Part shown: positions 1 to 64,000 of the stretch, piece by piece
Layout of the letters: the number at the start of each line of letters is the position of its first letter
Position numbering within the stretch: position 1 is the first letter of the stretch
DNA from: Arbacia lixula
Lineage: Eukaryota > Echinodermata > Echinoidea > Arbacioida > Arbaciidae
Length of the DNA: 64,000 bases
Assembly (NCBI GenBank): GCA_963669155.1
Contig: OZ022585.1
Span: forward strand, 13,409,269 to 13,473,268
Reading direction: 5' to 3'
Made by a program: the position numbers and the translations under genes
The notes under the pieces: generated by a model
What the model was told of the DNA's origin: nothing
What the model saw: the letters and a program-made list of their open reading frames with translations, nothing else
The model's database searches: none

Positions 1-1000
1 AGTACTGATGCTCGGAACTTCTCCAGCTTTAGGATGTAGCATTTGTTCACTACACACCTATCTGTCATGGTATTTATTTGTTGACATCACTATATTTCAT
101 ACGATAATTATTAACGATCTAAAAGACTTTGTCGCCAGGCCCTTAACACAAGCCATCTATTATTGACATGTACAAGTAATCCAAAGCTAACCAAATGCAC
201 GTCAACCTAAACAAATTTGATATACATTTTGAAGGGGAAAAAAAAGGTATGGTAACGTTTTAGTATTCATATTGTGGACCTCTCCGGTGCACAATCTCAC
301 ACAAAATACACACAAATTTATCACTTATAATATGCCACAAAATGTGCCAAATTACTCTGCCATGTATCAGGACTATACCCTCCCTTTTACATAAAGCCAA
401 CAATACTTTAATGCCTGGATGGCTCTGTCACTACAACTAATTCCCCATCCCCCTGAACTTAACATCTAAAGGTATACCTGTTTCCATGGCATGTCACAGC
501 TGTTAAGCCCATAGTCATACAGAAGTTCACGTCCTTCACTAATATCACTGTTGAATAAAGTAATTATCACAAACAACTAGAAATGGGAAGTTGAAACCCT
601 ACATACTTAAAAAGAACATGTCTTATCAACAAGAAACCTGTAGATATGGGGCAAGCATTTTATAAAAAATAACCAAAAGGTATAAAAGCACAAAATTTGG
701 ATTAGTCTGTGAAATCTATCTACCATACATTACTGCTATACATGTGCATGATATATCTAACAAATCACAAATTATAACAGCAAATAATTAACCAAGTTAT
801 TTTTAAGATATTTTCATAACATGTTTGTCAGTTTAGTTGCTTTGTTTGCCTTCAATTTAAAAGTCACGTTCCATCATGCCTAGGTAAATCACAAAATAGT
901 CTGTTTTTAAGAGAACTTTAACAAAAATTTATAATGAACAAAACATTGTTACCAAACGGTTGATTAGAAATCAGAAAGCAACTAGATGAATTCTCGAATG
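1..1000. other. AT-rich noncoding stretch
   Basis: No open frame, splice-bounded exon, RNA gene or clear repeat could be supported here. The sequence is AT-rich with short homopolymers, like the other intergenic or intronic spacers of the window. Confidence 0.5.
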
Positions 1001-1014
1001 CATGCAGTGGAAAT

Positions 1015-1166
1015 TTCCCAGTCAGCAAAGTATCTGGGCCTATATGGGCCCCATATGGGTTTTATGTGGGCAATATGGGGCCCATATATCCCATATGGGT
1101 CCCATTGCTGATTCCGATATGGGACCCATATGGGTTTTGCACTACCAAACCATCCGGGGCCCATAT
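1015..1166. repeat. Palindromic CCCATATGGG-type short repeat cluster
   Basis: About 150 bp is made of variants of the self-complementary word CCCATATGGG (for example CCCATATGGGTTTT and GGGCCCATAT), present in both orientations. The open frames on both strands here come from the palindromic repeat and are not genes. It may be a small non-autonomous fold-back or MITE-like element, but no target duplication was seen. Confidence 0.6.
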
Positions 1167-1645
1167 GCAATGAAGGAGGCATAAAAATAAACAGCTCTAA
1201 GAAGTGAAAAAAGCCTTACAACCCTACCCACATGGTTGACTCGGACAGAATTTTGTGGCACTGATATCACTCATAATTATAGGACAAGCTAATGTCCGTT
1301 CACCATGAACATAATGTAATGTTACTCACCATAGAGCAAACAGGCAGAGATGAGCTTTGCTATCATGCTCAATGACTTTCATCCTACAATTTCTTTCACA
1401 TCTTTCACCATGATTGCACAGCCTTCCAAGCCTTGGTCCTCTTCTTAGTTCAGCTGTTGCATCAATACTGCAGTATACAAAAATGATCCCATTAATGTTG
1501 ACAGCCATTACAATTTTGGGCTTTACTGAAAAAGAAATACCCCATTTACACACAAAGAAAATAAATACCTACTCCAATTCTTTTGTACGGAAGATTTTAT
1601 AATCTGCTTTACATCCAGCTAATGGATGTCGATCCCGGAGGGGTA

Positions 1646-1668
1646 GGGGGGGGGGGGGGGGGGGGGGG
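1646..1668. repeat. Poly(G) tract
   Basis: About 23 consecutive G residues, followed by more G-rich sequence to about 1710. Similar G or C runs occur near 2274, 2555, 2606, 8906, 12892, 17358, 20434, 29940, 30797 and 30860. Such runs can form G-quadruplexes and their length is prone to assembly error. Confidence 0.8.
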
Positions 1669-1909
1669 AGGGGATGGGGGGATATATCCCCCCAAAATTT
1701 CAGGTGGGGGGATGGCCTGTATGGTCGGAACATATAAAGGTATGCGGCATATTAAGGTATGCACCCATCATACGCATTGTGTCTTTGGGCAAATACGCCC
1801 TAGAAATAAGGTGCGTACCCTTATGGGCTTCCACCATACAATCATGCAAAAAAAAATTGAGGTCATAGAAATAAAATAAAATGGGGGAAAATTAAACACT
1901 TTGGCTAGA

Positions 1910-2630
1910 AAGTCATTTATAAAGTTTAAAAAGTTTCTACCGTAGAAGAGAATACCCCTCATACATTCTTCCCTCACTCTGTTCCCTTGCCAGAACCCCC
2001 GACATCAATTGTCCCCCCTTATCAGTGCGAGAAAACCGCATTTTTAATGCTCTGAGGTCTCTAAAATATGATTTTCACCCATCAATTCCTCATAAAATCA
2101 AGACCTTCGGAAAGAGGATGTTCCCTTTAATACCGCTACCAGAGCTCTGAAATGCAATTTTCACGCACCAATTTCTTAAAAAGTGTCCACCGTGGGAGGG
2201 GGATACCCCTTTCACACACCCTTCTCCCACTCGGTCCTTCCGCTCCTTCGCCAGGACCCTGACATCCATCATGCCCCCCCCCCCCCCTCATCAATGCTCT
2301 TAAATAAGATTTTCTCCCATCAATTTATCATAAATACAGTCCTTAGTGGAGAGAATATTCTATAACCAGTGCTCTGAAATGTGATTTTTACTCATCAATA
2401 TCTTAAACCGTGGGAGGGGGATACCCCCGCTCACATCTAGTATATCCAATCCCGGGCTCTTATCGTATACCTCATTTGCGCAATTACTAAATATAATACA
2501 TTTTGAATTGTGATTTCACACATTATTGTTTAAGTCCCTACCGTCTAAGGGAGAGGGGGGGGGGGGGGTGTGCCACTCTTTCAAACTGGAGTCCGACACC
2601 AATCACCCCCCCCCCCCCCCCCAACGGTCA
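1910..2630. repeat. Degenerate tandem repeat with poly(C) islands
   Basis: Several diverged copies of a unit of roughly 250-290 bp follow each other. Each has a 'GGGATACCCC' or 'GAATACCCC' box, a 'CTCTGAAATG(C/T)' box, an 'ATTTTCAC(C/G)CA(T/C)CAAT' box and a 'CCAGGACCCTGACATC' box followed by a C run. Copies are too diverged for exact borders. No coding capacity is evident. Confidence 0.6.
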
Positions 2631-2874
2631 CAAGAAATGAACACCTATAATCCAGCTACTTTGCGGTGGCCTAAAAACCTAACTCTTACACTTACCAAAG
2701 TTCCTTTCCATGCAATCTAAAAAAATATCTGTACACACTTCCAGTTCCATCTAACTCCTCACGCTCCTCTCTCCTGTTCGCCTCCTCCGCGTCAATTACC
2801 TCACCAGCATATTCTGCGATGAACTGTCCACTTGTGATTTTGTTAACAGAGACGACTACGCGACCTTCAGAGGA

Positions 2875-2945
2875 AATTAAAATTGAAGGTTGTACATTTG
2901 TCTTTCTTCAAGACGCACTTCATCGAGATGCATAGAGTGTATATG
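2875..2945 (-). CDS. Possible terminal exon of the interrupted gene
   Basis: On the minus strand a 'TTTTTACAG' acceptor sits just above 2945. Joined to the phase-2 donor at 3115, the frame runs about ten codons and then stops (about 2909). This would be a short C-terminal exon of the gene whose exon is split by the pogo-like transposon. The support is only phase compatibility and an acceptor-like sequence, so this is weak. Confidence 0.2.
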
Positions 2946-3350
2946 CGGTAAAACTGTAAAAACAATGACCAATAACAATGTGTTAATCATACACATTCGT
3001 AGATCATACCAATGAAGAAACCAATCCCCTTGATGAACTGAAGCTACTAAGGAAGAAAAAAGACAAAGAGAAAGAACCCAAATAAAAACTGATGAAAGAA
3101 AATGCATAGCTATACCTGCTACAAATGAGTCTACATTTATCAGTTGAAAGGTCTATTATGTTACCGTAATCTTTCACAAACCATGTCGTCAAATTATACG
3201 CTTTGTGAATTTGTCTCCTTCTAAATGTGATATTGGAAGACACAAGTGGCCTTCGCTCCTGGAGCCATACGCTGAAGGTGTCATAGTTCACTTTTGCACG
3301 GTCACCTGCTTTGTTATGTATATGTGTATGCCAATCCTTTCCAAGCAGTA

Positions 3351-3375
3351 GGGGAGACCGGGTCTAGTTGTTACA
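3351..3375 (+). repeat. Pogo-like element terminal inverted repeat, left
   Basis: The 25 bp match the reverse complement of 6922-6946 exactly. The repeat starts directly after a TA dinucleotide. Confidence 0.93.
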
Positions 3376-4312
3376 ATTTTCACATTTTCAGGTCTGTACA
3401 AAAAATGAATAGAGGAATCGACTTCATTTTTGCTTTGAGGATACCTTATGTCCTCCTTTAATTAAAAACAGTACAAACTTTGGGAGTCCAGATAATATAA
3501 ACAAGATATTACGTAATCAATAAACACAAAATTTTGTAACAACTTTCCCCGATGTTGGGGGAAGTTGTTACAGCACATGGGGTACTTTGTTACACCGTAG
3601 AAAGTCAACTCAAATCGGGTAATGCAGATCTGACTTGTTAGGTAATTGTTAATATTAACCTGTCTGGGTGTGCATGTTAGCCTATGCTGGGGTGTGTGGG
3701 TGTGTTGGGTGTGTGTGTGTGTGTGTGTGTGTGTATGCACGCTTGTGAATTTTGTGGGGTTTCTTATTTTATAATTATAGGATACACATTAATACTAACA
3801 TGGTTATTACTTTCAGATTTACATTAAAATTGATCATGGATAAATGGAATTAATTTGTTTAACCACTTACTAAACAAAGCAAACTTACTTCCAAAAGAAG
3901 CGTAAAAGTACATGACATGAGTACCGAACAGTGATTCAAAATAATTATGTATGCAACATAATTCTTGAAAACTCACAAGAAAGTCAACGATTTCATTTAT
4001 TTAAGAGTGTAACTTGTAAAATCTGGATAAGCTCAATTAAACAATATATGTCAGCATATACAATAATTTTCATTATCCAGATATTCAAAAATGAATTTAA
4101 ATGGGCTTTGAATACAGAATAAGAACAGAAAATGTTATGCAATGATGAATGTTCATGATTACAAAGGTTGACATCTAAAACTCCCAACAGTGGTTTATCT
4201 TAAATGATTAACTCCAATTTTGATCCCATAACCTGCTCCTACACACATTTTCATTTTGCACTCTTTCCAAATCAGACAAAGTATTCGTGATACTTATAAA
4301 AAGTAAGCGTAT

Positions 4313-6458
4313 TTAATCGCTGTCGCTGGACTCCATCAAACTACTGCCACAAATATCACAGATGTATGCAGTCCCAGATCTTCCAGGGGTGCACTCATAG
4401 TGGGACCATCCACTGCACTTCACACATTTAATCCACCGTTCACCAGGTGCAGAATTCGAGTAAGAGTCCCCACAAACCAAGCACTCACAGTCGGCAGGCT
4501 CTGCAAAGTTCTTCTTCTTGTTCACCCTTTTTTTAGTTGGTTTAAGTGTTTTGGCCTGCTTCTTCTGCTGTTGTTCTTGTTCCAGCTTCTCTTTCTCTGG
4601 TGTGCTGGTAAGAATGGCTGACATCCGCTTTCGTCTACCACCTCGTGCCTGCTTCCTTGGACCTGCTTTAGGGAAAGGCGCGATGACTTCAGGAGACTTG
4701 GTGATCGTCGTCATTCTAGGTGCGTCTCTGCTTGGTCCTGGCTGCATGCTATGTTGATCCTGCAGCATAGGAGAACCTACATTTTGCTCTGTATGTGGGT
4801 GTGACTCATCTTGACGGACCTCATCTGGGCGGACGAGTTCTGGTTCCTCTGGAACAACTTCAGCAGATTCATCTGAAGTTACCTCAGCTGGTTCAGCTTG
4901 GGTGGCCTCATGTGGGCGATCAGTTACATAGTTTGGAAGGAACTCGCTTTCATCGAAAATGTTGCGGTCGAATGGCGCAATTCCTGTGCATTGGAACCCC
5001 TTAGGGATGTTGGTCGCAGTTGCAGCCCGCGGAAGAGCTTCCTTCACTATTGCTGGAATGTCATAAATGGTCATTGTCTTCCCCGGATGAGACTTCATCC
5101 ATCCATCACTGGCCTCATTGACGAATTTCTTGAATGGGCCAAACACGCTTCGATCAAGCGGTTGAAGCTTGTGGGAGCAGTGAGGTGGGAAAGAGACAAG
5201 CACTATACCATGGTCGCGGCAGAAATTTATGACAGAAAGTGCAACATGAGACTCGTGATTATCCAGCAGGAGCAACACTGGATGATCCTTGGTGCACCTG
5301 GTCACTTCCTGAAAGTGTTTGAGGAACTTTAGGAAGTCATCTTCCTTCATCCAACCACTCGGATTAGCAGAACCACAGCATCCAGGTGGGCCGTTAGCTA
5401 TGAAATGCTCTCGAAAGTTCACTCGAGGGAAGACAAGCATTGGAGGTATGCTGTTTCCGCTTGCACTCACAGCAAAACAGACAGTCACAAGCGTCCCACG
5501 CTCTGCGCTTGTGACAGCTCCAACTTGTTTGACACCTTTTTGGGCTAAGATCTTTCTCGGCTGCTGAACTGTGGTGACCCCGGTCTCGTCACAGTTGTAT
5601 ATATCATTGACTGCAAACTTATACTTGTCAAGAACGGCTCCCAAGTTGTCGAAGAAGGTGTCAACATTTGCCTTGTTGAAGCTTGTGGCTCTGCTTAGGC
5701 TGGTTCCTTCTGGTGTCCGAATGGAAAGCTGTGGGTGCCTTTTCAAGAATTTTGCACACCATTCTACACCTGCTGTTTTGTTTTCATGCCACGTTTTTGG
5801 GCAGTTGATACTATTCTGGAGAGCGAATTGAAAACTTAGTTTCCTGAATTCTTTTGTAGTCAGTCCATAATAAATCTGCGAGGCGAAGATCACGTAGTTC
5901 ACTAACATATCTTCCTCTTCAGGGTTGAATACCATGCGTGGCTTCGCATAACCAGTTGTTGGAGTTTGTCCCTTGCGTATCTTAGAGCAATACCTCTGCA
6001 AAGTCATGAAGTTTACCTGCATAGAGTGAAAATAAAATTGGAAAGAAAATCATAACTTTCAAATCAGGTGCTATGCTTATATAATTCATATTCATGAGAC
6101 TAGTGATATAGGCATACCTTTCGACTAAAATTAAAATATAATTAATACTGATCATTTATGAGTTAAGATTTTATAAATCAAATAACAATGAAGTATACAT
6201 TTACAAGAAATATTTCGAAGCAGTCAGCTCTACTCCATATGCTGGATCATTAATCCAGCATGGAGGCCCCTTCCACAGCGCTGTAAAGAAATGCTTTGAT
6301 AAGCTTCTCTAATTCGCTGTATCTATACTCACATCAAACTGTTCTGCAACATTTCGAAGCGATTCGTTGTTATCTATCACACGCCTAGCTGCAACAGCCA
6401 TAACATCGTTAGGTGTTGAACCTCTGTTTGTTTTTCTTTTATAGTTACGTGGCATCAT
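4313..6458 (-). CDS. Pogo/Tigger-like DDE transposase with C-terminal PHD-like zinc finger (two exons)
   Basis: Exon 1 is 6458-6333 (ATG, 42 codons, ending at a GTGAGT donor). Exon 2 is 6016-4313 after a 'CTATGCAG' acceptor. The join is in phase and gives about 609 residues. The join completes an N-terminal psq-type helix-turn-helix (ending EQFDVNFMTLQRYCSK, residues about 15-60). A CENP-B-type second DNA-binding domain follows (about 70-150), then a DDE_1 catalytic core. The acidic residues are visible at about D185 (YNCDETGV), D294 (LLLLDNHESH) and D330 (KLQPLDRSVFGPFK). An acidic/Pro-rich linker and a basic patch (GPRKQARGGRRKR) lead to a C-terminal Cys/His cluster (CECLVCG..CVKCSGWSHYEC..CDICG) of PHD type, which may bind chromatin. 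No frameshift or stop interrupts the frame. The role is cut-and-paste transposition of its own element. Confidence 0.93.
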
Positions 6459-6921
6459 GAATCAGACTTCCTGTAGGAAACAAAATAAACCATAAATTCA
6501 ATTGAAAGTGCATTGGGGTAAGTTGTTACACCACTCGATTCTCCAGACGGGTCAAGTTGTTACACTGTAACAACTTGACCCAGTGCGTTTTCAAAAACTT
6601 GAACACACGTAGCCAATAGACAATCAAACATCACGTGTTGCTACTTTCACCAAAAGACAGCCAAAACACGCTTCTTTCAACCACAAACTTATCACTTATT
6701 GGAGAAAAATGGATTTGGTGTAATAAAGAAAAATCGAATTTTTCAAAATTTTACTCGGAGAGGTAAAAAAGTGTTTTTTGGACCTACCTTCTACATGTGA
6801 CGTCCAGGCAACACCAGATTTCGCATGTAGAGATCGTTGGCTATACGTATTGATTTGATATTACTTGTAGCGCCATCTTTTGATCACATTTGGAGAAAAT
6901 GACAGTGTAACAACTTGCCCG

Positions 6922-6946
6922 TGTAACAACTAGACCCGGTCTCCCC
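6922..6946 (-). repeat. Pogo-like element terminal inverted repeat, right
   Basis: Exact inverted copy of 3351-3375, followed by TA at 6947-6948. Confidence 0.93.
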
Positions 6947-7091
6947 TAGTTCAAGTTTGGTGAGCTCACCAATATGATAGCGGGATCCACGCGAAGAATT
7001 GATAAACTCCCCTTCCTTGATGAATCTATGAAATGAAGCTTTTTGTGTAGGAATGCACAAAGTGACTTCACTGTCTGAGCCTCCTGGATCT

Positions 7092-8493
7092 AAAAAAGAA
7101 TAAGACAGAAAAGGGAAACAAAGAAATGGGAAGTGAACAGAAATCTGATGGTCAAGGAGTGATAATACTCAAAGGGCATTTTAAAAAAAAGTGAAATGAT
7201 GTTAGTACAAAAAAATGGAACTCTAACATTTCTTTTTAAAGGCAATATACTGTACTGGGAATTGGGAAGACAAAAAGCCTTCCAAAGATGATCGTGAGCA
7301 ATCTCCTTACCAATGGTCTTAAATTCATGTATTGTCCATTTTAGAACCTTGCTGAAAGTTATTTGCCCTCAAATGATCCGCAATTACTGTCATTAGTGAT
7401 TAAATCACAAATCTTCCAAATGTTCGCAGTCAATGCCCAGCGGGCGATAATTTGCACATATTTATTCATCACGTATGCAAGAACGTACGAGGCTTGCATA
7501 CTTAATGAGGTAGTGAGGAGACCATTTCAATCGGTGATTACTAGCTTTCTAGTTGTCCATTTTCCACAAATTTAGTATTGTTTTAAAGGTCATACTTCAA
7601 AGCTTACGTTTTTTGGTATAAAAAATCATGTTCAGCATATTTTGGGGTGGATATTTGGGCCCAAATCATGAGAAAGAAATAAAATCTTTTCATCTAAGTT
7701 CAAATGAAATTTTCACATCAAAATAATCCTTGCGTCATTAAGATTTTGATATTGATTTAAAGTGTAGACATTTTTCTTTCAAAAAATGTAACAATAATGC
7801 AAGTACATGACGTACCAGAGTCAGGAACCAAGATAAATCATGCCTATGTTCCTCCAAAATGATTCGAACTGACAATGATTTGCCGGTGCGATAATCGAGC
7901 GTTCTGATTAGTCAACTCTGTCACATGAGTTCGGCGTGATCACCTAACCTGAGCGATCAGGATCGACACAACTCTTTGTCTTTCCCCGAAAGTATTAAAT
8001 CGTTTAAATTTGCTTTTGGGTTGTTTTCATGGGGGCTTGTTAAAATCATGTGTCGTTTGTGATTTTGATATTTATCAGCAAATGGCTGTACTTTTGTGCA
8101 AAACTTTTGGGAGGGAGGTTTCATACAGAAATTCAGTGACTCTTATATTGAATATTATTTTGCCCCGAAGAAGGCTCTTCAGTCCCATCCATACTATTAA
8201 GTGCTGGTGCAGTAAAGTCTTCATGACGATGCATGCGAGGCAAGAGTATAAGTCATACGTCTACGCCAATTAGTATGATCACTGTAATCTATTTAAAATG
8301 TTTATTATACAATGTACAGTGCAGCGTAGCAATACATGTGCTGAGCTCTAAGAAAGCTTCGTTTGATTAAGTAATTAGAATATATATCCATCTGTTCCAG
8401 ATGTTTGGCTAAATTGGTTCACATTAATTTTTATTAACTGGGTTATGAAACTTTTTTTAGATTCTGGCTCTGCACATATCCATTGCTTGCCCC

Positions 8494-8536
<43 letters not shown>

Positions 8537-10180
8537 GAACACACATCTAGACCTTGAAGCCATTTCAGAGAAGTGGCAATTGGCCAAATATTTATAGCAT
8601 TTTTTCTAAAATGGGCTAGCTGATGCGTATTAAGGACCTACGTACTCCTGCCCACTCTTATAGTTGCGGAGCAAACAAATCTCCATTTCTTTTCTAGAAC
8701 GTCAAGACTCCAAGGTACAAGTTACTCTTACTTGTTGAACTGCTCATGAATGGCAGTTCAACAATCTTCAGGTCACCTAAAAGATCTATTTAAGAACAGT
8801 GTAACTCCTGAGATGGGGAAGTTGCCCTGTATGATCATAATGATTTGATAAAGACCATGTTATTTTTTTGTTTTTGTTTTGTTAGTTTTTCACCAGCAAG
8901 ATGGAGGGGGGGGGGGGGGGGGGGAGGAGGGCGGCTTTTGTTGGCACTACCCTCTTCAAAGCATTAATAGCAGAATCTTAATACGTATTCAGGTCATTTC
9001 ATTGTTGCTGGAAACAAAGTGTTCAATCTCATCTTAGACTTACACATGACTCACAGCCTAAATATTGTTCTGTAATCAATATTATGAGCTCTGACCACAA
9101 TCTTATACAGTGTACATGTATCTTTAATAATCATGACTAAATACGCAATTCTGACTGGCTTTTCGACAATACAACGCGTATATTGCAAGAGTTGAAAACG
9201 AGGGCAATTAATATGTACATCGCATTGTCATGCGGTCAGTCAATATTGCTATTATTACCCACATCGGACATCTTGAGCTGTAGAAAAAATGTGGAATTTT
9301 GCTATCTTAATCGTAAATGTGAATTACAGCAGGCCTACACTGAACAGACTTTCCTAGCATTTCTGAAAAGTGACAAGAACAATTCCTGCTAGAAGTTAAA
9401 AAGGAAAAGGTAAAAAATTATTTCATGGTGCATCTTTTTTTGCATCATTGTACATCAATACATGCGCAAAAAACTGCTTAGCAATGGAGACTGTGCGGCA
9501 ATCTTTCAAGGTACCTTCAGAGCATGAAAATCATAAATCATTGCACACTATAAATAGCTTGGAAGATCGTGATAGCCTTTTGATCAAAGTTCCAGTTACA
9601 ATATGTAAAGGATAACTATTTTCTTCATTAAGGATAAACTGCAATAAACGTGTGACAATTATTCTTCTGCATTTTCTTTTTTCTTCTGACCTTGTATTAT
9701 CACAGGGAAAGCTTATAAAATCTTGGTCAATACGAAAAGATGAATTTTAAAAATATCCATATTCTTCCTTGGTTGCAGTTACCAAGGAAACCATATTCCA
9801 AACAAGTGGATGAAATAAGTTATACAAATCTTCTAATTGAACTTTGATCACTGAAGCTTTATCTTGCAGGTAATGTTCATTTATTTTTCCCCTTGAGAAT
9901 GCAAACTGCTATTACATTAATTAATTACATTTCTGAAGTAGGCATTCATTTTAACAGAAGTGGCTTGTTTGTCACAGGGAGAGTACTCTGCTTGTTTGAC
10001 TTCCTTGCTCATTGATTCTGTGTTACTTTTTAGTTTTAAAGACCGAACTTCAAATGAACTTCTATGTCAGACTTCAATAATATCGTGCATAGATAATTTG
10101 GCAAGATGAAAAAAATATACCCTTCTTTCGTGCTGATTTGTGCATTTTTGAAGCATCTCCAAACTTATCGAGATTCCTTG
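7092..10180. other. Noncoding AT-rich stretch with simple repeats
   Basis: No exon with good splice borders was found. The stretch contains a CA microsatellite at about 8499-8535 and a G run at about 8906-8928. The open frames present are short and lack family resemblance. It could be intron if the exons at 10184-11548 and 3116-7089 belong to one minus-strand gene, which the sequence does not prove. Confidence 0.5.
8499..8535. repeat. (CA)n microsatellite
   Basis: About 18 CA dinucleotides in a row. Confidence 0.9.
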
Positions 10181-10183
10181 TCA

Positions 10184-11548
10184 TCAAAAAAGTTTTCGTT
10201 CAGTCAGTTCAAGAAGAAGTGCTTGATCTTTTACAGTCTGTTGCAAATTTAATAGAAAACAATCATAGGCAGAACATAACAGGAAACTCTTTGATGTTTC
10301 AAACATCTTGGTAATTACTACAATAAATGTCAGAACGAGTACCTTTGACAGCAGATCATCCTCACCTTCTCCAAGTTCACTGACATTTACATGAAATTCT
10401 TCTTCTAGCTCTTTCATTGACTTAGAGGGTGAAATTTTTCGTAAAGCAAATCTTTGGCACGATGGACACAAAACACTATCTTCTTCTAAAAAAACCTCTT
10501 CATTAGCTGTTTGAAGCTGAACAAGAGATTCCTTAGAAAGAGTTGAACACAAATATTTCTTACCCTATGTCAAATTAGATCTGCAAAATGAACATGTTAC
10601 TTTAGCCTTTGTGCAATACGTATTTGTGATCTGTGTTTACTACAGAGTGGTAATAAGTCTGGAATGGATAAGGAATCGAGAGAAAATGCATTATTAAAAT
10701 CAGTCAAGGTACAGGAAACCTCAGTTTCTGAACTTAGATTACACATCAGATAATGAGACAATATACATGGAGGTCGCTCAATCTTTCTTGTTTTCTCAGG
10801 AGTATAAGTTTCAGATTTTAATTTTTCTGGTATATGTATTTTTGGCGGCATGCATCACAAATACATTTATGGACATCTACATTGGGACATTTTTCTTGAA
10901 TTAAAAGATTTAATGCTTCAGATGATGATGAAGATATAATACCTATTTGATGCCCTATTACAGAGTTGACATGGACCACATGGTGTTTTACCACATGGTG
11001 TCTTCTTCCTTACCCAAGGTCAAAGTTCTACTATTTAATGGTATGGGTGAGTAAAGACAATTTGGGCAAGTTAATGGCAGAACTTGGACAGAAGGAGAAA
11101 ACGTAGGTACGGATTGTGTTGGGTTATATTGTTCTGGGGGTCTGGGCAAATGGGATGGAGTATATCCAATTGTAGTCCCATGTTGAACAACATCATGGGA
11201 CTGGCCTATCTCCGGAGATCTGGGCAAATGGGAAGGGGAACATCCCGCTGTGGTCCCATGTCGCTGAGCATCATGAGACTGGCCTATCTCCGGAGGTCTG
11301 GGCAAATGGGAAGGGGAACATCCCGTTGTGGTTCCATGTCGCTGAGCATCATGGTCCGGAAGTCTGGGCAAATGGGACGGAGTACGTGTACACCCAAGTG
11401 AAGGCCGATGTCGCTGACAATCATAGGATGGGCCTACTTGTACCTCTGGGGGTCTGGGTGGGCAGGGCTTGGAAATCTGATTGCTCAGCTGCCCATCATG
11501 TTGACTGCTCATGTTACTCGACAGGAGTTCTGTGCAGTCATACTTGAT
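10184..11548 (-). CDS. Unrecognised multi-exon gene or decayed gene, Cys-containing with Pro/His repeats
   Basis: The proposed minus-strand exons start with 11548-11014, from a 'CTTGTTCTAG' acceptor to a 'TTGG|GTAAGG' donor. That exon holds about four copies of a 26-residue repeat of the type PSHLPRPPEIGQSHDAQRHG, encoded by a 78-bp DNA repeat. The next piece begins at 10942 in matching phase (intron of 71 nt) and contains KCPNVDVHKCICDACRQKY, but meets a stop near 10820. A different frame then stays open to about 10597 (ERPPCILSHYLMCNLSSETE). A further open piece (10552-10343, with DSVLCPSCQRFALRK) ends in a GT donor after DDLLSK and joins in phase to 10237-10184 (TVKDQALLLELTERKLF, stop). 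The paired cysteines suggest zinc binding. The frame change near 10820 and the too-short gap near 10565-10600 suggest decay or sequence error. I do not recognise the family. Confidence 0.4.
11080..11400 (-). repeat. 78-bp in-frame tandem repeat in a putative coding exon
   Basis: A 78-bp unit recurs about four times (clear copies start near 11203 and 11281) and keeps one minus-strand frame open, giving 26-residue Pro/His-rich repeats. The length is a multiple of three and the substitutions preserve the frame, which favours a coding role, although repeat geometry alone also favours an open frame. Confidence 0.7.
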
Positions 11549-11805
11549 CTAGAACAAGCCACAAAAAAGTCAATCAGTGAGAAGGCCTACCTAAAAATGT
11601 ACATTATGTTAAGTTACATTTCCTAAAAAAATAGAATGGAATTAATAAATGTGAACTTTTCCAGTCAAAATCTGATGGTATATCCCCTCGAAATCCCGAC
11701 AACGAAGGACTGTGTTCTTCTGCGTCCGCATACATGTATCATCGGAAATAAATCCTCCACTTTTTTTTTACAATCTTTCTTGCTGAAATGATTTATTACA
11801 CCCCT

Positions 11806-12155
11806 ACTTGTTCCTTTTGATTTTGGTGTTTATCATATTGGTTGATTGCTGGTGCAGTTTGTATTGCTTAACATAATTAAGTTAAGTTGACCGGTAAACA
11901 AATTTTGATCAATCAAATCTTAAGGTGATGTTCCAATGAAGTAAATCTGCCGATCAGCGGTAGACGCAGCTCAGGCGCAGAGCTGGCACTATTTACTGGG
12001 ACGAGCTGGGTTGGTTGGTACACTGCTGCAGAACATCAATCGTTTTTTTCTTGTTTTTGTTTAAAGGTAAGCGTAACTTAATTATGTTAAGCAATACAAA
12101 CTACACAAGCAATCAACCAATATGGTATACACCGAAATCATTTTCCACCTGTAGG
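11806..12155. mobile_element. Hairpin MITE-like element
   Basis: Two arms of about 70 bp are near-perfect inverted copies: 11818-11886 (containing TTGGTTGATTGC) and about 12074-12142 (containing GCAATCAACCAA). About 190 bp separate them, and weaker inverted similarity extends to CCTAC/GTAGG at the outer ends. No coding capacity. No target duplication was identified. Confidence 0.6.
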
Positions 12156-12734
12156 TACTGGTGGCGAAGCCTGTCCAGCCATGGACGAAGCTTAAATATC
12201 TTATCAGTCTTCAGGTTATCCGAGGCACTAGCAGTGTGTCTCGTTTAAACCCAATCATCCGTGTGTCTATAATCTCCATTTGGAAACAAATGCGAGGTCC
12301 TGGCTCCTTGATATTTTGAGCATGTTCAGTCCCATAATTACATGCTATTATGTTATTTGGTCTCTGTTTGTCTTACATTCAGAATAATCCTTGTAAAGAG
12401 CGTAGAAATATGAGCGCAAGAGTGAAAGTAAGCATCCCTCCAATCTAATGATCTTTGTACATGTACATGTGTATTATGTCATTTCAAACTTACGAATTTA
12501 CTGTTGATTTGTCCTTAAAATGTGGATGTAACTGACACTGTACAATCTGGGATGAAGGGCGGATGATTATAATTATATGTATCAGATTACATTTCTACAT
12601 ATGCTTTGATATGGTGGCAATTTATGCTTCCTAGAGTTATTATATGTTGTCATTGGTGGTAATTAAATTAATAAAATAACTTAAAAATCATGACTTTGTA
12701 TTATGGTATTTGTGCCAGTACAAAGTATTAAGCA

Positions 12735-12915
12735 AGGAGAGAGATAGATAGAGAGGGAGAGAGAGAGAGAGAAAGACACAGTAGAAGTTGAGGAGAGGAA
12801 ATAAAGGGAGGGGAATGGAAAGAGTTGTGATAGGGAAAACATACATGATTATACCTGCAGAGAAAGGAGGAGCGGATAGCGAGAGAAAGAAGGGGGGGGG
12901 GGGGGAGGGGGAGTA
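12735..12915. repeat. Purine-rich GA tract and poly(G)
   Basis: GAGA-rich simple sequence from about 12735, with a run of about 20 Gs near 12892-12912. The reverse-strand open frame over it is low-complexity and is not a gene. Confidence 0.75.
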
Positions 12916-13062
12916 CCGATGGAGATAAGACAAGGCAAACATACTACATGTACTAGGTGCTACAAAACACCTTTTGCAACATTTGAAAAATGATTTTGAA
13001 TATGTTACAACTCCAGTTAAGCTGAAATTGACACACAGTAAAGTTGAGAGATGTCGAAGCAA

Positions 13063-14105
13063 TAGTCTAGTAGCTAGGAGAGGTTCCCGTGCACCCCCCT
13101 TAAAACGATTAACCACTATGATTTTTAGATCCGCTAGAGTATCTGCTTTATCATGTTTAATGTTAACATTGGATAAAAAGGTCCCTGGAGATTTGGGGAC
13201 CATTTAATTGGGCCCATGTCAAAATTCCATATTTTCACAATTTTCATCACTTCTTGAGGTCTGTGAAAATAACAACCTTAAGTGAAGCCATATCTCCGAA
13301 AGGAAATCATCACATCATGTCAAATTTGGCTCAATGTTAGTTTGTTTTAATATAAAAAGACTGGTGGTGTTTCAAAGACATCGCAATTTATCTTCATCAA
13401 TAATTTACATCATATAATTTGCATATCAATATATATGCTTTTTCCTGTGTCAATTTTTGACAGAAAACGACTCATTTCACTGATAGTTTTTGTACAAGCA
13501 TCATTAAAGTTAGTGAGAGCTGATATTTGCATAGACATACTCTATGGTATCCCTGCTTGTCGAAAATTAATGTTAAACTGAAAGATTATGTGCATCATAC
13601 CGTTTAGGACACTATTTAAACCCCAATGCGAGGCAGGATATTGAGCTTATTTTGATAATGTTGTATTGCCTAAAACTCAAAAGTCTAGGTGGAAAGTTGG
13701 GCTGCCGTGAACCACCTGATTCTATTTTAACATGGTTATTCATACTCAACATACATCTCCTGCTAAAATTTAAGACTTACAAACAGGAAAAAGTATCCCA
13801 TGTGACCCTAATTAGCATATCCAAGATGGCCGCCATCACCCTGTATCTAAATACGAACTGTCATAGTTCCGTCTTTTTAAAGCCCAAAGTGTATAATTTT
13901 ATTATCCAAAATTGTCTGGATTTGACATGATTAGATTAAAGTCTGAGATGTATTATATAAGTGATTGGGGATTCATACAAGCAATTTTAGCTCAAGGTCA
14001 CATATATGATCTCTCAGCATTGCGGCTTTTCGTTTTTACGATATTGTTTTGCTTATACATTAAACGGCATGGGTTATAGTTATCATGTTCATAGACGAAG
14101 GTGGA
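13063..14105 (+). repeat. Left arm of the fold-back structure
   Basis: About 1.04 kb matching the reverse complement of 17672-18692, including the outermost 18 bp. Similarity stops inside near 'CATAGACGAAG'. Confidence 0.85.
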
Positions 14106-14579
14106 GGACAAATACTATTTCTGTATCTTCCATTTCCTTGTCATACATTGATGTACTTGACTTCTGATTGTGTGCATCATATTCGACAAAGTTTAAGCTA
14201 TATATTTGTCTCCAAAACACACGTTTTACCATCTGTTATATTTTCAAAGGTGCATGTCAGTAAGATTTGAGTGTGGTCTACAAGTGGTGCAATTAAAAGT
14301 CAATGTGCCTCACTCTTCTATACTCCGATCATATCTCTAAAATCATTCTCATTCTTATTCTCATCATATTGTCAATGATAACTGAGCTAAAATGAAAATC
14401 ATCTCCATATGTACGGTCTCATATTAATGAGCAAGCCTATTATGATATGCAGTGATTTCAGAGGCAACATCTAAAATCATTCATCCGAAAAGCTAAGGGC
14501 CAAGAAGAAGCATCACATGGCTTCAGGAATATTGGTGTAGCATCATGGATCCTTCAACAATATACAAAAAGGAAATTAC

Positions 14580-16740
14580 AATAACTTTGGGGCCTTTGAT
14601 AAGCGTCAAGGGGCCTGGATGCATCACAGTGCCTTCACTTGCCAATAATTAGCATTTTGGGACCGAGATCTAGCACTATGGGGCCTGTTAATAGTATTAC
14701 ACAGCCAATAACAAAGCATTATGTGGCCTTTGATTTACACCAAAGGGCCCGGATCTAGCATCATAGGCATGATAGGGATTGGACTTGCTAATAATAAGCA
14801 TTTTGAGATCTTTGATATGTACATCAAAGGACCCAGATCTAGCGTCTTAGGGCCTTTACTTGGTATTACACAGCCAATAACAAGCATTACGGTCCCTTTG
14901 ATTAGCATCAAAAGGCCCAGATGTAGCATCATGGGGCCTGTAAATGGTATTACACAACCAATTAGAAGCATTATTGTGCCTTTGATACACATCAAAGGGC
15001 CCAGATCTAACTTCGTATGGCCTTTAGTTGGTATTATACAGCCAATAACAAGCATTATGGGCTCTTTGATTAGCATCAAAAGGCCAGATGTAGCATCATG
15101 GGGCCTGTAAATGGTATTACATAACCAATGAGAAGCATTATTGTGCCTTTGATACGCATCAAAGGGCCCGGATCTAGCATGTTGGGGCCTTTACTTGGTA
15201 TTACACAGCCAATAACAAGCATTATGGGCCCTTTGATTAGCATCAAAAAGCCAGATGTAGCATCATGGGGCCTGTAAAGGTCGCACGAGCCTAATTACAA
15301 CAAAAGAGAAAAAAGTATTCATTCGACCCAACCCTTCCCCAATATTTGTAATTTGATAGAGCTGATTGACAAAAATGTATGCATATGATTCGTCATCAAG
15401 CACTGATTCTTGGAAGGGCAATCATTGAACTTCATCTTGCCCAAATGGGGAAGAAATACCTCTTCAGCTTGTAACTATTTTACTGGCGGAAGAGTTAGGG
15501 CCATTTGACTGATTTAGGTGCTGATTTAGATCTCGTCAAGAGATGGCGCCATACAAGTTGATTTATTTCCAAAATGAGCCGGTGAGCGGACCATTTGAGC
15601 GTCGGATATGAAAAGTCAGATATATTTCCTATCTGTTGCTAGTAAACATTAGTCCCCCTAATTTAATCCTTATTTTATATGAATTTTTGTTTACTGCAAC
15701 ATTAATACACAGTGGCTATGGGGTGATAATTACAGGTGTGGAGCCTGAATGGTATTACACAACCAATGAGAAGCAGTATCGTGCCTTTGATACACATCAA
15801 AGGGCCCAGATCTAACATCTTAGGGCCTTTACTTGGTATCACACAGCCAATAACAAGCAATATGGGCACTTTGATTAGCATCAAAAGGCCCAGATGTAGC
15901 ATCATGGGGCCTGTAAATGGTATTACATAGCCTTTAATATGCATTGTGGGGATGTTCAATCGAAGGGCTGTACCATCGAAGGGCCCATGATAGGCCTATA
16001 AAATGTATTGCACAGCCAATAATAAGCATTTTTTTAAGCCTGAAGCCTTAGCTTGGCAACAAAGGGACCAGATCTAGCATCTTGGGACTTTCACTTGGTA
16101 TAACACAGGTGTTATGAGGCCTTTCATAAATATCAAATGGCTCAGATCTCTCATCGTAGGGCCTTAAATGTAAGTAAACAACCAATAATAGGCACTATTG
16201 GGCATCTGATTAGCATCAAAGGGCCTATATAAAGCATTATAGGGCCTGTAAATGATATTAAACATCCAATAACAAGTATTATGAGGCCCTTGATTAGCAT
16301 CGAAGGGCCCAGTTAAGCATTATAGGGCCTATAAATGGTATTACACAGCCAACTCTAATTATTATGGGGCCTTTCATTAGCATCAAAGGGCCCAGATTTA
16401 GCATCATAGGGCCTCTACTCGGTATTACAAAGCCTTACGGGCCCTCTGATTAACATCAAATGGCCCAGATCTAGCATTTCGCGGCCTGTACTTGCTTTTA
16501 CATAGCCGATTGCAAGCATTCTGATGTCTTTGCTTAACATCAAAAGGCCATTATCTAGCTTGAATGATATTACATAGCCAATAAAAAGCATTGTGTCTCT
16601 CTTTTTGCATCAAAGGTCCAGATCTAGCGTCATAATGTCATGTAAATGGTATTATACAACCAATGAGCATCATGAGGCATTTTGATTATCAACAACAAGC
16701 ATTGTGGGGCCTTTGCTTACCATCAAAGGGCCCAGATAAT
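14580..16740. repeat. 84-bp tandem minisatellite array
   Basis: A unit of about 84 bp is repeated some twenty times. Its core reads ATCAAAGGGCCCAGATCTAG, then a GCATCATGGGGCCTGTAA-like box and TATTACACAGCCAATAACAA. Successive cores lie near 14735, 14823, 14907, 14990, 15075 and 15158. Copies diverge towards the right. Because 84 is a multiple of three, frames stay open on both strands without any gene being present. A non-repeat block at about 15279-15735 interrupts the array. Confidence 0.9.
15279..15735. other. Non-repeat block inserted in the 84-bp array
   Basis: About 455 bp with no array similarity sits inside a unit and the array resumes after it. It may be a small insertion, but no terminal repeats or target duplication were recognised, and it has no coding frame of note. 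Confidence 0.5.
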
Positions 16741-17671
16741 TTATATAGCATAGTAGACCTGTGATTGCACTCCCAACATATAGTATCTAACTGCCAAAAT
16801 CTAATTATGCTCAATTAACATGATTAAGTACATGACCAAGGATCATGTCTATTTGCCTCGGGGTTCACTAATAGGTCCACTAATACAGGTCCAAGACCTA
16901 ACCTTGTATACATGTATTTGGATATTGGTACGTATAAGTGCAGGGTCAACTGGTCAAGACCAGGACTTGAATATCGTGTTTCAAGTATTACCATATTCTA
17001 GCCCTACCTGCATTATAAAGCCATACAGTAATTAGCTTGGTGTCTTGAGTTTGGATTACCGGGCTGTAATTGGATGCTCCTATTCCATATCCTTCAAGAA
17101 GTATTGCAGCAGGGCTTTTACTTAGGATCATGTTGTAATATCTTTTTGCGTCAATATAATGTGTATTAAACCTGAAAATACCACTAGTGGATCACCTCTC
17201 AAAGAGCAGCCTTTTATGGCACAGAAATTGTAAAACTGACTTTATGGTCTTCGCTCTACAGTATATAAATAAACTAAGAAAATATTAACAATATCAAAAA
17301 TATTGTTCATTGATTAGGACGGCAAACTTACAACCAGGTTTGTTAGGGGGTGGAGGTGGGGAGGGGGGGGGGGAGGATGTGGGGGTACACGATATTTAGA
17401 TGATCCTAACATACTCAAATATAGTTACAAAATATGAACATCTTCTTTATGATTATATGGTGAAAGGTAATGTAATATTTTTTGTAAATGTTAAGGCATC
17501 ATACAAGAAGGAAACGTTCAATAACGGGCACCTTTGTACTTGATCCAATGTGTTGAAAGATATAAGGGGTTCAAAAATAATCGTTAGTAAAATCCATAAT
17601 CCAGCATAATGGCCACTCTTTTACTAGTTCATACGTGTAACACGAAGATGCTGCGAAAGCGTCTACCCTAC
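16741..17671. other. Spacer between the 84-bp array and right arm
   Basis: AT-rich sequence with a G-rich patch at about 17345-17370. No exon, RNA gene or element could be supported. Confidence 0.4.
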
Positions 17672-18692
17672 ATCTCCGTCTATGAACACGATAGCAAATG
17701 CGTGTTGTTTAATGTTCGCAAAACAATTTCGTTAGAACAAAAAGCCACATTGCTGAGAGATTGCATGCGACCTTGAACTCAAGTTGCTAGTATGAATCTC
17801 CGATCAATTAATTTAATCATGTCAAATCCAGGTTAATCAAATTCAGTTAAGAAAATTATACACTGTAGGCTTAAAAACGGGCTGGACTGTGACAGCTCGT
17901 ATTGAAATGCATGGTGATGGTGGCCATCTTGGATATGCTAATTAGGGTCACATGGGATACTTTTTCCTGTTTGTAAGTCCTAACTTTAGTCAGGAGATGT
18001 ATGTTAAGTATGAATAACCATGTTAAGATATAATTCCAGGTGGTGCACTGCCACCCAGCTTTCCACCTAAACTTTTAAGTTTTAGGCAATACAACATAAG
18101 TGAAATAAGCCCAATATTCTGCCTTGCATTGGTGTTTAAATAGTGTTCTAAACAATATGTAGCACATTATCTTTCAATTTAACATTAATTTTCAATTAGC
18201 AGGGATACCAAAGAGTATATCTATGCAAATGCCGGCTCGAATTACCTTTAACAAAGCTTGTACAAAAACTATCAGTGAAATGAGTCGTTTTCTGTCAAAA
18301 AATGGCACAGGAAAAAGCACATCTATTGATATGCAAATTATATGATGTAAATTATTGATGAAGATAAATTGCAATGTCTATGAAACACCACCAGTCTTTT
18401 TATATTAGAACAAACTAACATTGAGCAAAATTTTATACGATGTGATGATTTATTTTTGGAGATATGGCTTCACTTAAGGGTGTTATTTTCACAGACCTCA
18501 AGAAGTGATGAAAATTGTGAAAAAATGCAATTTTGACATGGGCCCAATGAAATGGTCCCCAAATCTCCAGGGACCTTTTTATCAAATGTTAACATTAAAC
18601 TTGATAAAGTAGATACTCTAGCGGACCTAAAAATCATAGTGGTTAATCGTTTTAAGGGGGGTGCACGGGAACCCCTCCTAGCTACTAGACTA
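17672..18692 (-). repeat. Right arm of the fold-back structure
   Basis: Inverted copy of 13063-14105 with scattered substitutions and small indels, outer end matching exactly. Confidence 0.85.
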
Positions 18693-18730
18693 CAAGGTTC
18701 GTGACATTTCATCAGTTACTTTTTCTGTAA

Positions 18731-18995
18731 TAATCCTGTGAATATTTAATGAGATTTTCACTTTTGGACAAATTTGAATCTAAAAAATGTGTGTGTGTGA
18801 TTAATTCAAAACACAACAATGTACATTATGCGTCACTCATCTCAACCCAATAATTTCTTTTCTGCTACTGGATTGACAGGTGTGATGCACAATGGTAATT
18901 GTAGTATTTTGAATTAATTATCTGATGCACACATATATTTAGGTCCAATTTAAAAAAAAGTGAAAATCTCATTAAATATTCAAAGGATTATTAAA
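18731..18995. mobile_element. Palindromic MITE-like element
   Basis: The left arm (about 18731-18820, containing ATTTAATGAGATTTTCAC) is an inverted copy of the right arm (about 18911-18995, containing GTGAAAATCTCATTAAAT). About 90 bp separate them. No coding capacity; target duplication not resolved. Confidence 0.6.
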
Positions 18996-19210
18996 GGAAG
19001 AATAATTTGTGGAATGTCATGAACTTTGCCTCGAAAAGATTTTGCATCCCTTGACGGTATGATGCGCCAATTACAGCTTCATTTGAGTTATTTCTTTGCA
19101 AGAGTGTCAGCATTTTTGTTATATCCCTCATTAATATATTCCGGTTCGTTGATTGGTTGAAATTGTGTCACATGACCACAAATAGATGAACTATTTCAAG
19201 GAAGAGAGCT

Positions 19211-19304
19211 CAGAGGGAAGAAAAGTACTATTTCGTGACGTCAGAGGGAAAAGGGTACTATTTCGTGACGTCATGTCAAAAATAGTCTTTTCTTTCCCTC
19301 TGAA
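19211..19304. repeat. Hairpin with two TGACGTCA palindromes
   Basis: TCAGAGGGAAGAAAAG at the left is inverted at the right as CTTTTCTTTCCCTCTGA. Between them a 31-bp unit containing TACTATTTCGTGACGTCA is directly repeated. TGACGTCA is the consensus CRE/ATF site, but no promoter or gene start is evident nearby. Confidence 0.6.
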
Positions 19305-19559
19305 CTATCGATATCCGGGTTATTGGTGATCGATACAATTTTCATCGATTCATCCCAGGTAAATGCGCGACACGCAAAATCTACGCGATACATTTCTTTC
19401 CAGCTGCTTTTTGGCAACACAGCGGAAAATTATTGAGCGCGCTGCCGGAACTCCCGCGGTGTTGCGGCCGAGGTGCAACTTGAATTTCCGTTGGTTTGCT
19501 AAGTAAGGTAAGGATAGGTAAGGATTAAATTAATGAACAAAGAATATATTAATGAAGGA

Positions 19560-19755
19560 TATAAAACAAATATTTCATGATCTTTATTCGGGAATCTTTG
19601 TGGAATCTATTGGTCCCCTCGGTGAAGTGGAGGGCGTGCGGTACCATTTTCCCTCGACCTGCGGTCTCGGGAAAATAGTACCGCTCGCCCTCCACTTAAC
19701 CTCGGTGCAAATAGATTCCACAAGATCCCTCGTGGTCATGAAATATTTGTATACT
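19560..19755. mobile_element. Imperfect hairpin element
   Basis: Arms of about 85 bp pair across a short loop: AATATTTCATGA..GTGGAATCTAT..AAGTGGAGGGCG on the left, inverted on the right at about 19665-19750. It is consistent with a small MITE and has no open frame of note. Confidence 0.6.
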
Positions 19756-20188
19756 AACACCTAGTACTAGACAGAGAGAGAAGTGGCGGATAACGAAACA
19801 GTCAAGTTCGATGATCGAAGTTCGAAGTTCGAAGTGGGAAATGTAGGTCGAGACTAGTAAAAAGATAACGAGGAGGCGGGGCCTTTTGTGCTTGTGAAGG
19901 TTTCTCAAGCTCATCCCATCCCTCAACTTCAATTTCCATTCTTCTTCTCTCTTCCTCTCCTGTTTTATTACTTTCTTTATCTCTCTCTTCCTCTCCATCA
20001 AGCACCGATCGGCGTCGAGCCTATTGTTGTACGGATACCGAAACAACTACACTGTGTGCGGCTGTGTCTGTATGTGGGGCGACGACATGATTTACACCCC
20101 CTTCTTATACCTCACCCCCAAATCGACTCAACCGGCTGACGGTCATGTGAATGCACGCCATAATTATTTGCATCATTTCACCATCAGT

Positions 20189-20232
20189 ACCACGACTGAA
20201 CTATACCACTACGTGGTGGTATAGTTCAGTGG
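20189..20232. repeat. Near-perfect 44-bp palindrome
   Basis: CTGAACTATACCACTACGTG is followed by GTGGTATAGTTCAG. The function is unknown; it may be a fragment of a palindromic element. Confidence 0.6.
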
Positions 20233-20308
20233 TATACCCACGTACCCAATAGAGCATCATTCTGTCTAGAACAAAGGTCAATACATGTATATAGTTACGG
20301 GGTATTGT

Positions 20309-20342
20309 TATTATAATTATTATTATTATTGTTATTATTATG

Positions 20343-20373
<31 letters not shown>
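20309..20373. repeat. (ATT)n microsatellite
   Basis: Imperfect ATT trinucleotides over about 65 bp. Confidence 0.85.
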
Positions 20374-20374
<1 letters not shown>

Positions 20375-20869
20375 TAGCAGCAATCACCCGTGGCAGCACA
20401 GGGGGTAGGAGTCATTTTTCTTTATCAAAGTGTGTGTGGGGGGGGGGGGGGGAGGGGGGAGGGGGTGACATTCTTGTATGTACAGCTAGACTGCCTATTC
20501 ACACTGAAGGCCAAGCAGTTTATTGATGAAATATATTTAGACAACTGATTCATAGCAGACTTCTCTTTCAATATAGATAGAAGGTTCAATTAAGTTAAGC
20601 ATCTTGGGTTGAACTGGAGGAAGAATTTCAATAATCATTACAGAGTGAAATCCAAATCTAACTATAAAATGGAAAAATGTATTAGAACACGGTGTATTCA
20701 GTAAGCAGTCAAGAGGCAATTATTGTGATATAGAAATGTTATGATTACATGTATTGGGTCAGAAATAAATATGTAAGTACATTGCACATGTACCTTACAA
20801 TGTACATTAGACTGCGGTTGTTTGTACTTTTTAAATTAAAGGTTCCTCAATCATATATAAGTACGGCGG

Positions 20870-21240
20870 GATGTCGAAAAGAAGTGAGAGTGAGAGAAGG
20901 GGGGGGGGGGTGATAAAATGAGTGAGACAGAAACAGTGGTGGGAAAAATGAGTCAGACAGTGAGGAAAATGAGAGACAATGGGAAAAATGAGCGACAGAG
21001 GGGAAAATGAATGAGAGAGAGACAGAGAGACAGAGGGGAAAATGAAAGAGACCCACACGGGGAAAATGAATGAGAGAGAGACAGACAGACAGTGGGAAAA
21101 ATGAATGAGAGAGACAGAGTGTGGGGAAAATGAGAGAGACAGTTTGGAAAATGAATGTGAGAGACAGTGGGAAAATCAGAGAAAGATGAAGAGAGAGATA
21201 GAGAAATTAAAGAATACAAAAGAGCGAGATAGAGAGAGAG
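20870..21240. repeat. Purine-rich minisatellite
   Basis: Variants of a GAGAGACAGTGGGAAAATGA unit of roughly 30-40 bp recur in tandem and almost all purines lie on the plus strand. The Ser/Phe/Leu-rich minus-strand frames are its by-product. Confidence 0.75.
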
Positions 21241-21589
21241 AAAAGGTTTTAGATGTTAATTGTGATAAAAAGATAAGATTTGTATGGCTTACATGGGCTT
21301 TTTAAATGTTTTTTTTTTTAGAGGTTTTAGATATCTTTTTTTTTTTTTACTGGTGGATCAAATAGTTATGCATTGAAATAATTGATAAAAATCTTAGAAA
21401 GTACACTGTATATGTATATCTTATGGAATTCTTGTGTCTTTAAAAAGTTATATGGGCATCTTGACTGATTAGAATACAATATTTAATTTCATTCAAATAA
21501 ATAACAATATTGATACGTGTATGTTAGATTATGTCTTTTTTAATAAAAATATAACACACAATGTATAAAATATAATCATGTTAATTAAA

Positions 21590-23100
21590 GGCAAGATATG
21601 CTACAACAGTATACAGATGAAAAGATCCTAATATTTGAGATGGCATGTTATAATGCATAAAAAAGGTCCCTGTATGTCTGTTATAGATACACGGTATTGG
21701 CTGTTGAAGCGATAAACCATTTTTACACTGTTATATTCATATCTACATTTTTAATAAACATCTACATATGTACAACAGAGTTTTGTAGAATACATGTCAA
21801 ACAAAATATAAACATGTGAACTGAAGGCAAAATACCGGTACAGATAGGATCAGAATATATGAGATGGCATGTTATGTCAAAATAAAGGACTGAATGATAA
21901 ACCATTTTTTACTCAGTATGTTCATATCTGCTTTGACATAAAACTATCTACATGTAATATATGTACAACAGAATGTTAGACTATATTGTCTTAAAAAGGT
22001 AGAACTTGTTTTGTACAAATTCTTGAAACTTTGGTAGATACATTGCAATGGTTGTTTGAGCAATAAACCATTTCACTCTGTCATATTCATGAGTACATCT
22101 ACAATAAACTATCTACATTAAAACAAAAGAAAGTTGCAAAATTTATGTCAAACAAAATATAAACGTGTCAATTGAAGTCAAGATACAGTGTACAGATTGG
22201 ATCAGAATATTTGCATGTTATGATGTCAAAATAAAGGACTGAATGATAAACCATTTTTTACTCAGTATGTTCATACCTGCTTTGACATAAAACTATGTAC
22301 ATGTAATATATGTACAACAGAATGTTAGACTAAATTGTCTTAAAAAGGTAAAAGTTGTTTTGCACAAAAACTCTTGAAACTTTGGTAGATACATTGCATT
22401 GGTTATTTGAGCGATAAAGCTTTTTCACTCTGTCATATTTATGTCTACATCTACAATAAACTATCTACATTAAAACAAAAGAAAGTTGCAAAATTTATGT
22501 CAAACAAAATATAAACGTGTCAATTGAAGGCAAAATACAGTGTACAGATAGGATCAGAATATATGAGATGGCATGTTATGTCAAAATAAAGGACTGAATG
22601 ATAAACTATTTTTTACTCAGTATGTTCATACCTGCTTTGACATAAAACTATCTACATGTAATATATGTACAACAGAATGTTAGACTAAATTGTCTTAAAA
22701 AGGTAAAACTTGTTTTGTACAAAAACTCTTGAAAGTTTGGAAGATACATTGCATTGGTTGTTTGAGCGATAAACCTTTTTCACTCTGTCATATTTATGTC
22801 TACATCTACAATAAACTATCTACATTAAAACAAAAGAAAGTTGCAAAATTTATGTCAAAGAAAATATAAACGTGTCAATTGAAGTCAAGATACAGTGTAC
22901 AGATTGCATCAGAATATTTGCATGTTATGATGTCAAAATAAAGGAATGAATGAAAACCATTTTTTACTCAGTATGTTCATACCTGTTTTGAGATAAAACT
23001 ATCTACATGTAATTTATGTACAACAGAATGTTAGACTAAATTGTCTTAAAAAGGTAGAACTTGTTTTGTACAAAAACTCTTGAAACTTTGGAAATATAAT
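21590..23100. repeat. Tandem array of about 350-bp units
   Basis: The marker word ACAACAGAATGTTAGACTA recurs at about 21968, 22315, 22672 and 23019, a spacing of 347-357 bp. Each unit also carries GATAAACCATTTTTTACTCA and TGTCAAACAAAATATAAAC. There are about four copies plus a partial one at the left. The array is AT-rich and noncoding and lies about 1.3 kb beyond the 3' side of the Helitron ORFs. Confidence 0.88.
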
Positions 23101-23109
23101 GTTTAATAT

Positions 23110-24380
23110 TCACAGAAAAAAACATCAGGTACTAAGCAGCAAGACCATAAATGTCATGTAGGCTATTTAGAGACTTTGTTAAGGCTAAAGATACAAATGA
23201 AATACAACAATAGCACATACTTTTGCAATGATTTTGAAAAAAAATCATGAATCTGTAAGCAACCAGAAAGATGTCTGATGTAAATACAGATATTTGAATA
23301 TGAATCAAAGATAAACAAAATTGAACAAACAAAAAAATCATACAGGAATCCAAAGAGTTTGATATCATGCATGTTATACGCGAGATTGTTTATAAAGTTG
23401 AATTTCAAAGAAATTGACATCATTTTATATTGGAAAGCTTATTACAACATGAAAGTGAACAATTTTAATGTTATCATGTGAACAGAAGAGGATGACCTGA
23501 ATAATGCATGTATATTATTTTATGAGCTAAAAATCTGGTAAAGTTTTTTTTCTTTTTTTAATCTGAAATTGTTTATAAAGGGGCTACTCCACGATGCTGA
23601 CGTAGGGGAATAATTTTAATTGAGAGAAAAATGTAAAGCTACTGTAAGTGCATAGAAATTTCGTATAGATGAGGTTGAGGTATTTCAAGTTTTAATATTA
23701 TTTTGTGATTACATTAGACATCTGGGCAAAGTTTATTTGTTACTTCTATATTTTTTTTTTTTTTTTTTGGGGGGGGGGTATCACATTCTTATTCTTTGAT
23801 GTGTAATTATGGTTGTCCTGGTGTGTTGACAATATAAAGTTTTTATTTTAACCTTGGTGGTGCCAACGCTTTCCACTAATACATGTATAATGTAAATTTC
23901 TTTGAGGTCCTACTTTAAACAATTTTTTGGTGTTTTTCATCTTTTCTAAGAACAAAAGGATGTTTGCATAGGCCCTAGTATGGATGTAGGTCCCTGATGA
24001 ATGTGTCATAGATTATTGGGTAAAATTTTCCACAGAAATAAAATCTACATATTTAGATAGGAATGGAACTTGGAAGGATTAATTTAAGAACAGTCAGAAA
24101 TCATTTTTAACAGAATGACACTTAAATATAGGAATGTACATCCAGCAAAAAAAAAAAAAAAAAAAAAACTTCCAGTAAATGGCACAGTTGAAGTTAAATA
24201 TTTCCTGTAAATGAAAAGAGGGGGTTAGAAAAAGAAAGAAAGATATTGGGAAGAAATGAAGAGCAGTATTATGTCTCAATCAAAAGGGCAAGAAAAAAAT
24301 TAATAATGAAAAACCATTATAAGAACAACAAAAATGTATCACTAAGAGTTGGATCCTGTTCGTCATGTGTTATACATTGT
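23110..24380. other. AT-rich noncoding stretch 3' of the Helitron ORFs
   Basis: Contains homopolymer runs (T run near 23750 followed by G run; A run near 24147) but no supported exon. The Helitron 3' end (expected CTRR preceded by a short hairpin) should lie here or further left and was not identified. Confidence 0.4.
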
Positions 24381-24384
24381 CCAA

Positions 24385-24828
24385 TTACTCACTAAGTGTT
24401 TCTTGATCATCTTCACAGAGTGATGGAAGGATTGTTTGAGAAGAGTTTTGGTCATCTTGTCTGTTGCAACATTCCTCTTGGCCTTCTTCTAGTTCTTCGT
24501 CGTTAACATCTTCGTAAAGGGCCTGGAAACTGGCTTGTGAAGAGTCTAGGTCATTTTTGGCCTTTGCCAAATTCTCGTTGGCATCATTTAGTTCTTGTTT
24601 GAGACTATGCATTTTTTTGGCCATATCACGATTCTTGGTCATGAGATTCTTATTTTCTTTGATGTGTTGGTCTTCCATTTTATTCAGGAGTAGCTCCACT
24701 TCAGTAATCGCCTTTATCACTTTCTTCATACCGATTTCTGCTGTAAATTGTCTGTATGTTGTTCTTGTACAAATGCCTATGATTTCTTGAAGTGTCTTTT
24801 CAATAATTTGCTTCGTTGTGGTTTCCAT
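24385..24828 (-). CDS. Helitron-associated coiled-coil protein (second ORF)
   Basis: This 147-residue frame begins at an ATG at 24828 and ends 77 nt below the Helitron Rep/helicase stop, on the same strand. An acceptor-like 'TTTTGAACAG' lies just before the ATG, so it could be spliced. The middle (about residues 45-105) has heptad-like Leu/Lys/Asn spacing typical of a coiled coil (LLLNKMEDQHIKENKNLMTK..MHSLKQELNDANENL). The C-terminus is acidic (NDEELEEGQEECC). It has no visible single-stranded DNA-binding (RPA/OB) motif or nuclease motif of the types known as Helitron accessory genes. The function is unknown; position suggests it belongs to the element. Confidence 0.6.
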   Translation of the reverse strand: METTTKQIIEKTLQEIIGICTRTTYRQFTAEIGMKKVIKAITEVELLLNKMEDQHIKENKNLMTKNRDMAKKMHSLKQELNDANENLAKAKNDLDSSQASFQALYEDVNDEELEEGQEECCNRQDDQNSSQTILPSLCEDDQETLSE

Positions 24829-24905
24829 GGTTCTGTTCAAAAGATAAATAGGAAATACATGGCATTGTAAATTAACTGTACAAACTGATATATACCTGAA
24901 GAAAT

Positions 24906-27900
24906 CTATGAAAGAATTTCATGGAACACTACATTATCAGTGTAAACACCATCTTTTTCAGGGAACTGGCCATTTCGTGTTAGTATTCTGATGTTTCTTT
25001 TGTCTCCAACCCGACTCATTGCAACATAGAGTTGGCCATGGGAGAAGAAGTCTTTTGACAGGTACAATCCAACTCTAAATAGAGTCTGTCCTTGCGATTT
25101 GTTTGCTGTCATGGCAAAACATGGCTTGATTGGAAATTGGCGTCTCTGCATTTGGAATGGAAGAGTTGTGTCTGAAGGCGAGATGGGAATTCTAGGAATG
25201 AAAATCTGCTTCCCTGCATGGACACCCATAGCAACAGTTGCTTCAATCACATGGTCATACATGCTGTTGATCAGATATCTTGTTCCATTACAGTGGCCAT
25301 TTGCAGGATCAAGATTTCTCAGAAGCATGATTGGACACCCTTTTTTGAGACAAAGAATGTGTGGTGGCATCCCTGTAGATATTGTATTGAGGAACTCCAG
25401 AGGGTATTGCTGATGATTCTCACAATTCAGGACCTTGTCAGAGCTGATGTACTCTCTGGGTTGACCTGGGAACCTGTCCATCATGATTTTGTTCACATCA
25501 TCTGTAGCCTGGTTTGTTGGGCATAGTATCCCGCGTGAACAAAGCCACTGTGGAGAAGCATAATCTCTGTCAAGCGAGTCAAACACAAAGTCACACAGAT
25601 CATTGAGTTTTCCTCCTTCAATGAGCATGTCAGCATCAAGTCTAATCTTGTGTTCACCAAGTTCTTTTTCCACAGGGATAGTGCCTTCACCAATACACAG
25701 CAGTGTATCAGCATAACTGTCCCCTCCACTTAACTGAACTCTCATGTTGGTTACCAGTTTCTTGACTGTGACATGCTGCCAGAGTGGAGATGTTTTGAGA
25801 CATGCATTAATGATTTCTGGTCGACTGCCCCGACGTACAACAGGAAGAATTTGTCTCCAGTCTCCTGCAAAGATTACTGTGATGCCTCCAAAGGTGTGAT
25901 CATTTTCTCGGATATCTCTGAATGTTCTGTCAACAGCCTCATACACTTTGCGGTTGGCCATAGTCACCTCATCCACAACCAAAAGACTGCAGCGTCGAAG
26001 GAGTTCTGCTGTTGTGTCTCTCTTTGATATGTTACAGAAAGATGTGTCTGTCAGTGTCTCTATTGGTACTTTACACCTTGAGTGCAATGTTCGTCCATTT
26101 GGCAAAAGTGTAGCTGCAATTCCACTTGTAGCTGTTGCTAGTGCTATTTTCTTCATAGTGCGGACCTTTGCAAGAATAGTTGTTAGGACAAAGGTTTTTC
26201 CTGTACCTCCTGGTGCATCAAGGGCAATGAGGAGGCCTGTACCATTGTTGACCGAGTCAATAGCCAGGTTGTAGACTTCTGTTTGTTCTTTGTTCATGAG
26301 TAGAACATTCTCATGAACAACTTGTTCCAACTCTTGGGTATTGTAGTTTGTTTCCTCACGAAGTTCTCTTGGTGCCATGCGTGTGACGAAACTTGGATCT
26401 GGTTTGGGTATATTGATGTCTTCCATGTTGTAACCATTTCTCTCAACATGCTGCTGTATTTCAAACAGGACTTGGTTGATGATTTCATCTGTGGGTTGCT
26501 GGACGTCATACTCATGCAGCAGGTCTTCAGACAGAATTTGTAGGTGACGGTTCCAAAAGTCCATAGGTTGTGATGGCTGAGTCCATATGAGTATTGTGGC
26601 AAAGAGTTCCCTGAGCTGAGGTCCAAACTTCACCAGTGCTGCTTCTTCCATTATTTTGTCTTTTTCTGTGTCATCATCTAGCAGGCCAAGTTTCAGGCAG
26701 GCAGCAGCAAATGTTTGTTCTTCCTGACCATTGACTGTGCGTAAGTCAGCATAGCATGTAGCACCTGGTTTATGGTAAAGTAGCATTCGCATGTAGTAGA
26801 GCTCTGACTGTCTAGGAGTGAAGCTGATTACAGGAATTCTCCCAATCATGTCGGACGATCCACTGTCATTGTCGTGCTCTTGCTGGATTTTCTTGACCTT
26901 TCTTGATCGTTTCACCCATTTGGTGCCTTTCCAGATGTATTGGCGACAGATGTCTGGATACAGAATGGCTTGAGCTTGTGGATTTGTAGCATTTAGTTGG
27001 AAATAAGCTGTCAGTTTGGTGTTTGGGGGTGGTTTACTGGCCACTTCCTGTGCCCGGTGTGGCTGAAAGAGAACAGTTTGTTCATCTTCAAGGTGAAGGG
27101 GAAGTTTTGTTACTGGAGGGTATTTGTTCAAAATATTGAACTCGTACAGGCGCCAGTAGGCTTCTGACGCACCAACATATCTGGCTGTTACATATCTCTC
27201 TATTTCATTGTTTGTGATGTCCTTTTCCTGTCCATTTGCTAGCTTTACCATGACTTGGTCTGAACCTTTGCAAGTGTACTTGTACAGATATTTGACACAG
27301 CTGACACTGATGACAACTTCAACATTGATGTGTGCATTATACTTTAGACTTAGGAATGGGTTGTATGGCACTATCCAGCGGTTGTCTACTGTAAAGTTTT
27401 TTCCTGTGACCTTTAATCCATGTGTCTGGCCACCATGTTCTTGTGGTCTTCTTCTGTAGTGTGGGTACGTGCCATCAGCAAGAACAGTTTCTTTTCTGTA
27501 CTCTTTGGGGAAGTTTTTTTGGCAGACCTTACCTCGATCTGTAATATTCATGCAAGGGCTGTTTGGATTTACTTGGCCACATGGGCCATGGATCATGTTC
27601 TTTGTGACTATATTGTAAAGTCTGGGATTTGATACTGGGTCTGGTATTTCTGCAGAGACTATCTTGTTGATATCTGATGGAGTTCTTGGTTTGTCAGCAT
27701 CATACATGATCAGCAAGATGTGGCAGTGAGGAAGGCCCCTTTTCTGATCTTCTTTCATTGCTGTGTAGGCTCTCACCTTTCCAAGAACATCGTTCTTTAC
27801 CAAGTCACAGAGTAGAGATTGGAGCTTGATGTTGAACACCCTGACACATATGTCTGGCCGATCACTTGGTTGCTCATTATCAAAGAGAGACCCCTTGATT

Positions 27901-29600
27901 TCAGGCCAACGTGGGTTGCAAGTAAAAGTGATGAAGAAATCAGGCTTTCCAAACTTCCTTACTATAGCCATTGCATCCTGAAATGCTTCTGCATACCATC
28001 GTGGGCTCCCATAGAATGTGGGTGGGAGGATGATTTTCATTCCAGCTCTCATTTCATCGTTGTCATTGACAGCATCCAATAATCCTTTGTATTTATCGGC
28101 TCTGATAGTACTCTGATTGTTTCGAACCCATCTCAGTCGCTCAGATTCAGCTTTAGTGAAGGCATCTGTAGTGTATTGTTGTGTCAGTCTCCTAGATTTC
28201 ATGAGGTGGTTGTCCGAGTTGGAACGTATTTGCAGTTTGTATTTGTAAAATTGTGTTGGGGAAATGTGCTTTGGGCCAAAGGCATGTGGAATCTTAATTC
28301 TATATCCATCTGTTCCATGTGGGAACAACAATATGTAGTGCAGTGGGTCATAGCTACGGTGTGTTGCATTAATTCTTTGTATTTGACCCTGTCTTGTTTG
28401 TAGAATGACATCCTTGTCATATGCCTGTTCACCTGGCATGATAACTGCCACCTCGCAGCCTGTAGGTAAATTGTAGCGCCGTGAATGTTCACTGGTTGGT
28501 TTCTTTTCAGCACTCAACACCAGCTTTGCCTCAGGATGGTTATCTGCAAACTCAATCGCTGACTTGAAAGAATGGACATAGGGATTGACCCTGTGCAGGC
28601 AGTTCTGGAGAGAAGTGAGTACATGAGGATCTAAATGTGAATTGTGATTCAGTCTGTTTTGTAGCTCATGCTGTGTATCATGAAAATAGATTTGGGCAAA
28701 TTTGGGGTGATCCCCATCTGTTGGCAATAGTGAACCTATTCTGTGGTAGATTTTCCCCTGGATTTTGAAGGTGGGACTGAATCCAGGCATGCTTTGTTCA
28801 GTACACCCGAGAGAAGCTAAAGCTAGGGCGTTGTTGTATGATCGCAGTTTGTCAAGGACTGTTGATCCATCTGCGCTATATATCTGTTGTATTTCTAGCG
28901 GAGCTGGGGGTTCAAAGGGCAATACAATCTTACCCCTTTCACAACAAAATCCCAGTCTCTCTTCTTTCCACCGGTAGGCATTGCAAAATTCACATTCATT
29001 TCTAGCATTATACAAACATGGTAGTTCATGGTGACATTGGCTAATGGAAAATTCATCCTCAATGAAATGCTCAGTGTCTTTTATAACACCTAATTTTTTG
29101 TTCGAACGTATTGCTTTCAGTGTCTTTTTTGTCCTGTCTCTTTCACGTTGGGCTTCAAGTTGAAGTTCTCTTTTCTCTGCTGTCTCCGTAATTCTTGCCT
29201 GATGTTGTCTTTCTCTATTTTGTACCCGACGTTGTTGTCTATGCTCTGCTGTCTCTGTGCATCTTGCTTCACGTTTTCTTTCTCTATCTTGTATATGTCG
29301 TTGTAGTCTCTGTTCTGATGTCTCTGTACATGTCGTCTGTTGCTTTCTGTCTCTATCTCTTGCCTTTTGGAGTTCCTGTTTCTCAGCTTTTGCTTGATTT
29401 CTTGCGTGTTGCCTTCTCTCTCTTTCTCTTGCCTGACGGAGTTCCTTTTGTTGTGCTGTTTCTTTGGCCAATACATTACGCTGCCGTGCTCGCTGATCAG
29501 ATAGCCTGGATGTCCGAACTTCAGGAGGCTCAGTACGCCTGGCTATCTTCCGCCTCTGGACTCTAGGGCTGCATCTCGAAAGGCTTCTCTTGCGACCCAT
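24906..29600 (-). CDS. Helitron Rep/helicase protein, intact, 1564 residues
   Basis: This single uninterrupted frame starts at ATG 29600. Residues about 1-165 are Arg/Gln/Glu-rich with about 20-residue repeats (TETAEHRQQRRVQNRERQ type). The Rep (Helitron-like N) region follows: FITFTCNPRWPEI near residue 560; the HUH-type box GLPHCHILL near 625; and a tyrosine-rich VKYLYKYTCKG near 770, which supplies the two catalytic tyrosines. The C-terminal third is a Pif1-type superfamily 1B helicase: Walker A APGGTGKTFVL near 1127, Walker B LLVVDEVT, then FAGDWRQILPVV, and the final MTANKSQGQT..GQLYVAMSR motifs near 1500-1530. The protein nicks and unwinds DNA for rolling-circle transposition. All catalytic motifs are present, so the copy may be functional. 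No apurinic-like endonuclease domain (Helentron type) is fused. Confidence 0.96.
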   Translation of the reverse strand: MGRKRSLSRCSPRVQRRKIARRTEPPEVRTSRLSDQRARQRNVLAKETAQQKELRQARERERRQHARNQAKAEKQELQKARDRDRKQQTTCTETSEQRLQRHIQDRERKREARCTETAEHRQQRRVQNRERQHQARITETAEKRELQLEAQRERDRTKKTLKAIRSNKKLGVIKDTEHFIEDEFSISQCHHELPCLYNARNECEFCNAYRWKEERLGFCCERGKIVLPFEPPAPLEIQQIYSADGSTVLDKLRSYNNALALASLGCTEQSMPGFSPTFKIQGKIYHRIGSLLPTDGDHPKFAQIYFHDTQHELQNRLNHNSHLDPHVLTSLQNCLHRVNPYVHSFKSAIEFADNHPEAKLVLSAEKKPTSEHSRRYNLPTGCEVAVIMPGEQAYDKDVILQTRQGQIQRINATHRSYDPLHYILLFPHGTDGYRIKIPHAFGPKHISPTQFYKYKLQIRSNSDNHLMKSRRLTQQYTTDAFTKAESERLRWVRNNQSTIRADKYKGLLDAVNDNDEMRAGMKIILPPTFYGSPRWYAEAFQDAMAIVRKFGKPDFFITFTCNPRWPEIKGSLFDNEQPSDRPDICVRVFNIKLQSLLCDLVKNDVLGKVRAYTAMKEDQKRGLPHCHILLIMYDADKPRTPSDINKIVSAEIPDPVSNPRLYNIVTKNMIHGPCGQVNPNSPCMNITDRGKVCQKNFPKEYRKETVLADGTYPHYRRRPQEHGGQTHGLKVTGKNFTVDNRWIVPYNPFLSLKYNAHINVEVVISVSCVKYLYKYTCKGSDQVMVKLANGQEKDITNNEIERYVTARYVGASEAYWRLYEFNILNKYPPVTKLPLHLEDEQTVLFQPHRAQEVASKPPPNTKLTAYFQLNATNPQAQAILYPDICRQYIWKGTKWVKRSRKVKKIQQEHDNDSGSSDMIGRIPVISFTPRQSELYYMRMLLYHKPGATCYADLRTVNGQEEQTFAAACLKLGLLDDDTEKDKIMEEAALVKFGPQLRELFATILIWTQPSQPMDFWNRHLQILSEDLLHEYDVQQPTDEIINQVLFEIQQHVERNGYNMEDINIPKPDPSFVTRMAPRELREETNYNTQELEQVVHENVLLMNKEQTEVYNLAIDSVNNGTGLLIALDAPGGTGKTFVLTTILAKVRTMKKIALATATSGIAATLLPNGRTLHSRCKVPIETLTDTSFCNISKRDTTAELLRRCSLLVVDEVTMANRKVYEAVDRTFRDIRENDHTFGGITVIFAGDWRQILPVVRRGSRPEIINACLKTSPLWQHVTVKKLVTNMRVQLSGGDSYADTLLCIGEGTIPVEKELGEHKIRLDADMLIEGGKLNDLCDFVFDSLDRDYASPQWLCSRGILCPTNQATDDVNKIMMDRFPGQPREYISSDKVLNCENHQQYPLEFLNTISTGMPPHILCLKKGCPIMLLRNLDPANGHCNGTRYLINSMYDHVIEATVAMGVHAGKQIFIPRIPISPSDTTLPFQMQRRQFPIKPCFAMTANKSQGQTLFRVGLYLSKDFFSHGQLYVAMSRVGDKRNIRILTRNGQFPEKDGVYTDNVVFHEILS

Positions 29601-29822
29601 TATACGTAGGAAGCCAAGTCAATACCCATTGAGTGAAAAAATGTGTTCGTCATAAATGGAGAACTTAGAGAATTCATAATTTTTCAAGTACGGTAAGTTT
29701 AGGAAGTTCAGGAAGTTTTAAGGATAATCAAAGAAATTCAAGCAAGACATAAAGAAGAATATATTTACAACTTGTATCAAGCATATAACACATGTTATAT
29801 ATCCATGAGAGTGTACACAGCA

Positions 29823-32330
29823 GTGGCCCAGCTTGGCCTTGGAGGGATGAGTTGCAGGTAGCCGAATCTGTTAAAATATAGGATTAAATATAAAGGATGT
29901 GTTAATGAAACTGGGCAGAAACATTAGATCTAGACCCCTCCCCCCCCCCCCCCCCCCCTCAGCAAAACCAGTCAAAACTTGCTTTCAAAAAGCCAAGTCA
30001 GAATAGGGTAAACCCATTTGTGACAATTGCCCACATTTTGTGCTTTGAGTCAATATCTTACGATTCGGAGCCTTAAAAAATATACCAGATGCATCAGCAG
30101 AAGGAGCTAAAAAATCTGCACACAATATGTTCATTTGTGTAATGTTACGTGTGGTATTTGGCATTAGGAATTAAAAGGAAATTAAGCATTGAAATCCTTG
30201 AATTGGCAATGTATGTTCATTGTCTGTAAAATCGCTTTACCAATGGTTGTTTATTATGATCATACTCTATTTGTATTTTGTTAACCAGACGTAAATAAAT
30301 AAATAAATAACTACATATTGTTTTACATATGAATTGGCAAACATTATACTTTTAAATATTCTTAATCTATTTGTAAATTAATTTTAGAGACATTAATTTT
30401 GTTGACCAGTGTTCCGAATTTGCAGAAGAAAATCTGATCAAATTTGCCCTTAAATAAAAGGGTTAATAGCAAATCTATTAAGAAATTTTTAATTTTGGGG
30501 TTTTGGAACTTAGCACTGAGTTGATTATCAGACTCAACCAAACAACTTCATAACATGTTGGAATTTAGATTTACTGCGGCATCAATCATTCAATATAAAT
30601 ATTATGTCTTACGTCAAAATACTAACCATGCACTGAACTGTGTGCAACAGAGCACTGGCACAGTTTGGCCTTGGAGCTTTGAGTGGCAGGTAGCTGAATC
30701 TGTTAAAATACAGGATTAAATATAAAGGATGTTTTAATGAAACTGGGCAGAAACATTAGATCTAGACCCTTACCCCCCAGCATATAGGCGCCGGAAGTGG
30801 GGGGGGGGGGCTGGGCAGTCGCCCCCCAAAACAAAAAAGTGGGGGGGCAAAACATATTTTCGCCCCCCCCAAAAAAAAAAAAAAAAAAAAAAAAAAAGTA
30901 GTAGTAATAGTATCATTGTTATTATTATCAAAAGTAGTAGTTGTAGTAGTGTATATATATAAAGTGTTCAAACTCTTACTTTACCTCACAGGTTTTTATG
31001 TTTAATAGAAAGAATTGTATTTTGTTAATCACACAGAAATAAAGTTTTACATATGAATTGGCAAACATAATGTTTACATATAGTTAATTTATTTGTAAAT
31101 GAATTTTAGAGACATTAATTTTATTGAATGTGTGTACCAAAAAAAGAAAAAAATGCCAGTGTTGCCAATTTGCAGAAGAAAATCTGATCAAATTTGCCTT
31201 TAAATAAAAGGGTTAATAGCAAATCTATTTAAGACAATTTTAATTTTGGGATTTGGAACTTAGCACTGAGTTGATTATCTGACTCAACCAAACAACTTCA
31301 TCATATGTTGGAATTTAGATTTACTGCATCATCAATCATTCAATATAAATATTACATTTTACGTCAAAATACTAACCATGCACTGAACTGTGTACAACAG
31401 AGCACTGGCACAGTTTGATTTTGGAGCGTTGAGTAGCAGGTAGCCCAATCTGTTAAAATATAGGATTAAATACAAAGGATGTGTTAATGAAACTGGGCAG
31501 AAACATTAGATCTAGACCCTCACCCCCCAGCAAACCCCAGTCAACACTTGTTTTCAAAAAGCCAAGTCAGAATAGGGTTAACCTCTTTGTGACAACTGCC
31601 CACATTTTGTGCTTTGACTCAATAACTTACGATTCAGAGCCTTAAAAAATATATATTAGATGCATCAGCAGAAGGAGCTAAAATATCTGCACACAATAAG
31701 CTCATTTGTGTAGTGTTACCACTTGGCATTTAGCATCAGGAATTAAAAGAAGGAAATTAAGCACTGAAATCATTAAATTGGCAACACATGTCTGTAAAAT
31801 CATTTTACCAATGCTTGTTTATTATGATCATACTACATTAGTATTTTGTTAATCACACAGAAATAAAGTTTAACATATGAATTGGCGAACATAATACTAA
31901 ATATAGTTCATTTATATTTGTAAATGAATTTTAGAGACATTAATTTTGTTGAATGTGTGTAGCAAAGAAAGAAAATGCCAGTGTTACCAATGTTCCGAAG
32001 AAAATCTGATCAAATTTGCCCTTCAATAAAAGGGTTAATAGCAAATCTATGTAAGAAAATTTGAATTTTGGGGTTTTGGAACTTAGCACTGAGTTGATTG
32101 TCTGACTCAACCAAACAACTTCATCATATGTTGGATTTTAGATTTACTGCGGCATCAATCATTCAAAATAAATTTTACGTTTTACGTCAAAATACTAACC
32201 ACTGAACTGTGTGCAAGGGAGCACTGGCACAGCTGCGCCTTGGAGCGATGTGTTCCGGGTAGCCGAATCTGTTAAAATATAGGATTAAATATAGAACGAT
32301 GTGTTAATGAAACTGGGCAGGTAGGTCATT
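29823..32330. repeat. Tandem array of about 750-830-bp units
   Basis: The marker GCACTGGCACAG or its variant, followed by TTGGAGC and AATCTGTTAAAATA, recurs near 29823, 30651, 31399 and 32218. A second marker (AGGGTTAATAGCAAATCTAT) recurs near 30460, 31203 and 32031. The spacing differences reflect homopolymer insertions. The array is noncoding. It starts about 220 bp upstream of the Helitron ATG and could be part of the Helitron's 5' region or an unrelated satellite. Confidence 0.85.
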
Positions 32331-32370
32331 GGATTGACCTAATTATCAAGAAAAGGTAACCTTCTCAAAG

Positions 32371-32539
32371 ATTCATCATGAAGGTTTTATCTCCCGATTT
32401 CACTGATGTTGACATAGATTCTAGGCCTACAAATAATATTCTCACTTCATTCTCACCTGATCGGCAAGCAGGTGACAGTGAAGTGAGAATATTGTTTGTA
32501 TGTCAAAGAAATCGAGAGATAAAACCTTTGTGATGAAGT
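32371..32539. mobile_element. Hairpin MITE-like element
   Basis: TTCATCATGAAGGTTTTATC and the following 70 bp pair with the inverted copy ending TGATGAA at 32537. Both arms contain AATATTCTCACTTCA or its complement around a short CAGGTGA centre. No coding capacity. Confidence 0.65.
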
Positions 32540-32675
32540 TTTGCAACATGTACCGTCGCAAGAAATACACATCGCTTGTGAGTTGTGTTACGCGTTTGCG
32601 ATTACTGCTGCTGCATAGAGTACAAGTGCAAGTGACGCGTGTAGCGGTATCCTCAGGGCGCAGCGGGGCCTAGTA

Positions 32676-32852
32676 GGTAAGCACTATATAGGTACCAATC
32701 CTGCAGATGCAAGCTGAAACCCTAATCCTAACCATAACCCTAACCCTAACCCTAATCCTAACCCTAATCCTAATCCTCATCCTAATCCTATGAATATTTA
32801 AGAATATTTATGAGCTTGCGTCTGCAGGATTGGTACCTATTTAGTGCTTACC
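32676..32852. mobile_element. Small TIR element with a telomere-like CCCTAA core and 9-bp TSD
   Basis: The left arm starts GGTAAGCACTATATAGGTAC and the right arm ends with its near-complement (GGTACCTATTTAGTGCTTACC). Each arm is about 40 bp. GGCCTAGTA stands immediately outside both ends (32667-32675 and 32853-32861), an exact 9-bp target duplication. The 95-bp centre is mostly CCCTAA/CCTAATC repeats. A 9-bp duplication is in the range of Mutator-like elements, but the family was not identified. It has no coding capacity, so it must depend on a transposase elsewhere. Confidence 0.85.
32720..32790. repeat. Interstitial telomere-like (CCCTAA)n tract
   Basis: Perfect and variant CCCTAA units (CCTAATC, CCATAAC). 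They lie inside a small inverted-repeat element and not at a chromosome end. A weaker GGGTTA-type tract occurs at 61012-61050. Confidence 0.85.
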
Positions 32853-32947
32853 GGCCTAGTATTGGATATAACCACACGCGTGTGGCCACATGTATGTGGC
32901 TGTATATACACTGCCTATAACATAAAAACTTTCTTACCACGTATGAC

Positions 32948-33900
32948 CCTTACAAAAATGTCCTGTGGTACTTTCTGTGGTACTACATAATACCACAGAA
33001 AATACCACAGGATGAAAAGTTACCACACACATTTCTGTGGTACTACGGATGGGTAGCCTGTGGTACTCCTGTGGTACGGAAAATACCACAGAAAATACCA
33101 CAGGATGAAAAGTTACCACACACATTTCTGTGGTACTACGGATGGGTAGCCTGTGGTACTCCTGTGGTACGGAAAATACCACAGAAAATACCACAGGATG
33201 AAAAGTTACCACACACATTTCTGTGGTACTACGGATGGGTAGCCTGTGGTACTCCTGTGGTACGAAAATACCACAGAAAATACCACAGAGAAACATTATA
33301 CCACACAATAGTGCTGTGTTTTTTAATACGGTACAGTGTATTACCACAGGGGTGAAAAGGCCTACACATATCTATGTGGTAATGCACAGGTGTCGTCTGT
33401 GGTACTCATGTGGTACGGAAAATACCACAGGATACCACAGAGAAACATTATACCACCACAATACCACACAACAGAGCTGTGGTTTTTAATACGGTAAAGT
33501 GTAATACCACATAAAATACCACAGGGATGAATATGCCTATACACAAATGTATGTGGTAATGCACAGGTGTCGCCTGTGGAACTCATGTGATACAAAAAAT
33601 ACCACAGGAAATACCACACAGAAACATTATATCACAGCAATTACAAAGCAGTGCTGTGGTTTTTACACGGTACAGTGTATACCAAAGAAATTAGAACAGC
33701 TAGTAATGAAAATTAATTCCTACACAATTGTATACCGAGATGTCGCCTGTACGTGTGGAAAATACCACAGGAAATGCAGAGGCTCGCCTGTGGTATCCAT
33801 GTGGTACGTACAGAAAATACCATTAAATACCACAGAGAAAAATTATACCACAGCAATTATACCATGCAGCAGTGCTGTGTTGTTGTTTTTTTTATATATA
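32948..33900. repeat. TACCACAGG array, left arm
   Basis: Three near-identical 93-bp units (marker GATGAAAAGTTACCACACAC at 33011, 33104 and 33197) are followed by about four diverged copies of a unit of about 190 bp with AGAAACATTATACCAC. Each unit contains TACCACAG in both orientations, so the DNA can form many small hairpins. The 93-bp period keeps frames open on both strands without genes. Confidence 0.88.
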
Positions 33901-33959
33901 TGCCCTATTGTGTCTTCTAGGCCTTCTGCTAAAACACATAGTTCTTGAAACTTGCGTAA

Positions 33960-34150
33960 TGTTGTACAATCATCTTTAAATAAAAGAAAAACAAATATGA
34001 TAAATTCCTTAAATCTGAATAAAAGTCTACTGAGCTAATAAAAGAAAAACAAATATGATAAATTCCTTTAGTCTGAATAAAAGACTACTGAGCTAATAAA
34101 AGAAAAAAAAAATGAAAAATTCCTTTAGTCTGAATAAAAGACTACTGAGC
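33960..34150. repeat. About 58-61-bp tandem repeat, three copies
   Basis: AATAAAAGAAAAACAAATAT, then TTCCTTTAGTCTGAATAAAA and a GACTACTGAGCT box, recur three times. It is noncoding. Confidence 0.8.
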
Positions 34151-34295
34151 TAACTGGCTGGAGAGCACTGATCTCCCCACTAGTGTAGAGATCAGTGCTG
34201 GAGAGCAATGCAGCACACACAGCATGTACACTACGTACAGCTATATGCGCGCCCACACAGTCTGCACCGGCCATAGAGTTATATAACTCTATGGC
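34145..34295. repeat. Two short perfect hairpins
   Basis: One pairs CACTGATCTC with GAGATCAGTG (about 34166-34200). The other is the palindrome CCATAGAGTTATATAACTCT completed by ATGG near 34270, flanked by GCACCGG on both sides. Confidence 0.65.
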
Positions 34296-34436
34296 ACCGG
34301 CCCACTAGCTAGTCACATGCTTCATCAGCATGTATCATTAGAGCGGGAAACCGGAAAATACGGTTGGCTTTGTTCGCTAGCTCGGCAAACAAACTTATGC
34401 TTGGGATTCAAGACAGACCTTTTTGCTTTGGACATC

Positions 34437-34461
34437 ATGTCATACATCAAATCAATCCAAG
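34437..34461 (+). other. Possible short first exon (ATG followed by a GTAAG donor)
   Basis: An ATG opens an eight-codon frame (MSYIKSIQ) ending in CCAAG|GTAAGACC. It follows GC-richer DNA (34270-34430). A further splice-bounded segment lies at about 36879-36990 (CTCTTCAG acceptor; GGCAG|GTTTGTT donor) and an acceptor at 37586. No long frame joins them, so this could be a noncoding transcript or chance. Confidence 0.2.
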
Positions 34462-37400
34462 GTAAGACCTAGATTTAATGGTATTTACTAGCATTTCTAT
34501 TATAACTTTGAAGATATCATATTTTTACAAAGATACCAACAGTCAGTGCAGTGACAGTGTGTAATCGCTGTGAATGTATCCCCGTATGTTAACATTGGTG
34601 TTGGATGGTGCTCGACAGCATTGCACTGCACTGTGAACTCTTCCTAACCCTCACTGTATAAGGGGAGCTCAGGCCTTACTTGTGAGTTTAAATTATACAA
34701 AAAGGGTGATATCAATACATAAATTGTGATGATGCAATCCACAGTTATTGAGGAGGATTCTAAATTCAGGCCAAGCCAGGGCAGCTAGCAGCACATTGTA
34801 TCTGTAGTGTAGAGCGAAAAATCAGTCTTTGGATTGTAGGACGTTGCATCTGCTGAGATTGCATCTGCCTCGATCCTCTGAATGCCCTATCTATGTCCAA
34901 AAATGTAATTTTGATTAAAGAATGACCTGAATGAGACAGTTATTCCTGCCTAATTAAGGCACTTTGGTGATTGGGGAAAAAAATTACAGTTTGCTGGTCA
35001 GACTCAATCAAATTATTTGAAGTGGAAGTGGTTGAATTGTATTTCCTTTGAGGCTATACCCTAAATGTTTCATGGACCTAAGTCCGAAAAAAGGTGATTG
35101 CCATATAAACTTGTACATGTATGCATTCTCAGAGCGCACATGCTGTTACGTATTGCTCATGTAGGCATGCACATTGCGACTAAGCCTGAGTCATATCAAT
35201 TTTTTCAGAAACGGGTGTTCGAAGGCTTTGCGCTGATCGAATATCGATGCATCAACGGCACATTGATAAATGGTGTACAACGGATAGCAGAGCATGAACG
35301 CTAGCGGTCGTGTATATTTTGCTTATTACATGAGGTCATCTAGCCACTGCCAAGAGCCAATTTATGAATGAAAATATAGTAAGCATGCGCAGTGCAAGCC
35401 TTCCATTTCCCCACGTACACAGTATTTCACCAAAACAATTGTGCAATTCTCTATCATCTCTTACCAAAATCGACCTAGAATTTCACTTTCCTATATTTTA
35501 TACGAATTATGAAAGGTATTCTCAGAGAATCACTGATACCGCACATGTAAGCGAATTTCAATTACTTCTTGCTTTTCCGTCAAAATCTTACGAATTAGCG
35601 TTAATATGGCATCGTGATTGTTGGAATCTGTAGAGTCTATTGCAACATGCACAAAGTCAATTGGCTTCCGGGTTTTGGACAACGTGACCGGATATTGTTA
35701 TGGCTATCGATACTTCCGCACGCAGTCCGAAGGAATTATTTTGTCGACCACGTGGTGGTCATGACGTGATCTACACGATGCACCAATCAGCGGTCTCCGA
35801 ATCGCTTGTGCGGAGACGCTCTTTCATGCTATTCGCGTTGTACAGTCTTACGCACGATCGCCACTGTGCTGTTTCCATGTTTTCACAACACATGATGCTA
35901 TCCGTTGTACACAGTCTATGGACAATTGTTTGTTGTTGCGTTGCATAGTACGGTATATAGTAGTGAACGAATCGAAGACAAGTACATAGAAGCTGCTTGA
36001 TCATTAAGACCAGTTCGTTCTCTTGATGCGTTACCTGCAAAACTCACAAAAGAGAGTAGGAATTAAGTAAGCAAATTAAAATTGTGAAAATATGAAGAAA
36101 AATTGTCTATAACAGGACTATCAAACAAAAGATTTTGTGTTTTCTAGTCAATTTGGTCATTTTGGCGATGCATCGAATTCATCAAAACGAAATCGGAGTT
36201 CGACATCTTCGATCGAACACTGGCTTCATAATCAATTCGACTCAGGCCTAATTGCGACCAAACTGACATCTTTACTTTAGTGATTAGTCGGTGACTGAAG
36301 CAATCACTGAGCGGGTGAAAAAATTTTAGGAGAAAACAGACTTTCTAGTTGGCATATATGCCAAAATATATGTTAAAATTATGAACACGTAATTTTTTTG
36401 TCTTTTGACATTCATTGAATAACAAGACTTTTACACCCTAACATTTCAAAAGATGATATTTGTTGAAACTTTTTTTTTTACAAACATTGAGTAGCTTGAC
36501 CGAAACTGTTGTGCTACCAGTGATTCTATCCCATGCATATGTACATCCTCTTACAATTGCGTTCTATGCATTTTTGCCAGTGCATGGACTAGGAGACCAC
36601 GGTGAGAATGGGCCACCACCTTTACACCCTGATCGATTGCGATAGCATCTTGCCGTAATATTATTGCAAATAGGCTCATCGTAATTGAGCCCAGAGGCAA
36701 GATGCCATCGGTCTAGACTAGATGAAAGACAAGTTTGTAACTTGTTTCAAAAGACAAGGTATTCACCCTGTGTATATTGCATGATAATACGTTCTAAGTT
36801 GTGACTTGGGAAGTACTGAAGCGTTAATATCATTATTTTTATTAAATCACAAATTGATTTCCGTCTTTCTCTTCAGATGTGGAGCTAAAAGAAAAAGAGG
36901 GAGGATAGCCATCACCACGATGAGAGATGCATCTTATCTATAGCTGTGAAGGAGACCTTATCGTCTGTCCATGTCCTGGGAGAAGGCAGGTTTGTTCAAA
37001 TAATTTTCAATTCATGTTTCTATAGTCAATGCATTGGTGCATTGGTTTGAGTTATGGCAAATTTTCAAATTGATTAAAACTACATGACGTTGAAAATCAT
37101 CAGGCATGCATGGGCACATGACGTGATACTAATTGATTTTAGTCGTGTTCACGGTCAATTCAAGTTTGGCCAATGACCGTATACATGCTTATTGTATTGC
37201 TAATTAAAATCATTTACATCTACAGATCATTTTATAGATTTTATATAGATTTTATTTATACTTTATAGATCATGTTATAGATACATGCACATCAGTTTCA
37301 GTTTCAGTCATTATTGCGAGATTCAGTTGGAATATATTTTAGTGCTCAATATGTATAATTGATTATAAGAATGTGGGTTTATATTTTTATTACATGTACT

Positions 37401-37586
37401 GTAAAAGGGTGAAATAGAAATAAAAATGAATAAAAAAAAAATAAAGCATGACTACTGTACATTGCAGGAAGAATGGAATACATACATTTATAGAATCGCA
37501 TTACATAACAAATCAATAGTAATTGCTCTTGAGTACATGATTACCAGGCATGTAATTCTTCATTTGTTTTCCCTTCCATCGAACAG
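34462..37586. other. Interior of the fold-back element without a recognised gene
   Basis: Mostly AT-rich DNA; open frames are under 100 codons and show no family features. A small hairpin (GATAGCATCTTGCC and GGCAAGATGCCATC) lies at about 36643-36705. Confidence 0.4.
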
Positions 37587-38028
37587 CACTGTCTCCTCCA
37601 CCACCGCCAATCACTCAACCATATCTTCACAACCAGACACCTCCAGCTCTTCACCTACCCAGCAAGCCTCTTCACCCACCAAGCCAGCCTCGCCGACACG
37701 GACACCACCACGCTCCAACCTACGCCGACGACCACACCGAGCCTCCCACCCCTGCCCACCAAGACAATCCCGTCTCTTCCGCCAGTCTTCACGCACAGAG
37801 GGATGCCATAGGTCATCCTCCACCACCGACACTTGCAAACCAGAGACTTCTGCCCCCGCTCCTTCGCCTACGCAGGCCTCCCACGTCCGCATACCAACCG
37901 ACCACCGATTCCCGCCAACCCACACACAGAGCGTCATCACCCGCCGAGACCAACAGCCCGCGGTTTCCTCCCACGTCCGCACGCACGCCACAAGTACCGT
38001 CACTCAACTAGCAAACACTCACTCCTGA
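37587..38028 (+). CDS. GC-rich Pro/Ser/Thr-rich open frame, function unknown
   Basis: After an acceptor-like 'CCATCGAACAG' at 37586 the sequence turns GC-rich and C-biased, unlike its surroundings. A frame stays open to 38028, encoding a low-complexity P/S/T/R-rich peptide. The other strand is also partly open, as expected for C-rich DNA. The frame runs directly into a CTGAAGACGGACAG..GAAACGTC segment. It may be the edge of a retroelement or an untranslated exon; I do not recognise a protein. Confidence 0.25.
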
Positions 38029-38073
38029 AGACGGACAGTTAATCTGAATGAAACGTCAATCCCACCTCTACTC
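38029..38073 (+). ncRNA. Possible hammerhead-like ribozyme core
   Basis: CTGAAGA, a weak stem-loop (CGGACAG..CTGAATG) and GAAACGTC follow in the order and spacing of a hammerhead core (CUGANGA, stem II, GAAA, cleavage-site UH). Such ribozymes are known in animal retroelements, including Penelope-like ones. Stem II has mismatches and stems I and III were not confirmed, so this may be a decayed copy or chance. Confidence 0.25.
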
Positions 38074-38224
38074 ATCATTCTCGCCTTTCCAATTCACCTT
38101 TAATTTCTATCTTCTTTTCTCCTCTCAGTCCTTCCAGGAGTTTACATATGGTGTACCGTAAACCTCTTTTGTGATATACAGTGTGCTTTTTTATTGTCTC
38201 GCTTGAACAAATTTCGGCAGAGAC

Positions 38225-38620
38225 CTAGTAATCACTTTTCCTCTTAGTCAGTTGGTCTGTACAAAAATGTTCAAGTTTTTGTAACGAAAATGTTAGTTTT
38301 TGTTTAACTTGCTGTCACTTCTTTATTTCTGCATCAATTGTGATCAAACTTGGTACAAATGATCCATGGGTAATACCGCTAGTGTCGTCATGAGGATGAT
38401 GGGGTCAAAGGTCATCTAGGGGTCAAAAGGTCAAATAATATGAGGCCATGTCATTACAAAAAAGTTAAAGTTTTTGTTTCACTTGCTCACATTTCTTTAT
38501 TTGTGCATCAATTGTGATCAAGCTTGATATATATGATCCTAGGGTAATACCACATGTGTGTTGATGAAGATAAGGTCAAAGGTCTTCTAGGCACCATTTT
38601 CAATATTTGAAAAAAAAACC
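38225..38620. repeat. Two-copy tandem repeat of about 200 bp
   Basis: TTTGTGCATCAATTGTGATC-type boxes followed by TAATACC and GGTCAAAGGTC boxes occur twice (about 38265-38450 and 38455-38600). It is noncoding. Confidence 0.65.
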
Positions 38621-38639
38621 TAGCTCTGTATATCAATTA

Positions 38640-39585
38640 CGAAATCAGACTCGTGGTTCGCGAACCACCTTGTTATTATAGTTTCAGTCATGTGATGTTC
38701 CACTTTTATCAAGTGGTTTATTTTTGATGAGTGAGCAAAAATGTACATGTGCTGCAATGTGCACATAACGGTACTTGAAATTGGAACCGTCCCAACCAAC
38801 CAAGGAAATTGGTCTTGTTCTCACAAAATCTGTGCTCTTTTTAATAGGAGGAGACTGTAATTCAGACATACAGTTTAGTTTGTCAACATATACAGTGTGC
38901 AGTTCCAGTATTAAATGTGATGTTCCACTTTTATGAAGCAGTTTATTTTTGGTCGCAATACAGTATTCTATTGATGTAAAGGGAGCACATAACTCTGTTG
39001 CATCTTCAGAATGGTTTAGAAATGAAATGTGCAAATACTGATAAAAAACAAACTATACATAAACTTGGACATAGTGTTTCCTTTGACTTTGGTGAATAAA
39101 TCATGAAATTGCATGTATCATCAATTGAAAAGTTACATGTAAACCTGGAAAAATGGACAATTTGTCAGTGTATTTGGATGATATATACATGTACACACAA
39201 AAATCTTTTTTTATTCTTATTAAGCTCATGTAGGTACATGTATATAGTTTTCTTATGTAAATTGATAGAATTATTACTGCAATGTATTTTTTCTTATGTA
39301 TATTGTCACATATTGACTACCAGATTTTCGAAGTCCAGTCTTGCTGTTCGGATGCATTAACTTTAATAATCGTACCTGCCTAGTTTCTTAAGTGTGTGTC
39401 CCAACGAAGTTTAAACCTAAGTATTCAGTGAATGATCGCATGCTTTTATAGTATCACAGCTTTCTGATATATGAATTAAGACATTTGATCATATTTGTTT
39501 TTCTTTTATTAAAAGATGACAGAACAAGTTCGTTAACCAATGTAGTACAAGTATTGATATGTGGTATTATGATGTGCTTTGGTAA
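38640..39585. other. AT-rich stretch without supported features
   Basis: Short internal duplications only (AATGTGATGTTCCACTTTTAT-like words near 38692 and 38918, shared with a 'GTGGTTTATTTTTG' box). No exon was supported. Confidence 0.35.
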
Positions 39586-39589
39586 AGCT

Positions 39590-40427
39590 GTGCGATACCA
39601 CACAGGAGTGCCACAACAATACCACACAGGAGTGCCACAACAATACCGCACAGGAGTGCCACAGCAATGTCGCACAGGAGTACCACAGCAATACTGCTCA
39701 GGAGTATCACAGGAGTATCACATCAATACCACACAGGAGTATCACACAGCAATACCACACAGAGTACCACAGCAATACCACACAGAAGTGACCGCACATT
39801 GTGGTTTTGCTCTGTGGTATGTGATGTGTAGTATTCCTGTGTGGTATTCCTGTGGTACATGTATTCCTGTGGTACTGCTGTGTGGTAATCCTGTGGTATT
39901 CCTGCGGTATTCCTGTGTGGTATTCCTGCGGTATTCCTGTGTGGTATTCCTGCGGTATTCCTGTGTGGTATTCCTGCGGTATTCCTGTGTGGTATTCCTG
40001 TGGTAATCCTGTGGTATTTCTGTGTGGTATTCCTGTGGTATTCCTGTGGTACTGCTGTGTGGTAATCCTGTGGTATTCCTGTGTGGTATTCCTGCGGTAT
40101 TCCTGTGTGGTATTCCTGTGGTAATCCTGTGGTATTTCTGTGTGGTACTCCTGAGTGGATTTCCTGTGGTAGTGATGTGTGGTACTGCTGTGCTGTATTC
40201 CTGTGTGGTACTTTTGTGAAGTACTGCTGTGTGGTACTCCTGTGTGGTACTTCTGTGTGGTACTCCTGTGTGGTATTTCCTGTGGTACTGCTGTAATGTC
40301 CTGTGGTATTTGTCCCAAAATACCACACAAAACCACATGACTGTCCTGTGGTACTTTCCTGTGGTATTTCCTGTGGTACTGATGTGTGGTATTACCACAG
40401 AAGTACCACAGGATTTTTTTGTAAGGG
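39590..40427. repeat. TACCACAGG array, right arm
   Basis: From 39590 to 39790 the words are TACCACACAGGAGTG and TACCACAGCAA. From 39790 to 40320 the complementary words GTGTGGTATTCCTG and TGCGGTATTCCTG dominate, with local periods of 12-27 bp. The arm closes with TACCACAGG followed by the CCCTTAC terminus in inverted form. Open frames on both strands are by-products of the repeat. Confidence 0.88.
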
Positions 40428-40429
40428 GA

Positions 40430-41838
40430 CCAGCATTTGATAGTAGTCTAGGCCTAGGGCTAGGCTATAGATTTCTAGATCTAGAGCCTTTTAAGTAACA
40501 AATTTATCATACGTTAAAATGACAGAACGGGGCTTCACTGCAGAATCATTCACAATAAAAGAAATAAATAGGTTTGTCAGAAAGTCGTACTCACCGGTAC
40601 GGTAACCACTGAAAACATCGGCCGATTACGGTATGTTGTTTACGTTTCAGCAGCACGCACACATATGCATATATGCATGCAGCCAGCGCATGAGTAAGTA
40701 CGTACGGTATACCGTACCATACCCGGTCGACGGTCGGCATGATGGCATGCATGCTTTGTATTTCGCTGACCCGAGAGAGGTAAAAGGGACTGGTAACTTC
40801 GAAGCTATACTCAGGGCTGCGAAAAGGAATGCCAAAAAGTTACGAATTGCAAAAAAAAATTAAATAATGCGAGCAAAATACCACAAACAACCCCCCTCAT
40901 GACAATCTGTGAACAATTTAACCATGTTTAGAAAAAATTCCAGCTCGATTGAGTGGAAAACCACGGAGAAAAGCTGCGTCAAACAAACGGAAGGACACAC
41001 AAGATTAGCCAAATTATAGTAAGGATTATTATTATTATTATTATTTATTTGACCATAAAGAGTAACATTATATAATAACAACATCATAAGATAATACACG
41101 AGCAAAGGACGCAGTAAAATAGAATACAGATGACAGAATGAGCAGCGTGTGAGTCTGGGTGTCACCACGCGGGTAGTCCAGCAATCCGCCGACAACGAAC
41201 GTTGGTGGCGCATCACATACAAACATTTTTCACCCTGATGTGTTTTTTTTTTTTTTTTTTTTCGGGCGGACAGGTTCGTGGAGTCGCAATCAGTGGTCTG
41301 GCGCCGTGTGCGTACTATGCATGTGAATCAGTGGCGTATCGTGTGTGGGAGAAGAGGCAGACGATAAAATACGGCCAGTCGGCCTATCTGGACTACCACG
41401 CGGGTTGCGAGCACCACAAGCTAGTTTGGAGAGACAATTAGGACCTCAACGGGAGCATTAAATTAACCCTATCTGTGTTATTTCGGTGGGTCTTTGTTGC
41501 ATCCAAATTGCCGATAGCTCTACGTGCATAAGGGGACCTCAACGCGGGCGCTTATACCCGTGTTTTATTTGTTCTGTAGTTCGTCCTTGAACTTAGCTCA
41601 CATCAACAAGAATAATAGTGTGTTGGCTGACTGACGGGAAATAAACAGTCATTATTCCGCGCTGATAATGGATTACATGAATGATTACTCCCTCTGCGCG
41701 TGTCTGCTGAAGTGTACTTTATGATTGCGTGAAAACATACTGAAAACGCACGCTAGTAAGACTTGATTTCAGGTATCTACTCGGAGTTAATTGCATAGCT
41801 TATTTTCAAATTGAGAGTGATATCAGCTTCAGGGTACG
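40430..41838. other. UGT upstream region
   Basis: Contains ATT repeats (41027-41044), a T run (41239-41261) and moderately GC-rich DNA at 41270-41450. An acceptor-like 'TTGATTTCAG' at 41763-41772 may mark the start of a 5' untranslated exon that holds the UGT start codon. No TATA box or initiator could be chosen with confidence. Confidence 0.35.
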
Positions 41839-43522
41839 ATGGATGTCTATAATATGAGATCCATAATTGCATCGACTCTCGTCTTTTTTGCTTTGTGCGC
41901 ATCTACCATGGACGCAGCGAAGATTCTTGTTTCTATGCTGATCCCAGTAGTTAGCAGTCACTCACACGGCATGTCGGCAGTATCTAGAGCCCTGGTCGAA
42001 GGCGGGCATAACGTCACCGTCCTCACCAGCTCCACCGTTGGACTGAGAGGGTTCGAAGATGGCACGTATACCAGGGCTCTCCAGTTTCACTACCTCACCC
42101 CTCCTGACACCACTTTCGATTTCGACTCGGTTTGCAAGGAGATCACGGCGAACGCGTTTGAAGACAGCATCTCCAAGAAGCTCTACTCCTTTCAGTTGGC
42201 GGTAGATATCCATATGCACGGATGCCGCTGCTTGCTCGACGACGACGCGACGATGTCAACACTGAGAGCGTCTACGTTTGACGTCGTGATATCGGACTTG
42301 TTCGACGGTTGCGATGCACTCCTCAGCAGCTCAGTAGATGTCCCGCTCATCGCCGTGACGACAGCGGCGAGGTATCCCTTCTTCCACGAACACATCTTCG
42401 GCGTGCCAGCCCCTTCATCCTACATCCCTTTTGGCATATTACCCCTCACCAACAGAATGTCATTCTGGGATCGTGTAGTGAGTTATCTCGAGCACCACGT
42501 GATCATCCCGACGTTCGGGGCAGTTCATTTCAGGGCGCTGAACCGGATTAAAGACGATAAGGGCATCGCTCCCGGTAGAGATATAAGGGACATCTTGGCT
42601 AAGGCTGAGCTTTGGATGTGCATGGCGCATTTTGCCTTTGACTACCCCAAACCACTCGCCCCAAACTGGGTATCTATTGGCGGTATTGTGAACATGCCGG
42701 CGAAACCCTTATCGAAGGTACTGACTATCAAACTCGTCTTTCCTTACCGTATTACTTGTGGTAAACCTTTGAATAAAATATACGATGCAATGCAGAAAGA
42801 GGTTATTGATAGTGCACATGTATATTTATAAACATTATTAATCTTTGTTAACACGCCTCTTCACACTAAAAAGAAATATTTTGACTTTTCGCTCTACAAA
42901 TGAGTGAAAGAACATAATATATAACGGATAGCTTTGTAAAATGTAAATCTCGATCGTGATGTAGAATTAAAATAGTTTGAAAAACGCATCCTTAGTGTTC
43001 TGTTAATCTATTATCTATCTTTTATTTGTCCTTTTAATCATATCGCATCGCAAAATTGACAAGAAATATCATTGGGTACATCAGTTATTATATTGTGTCG
43101 TTTGTATCATGAAGTTCAAATTAATACTGGGGGGTGTAAGGTTGTGCAGGAACTTAACTATATTGTAAGACGAGCCGCCCAAAAAATCAATTTAAAATGT
43201 CCACGTCTATGTAAGTCGGCCAATATAACAATGTACAGTACTTCTTACAATGTAAATGGAAGTTCCTTTAAGTAACATATTCATTACATTTATAAGCTCA
43301 ACAACGGTATATTCTAGGGCCAGAAAAATGAATGCAATTCCTGTAAAATCATGTCAGAAATTGAAAAATGCATAGTGTAGGACGAATGAATTATTTGTGT
43401 TTTTTCATGTGTATATCTGAGCAAAGAACAATGTTTACATGATAAAGACAAATATTTTTCTGCCCCCACTGTATCCATCTGTCTAACTGTGTCTGTTTTT
43501 CTCCCCACCCCCTCTCTTTCTT

Positions 43523-43558
<36 letters not shown>

Positions 43559-46500
43559 TTTAATCCACAGCTCAACATCCTGCCTGGCTTTCCTAATTGT
43601 GTTTAATCCACTTCCGTTTACGTTTCCCCTTTTTCTTTCAGGAATATGAAGACTTCGTCCTGGGATCCGGAGATCATGGGTTCATCGTATTCACCATGGT
43701 AATCATATATGCCTTCCTTAAAAGTTTTAATCTTTAATTTTCAGGAATTTGATAGGAGAGGGAGAGTTTTTGGGATGTTTAATTCCATTGCTGTCTGTAT
43801 TTGCAGCCAAGCTGTTATTAGCTGTTTATGACAACCGAAAATTAAGCCCTATACCCCCAACAAACCACCTCCAATGTTTTGTGATTGTGTGATGTGTTTA
43901 TACGGGTCTGAGTGACCTAAACAACACGTGAAGTAAAACTTCAGTATCATGTGAAGGATATTCTTGTCTCAACAAACAAGAGTAGGCTGATAGTTATGGA
44001 AGTATAGGCCTACAAAAAACATTGATGTATATTGATATGACACAACAGCATACACTTTAGAGAAACACTTTTCTTTCTTTATTGTCACCGTTATAGGGTA
44101 CGTTTTTTACCGAATTTCCTAAGCCTGAAACCGCCGAGTACTTCGCGCACGCGTTCAGCCAGCTACCGTACAGAGTGCTATGGCGCTACACAGGAAAACG
44201 CCCGCAGCAGCTTGGCAACAACACCATGATCGTCGACTGGCTTCCACAGAATGACCTTCTAGGTAGGGGTCGAATTTAAGTTCTATTCATGTGTTTTTCT
44301 TTCCTCTCTCCCTGCTTTCTTCGTCTTGTTTCTTCTGCCGTCCTCGTTTAACCTTTCTCGTTGTGCTCTTAATATTAATGACGCACTAATAATGACCTGG
44401 TACATGACGTACCTTATGGTGATATATACCGTCTATGAACATGTATTATGTAGGACTCTGGATCTATGTAAGTGTACACGTGTATCATGTGTACTGGTTA
44501 TTCATAGTAGGTAACGCCGGGAAAGGCAAATTTCCACGTGATGAGTGGACCATAAAATTATTTATCCATTTATCGTCCTTCCTAATTCCCTGTTGATTTT
44601 TTACTTCCTCATGTTGATTGCTGTTTCCTGAAAGAAACATGATATGAACATTGATGAAATCTCCGATATGAATGGAACAATATAAATGATGTGGCTCCAG
44701 TGCAGGATTGGAGGACGGCATAAATACTGTTACATGTATACGATTGCACATGTGAAATGGACCATTAATCGGTAAATTAAACGAGATTTAAATGAAATTT
44801 AAGATTGAAGTTTAATTATGATTCTACGAAGTATAAGCCTAATATGAGGAATCAGGTATGGACGCACACCTGTGCGGGCCGATTGGAACCACATATTTGA
44901 AGAACAAAAAAGGTTCTTTGATATGCAAATGAGGATGCCTCATTGAAGGTATAAGACCCCGCATGTGACAGAGGTAGAACCAGTGTTAAAAGCCATTCAG
45001 GGCTCACCCAACTCGCATGAACGAAGTGCAATTTAGGGAGGGATAAAAAATTGGGACTCCCGTAAAAGTCAGACACACCACAAATGGGAGGGACCTGATT
45101 CCTCATATTAGGCTTATACTTCGTAGAATCATAATTAAACTTCAATCTTAAATTTCATTTAAATCTCGTTTAATTTACCGATTCTACTCCGTATTCAGCC
45201 TAATGAATCGGAATCAGGTATGGACACATTCAAAGCCGAGGTTAGGTGAGCCAGAAAAACGATCACCAACACACGACTCGTCGTGGTACGCACCCAAACT
45301 CCGCATCGCACACAGATACAGGCATTCTTGAAGGACAACAACAAGAAAACAACGGGACAAATTATTTCAAGTTCATGCACTTTAATAGGGCTTGTTTCGC
45401 CCTAATATTTTCTTTTCCATCGTTTTTGATATAAAAACAGACATGATAATAGTATCAACAGTTCGTCAACAGGTATTTTCCATGAGTGACAGTTAACTGA
45501 TTTAGCTACACACCTTTCACAACAGAGTGAAAGAATACATCGCGTGGTGCCATGAGCGGTTTGTTATAAAACAAAGCAAAAGTCTTTGATGACGTCCACC
45601 CAGCTGTGGACATAACGACGTCAATACTAGCACCATTCCGCCAAGCTGCACTTGACGAAGCTGACCTGGTGCTGTGTCCTTGGAATTTGGTTGTGTCAAT
45701 GCCTGCCCTCGTGAGAACAGTCTTCAGCCATCGACTGACAGTTTGTGAAGATACATTGCGATGCGGTTTGTTGAACGAGACGAAAAGAAATTTATTTTGC
45801 AGTCTATAGTTCGTGGTCCTTTTGAGATACTCGCGCAAGACTTGCAGCACGCAGATGCGGTCGTCTTGAGGGTATGCTCGGAGTTTTACGACAGGTGGGG
45901 GCTTCCCCGGTTTTCTCGTCTTGGTGACTTCTCGGATGAAGAATGTAACCGTAGACTCGGCAACAGTCGTCTCGCGAGTATCCATCAAGGAAATGGTTTG
46001 TGCACGCTGTCCTGATACAAGTGCAACTAGCATGACTAGTTTTAGTGTTAAATCTTGCAGTGACGATTCAGAATGAGGGTAGATTTCCCGCAGAAAATTA
46101 AGAACAATATTAACATCCCATATGCAGCTGTATTTGGGTAACGAAGGCCGTAGGTTAAAGACCCCTTTCAAAAAACGAGATATCAATGGGTGTGAACCTA
46201 TAACATATCCTTCACAGGGGATAACCAAAGAAGATAACGCACTCCGTATCGCATTGATAGTGCTATATGAAGCCCCAGAGTTAAACTCGTAGGCTAAAAA
46301 TTGCAAAACAACGTTCACATTTGTTCGAAACGGATCTCTTTTCCGTTCACGACAGAAACAAAACCATTTTTTGATGGCGGAGTTATAACAGCGTCTCGTG
46401 GAAGCTCTCCATGATTGGACGATGACGGCGGCAGCCTCAGGCGGAACTCCTCTCCCTTGTAGGCTTTCCCGGAAATATGACATGCAACAAGCCTCATCCG

Positions 46501-49500
46501 ATTGTGCAGAGGGTGCGGTCTGTCCGTAAAAGGAAGAGAGAGAAGGTCACGTGAAGCAGGCAAAATAATGGGAATGCTAACAAGCATATTCAGGAGTTTG
46601 GGGAACCATGGTTGGGTACTCCACAGGGGAGCAATTAAGATAACCTCCGCTCCATCCTGCATGACTTTACTTAAAATCCTACTTATAAGACAAAAAGGGG
46701 GAAAATATAGCCCCTGCATGTACCCCAATCCTGAAAAAATGCATTCGTTGCTGAAGCATCAGGGTCAGGAAGCCAAGAAACAAAGCGTGGTAGTTGTCGG
46801 TTAATGCGAGAGGCAAACAGATCCACATTGGGAACAAAGAAATTTTCTGTCAGTTTACGAAAGACAGACTGATTCAGCATCCATTCAATATTGTCATTAA
46901 AATTTCTCGAGCAAGTGTCGGCTCTAGTGTTTTGAATGCCCGGAATGTGGTGTGAAGATAACCATATGTCTTTATCGGCACACCACATCCAAATTTTCTT
47001 TGCAACGGAATGTAGATCCTCGGAATGACAAGTGCCTTGCTTATTGACACATGAAACAGCAGTGGAATTGTCTGACTTCACATGGATGTGCTTGCCTCGC
47101 ATCCCTGAGCAGAATGATTGTAATGCAAAGAGTATCGCAAGGAGTTCGAGTACATTAATATGCAAACTACGTTCTGACAAATTCCAGTGACCCTGAGACT
47201 TCAGATTCAGAGTGGGGCATATTGCACCCCACCCATGCAGTGATGCGTCTGTTTCAATTTCGATGTCAATGAGTCTATGAATGGGCGCCGAGTTATTTCG
47301 CACGTGCGACGCCCACCAAGAAAGACCCTTCTTAGCTAGGGTGGAAATTTGCATTTTCGCATCGTAATTATCATGACAATGTTTGAGAGCCGCAATTTTC
47401 TCCTGTTCGAGATCGCGTCTGAAAATAGCGCCAAAGGCACGGCTTTTTCCGCGGCTAGTAACATGCCAATGACTTGTGACATTTGGCGAATTTTAGTGCA
47501 GTTTTTTTGACAACAGATCAGAACACGCTTTTGAGATAGTTTCGGCCCTCTTAGTAGGCAACGATATCGTCATTGTATCGGAATCGATCGTGAACCCCAA
47601 GAATATTAGTCGCTTGCAAGGTTCAAAAACTGATTTCTTTCTGTTGATGACAAAACCTAACGATTCAAAGAGCTCTACTCGAGCTTTCAGGTTATCTAAA
47701 CATTCGTCATAGTTCTTTCCAATTATTAGGGCGTCGTCTATGTAGTTGCATGAAATAAAGCCCTTGTTGCGTAGAAAACTAATAGCAGGTTTCAAAACCT
47801 TAGTAAACACTCTTGGGGAACTTGACAACCCAAATGGTAATACACAAAATTGGTATAATTTCTCTCGCCACTGGAAACGTAAATATTTTCGATGAGAGGC
47901 GAATATAGGTATGGAAAAATATGCATCCTTCAGGTCAATAGAAGCCATATAGCACTCAGGATCAATAAGTTCAAGGGCTGAGTTCAGCGTTTCCATTTTA
48001 AAGTGATGATAGGTAACAAATTCGTTTATTTTCTTTAGATTAATCACTGGACGAACACCGCCATCCTTCTTAGGCGTAATAAAAATATTCGAAATGAATT
48101 CGCCTTCTTCATGAGAGCAAATTTCGATGGCTCCTTTTTCAAGTAGACTTTTAATTTCCTCGTCAATAAGGAAAATTTCTTTCTGACTGAATTGTAATTT
48201 TGTAGGCACCTTCTCTTGAAAGGGAAGGGAATCAAATTCGATACGATAGTGTGAAACTGCCTCTAGTACCCAAGGGTCTAAGGTAATACGTTTCCAGTGT
48301 GAGAGAAATTTTGCCAACCTTCCGCCAACTACGGGCAAGGAAGTTAAATCCCCGGTGGGGAAGCTCACCGTCTCGGTGGTTACTATTCCGCCGGTTTCTT
48401 GCTCCTCGACGGCCGATCGTTGTTCCGTTTGCCCCAGGATCCCCGAAACCTTCTGGGCGGGAATCGCTGACGGTAGTCTCTGTCCGTCGTGCGCCGCCAG
48501 TTTAAATCTGAGTCGGTCTTGCGCTGGTTGCGAAAACGTGCATGGGGAGCAGGATAGCGATTATCCAGGCGAGAGGTCTGCCCGGCTCGCAGGCCTAGGC
48601 GATGAGTATCTAGTAGCTCCTTGCAGCGCTGGGGGAGGTTATCCCCGAAGAGGATCGATGAAGTGGGTAGGGTAGACTCAGCTGAGCAAAGTGGCTTGAA
48701 CGCCGGGCTGAGCTCGGGACGAATTAACTCACGACGTTTGGTGTTGAGCTCACAGTTTGCGGCCCCAAGAATTGCCACTCCATCCAACAGCAATTTGGCA
48801 ATCTGTGGTCTGTTCTCCCCTGTGTCTTGGGCTTTCAGTAACCCGTCCAGGGCTCTGGTGATGGGAATAACAGCATGGAGGTAGAGCTGCTGTATTTTTT
48901 GAAGTTTATTATCTAGCGCTTTAGTGGAAGATTTAAGCGCAGCCCAAATCTCAGGATTGACTCGTGTGTGAATAACACTCTCACAGTTGCTCGGTCTGGG
49001 GTAAGCATCAACTTTTTCCTTCAGCGAGTCCTCGTTAGGTTTGCTACGCAACAATTTGTTGATAATTGCCGCTAGTTTTTCGCCGATGGGTTCACCGACG
49101 GCTTCCTGCGATCGTGTCAGTAGATCGGCATAGTCCCCCAATAGTGTAGGGTCGATTTCTGAGCCCTCATCAATCTCAGCCGCATCACCACCGGCGGAGC
49201 TCGAAGCCCTCAAGCTGCTGGTTGGGGGTAACAACGAAAGATTGGAGAGTAGCAACCGCGTCTGCCAGCGCCGAAACGGCTGGGCTGTCAGTAGAACATG
49301 GTTGGGGCGTGAAGCTCTCCGCCCGAGCGCGTAAAGGTTGCGCATTCGGGGGCCAAACCTCCCGGGAACCTGACGGTACAGTCGGGGGTAGCTGTGATTC
49401 CTCCCGGGCACCTGACGGTACATTCGGGGGAAGCTGTGATTCCTCCCGGGCACCGTTGACCGGTGCATTCGGGGGCAGCTTAGAGATGGTACATGGAGCT

Positions 49501-51523
49501 GTCGAGGCCTTCTTCATCTTCGAGGGAGCAGCGCCTGCAGATCCTGCTGCCTTCCTCTTAGCCGGCGGTTTGGCCTGGGTCGATGAGTCCCCGGGTGTCA
49601 TTCGCAGCAAGGCCTCCAGCTCCTTTTCTAAATCCGACATAGTTCCGTTCGGCACACAGATGAACACTGGTTCTACCTCTGTCACATGCGGGGTCTTATA
49701 CCTTCAATGAGGCATCCTCATTTGCATATCAAAGAACCTTTTTTGTTCTTCAAATATGTGGTTCCAATCGGCCCGCACAGGTGTGCGTCCATACCTGATT
49801 CCGATTCATTAGGCTGAATACGGAGTAGAATTGATAAACAAATCGGAATGTCTGTACTGTAGATGCGGTAAGCTTGTTAGAGGCGCGAATTCTATACCTC
49901 GGTGTATTCAAGCGTTAAACTCCCTTTTGAATGACAGTTGTTGAGATAGTATTACGAGAGTGATCTTTTTTCTTTTCTTTTCTTTACTACGCCTGGAAAT
50001 GAAATGGATATTACGCACAAATGTACCGAGGTGGTGTCTTCATACCCATTGTTATGCGGGTCTCTGGTCCTGAACAACTTCCTCAAGAGAGAAATGTACT
50101 GGTCCGACATCTAGCGGGCTAGTCTTGGGAACTCATAGTGAGAGTTCCCGCTGTGATCACCGCTGCTTGCTCCTCTCGCATAGTTTAGAACCCGTTGTCT
50201 TGACAACATGTTCAAATGACGTCACATTTCGGTACTCTATAGGTGTACCGTATTTCCTTCTTCTTTCTTTCCATTTGTGTTCCCTTGTTCCTCTTCTCCT
50301 CCTGTCGTCCTATTACCCTATTCTCTTCCTGTTGCTTTCCTCTTCTTCTTTTTTAACTCTTTCCTTCTCTTACCTTCTACCTTCTTCTTATATTCTTCCA
50401 TCAAATAGTTCTTCTTCTTCTGCATTTCCTTCTTCATCTTAATATCGGTAAAAAGCATCACCATTACCACTTGAATGATCGACGGTATATAATTATCTTT
50501 TTTTTTTCTCGATTTTATTGAGAGTTATCTCGCGTTAAGAAATTCAATAACATGAAGATAAATTATGATGAAAATTTACATATAAACATTGGAAAGAATA
50601 GCACACATACGTTGTTACACATTATAAACATACAACGACAGACGTATATAACAATCGGAATAGAAATCTCCATTCATTACTCTCTTTGATCAATCACCGT
50701 GACCGTCTCCCAGGTCACCCGAAAGCCCGACTGCTAATCTATCACGGGGGAATTCATGGTATCTATGAAGCCATCTACCACGGCGTGCCCATGGTCATCA
50801 TGCCGATCTTCGCCGAACAGCACTCCAACGCGGCCAACGTCGCGGGGAAGGGCATGGGCAGGATACTCCACAAGGATGCGCTATCCGTCGACATCATCCA
50901 CGAGACCGTCACGGAGGTCATAGAAAACCCAAAGTATGAGGCCTCTATCGTTTCAGTTAGCTAATCAGTATTTGAACCATGGTAAAAAGGGAAGCCTTGT
51001 CATTGTATGCATCACTGTTCTCCGCGGGGTGTGGATATTCAATTCACCAAATTTCAATCTTAATGAAATACTTCACATGGTAAAATGGAACTTAATATGA
51101 AATATGTACAATATCTTCAAAGCAATGACAAAATAAAAGCATAATTTCGTTAAGGTTTGTTTCCACTGACTCTCTGTTATAAATCATGTTTAAATTTTGT
51201 TTTACTTCGTTAGCCCATTCAACACAAATGGCTTCGTCTTTCATTGCAGGTATTTCAAACGAGTTCAGCATTATTCCGGAATCTACCGAGACACCTTGGC
51301 GAAACCGGCCGAGAGCGCCGTCTTTTGGGTGGAACACGTGATCAAATTCGGCGCGTCACATCTTAGACTGCGCTCTACAGATCTCAGTACACTTCAACTG
51401 CAATCAGTTGACGTTCTCGCGTTCATACTGGGCTGCATGTTGTTCGTAGGTTTTGTTCTTATATCATGTTGCAGGTGCTGTGTTTTCCTTTGTTGTAAGA
51501 AAGGTAAATCGAAAACTGAGTAG
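41839..51523 (+). CDS. UDP-glycosyltransferase (UGT family), five exons, 531 residues
   Basis: Exons are 41839-42717, 43642-43698, 44097-44262, 50714-50933 and 51250-51523, all with GT-AG borders and compatible phases (0, 0, 1, 2). The enzyme transfers a sugar from a UDP-sugar to lipophilic acceptors in the ER lumen. Residues 1-26 form a signal peptide. The acceptor-side catalytic pair is visible as H43 (SSHSHG) and D153 (FDVVISD). The signature WLPQNDLLGHPKARLLIYHG, continuing GIHGIYEAIYHGVP and FAEQHSNA, spans exons 3-4 (about residues 355-405) and binds the UDP-sugar. Exon 5 holds a membrane segment (VLAFILGCMLFVGFVLI) and a short basic tail ending KSKTE, a KxKxx-like ER-retrieval signal. 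The length is typical for the family. Intron 3 (6.45 kb) contains a DIRS element in the opposite orientation. The donor sugar and substrate cannot be inferred. Confidence 0.93.
43513..43560. repeat. (CT)n microsatellite in UGT intron 1
   Basis: About 45 bp of CT repeats shortly before the exon 2 acceptor; it extends the pyrimidine-rich upstream sequence. Confidence 0.85.
44849..44987 (+). repeat. DIRS inverted terminal repeat (element 3' side)
   Basis: Inverted copy of 49663-49803, with the boxes AATCAGGTATGGACGCACAC and GGTATAAGACCCCGCATGTG. Confidence 0.9.
45094..45224. repeat. DIRS internal complementary region
   Basis: The left part is the reverse complement of the outer left end (44767-44858) and the right part that of the outer right end (about 49790-49831). 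They are fused at ATT near 45180-45182. In DIRS elements this region templates closure of the circular intermediate. Confidence 0.88.
45506..46483 (-). CDS. DIRS tyrosine recombinase, 325 residues
   Basis: This open frame from ATG 46483 encodes the integrase of the element. The conserved recombinase residues are visible: Arg in SGQRAQTISL (about residue 159), the H-x-x-R box in QGHSTRSASSSAAW (about 267-270) and the terminal Tyr in KTFALFYNKP (about 303). It overlaps the end of the preceding pol frame in another frame, as is usual in DIRS elements. The frame is intact. Confidence 0.93.
   Translation of the reverse strand: MSYFRESLQGRGVPPEAAAVIVQSWRASTRRCYNSAIKKWFCFCRERKRDPFRTNVNVVLQFLAYEFNSGASYSTINAIRSALSSLVIPCEGYVIGSHPLISRFLKGVFNLRPSLPKYSCIWDVNIVLNFLREIYPHSESSLQDLTLKLVMLVALVSGQRAQTISLMDTRETTVAESTVTFFIREVTKTRKPGKPPPVVKLRAYPQDDRICVLQVLREYLKRTTNYRLQNKFLFVSFNKPHRNVSSQTVSRWLKTVLTRAGIDTTKFQGHSTRSASSSAAWRNGASIDVVMSTAGWTSSKTFALFYNKPLMAPRDVFFHSVVKGV
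46315..46728 (-). pseudogene. DIRS pol C-terminal segment, frameshifted
   Basis: This frame continues the RNase H region after a frameshift near 46728 (the upstream frame ends at 46683). It contains VILIAPLWSTQPWFPKLL, a segment commonly found at the end of DIRS pol. It overlaps the start of the recombinase frame. Confidence 0.75.
46683..47396 (-). pseudogene. DIRS RNase H domain segment
   Basis: Ribonuclease H residues are visible: ETDASLHGWG (Asp), NVLELLAILFAL (Glu) and VKSDNSTAVSC (Asp). The segment lies in the same frame as the reverse transcriptase, but a stop at 47493-47495 and a shifted stretch (about 47510-47425) separate them. Downstream the frame is lost near 46728. It belongs to one pol polyprotein in intact relatives. 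Confidence 0.85.
47493..48368 (-). CDS. DIRS reverse transcriptase domain (truncated by frameshift)
   Basis: The reverse-transcriptase fingers/palm motifs occur in order: NIFITPKKDGGVRPVINLK, ASIDLKDAYFSIPI (first catalytic Asp), CVLPFGLSSSPRVFTKVLKP, and SCNYIDDALIIG with the YxDD active site, then FLGFTID. The frame ends at 47493 after a run of seven A residues near 47510, where a one-base indel is likely. The ATG at 48368 may not be the true start, since pol is probably expressed with or after the gag-like frame. Confidence 0.9.
   Translation of the reverse strand: MSFPTGDLTSLPVVGGRLAKFLSHWKRITLDPWVLEAVSHYRIEFDSLPFQEKVPTKLQFSQKEIFLIDEEIKSLLEKGAIEICSHEEGEFISNIFITPKKDGGVRPVINLKKINEFVTYHHFKMETLNSALELIDPECYMASIDLKDAYFSIPIFASHRKYLRFQWREKLYQFCVLPFGLSSSPRVFTKVLKPAISFLRNKGFISCNYIDDALIIGKNYDECLDNLKARVELFESLGFVINRKKSVFEPCKRLIFLGFTIDSDTMTISLPTKRAETISKACSDLLSKKLH
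48383..49640 (-). pseudogene. DIRS gag-like ORF, split between two frames
   Basis: The first frame starts at ATG 49640 (MSDLEKELEALLRMTPG) and runs to a stop at 49185. A second frame, open from 49468 to 48383, carries the rest (DPTLLGDYADLLTRSQEAVG..ALDGLLKAQDTGENRPQIAK and a basic C-terminus). The switch is probably a one-base change near 49190-49215. A proline-rich repeat (GAREESQLPPNVP) occurs in the first part. The basic tail is suited to nucleic-acid binding. Confidence 0.75.
49663..49803 (-). repeat. DIRS inverted terminal repeat (element 5' side)
   Basis: Inverted copy of 44849-44987. It leads directly into the gag-like frame and probably contains the element's promoter. Confidence 0.9.
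49832..50713. other. Right part of UGT intron 3
   Basis: Contains pyrimidine-rich DNA (50250-50440) and ends in 'GTCTCCCAG' before exon 4. No other feature. Confidence 0.5.
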
Positions 51524-52073
51524 TGAATGCTGTCTCTGGAGATTATGCTCAAGAGCAGGTCCCTGTGTTATAACGAGTTATGATTAATCTGAATCGATCA
51601 CACGTCCAATCCCCAATCTCTAATGTACATAGTTACGCTTGATATATATTGCAACACTTTATAAGAAAAAGCCCATGTCCTTCATATGACCATTATATCT
51701 TTCTTCGCATTGCGTTGTTCCTTCGGTCCGTTATTCCGAAAGTCCGATAACAAATAGAGTTTGTTAATCCGAAAATAATTACGACACGGTATATCATTAC
51801 TTAACTCTGTATTCGCTCTTGAGGCATTTGAGGCATTGATTTGTTGTAATATGATTGCCATTTCATTACCTCGTACTGTATGACACTAGTAATTACCAGT
51901 TATCTGTTATTATCTTGCTATTTGATTGATTGAGCTGTTGTTATATGATTGATATCTAATGTTGTACCATTGATATCTAATTACCTCTTAATGTTATACA
52001 CTACACTTATTCAAACTTTGTCCCCACTTAAATTGATTATGTTTTACATATTTTATTTACTTTCTAATTAAAT

Positions 52074-52111
52074 TGTAAAGCGCTCAGAAACTGCATTGTA
52101 TTAAGCGCTAT
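52074..52111 (+). repeat. Retroposon tail-like 'aagcgct' repeat
   Basis: GTAAAGCGCT..TTAAGCGCTATA followed by AT-rich ATTATTCTT resembles the 3' tails of retroposons common in animal genomes. It is a fragment and its family is undetermined. Confidence 0.4.
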
Positions 52112-53460
52112 AGAAAAGCTCTGGACATAATATTATTCTTATTTCGCACTGGTACATAATTCCCACATAGGGCAGTTTGGAATCTGGCAGAAAAGGAATT
52201 GAAGCAGTTCCTACCATTATCGGATTACCGCTCTCTATTCTATTTTTGGACTTACAAATCCTATTACATTTTCTGACGTGCAAATGCTATTGCACTTTTC
52301 TGATCAACGATTCCTTGGAAAAACGAAGCTTACGATTAATGTAACAAATGCTCGAATAAACAAACCCTACTTTGTTTCCGGCTGAACGAGCTCCCATGTG
52401 GACCTATACTTTGTAGATTGTAAATTGTAAAGTGTAAAGTGTATTTATTCGGTCTATTTGCACACAAAGATATATGGGCATTCATTTCGTTCACATGATA
52501 CAAAGATATGTAAACACAATTACTTTACAGGTTAACTGGCAACATCACACACACGGTACTACAACACTTAAATCAAACATGCTAAAATTTTATTCACGTA
52601 TAAGGCTACAACATGAGAAAGACTCACTATACATAACAGTGATACCATTGAGTTGAATTTATTTCGTGCATTTGACTGTTTATTAGGTAAGATACAAAAT
52701 GTTGAACATGTATACATGCATTAAGATATTCGAAAGATATTATACGAAATTCTTGCGTTCAATTTTCAGCATGATAAACATCATCAAAAGTGGAAGCGGC
52801 GATAACAACTCCTTACCAGATCAATGTGGTGAATTGTTTTTGTTTCAACAACGTAGATATTAGATGGTCTCCATAGGTTCCCAGGGCTCAGAAAGAAGAA
52901 AAAATTTCGGCAACACCATGTTTGATATCTTTGTTAAATAATTGGATATTTTGTTTAAGAATTATATATTTCGTTTAATCATAAGATATTTGTGTGATTT
53001 TTTCCTCATAAATCTTGATACAGCGTGTCTGGGTCCGAGTGCCCTCGGGCAACAGTGAATAACTTCACCTTTGTGGACCCTGACCCACACGCCGTCTCTT
53101 TCTGACATCTATATTCCATTGTACATGTATTATGTTCTATGTTCTGTTACCCGTGTATTTTGTTCTTATGATGTTATTATGTTATGTACTTTTATGGTCA
53201 AATAAATAATAACAGTAATTGGTAATCCTTTAGGAGTTTTTATTCAGTATATATGGTGAGTTAAAAAAACAACAACAAAGAAAGACGAGACGAATGTATA
53301 TTTCATTTCACATTCCGTACACGAGACTGTTTGAGCTTTGATATACATGTACAAACATAACAAGACTTGTATCAATATTTTCTTACTCACATTATCTTGT
53401 AGGCAGTTGGTAATACGTATATATGTAGGTACTACATCGCAATATACATGCTGTAGTATT

Positions 53461-53518
53461 ATATAATAATAATAATACTACTACTACTACTACTACTACT
53501 AATAATAATAATAATAAT
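53461..53518. repeat. (AAT)n(ACT)n(AAT)n microsatellite
   Basis: Trinucleotide runs: AAT, then about eight ACT, then AAT again. Confidence 0.88.
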
Positions 53519-54818
53519 CAATTCTTAGAGACGCACAATACCATTCAAATAGTCTCTATGCGTGTGAAAGTAAAAATTGATTATGTGAGAATTTGAAAAT
53601 AACTAATAATTATAGAGGAGAGGTTATATGTGATGTAATATCCGATTCTCCGTAGAATCTAACTAATTTTTAATAGTTGTAACGTAAAAACACAATCACA
53701 TTAATAGATAACAAGCATTTTTTACACACACTACAGACTGATGTCGCCTTAAAATGTAGACCCTTTACATGCTCTATGCGCCGTCCACGTACATTACGTA
53801 ACTATGTCTGAGCTGTACATGATATACTGTACATGTACACACAACTCACACCGACTGACAGAGCGACATTTCAACAAAAGTATACATAAAGAGTTGGTAG
53901 AATCTCTACTTCCATACGAATATCACGGAAATACACAATTTTCTGATAAACATTGTACTACATGTAGTAACTTGGATTGAAGTGTTATTTAAAAATACAC
54001 ACAATAGTATGCCTAACTATAAAGGATTGGTAAAGCTTCATATAAAGCTATTGGTAATGAACTAGTTAACAACGTTACCACGATCAGCCACAACGATTTA
54101 TACTGTACATGAAGGTTATACACATTACGTAAGTACTATTACTGAAATCCGATATGATATAATTATAGAATTACTCAAAGAGACGCATAGTTCGATCGAA
54201 GTATTGAAGTATTTTTGTAACAATGAAAATGACCATAATAAAAACGTTGAAGACCTTCGAAAACGTGCTAAGCACAGTATTTGACAAATTCAGAACAAGT
54301 TGTACGAACAAAATGTGTATTTGCCATGTGTATCAAAGCGATAATCTTAATAAAAAAAATACAATACGGTTTGAACAAAAATCGTGAACAAGCTTTTGCA
54401 CCATGATTCTTTGTCTTAAACTACATATATAAGGATAAGGAATGATAAGTATATTTCATATCTTTATTTGAAAATGAACATAAATGATTAATAAAACCGA
54501 CCGCAACATGTACACAGGACAGCAAAAACTAAGGAGGAATTTCACTTCATACCTCCTTGCGCTAACAACGTGATATCCACGTACTGCACTTTCAACTTGT
54601 GACATCAATGATAATTATTGCTGAAAGTAACCAACTTGACAGACTTGCAGGTATCCCGTGTTTGTTCATCCAGTATTTCAGTCGCATATGAGGCTAAATT
54701 TTGGCTGTGGATACTCAGTAAAACTCTTTATCAAATATGATTTAAATGGCAAGGTAACTACTAAAAAACAAAGCTTAAGTTCGTGAAGATAGAATAGCAA
54801 ATGTGAGTGTGCTTCGTT

Positions 54819-57800
54819 CCCAGGACGAAAAACCAGTAGAAACCAGTTGAGAAAAACCATTAGAATTTCTACTGGTTTCTACTGGACATGTTCTACTGGT
54901 TTGAATATGGAAAGTGAAATGATTTCCAGTAGAAACCATTAGAAAAATACCAGTAGAATACCAGTAGAAACCAGTAGAAATCTCTACTGGATCCAATACA
55001 AGACCAAAAGAAGACCAGTGGAAACCAGTAGGAATCTCTACTGGATCCAATAGAAGACCAGTAGAAACCAGTAGGAATCTCTACTGGATCCAATAGAGCT
55101 TTCTACTGGTTTCTACTGGAATCTTTCTACTGGTTTGAATATGGAAAGTGAAATGATTTCCAGTAGAAACCATTAGAAAAATACCAGTAGAAACCAGTAG
55201 AAATCTCTACTGGATCCAATACAAGACCAATAGAAGACCAGTAGAATACCAGTAGAAACCAGTAGGAATCTCTACTGGATCCAATAGAAGACCAGTAGAA
55301 ACCAGTAGGAATCTCTACTGGATCCAATAGAGCTTCCTACTGGTTTCTACTGGAATTTTTCTACTGGTTTGAATATGGAAAGTGAAATGATTTCCAGTAG
55401 TAACCATTAGAAAAATACCAGTAGAGTGCCAGTAGAAACCAGCAGCAATTTCTCCTGGATCCATCAGAATACCAGTAGAAACTAGTAGAATACCTACTGG
55501 AGCCATCAGCTTTCTACTGGTTTCTACTGGAATTTTTCTACTGGTTTGAATATGGAAAGTGAAATGATTTCCAGTAGAAACCATTAGAAAAATACCAGTA
55601 GAAACCAGTAGAAATCTCTACTGGATCCAATACAAGACCAATAGGAGACCAGTAGAATACCAGTAGAAACCAGTAGGAATCTCTACTGGATCCAATAGAA
55701 GACCAGTAGAAACCAGTAGGAATCTTTACTGGATCCAATAGAGCTTCCTACTGGTTTCTACTGGAATTTTTCTACTGGTTTGAATATGGAAAGTGAAATG
55801 ATTTCCAGTAGTAACCATTAGAAAAATACCAGTAGAGTGCCAGTAGAAACCAGCAGCAATTTCTCCTGGATCCATCAGAATACCAGTAGAAACTAGTAGA
55901 ATACCTACTGGAGCCATCAGGAGACCAATAGGAATCAAAATTAAAAAATATTGATGATATATCGATTTATATTTAGTATATGATAATCCAAATCATGGCA
56001 TATTTCCTTTTCATTTTAACCTAATCCTATCCTATCCTATATTTATTCCTATTCTATCCTATACCTATCCTAATTCCTACCCTTTCACAGACTTTCATAT
56101 ACATAGCAGTACGGTTATAAGGTTCATCAGATATTGGTTACTACAACTTACATTTAAGAAGATCATTTTTGTTGTTGTTATTATTATTGTCTTCACTTAA
56201 GTAGGTGACATTCACTATTTTATGTTTAAACTTGAAATCATTACTTGGTAAAATTCCTTTTATCTGGTTAGGTGGAGGTTATCTATTTAAAAGTACAAAA
56301 TTAGGACACGTAAATACATGCTAGAATATTCATGAGCATCTCTATTTCTATTGGTTTCTATTGGTTTCTACTGGTCTCCATTACCAGCAGAATTCACTGG
56401 TCTCTAATGGTTTCTACTGATTTGACTTTGTATTTTTCATACTCCTTTTCAAACCATTAGATCTCACTGGTTTCTATTGGTTTCTACTGGTTTGACTTTG
56501 TATTTGTCATACTCCTTTTCAAAACATTATATTTCACTAGTTTCTATTGGTTTCTACTGATCTCCAATACCAGGAGAATTCACTGGTCTCTAATGGTTTC
56601 TACTGGTTTGACTTTGTATTTTTGACACTCCTTTTCAAACCATTAGGTCTTACTTGTTTCTATTGGTTTATACTAGTCTCCACCAGTAGAATTCACTGGT
56701 CTCTAATGGTTTCTACTGGTTTGACTCTGTATTTTTCACACTCCATTTCAAACCATTAAGTTTCACTGGTCTCTAATGGTTTCTCCTGGTTTGACTTTGA
56801 ATTTTTCAGACTCCTTTTCAAAACATTATATCTCACTAGTTTCTATTAGTGTGAAAAAAAAAACAAAGTCAAACCAGTAGAAACCATTAGAGACCAGTGG
56901 ATTCTAATGGTATTGAATACCAGTAGAAACCAATAGAAACCAGTGAGATCTAATGGTTTGAAAAGGAGTGTAAAAAAAACAAAGTCAAACCAGTAGAAAC
57001 CATTAGAGACTAGTGGATTCTAATGGTATTGAAGACCAGTAGAAACCAATAGAAACCAGTGAGATCTAATGGTTTGAAAAGGAGTGTAAAAAACAGAGTC
57101 AAACCAGTAGAAACCATTAGAGACCAGTGAATTCTACTGGTGGAGACTAGTATAAACCAATAGAAACCAGTAAGACCTAATGGTTTGAAAAGGAGTGTCA
57201 AAAATACAGAGTCAAACCAGTAGAAACCATTAGAGACCAGTGAATTCTACTGGTGGAGACTAGTATAAACCAATAGAAACCAGTAAGACCTAATGGTTTG
57301 AAAAGGAGTGTCAAAAATACAAAGTCAAACCAGTAGAAACCATTAGAGACCAGTGGATTCTAATGGTATTGAAGACCAGTAGAAACCAATAGAAACCAGT
57401 GAGATCTAATGGTTTGAGAAGAAGTGTGAAAAAAACAAAGTCAAACCAGTAGAAACCATTAGAGACCAGTGGATTCTAATGGCATTGAAGACCAGTAGAA
57501 ACCAATAGAAACCAGTGAGATCTAGTGGTTTGAGAAGGAGTGTGAAAAAAACAAAATCAAACCAGTAGAAACCATTAGAGACCAGTGGATTCTAATGGTT
57601 TCTACTGGTCTTCAATACCATTAGAATCCACTGGTCTCTAATGGTTTCTACTGGTTTGACTTTGTTTTTTTCACACTTCTTCTCAAACCATTAGATCTTA
57701 CTGGTTTCTATTGGTTTCTACTGGTCTTCAATACATTAGACTCTACTGGTTTCTACTGGTTTCTACTGGTTTGATTACGTAGTTCCTCTTCAGACCAGTA

Positions 57801-57877
57801 GACTCTACTGGACCAGAAGAAACCAGTAGACGGTCTCTACTGGTTTCTACTGGTTTCTATGGGAATTCCGACCTGGG
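54819..57877. mobile_element. Fold-back array of CCAGTAGAAACC repeats with CCCAGG ends
   Basis: The word CCAGTAGAAACC (or complement GGTTTCTACTGG) fills 54840-55935 in one orientation, 56345-56850 in the other, 56870-57595 in the first again and 57600-57865 in the second. The outer ends read CCCAGG(A/T)CG and its inverted form. Within the left block a larger unit with GAATATGGAAAGTGAAATGA recurs at about 54903, 55136, 55371, 55548 and 55783. A 400-bp spacer (55940-56340) contains CCTAT repeats. Target duplication is unclear (TT on each side). No transposase is encoded. Alternating orientation makes nested hairpins possible. Confidence 0.65.
55940..56340. other. AT-rich spacer inside the CCAGTAGAAACC array
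   Basis: Contains a CCTAT/CCTAATC simple repeat at about 56020-56085 and otherwise unique AT-rich DNA. Confidence 0.5.
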
Positions 57878-58418
57878 TTTGCAGGCACGTAGTCACTTTT
57901 GGCAGCTAAACATTATATGTCAACGGTTTGATTAGACGAAGGAGGTGTTACCTATAGGAGTTCAACAAGTGCTGTAACGTCTTCTGACACACCCGCCTGC
58001 CTCAGTCAATGACGACACAATGGAACATTTGACCAGTACATTGTATTTGCCCTTTGATGTGGTCAGCGCGCACCAGTAATGCTGTCCTGGCTACGATAGA
58101 ATTGTAAATGCTACAGCCTACGGAATAGTTTGTTTATTTACAAAAAAATACCTGGACTTGAATAAATAAACAGTCTTACGTTTTGGTAAGAAATGTCTTT
58201 GCAATTTTTTTTTCTCAAACAATGCATCCTTTCAAGAAAGAAAATGTAGAAAATGACGTGTGAAACACGTCTAATAGAAGCTTTGAATTCGGACTGTTCT
58301 CACCATTTCCCGTCATATGATTTCAAGTAACACAATCACGAGTAATTTTCACTTCAATCAGGTATTAGTTCTGTTATGTTTGCGCAAGTTTGTGGAACAT
58401 TTTTATGCTTTTGTGTAC

Positions 58419-58591
58419 AATAGTGCCATTCTCATTAGGATTAAAAATCGAGAAATTAGAAAAATCGCGAGGTTAGGCTGAAATTTGCCTAGCAACCGTA
58501 CCAAAAGCCCAATGGTCCTATTGTCCCTGTCCCTAACCTCGTGATTTTTCTAACTTCTCGATTTTTTAAGCCCAATGAGAATGGCGCTATT
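58419..58591. mobile_element. Hairpin MITE-like element
   Basis: AATAGTGCCATTCTCATTAG and the following 40 bp (ATCGAGAAATTAGAAAAATC) are inverted at the right, ending GAGAATGGCGCTATT. The arms are about 60 bp and the whole about 173 bp. No coding capacity. Confidence 0.7.
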
Positions 58592-61010
58592 ACACTGTAT
58601 TACAATTTTCTGCGCTCCCTTGCCGTTTGAAATACTTCCAGATAGGACTTACATACTAGTGCTGCACAATCTGCATTTCTATACCATTGTATACGAGGGG
58701 TGACCATGATTACATCATCGAAAACCATTGACAGTCCAGTCCATCTCTCGTTGATCCATGGCCAGACTACGGTGTGGTTTTGCATTTTGTTTCCTGCATC
58801 ACCACTAGCTTACTGAGACTCATTTCCGACTGACAGTAAAGGGGTTATATGTGCAAGTACATACAGTTAAAAACGTGAAGGTCTTAACAGTAAGAGTACA
58901 AGGAATAATTACACAATAATCAAATAAAGACAGAATCAAACTTCTCAGTAAATATACATGTTTGTAACTTTTTTTCATCATTTCGAACTAGGCAATGCAT
59001 GTGTGGGAAAAACGACACTCATCATCAAAGCGTATTGAATTTCATGTGCAAAATGGCATAATTATATTACATGACAGTAAAATCTTTCAAGATACAAACA
59101 TTCACAAGAATCGCACATACACTGCCAGAAAATGTGCTGATAACATAATGTGCTAAATTAACATAAGACTACAAGCCTGTGTTACAATTGTCAACATATG
59201 CTCAAATCATTTTTAGACCAGAAAACTCAAAGACTTTTTTTTCTGAGTTCTTGTTAATCATTTTAATCAATTCATTTCGGTTCTGGGTGAGTGAATGGTT
59301 GTTTGGGCCAGGGTTCAGATAAAACGGTATTGTTTCTGGTTTGATGTAATTTCGATTTTTTTTTTCAAGTATCAAAAGCATTTAAAAAACAAATTTCGAC
59401 CTAAAAATGTGTGTACATCAAAAACATATTTCTGAACACAGCAGTGGACATTCTGTGTCACACCAGTCAATAGTGCATGATAAGTTAAAATATGATAAAT
59501 GTAATATAAATTCTGTTCCGTTTCTAACGAGGCACAAGGCTGTATTGCATTGTTTATCGAGTTGATGTCTTTTTATATACTTGGCAGTACGTGATGTTTT
59601 TTTTTAATGCTTTTTAGCCTTTATTCAGAAAATAATAATACATTTTCTCATATATAGTAAATAAAATAGTTATACATACTTAAATACACATCCATAATCA
59701 ATATATTAAATTAATGTAAATAATGTACATCCTGACTTCATTTTTCGTACAAAAAAATATGACATAATAAAGTGCTTATACCTAATGAAGTAAACATCAT
59801 TATAACAAAGTAATGAAAATAATGTACATTGTTACATAACTCTTCGTACACAAATAATCAAAAACCGTAATTACATGACATTTCTTTTTTGCCTTAGCAA
59901 AATAAAAGATACATCTGAATAAAGATTTTATATATAAAACACAATAACACACATAACACATAAACCCAAACAGATAGAAACACAATATACATACATAAAC
60001 ACATACAGAACAAAAAAAAAAAAAAAAAAAAAAAATGTGAGAGATGAAATAGCTCACCCAGAACCCATCCATTTTCTTTTTCAGCAAAAAGAACATGATT
60101 ATCTTTAAAAATCTTTCATATATAAATGTAATTATTTTATCACTGTTATTCTTTTTAATAATTTTATATCAATGGAGATTTGAAGTAAGATGACTATATA
60201 TATATATTTTTATCATTTGATTGAAATTAATAAATGAGGATCAGTGATTCAAGTTAATCTTTTTGTCACGTCGCCCTCTTGTGACGTGTGTATGTACAAG
60301 CGAGTGGATGCTCTATCCATAATCATGATGGTTTGTGGGTAGTGATCTAGATGTATTGATTAGGGTTATCATAAGGAGTCATTTAGCAGTTAAAGTCTTA
60401 ACATCATTATGGTTGGAGGGTGTGATTGGTTGTAGCTCCTTTATATGAAAGGTTATTTACATCACATTTGCACTACTACAATAATGCAATTCCTTCAATT
60501 AAACATATTTTTTTTCATATTAATTTTGCTTTTGCATAAATACAATTAAACGTAAATTGTTGTTAGCAAAATATAATGCGATAAACCGTGTTTTCTTGAT
60601 TGGTTCCAAACGAGACAGGAAGTCTTATCCAAAATATGTTTTATCCATAATCATTGAAAAAACTCTATTTTTCCAGTTTTAACAATACTACGGATATTGT
60701 TCACAAAACACATTTTTTAATTTTATCTGAAAGTATTACAATTCAGTAAACAAACACAGGTTTGAAATCCTTTTGCTGAATTGATGTAGTATGATGTAGC
60801 ATGATGTAAATAAGTAGAAACATAATTTTTGACGTAGGACCTTATACGCTATTTGATCTGACCATATGTGGTTACTGATTCGTCACACAAGACTGGTCAT
60901 ACTTATAGGCCTAACCACATCGTCACTCTCCTGGGTCCATTCCTTTTTCAAGTTGTCCCTGCTATGCATGCTGACTGCTAGTTAGCCTACACGCATGAGT
61001 TTAGAATTAT
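58592..61010. other. AT-rich stretch without supported genes
   Basis: Simple-sequence runs (A run near 60011, AT repeats near 60197) and no supported exon. It may include the 3' untranslated or downstream region of the minus-strand gene at 61353-62666. Confidence 0.4.
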
Positions 61011-61011
61011 G

Positions 61012-61050
61012 CTTAGGGTTAGAGTTAGGGTCAGCTAGGGTTAGGTTCAG
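61012..61050. repeat. Degenerate TTAGGG-like tract
   Basis: TTAGGGTTAGAGTTAGGGTC and GGGTTAGG variants over about 40 bp, telomere-like but interstitial. No flanking inverted repeats were recognised here. Confidence 0.55.
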
Positions 61051-61352
61051 GGTTCAAATTCATAAAATTTTGTGGGATACCAAAGTGCATTAGCACCATA
61101 TAGGCGCAAGCTGCACGTGCGCACTGACGAGTTAGACTCATTCACCACCGGTTTTCTTGAATTTTATCACGAGTATATGGTAGAAATCTGCTGTAAAGAA
61201 AATATGCGCAACCGGTACGTTGCTGCATTTCATGATTTGAAACTTCTTATCCATGAAGGTTCACATAAAGCATCCAAAATGAAGAAAACTAAAAACAGGA
61301 TGGCAGAATTTTGCGATATGAAACGGTTCGTGAAGACGGTGACGGAATGGAG

Positions 61353-62666
61353 CTATATATGCCCGTGTCGACAGAAGATGTCTATTCTGTCACGGGCGCA
61401 CACAGCGATCTCACCCGTCGAGAGTTCTCTGATAGCGTGCACGTAGCCTTGATAATCAGCGAGGACTCTCCTGACGAGCTTCAGCTGATTCGTGTACAGA
61501 TCGATATTCACCCGACCAGCCTTCCACCATCCAATCAGGATGTTGTCATCATGCAGCACAGCAACGCGCGCACCGAATCCTTTATTGCTGACCTGATGCA
61601 TCACGTTGTCCCGTTGGCCTGCATATTCAATTGGATCCACCACTAAGACTGCATAGTCATCACTCAGTACCAGCATCTCGCTGTGATTCATGGTGCAGAC
61701 TGTGTGGGGTTTATGCTTATAAGAATAGATTATCCTGATCGAGTACCCGCCCTCTGAATGAAACACCTGGACTTGATTTTGTACATATAAATACTTACAA
61801 ACACAACATGCATAGATACGATCGCAGCCATCGACATCCAGACCCCCGTATGGACCACTCACTTGAAACGTTGTTTTGATTTTCCCCGATGTTCGTGAAT
61901 AGAGAGATATGCCACCAGTAACTTTACCTACTACATAGCTGCCATCACCCAAGACAGCCACACACTGGACCGGCGCATCAATACATAGCGATCTCACCAT
62001 TGTCCCATTCGCCCTGAGCACCTCTACAACACCATCAGAAAACCCCACCACCATCATGCCATCACTCGTGGCTGCCAAGCTGCACAGGTCCCTGCCGGGG
62101 AAGGGAAGTTCCTTCACCTTCTTCAGGCGCCACTGGTTTAGGCTCGGCTCATCCCCACCACCAAGTCTCTTCTCCAGGCACCCCTCGTTGATGACGCTCA
62201 GCTCACCCAAAATGTGCTCAGAATCAAGCTTGTACGGAGTGAAAGATAGACACGCCACCCGACGCGCTATTTCTTTCGCCTTTTCCGAGTCTTCCCTTTT
62301 TGCACTAGCTAAAAAGTCCTCCAACCTTCCACGCAGGCTATCATGAACAAATAATGTCTGTCCCTCGAGCATAGTTCCTGCTCCCTTCCCAATCGAGTCC
62401 TTAACACTACTGACACTTCCGACCTTCACAGTTTTTAACTCTTCAATTTTGCGCATTTCTGCTCTGAATTCCTCCCTGTATGCATTACACTTCTTAATCA
62501 GATCATCTCGCTTCTTTGTGACCATAGTGAAGAACTGGTTCGCTCTTTCCCACGCTTCGTTTATTCCCAATATGATTTTGTCGAGAGTTGGTTCAACTTT
62601 TTTCAGCTCCTCGTCCCACGGGCCCTGCACGTCGACGGGAAGTCCGGCTGCCATGGCCAGGAATTT
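61353..62666 (-). CDS. Coiled-coil plus beta-propeller protein exon (TRIM-like C-terminal part)
   Basis: The frame is open from a 'TTAACTTTACAG' acceptor (62668/62667) to a stop at 61353, about 437 residues. The ATG at 62654 has four in-frame codons before it, so it is probably internal. Residues about 10-80 are helical and charged (a coiled coil: AWERANQFFTMVTKKRDDLI). From about residue 170 the sequence has repeating short beta-strand blocks (MMVVGFSDGVVEVLRANG, SYVVGKVTGGISLYSRTSG, EIAVCARDRIDIF) like NHL/WD-type propellers. This is the arrangement of TRIM2/3/56-like proteins after the RING and B-box. No RING or B-box is seen upstream within the window; they would be in exons beyond 62668 or absent. 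An E3-ligase role is therefore only a possibility. Confidence 0.75.
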   Translation of the reverse strand, partial: KFLAMAAGLPVDVQGPWDEELKKVEPTLDKIILGINEAWERANQFFTMVTKKRDDLIKKCNAYREEFRAEMRKIEELKTVKVGSVSSVKDSIGKGAGTMLEGQTLFVHDSLRGRLEDFLASAKREDSEKAKEIARRVACLSFTPYKLDSEHILGELSVINEGCLEKRLGGGDEPSLNQWRLKKVKELPFPGRDLCSLAATSDGMMVVGFSDGVVEVLRANGTMVRSLCIDAPVQCVAVLGDGSYVVGKVTGGISLYSRTSGKIKTTFQVSGPYGGLDVDGCDRIYACCVCKYLYVQNQVQVFHSEGGYSIRIIYSYKHKPHTVCTMNHSEMLVLSDDYAVLVVDPIEYAGQRDNVMHQVSNKGFGARVAVLHDDNILIGWWKAGRVNIDLYTNQLKLVRRVLADYQGYVHAIRELSTGEIAVCARDRIDIFCRHGHI

Positions 62667-64000
62667 CTGTAAAGTTAATCAACGTGATATTGAACTTGTT
62701 GGAATGAATAGGGACTTATGCCGTCCTCACGCCCATCGAGACTCTACTATATAAGCAATCTTACTCAATTTTCTGTAATGACTTTATATTTAGCTGAATT
62801 TGAGAAATAGAGCAATATGATTATGACATCAAGTCTGTAAAGACGAGACGCAGAAAAGACATAAAAGTAAAAAAAAAAAAAGAAGGAAAAAAAAACAAGC
62901 AACAAGGTCAAACAAAATGGTGGATGAGAAAGGTAAAAGAAGGAGAGGGAAAAAATAACCGACATGTACAATCTCGTAAATTGTAACAGGCACCACACGC
63001 GGTTAGACAATTCTGTTTGATGAAGCTTTAACAAAAAAGATAATCTAAAATTAAATGTAAATAATATTTAAGGTGGATTAACATTTTTTCAATACATTGT
63101 ACATGTATCTCAATAATAGCGGAATACATTTTGTGATCCTCAGCCCTTCCTGGTTAAACCCATGCTGAAACGTATTAAAGTAAGGCAATACTGATACAAT
63201 TTATAGCAAAAAAAAAAAAAAAATAGATAACAAGAGCACAGCCTTTCTCTGAAAAAAGGAAGCAAGTGACAAATGGCTCAAATCGGGGTTACTGGTATTA
63301 TTAGATTGTAATCAGCATTCCCTACATACGGCCACAATCTGGACAAGAAATATCAATCTTGCCGCAAGATATTTAATCTAACATGATGTGGTGTTGCACT
63401 GATGCCAATGCAAGTGACAGACACATTTTGGTCATTTATAAGACAAATCTCCTTTGCTAGTTGCTTTTTTTTGTCAGATTAGGGCAGAGCAGAGGTAGAG
63501 AGAAAGGGAGATTATGTGGAGATAGAGAAAGATGGGAGAAATGGTCAGAGGAAAAACGATGGGATCATTTATTGCTTAAACATTCAATATCATTAACGTG
63601 CATAGGTTTTACATAACGGGTAGCAATACGTTTTCAACTATAATACCAATTCTAAAAGTCAACAAAATGAAAGAGTGAACAAGTATTCAAAGGGTTATTA
63701 CAAAAAAAAATCATTGATGAAATGTCGAAATGAAAGAAATCAACATCTGTTGACTTCATGTTATGTAGTTTTATTTAATTCAGATGTAACGTTTTTCTCG
63801 TAAATTGCTTCTCTGTAAGCGTTTTACATTTTAAAGATATTGAATCGTCATGTAACTGGGCAGTATCAGTTGGAGGAGAACAAAAGAGAAGACGAAAGAG
63901 AAAGACGACAAGCAGGAGGCAAAGGAGTATCAAAAAAAGTAGCACGAGAAAAGGGAAGAGCGAGGAAATAAATTATAGATGAGTAAGACTTAGATGCCGC
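62667..64000. other. Region upstream of the TRIM-like exon
   Basis: Probable intron of the minus-strand gene or its upstream flank. Purine-rich tracts (62870-62960 and 63860-63970) are present; no RING or B-box exon was recognised. Confidence 0.4.

Follow-up and report, generated by a model that had tools for sequence, protein, structure and literature searches.

Transposons of the pogo superfamily are described in the main text of PMC7386202 as elements of 1.2 to 5.2 kb that duplicate a TA target site and carry end repeats of up to 40 bp. Their transposases, according to the same text, measure 300 to 977 aa and combine a DDE_1 domain with a DDxD triad and a DNA-binding motif of the HTH_psq, HTH_Tnp_Tc5, or similar type; DD35D spacing is given there for Passer and most Fot/Fot-like elements (PMC7386202). 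We analyzed a 64,000-nucleotide stretch of the genome of Arbacia lixula, referred to here as the window, that contains an element matching this description in its length (3,596 bp), its TA duplication, and its end repeats (25 nt), as well as in the size (609 aa), DDE_1 domain, and DD35D spacing of its transposase (PMC7386202). The element differs from the described ones by a C-terminal finger resembling a PHD domain (22.5 bits, below the Pfam cutoff of 24). The word PHD is absent from the main text of both PMC7386202 and PMC7325037, and among the matches listed, neither this element nor a pogo transposase carrying a PHD finger is described in any title or abstract opening. We regard the element as a putative pogo-type transposon, a fit that is based on structure, domain, and spacing. 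It lies within an exon whose relatives resemble, in their N-terminal part, chromo-barrel proteins of the ARID4A and EAF3/MRG type; unlike that part, the interrupted C-terminal domain has no Pfam match. Beside the exon, three in-phase exons give a SET domain, possibly that of a KMT5A-like protein, and this neighbor is a candidate separate gene. We estimate a probability of about 0.7 that the locus represents a young pogo transposon in an exon that was already an unconstrained remnant.

Reexamination of the sequence placed the ends of the element exactly where an initial annotation had put them (3351 and 6946), with the same TA duplication and perfect end repeats, which lengthen to 27 nt if the flanking TAs are included. 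The pogo-like identity proposed in that annotation was likewise borne out, not only by the TA and the end repeats but also by the transposase, in which the DDE_1 domain scored 60.9 bits (Pfam cutoff, 22). The transposase frame, which had been called uninterrupted, is so within each exon but not overall, since the protein is encoded in two exons on the minus strand (Table 1). Its matches to HTH_Tnp_Tc5 (19.3 bits; cutoff, 22.2) and HTH_psq (12 bits; cutoff, 20.4) fell below the Pfam thresholds. We presume, from sequence motifs, that D185, D294, and D330 are the catalytic aspartates; placed in this way, the second and third are separated by 35 residues. The 10-nt motif WGTTGTTACA occurs eight times in the window, and all eight occurrences are within the element, towards its ends. 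The transposase is predicted to be active: it would recognize the end repeats together with the internal copies of this motif and would cut with the D185/D294/D330 triad. The element, whose transposase gene is intact, probably reached its present site by cut-and-paste, entering a TA within a coding exon and duplicating that TA. A phmmer search with the transposase against solved structures found no relative, and in viral contigs six pattern matches included no confirmed relative.

TABLE 1 Positions of the features at the interrupted exon and its surroundings, numbered from the first letter of the window
Feature	Position	Strand	Basis or remark
Last SET-domain exon with stop, neighboring gene	466-547	-	SET-domain match, phase
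SET-domain exon, neighboring gene	1330-1467	-	SET-domain match, phase
SET-domain exon, neighboring gene	2696-2864	-	SET-domain match, phase
3' part of interrupted exon	3116-3348	-	Coding probably once ended near 3135-3133, by comparison with relatives
TA target duplication, left	3349-3350		Sequence inspection
Pogo-type DNA transposon	3351-6946	-	3,596 bp, transposase on minus strand; ends, target duplication, copies
Terminal inverted repeat, left	3351-3375	+	25 nt, perfect
Transposase exon 2 with stop	4313-6016	-	DDE_1 domain and C-terminal PHD-like finger (just below Pfam cutoff)
Transposase exon 1	6333-6458	-	42 codons, helix-turn-helix-like, below Pfam cutoff
Terminal inverted repeat, right	6922-6946	-	25 nt, perfect
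TA target duplication, right	6947-6948		Sequence inspection
5' part of interrupted exon	6947-7089	-	Joined frame, relatives, duplicate
Dispersed repeat	7234-7426		About 190 bp, often inverted pairs
Long multicopy element pieces (7427-8633, 8939-9500, 9500-10500)	7427-10500		88-94% identity to other copies

A DNA search of the window's own assembly (607 Mb in 590 contigs; copy counts are lower bounds) recovered at least seven full-length copies of the element, including the one in the window. All pairs of these copies differ by 1 to 5 substitutions. Between the window copy and each of the other six there are 2 to 5 substitutions and 0 to 9 gap columns over 3.6 kb, and two substitutions in the window copy, at 6267 and 6690, are private. 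The 609-aa frame is intact in all seven copies, with identical proteins in five and one change each in the other two, and every copy is flanked by TA on both sides, each at a different site. A search for the end repeat plus TA at up to 3 mismatches gave 14 matches, all of them exact and all accounted for by the two ends of the seven copies, and the reversed pattern gave none. Across the 607-Mb assembly, this pattern revealed neither relics nor short derivatives that share these ends, although such a search would miss pieces of the element without both ends. The nearest other transposases in the assembly share 41 to 45% identity over long stretches, and one 44-residue fragment shares 50%. These results strongly support a very young element family and a very recent insertion, the latter already suggested in the initial annotation, although gene conversion among the copies could give a falsely young look. 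A more tentative proposal is that A. lixula acquired the element very recently, possibly through horizontal transfer, and that the element is now in its first spread. Consistent with this, the seven copies are complete and keep their frame, the search found no additional end repeats of this kind, and in the 607-Mb assembly no relative of the transposase exceeds 45% identity over a long stretch. We consider this possible but do not favor it; if it is true, the insertion should still segregate in the population.

The window also contains other features that may be mobile or coding. A 1,570-aa open frame with Helitron_like_N and PIF1 domains (24906 to 29618) marks a Helitron with an intact-looking frame. 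On the minus strand at 45506 to 49513, frames for a tyrosine recombinase of the phage integrase type and for a reverse transcriptase lie side by side, in what we presume to be a DIRS-type retroelement. A UDP-glucuronosyltransferase-like frame at 41821 to 42831 matches about the first half of the Pfam model.

With the element in place, the reading frame of the exon, followed from the 7089 side, runs on into the element, where the 21st codon is a stop. Removal of the element and one TA leaves one minus-strand frame open for all 124 codons, from 7089 to 3116, as first reported, with 5 and 14 stops in the other two frames. Of the two splice-like borders proposed for this exon, the one before 7089 is a plausible acceptor. 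The "donor" at 3116 (AG/GTATAG), by contrast, is probably not a real border, because the frame is closed by a stop codon close to this position in the inspected relatives of the exon. A duplicate of about 640 bp outside the window (L044; C10:13406028-13406665) is 90 to 93% identical to both flanks. Its exon is continuous, has only one TA where the window carries the element, and encodes a protein 87% identical to the joined peptide. Because this duplicate spans the junction without the element, the flanks must once have been contiguous coding sequence, in agreement with the earlier claim. This empty site is paralogous, not allelic. Among the 40 of 1,978 candidates that were scored in a search with the flanks, we recovered one identical copy (the window itself), the local duplicate at 90%, and repeats, and saw no second allele in the assembly. 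If rates are equal, the insertion would date from roughly the most recent 2% of the period that has passed since the exon was duplicated, because the window copy of the element has two private substitutions in 3,596 bp, compared with 5.1% divergence in the compared codons of the exon.

Homologs of the joined peptide, which the initial annotation had called for, were found at more than chance level: the same genome holds 18 further matches with 28 to 36% identity, 17 of them firm (E ≤ 2.1e-4; best, 9.9e-11) and one weak (E = 0.24). The joined peptide itself has no match in Pfam. In relatives with long frames, profile searches of solved structures matched the N-terminal region ahead of the exon's domain to ARID4A (E = 1.3e-7) and eaf3 (E = 2.8e-5). 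For the interrupted C-terminal domain, the sole solved chain matched wholly within it has an E value of 0.26. Judged by sequence comparison, the exon is the C-terminal domain of a multicopy family whose members bear a predicted chromo-barrel-like domain at the N terminus. All 16 inspected relatives have a stop within about 8 codons of a conserved D[LF] after a GN-like motif (a comparison that left out L038 and L043 and whose rows are not independent). The L044 duplicate also stops at the family position; the window copy has no stop there. Eleven of the 18 family loci make up two sets of near-identical dispersed copies, one of six (L028 to L033) and one of five (L034, L036, L037, L039, and L040), with about 91 to 99% identity over long stretches, flanks included. 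Two more loci resemble each other. Sequence comparison suggests that the exon's family has itself been recently amplified or mobile.

The initial annotation concluded that the insertion breaks a host gene, and this was not supported. Across 118 codons compared between the window exon and its duplicate, we counted 3 synonymous and 15 nonsynonymous changes, one of the latter turning a codon of the duplicate into an internal stop (dN/dS, 1.41), so that no constraint is detectable between the two copies. The differences mostly predate the insertion. If both copies had been constrained at an omega of 0.2, the probability of at least 15 nonsynonymous changes among 18 would be 0.0004. At 4.8%, the mismatch between the copies in the exon is slightly below the 6.3% of each flank but is still consistent with a remnant. 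In addition to its missing stop, the window copy is altered at an R and a G, each conserved in 16 of 17 readable rows, and at a further R that is conserved in 12 of 16. Searches of the window and of another 20 kb past its start did not find the family's N-terminal half (best E, 0.29). A control search for this half was positive in six of seven loci, three of which were sources of the queries yet were found by other queries too. Upstream of the exon, a dispersed repeat begins at 145 bp and is followed by pieces of a long multicopy element to at least 10500. Candidate upstream exons of the same gene at 10.2 to 11.0 kb were rejected, as the sequence belongs to a multicopy element; the peptide from two frames there has three dispersed matches with 96 to 97% identity, in frames of 1,050 to 1,768 aa.

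The exon could nevertheless come from a working gene, in which case the recent insertion would have created a loss-of-function allele. The 124-codon frame is open in the window copy, whereas the duplicate has an internal stop, and the acceptor at 7089 is good. Among the relatives, which occupy 18 places, several have long open frames. A G held by all 16 readable relatives is kept in the window copy and lost in the duplicate, and likewise a P at a P/C position. Constraint at an omega of 0.2 on the window copy alone would still give 15 of 18 nonsynonymous changes or more with a P value of 0.13. In addition, L026, a relative that has the same exon-type start, lacks the N-terminal half within its 1.5-kb flank. 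Set against the dN/dS of 1.41, the changed conserved residues, the lost stop, the N-terminal half that was searched for and not found, and the repeats directly upstream, these points leave a working gene unlikely. We therefore prefer the interpretation that the exon copy was most likely an unconstrained remnant before the element arrived, and the host would have lost little from the insertion.

Another interpretation makes the exon a 5' exon of the neighboring SET gene; the protein cut by the insertion would then be a SET protein. The three SET exons lie downstream of the interrupted exon on the same strand, and their phases match, giving one frame to a stop; when joined, they score 66.3 bits against the Pfam SET model (cutoff, 22.4). 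This gene may resemble KMT5A. A weak alternative donor inside the interrupted exon (ACG/GTAACA) would join it to the SET exons in frame to the stop, but such a phase match has a 1 in 3 chance of occurring, and with the donor at 3116 the frames do not match. The exon's relatives terminate at a stop codon of their own, and for most of 37 collapsed SET loci no exon relative was found within 30 kb. With these points against it, we judge a shared gene improbable. Exon relatives do lie within 20 kb of SET matches at three other places (C10:12.09 Mb, C12:2.61 Mb, and C3:8.19 Mb), compared with 0.04 such pairs expected from the numbers of loci (18 and 37); of the three SET matches, only the one on C3 is firm, and the other two are weak (E = 0.028 and 0.17). 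At L049 (1435 to 3198), a SET segment lies in a long frame that continues as tandem, near-identical short repeats, and two other loci score alike.

That the joined frame arose by chance or as an assembly artifact is very improbable, given the paralogous proteins, the empty duplicate, and the presence of the element at seven different sites, each time bordered by TA at either end, even though the data come from a single assembly and no second allele was seen among the 40 of 1,978 candidates scored.

An interrupted open exon is thus insufficient on its own to claim a newly broken gene. The C-terminal half of the multicopy chromo-barrel family has no Pfam name and may be of separate interest. The locus provides a well-resolved case of an animal genome in which a DNA transposon family is at an early stage, and if the element did enter A. 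lixula only very recently, a PHD-bearing pogo transposon would have been caught at the start of an invasion.
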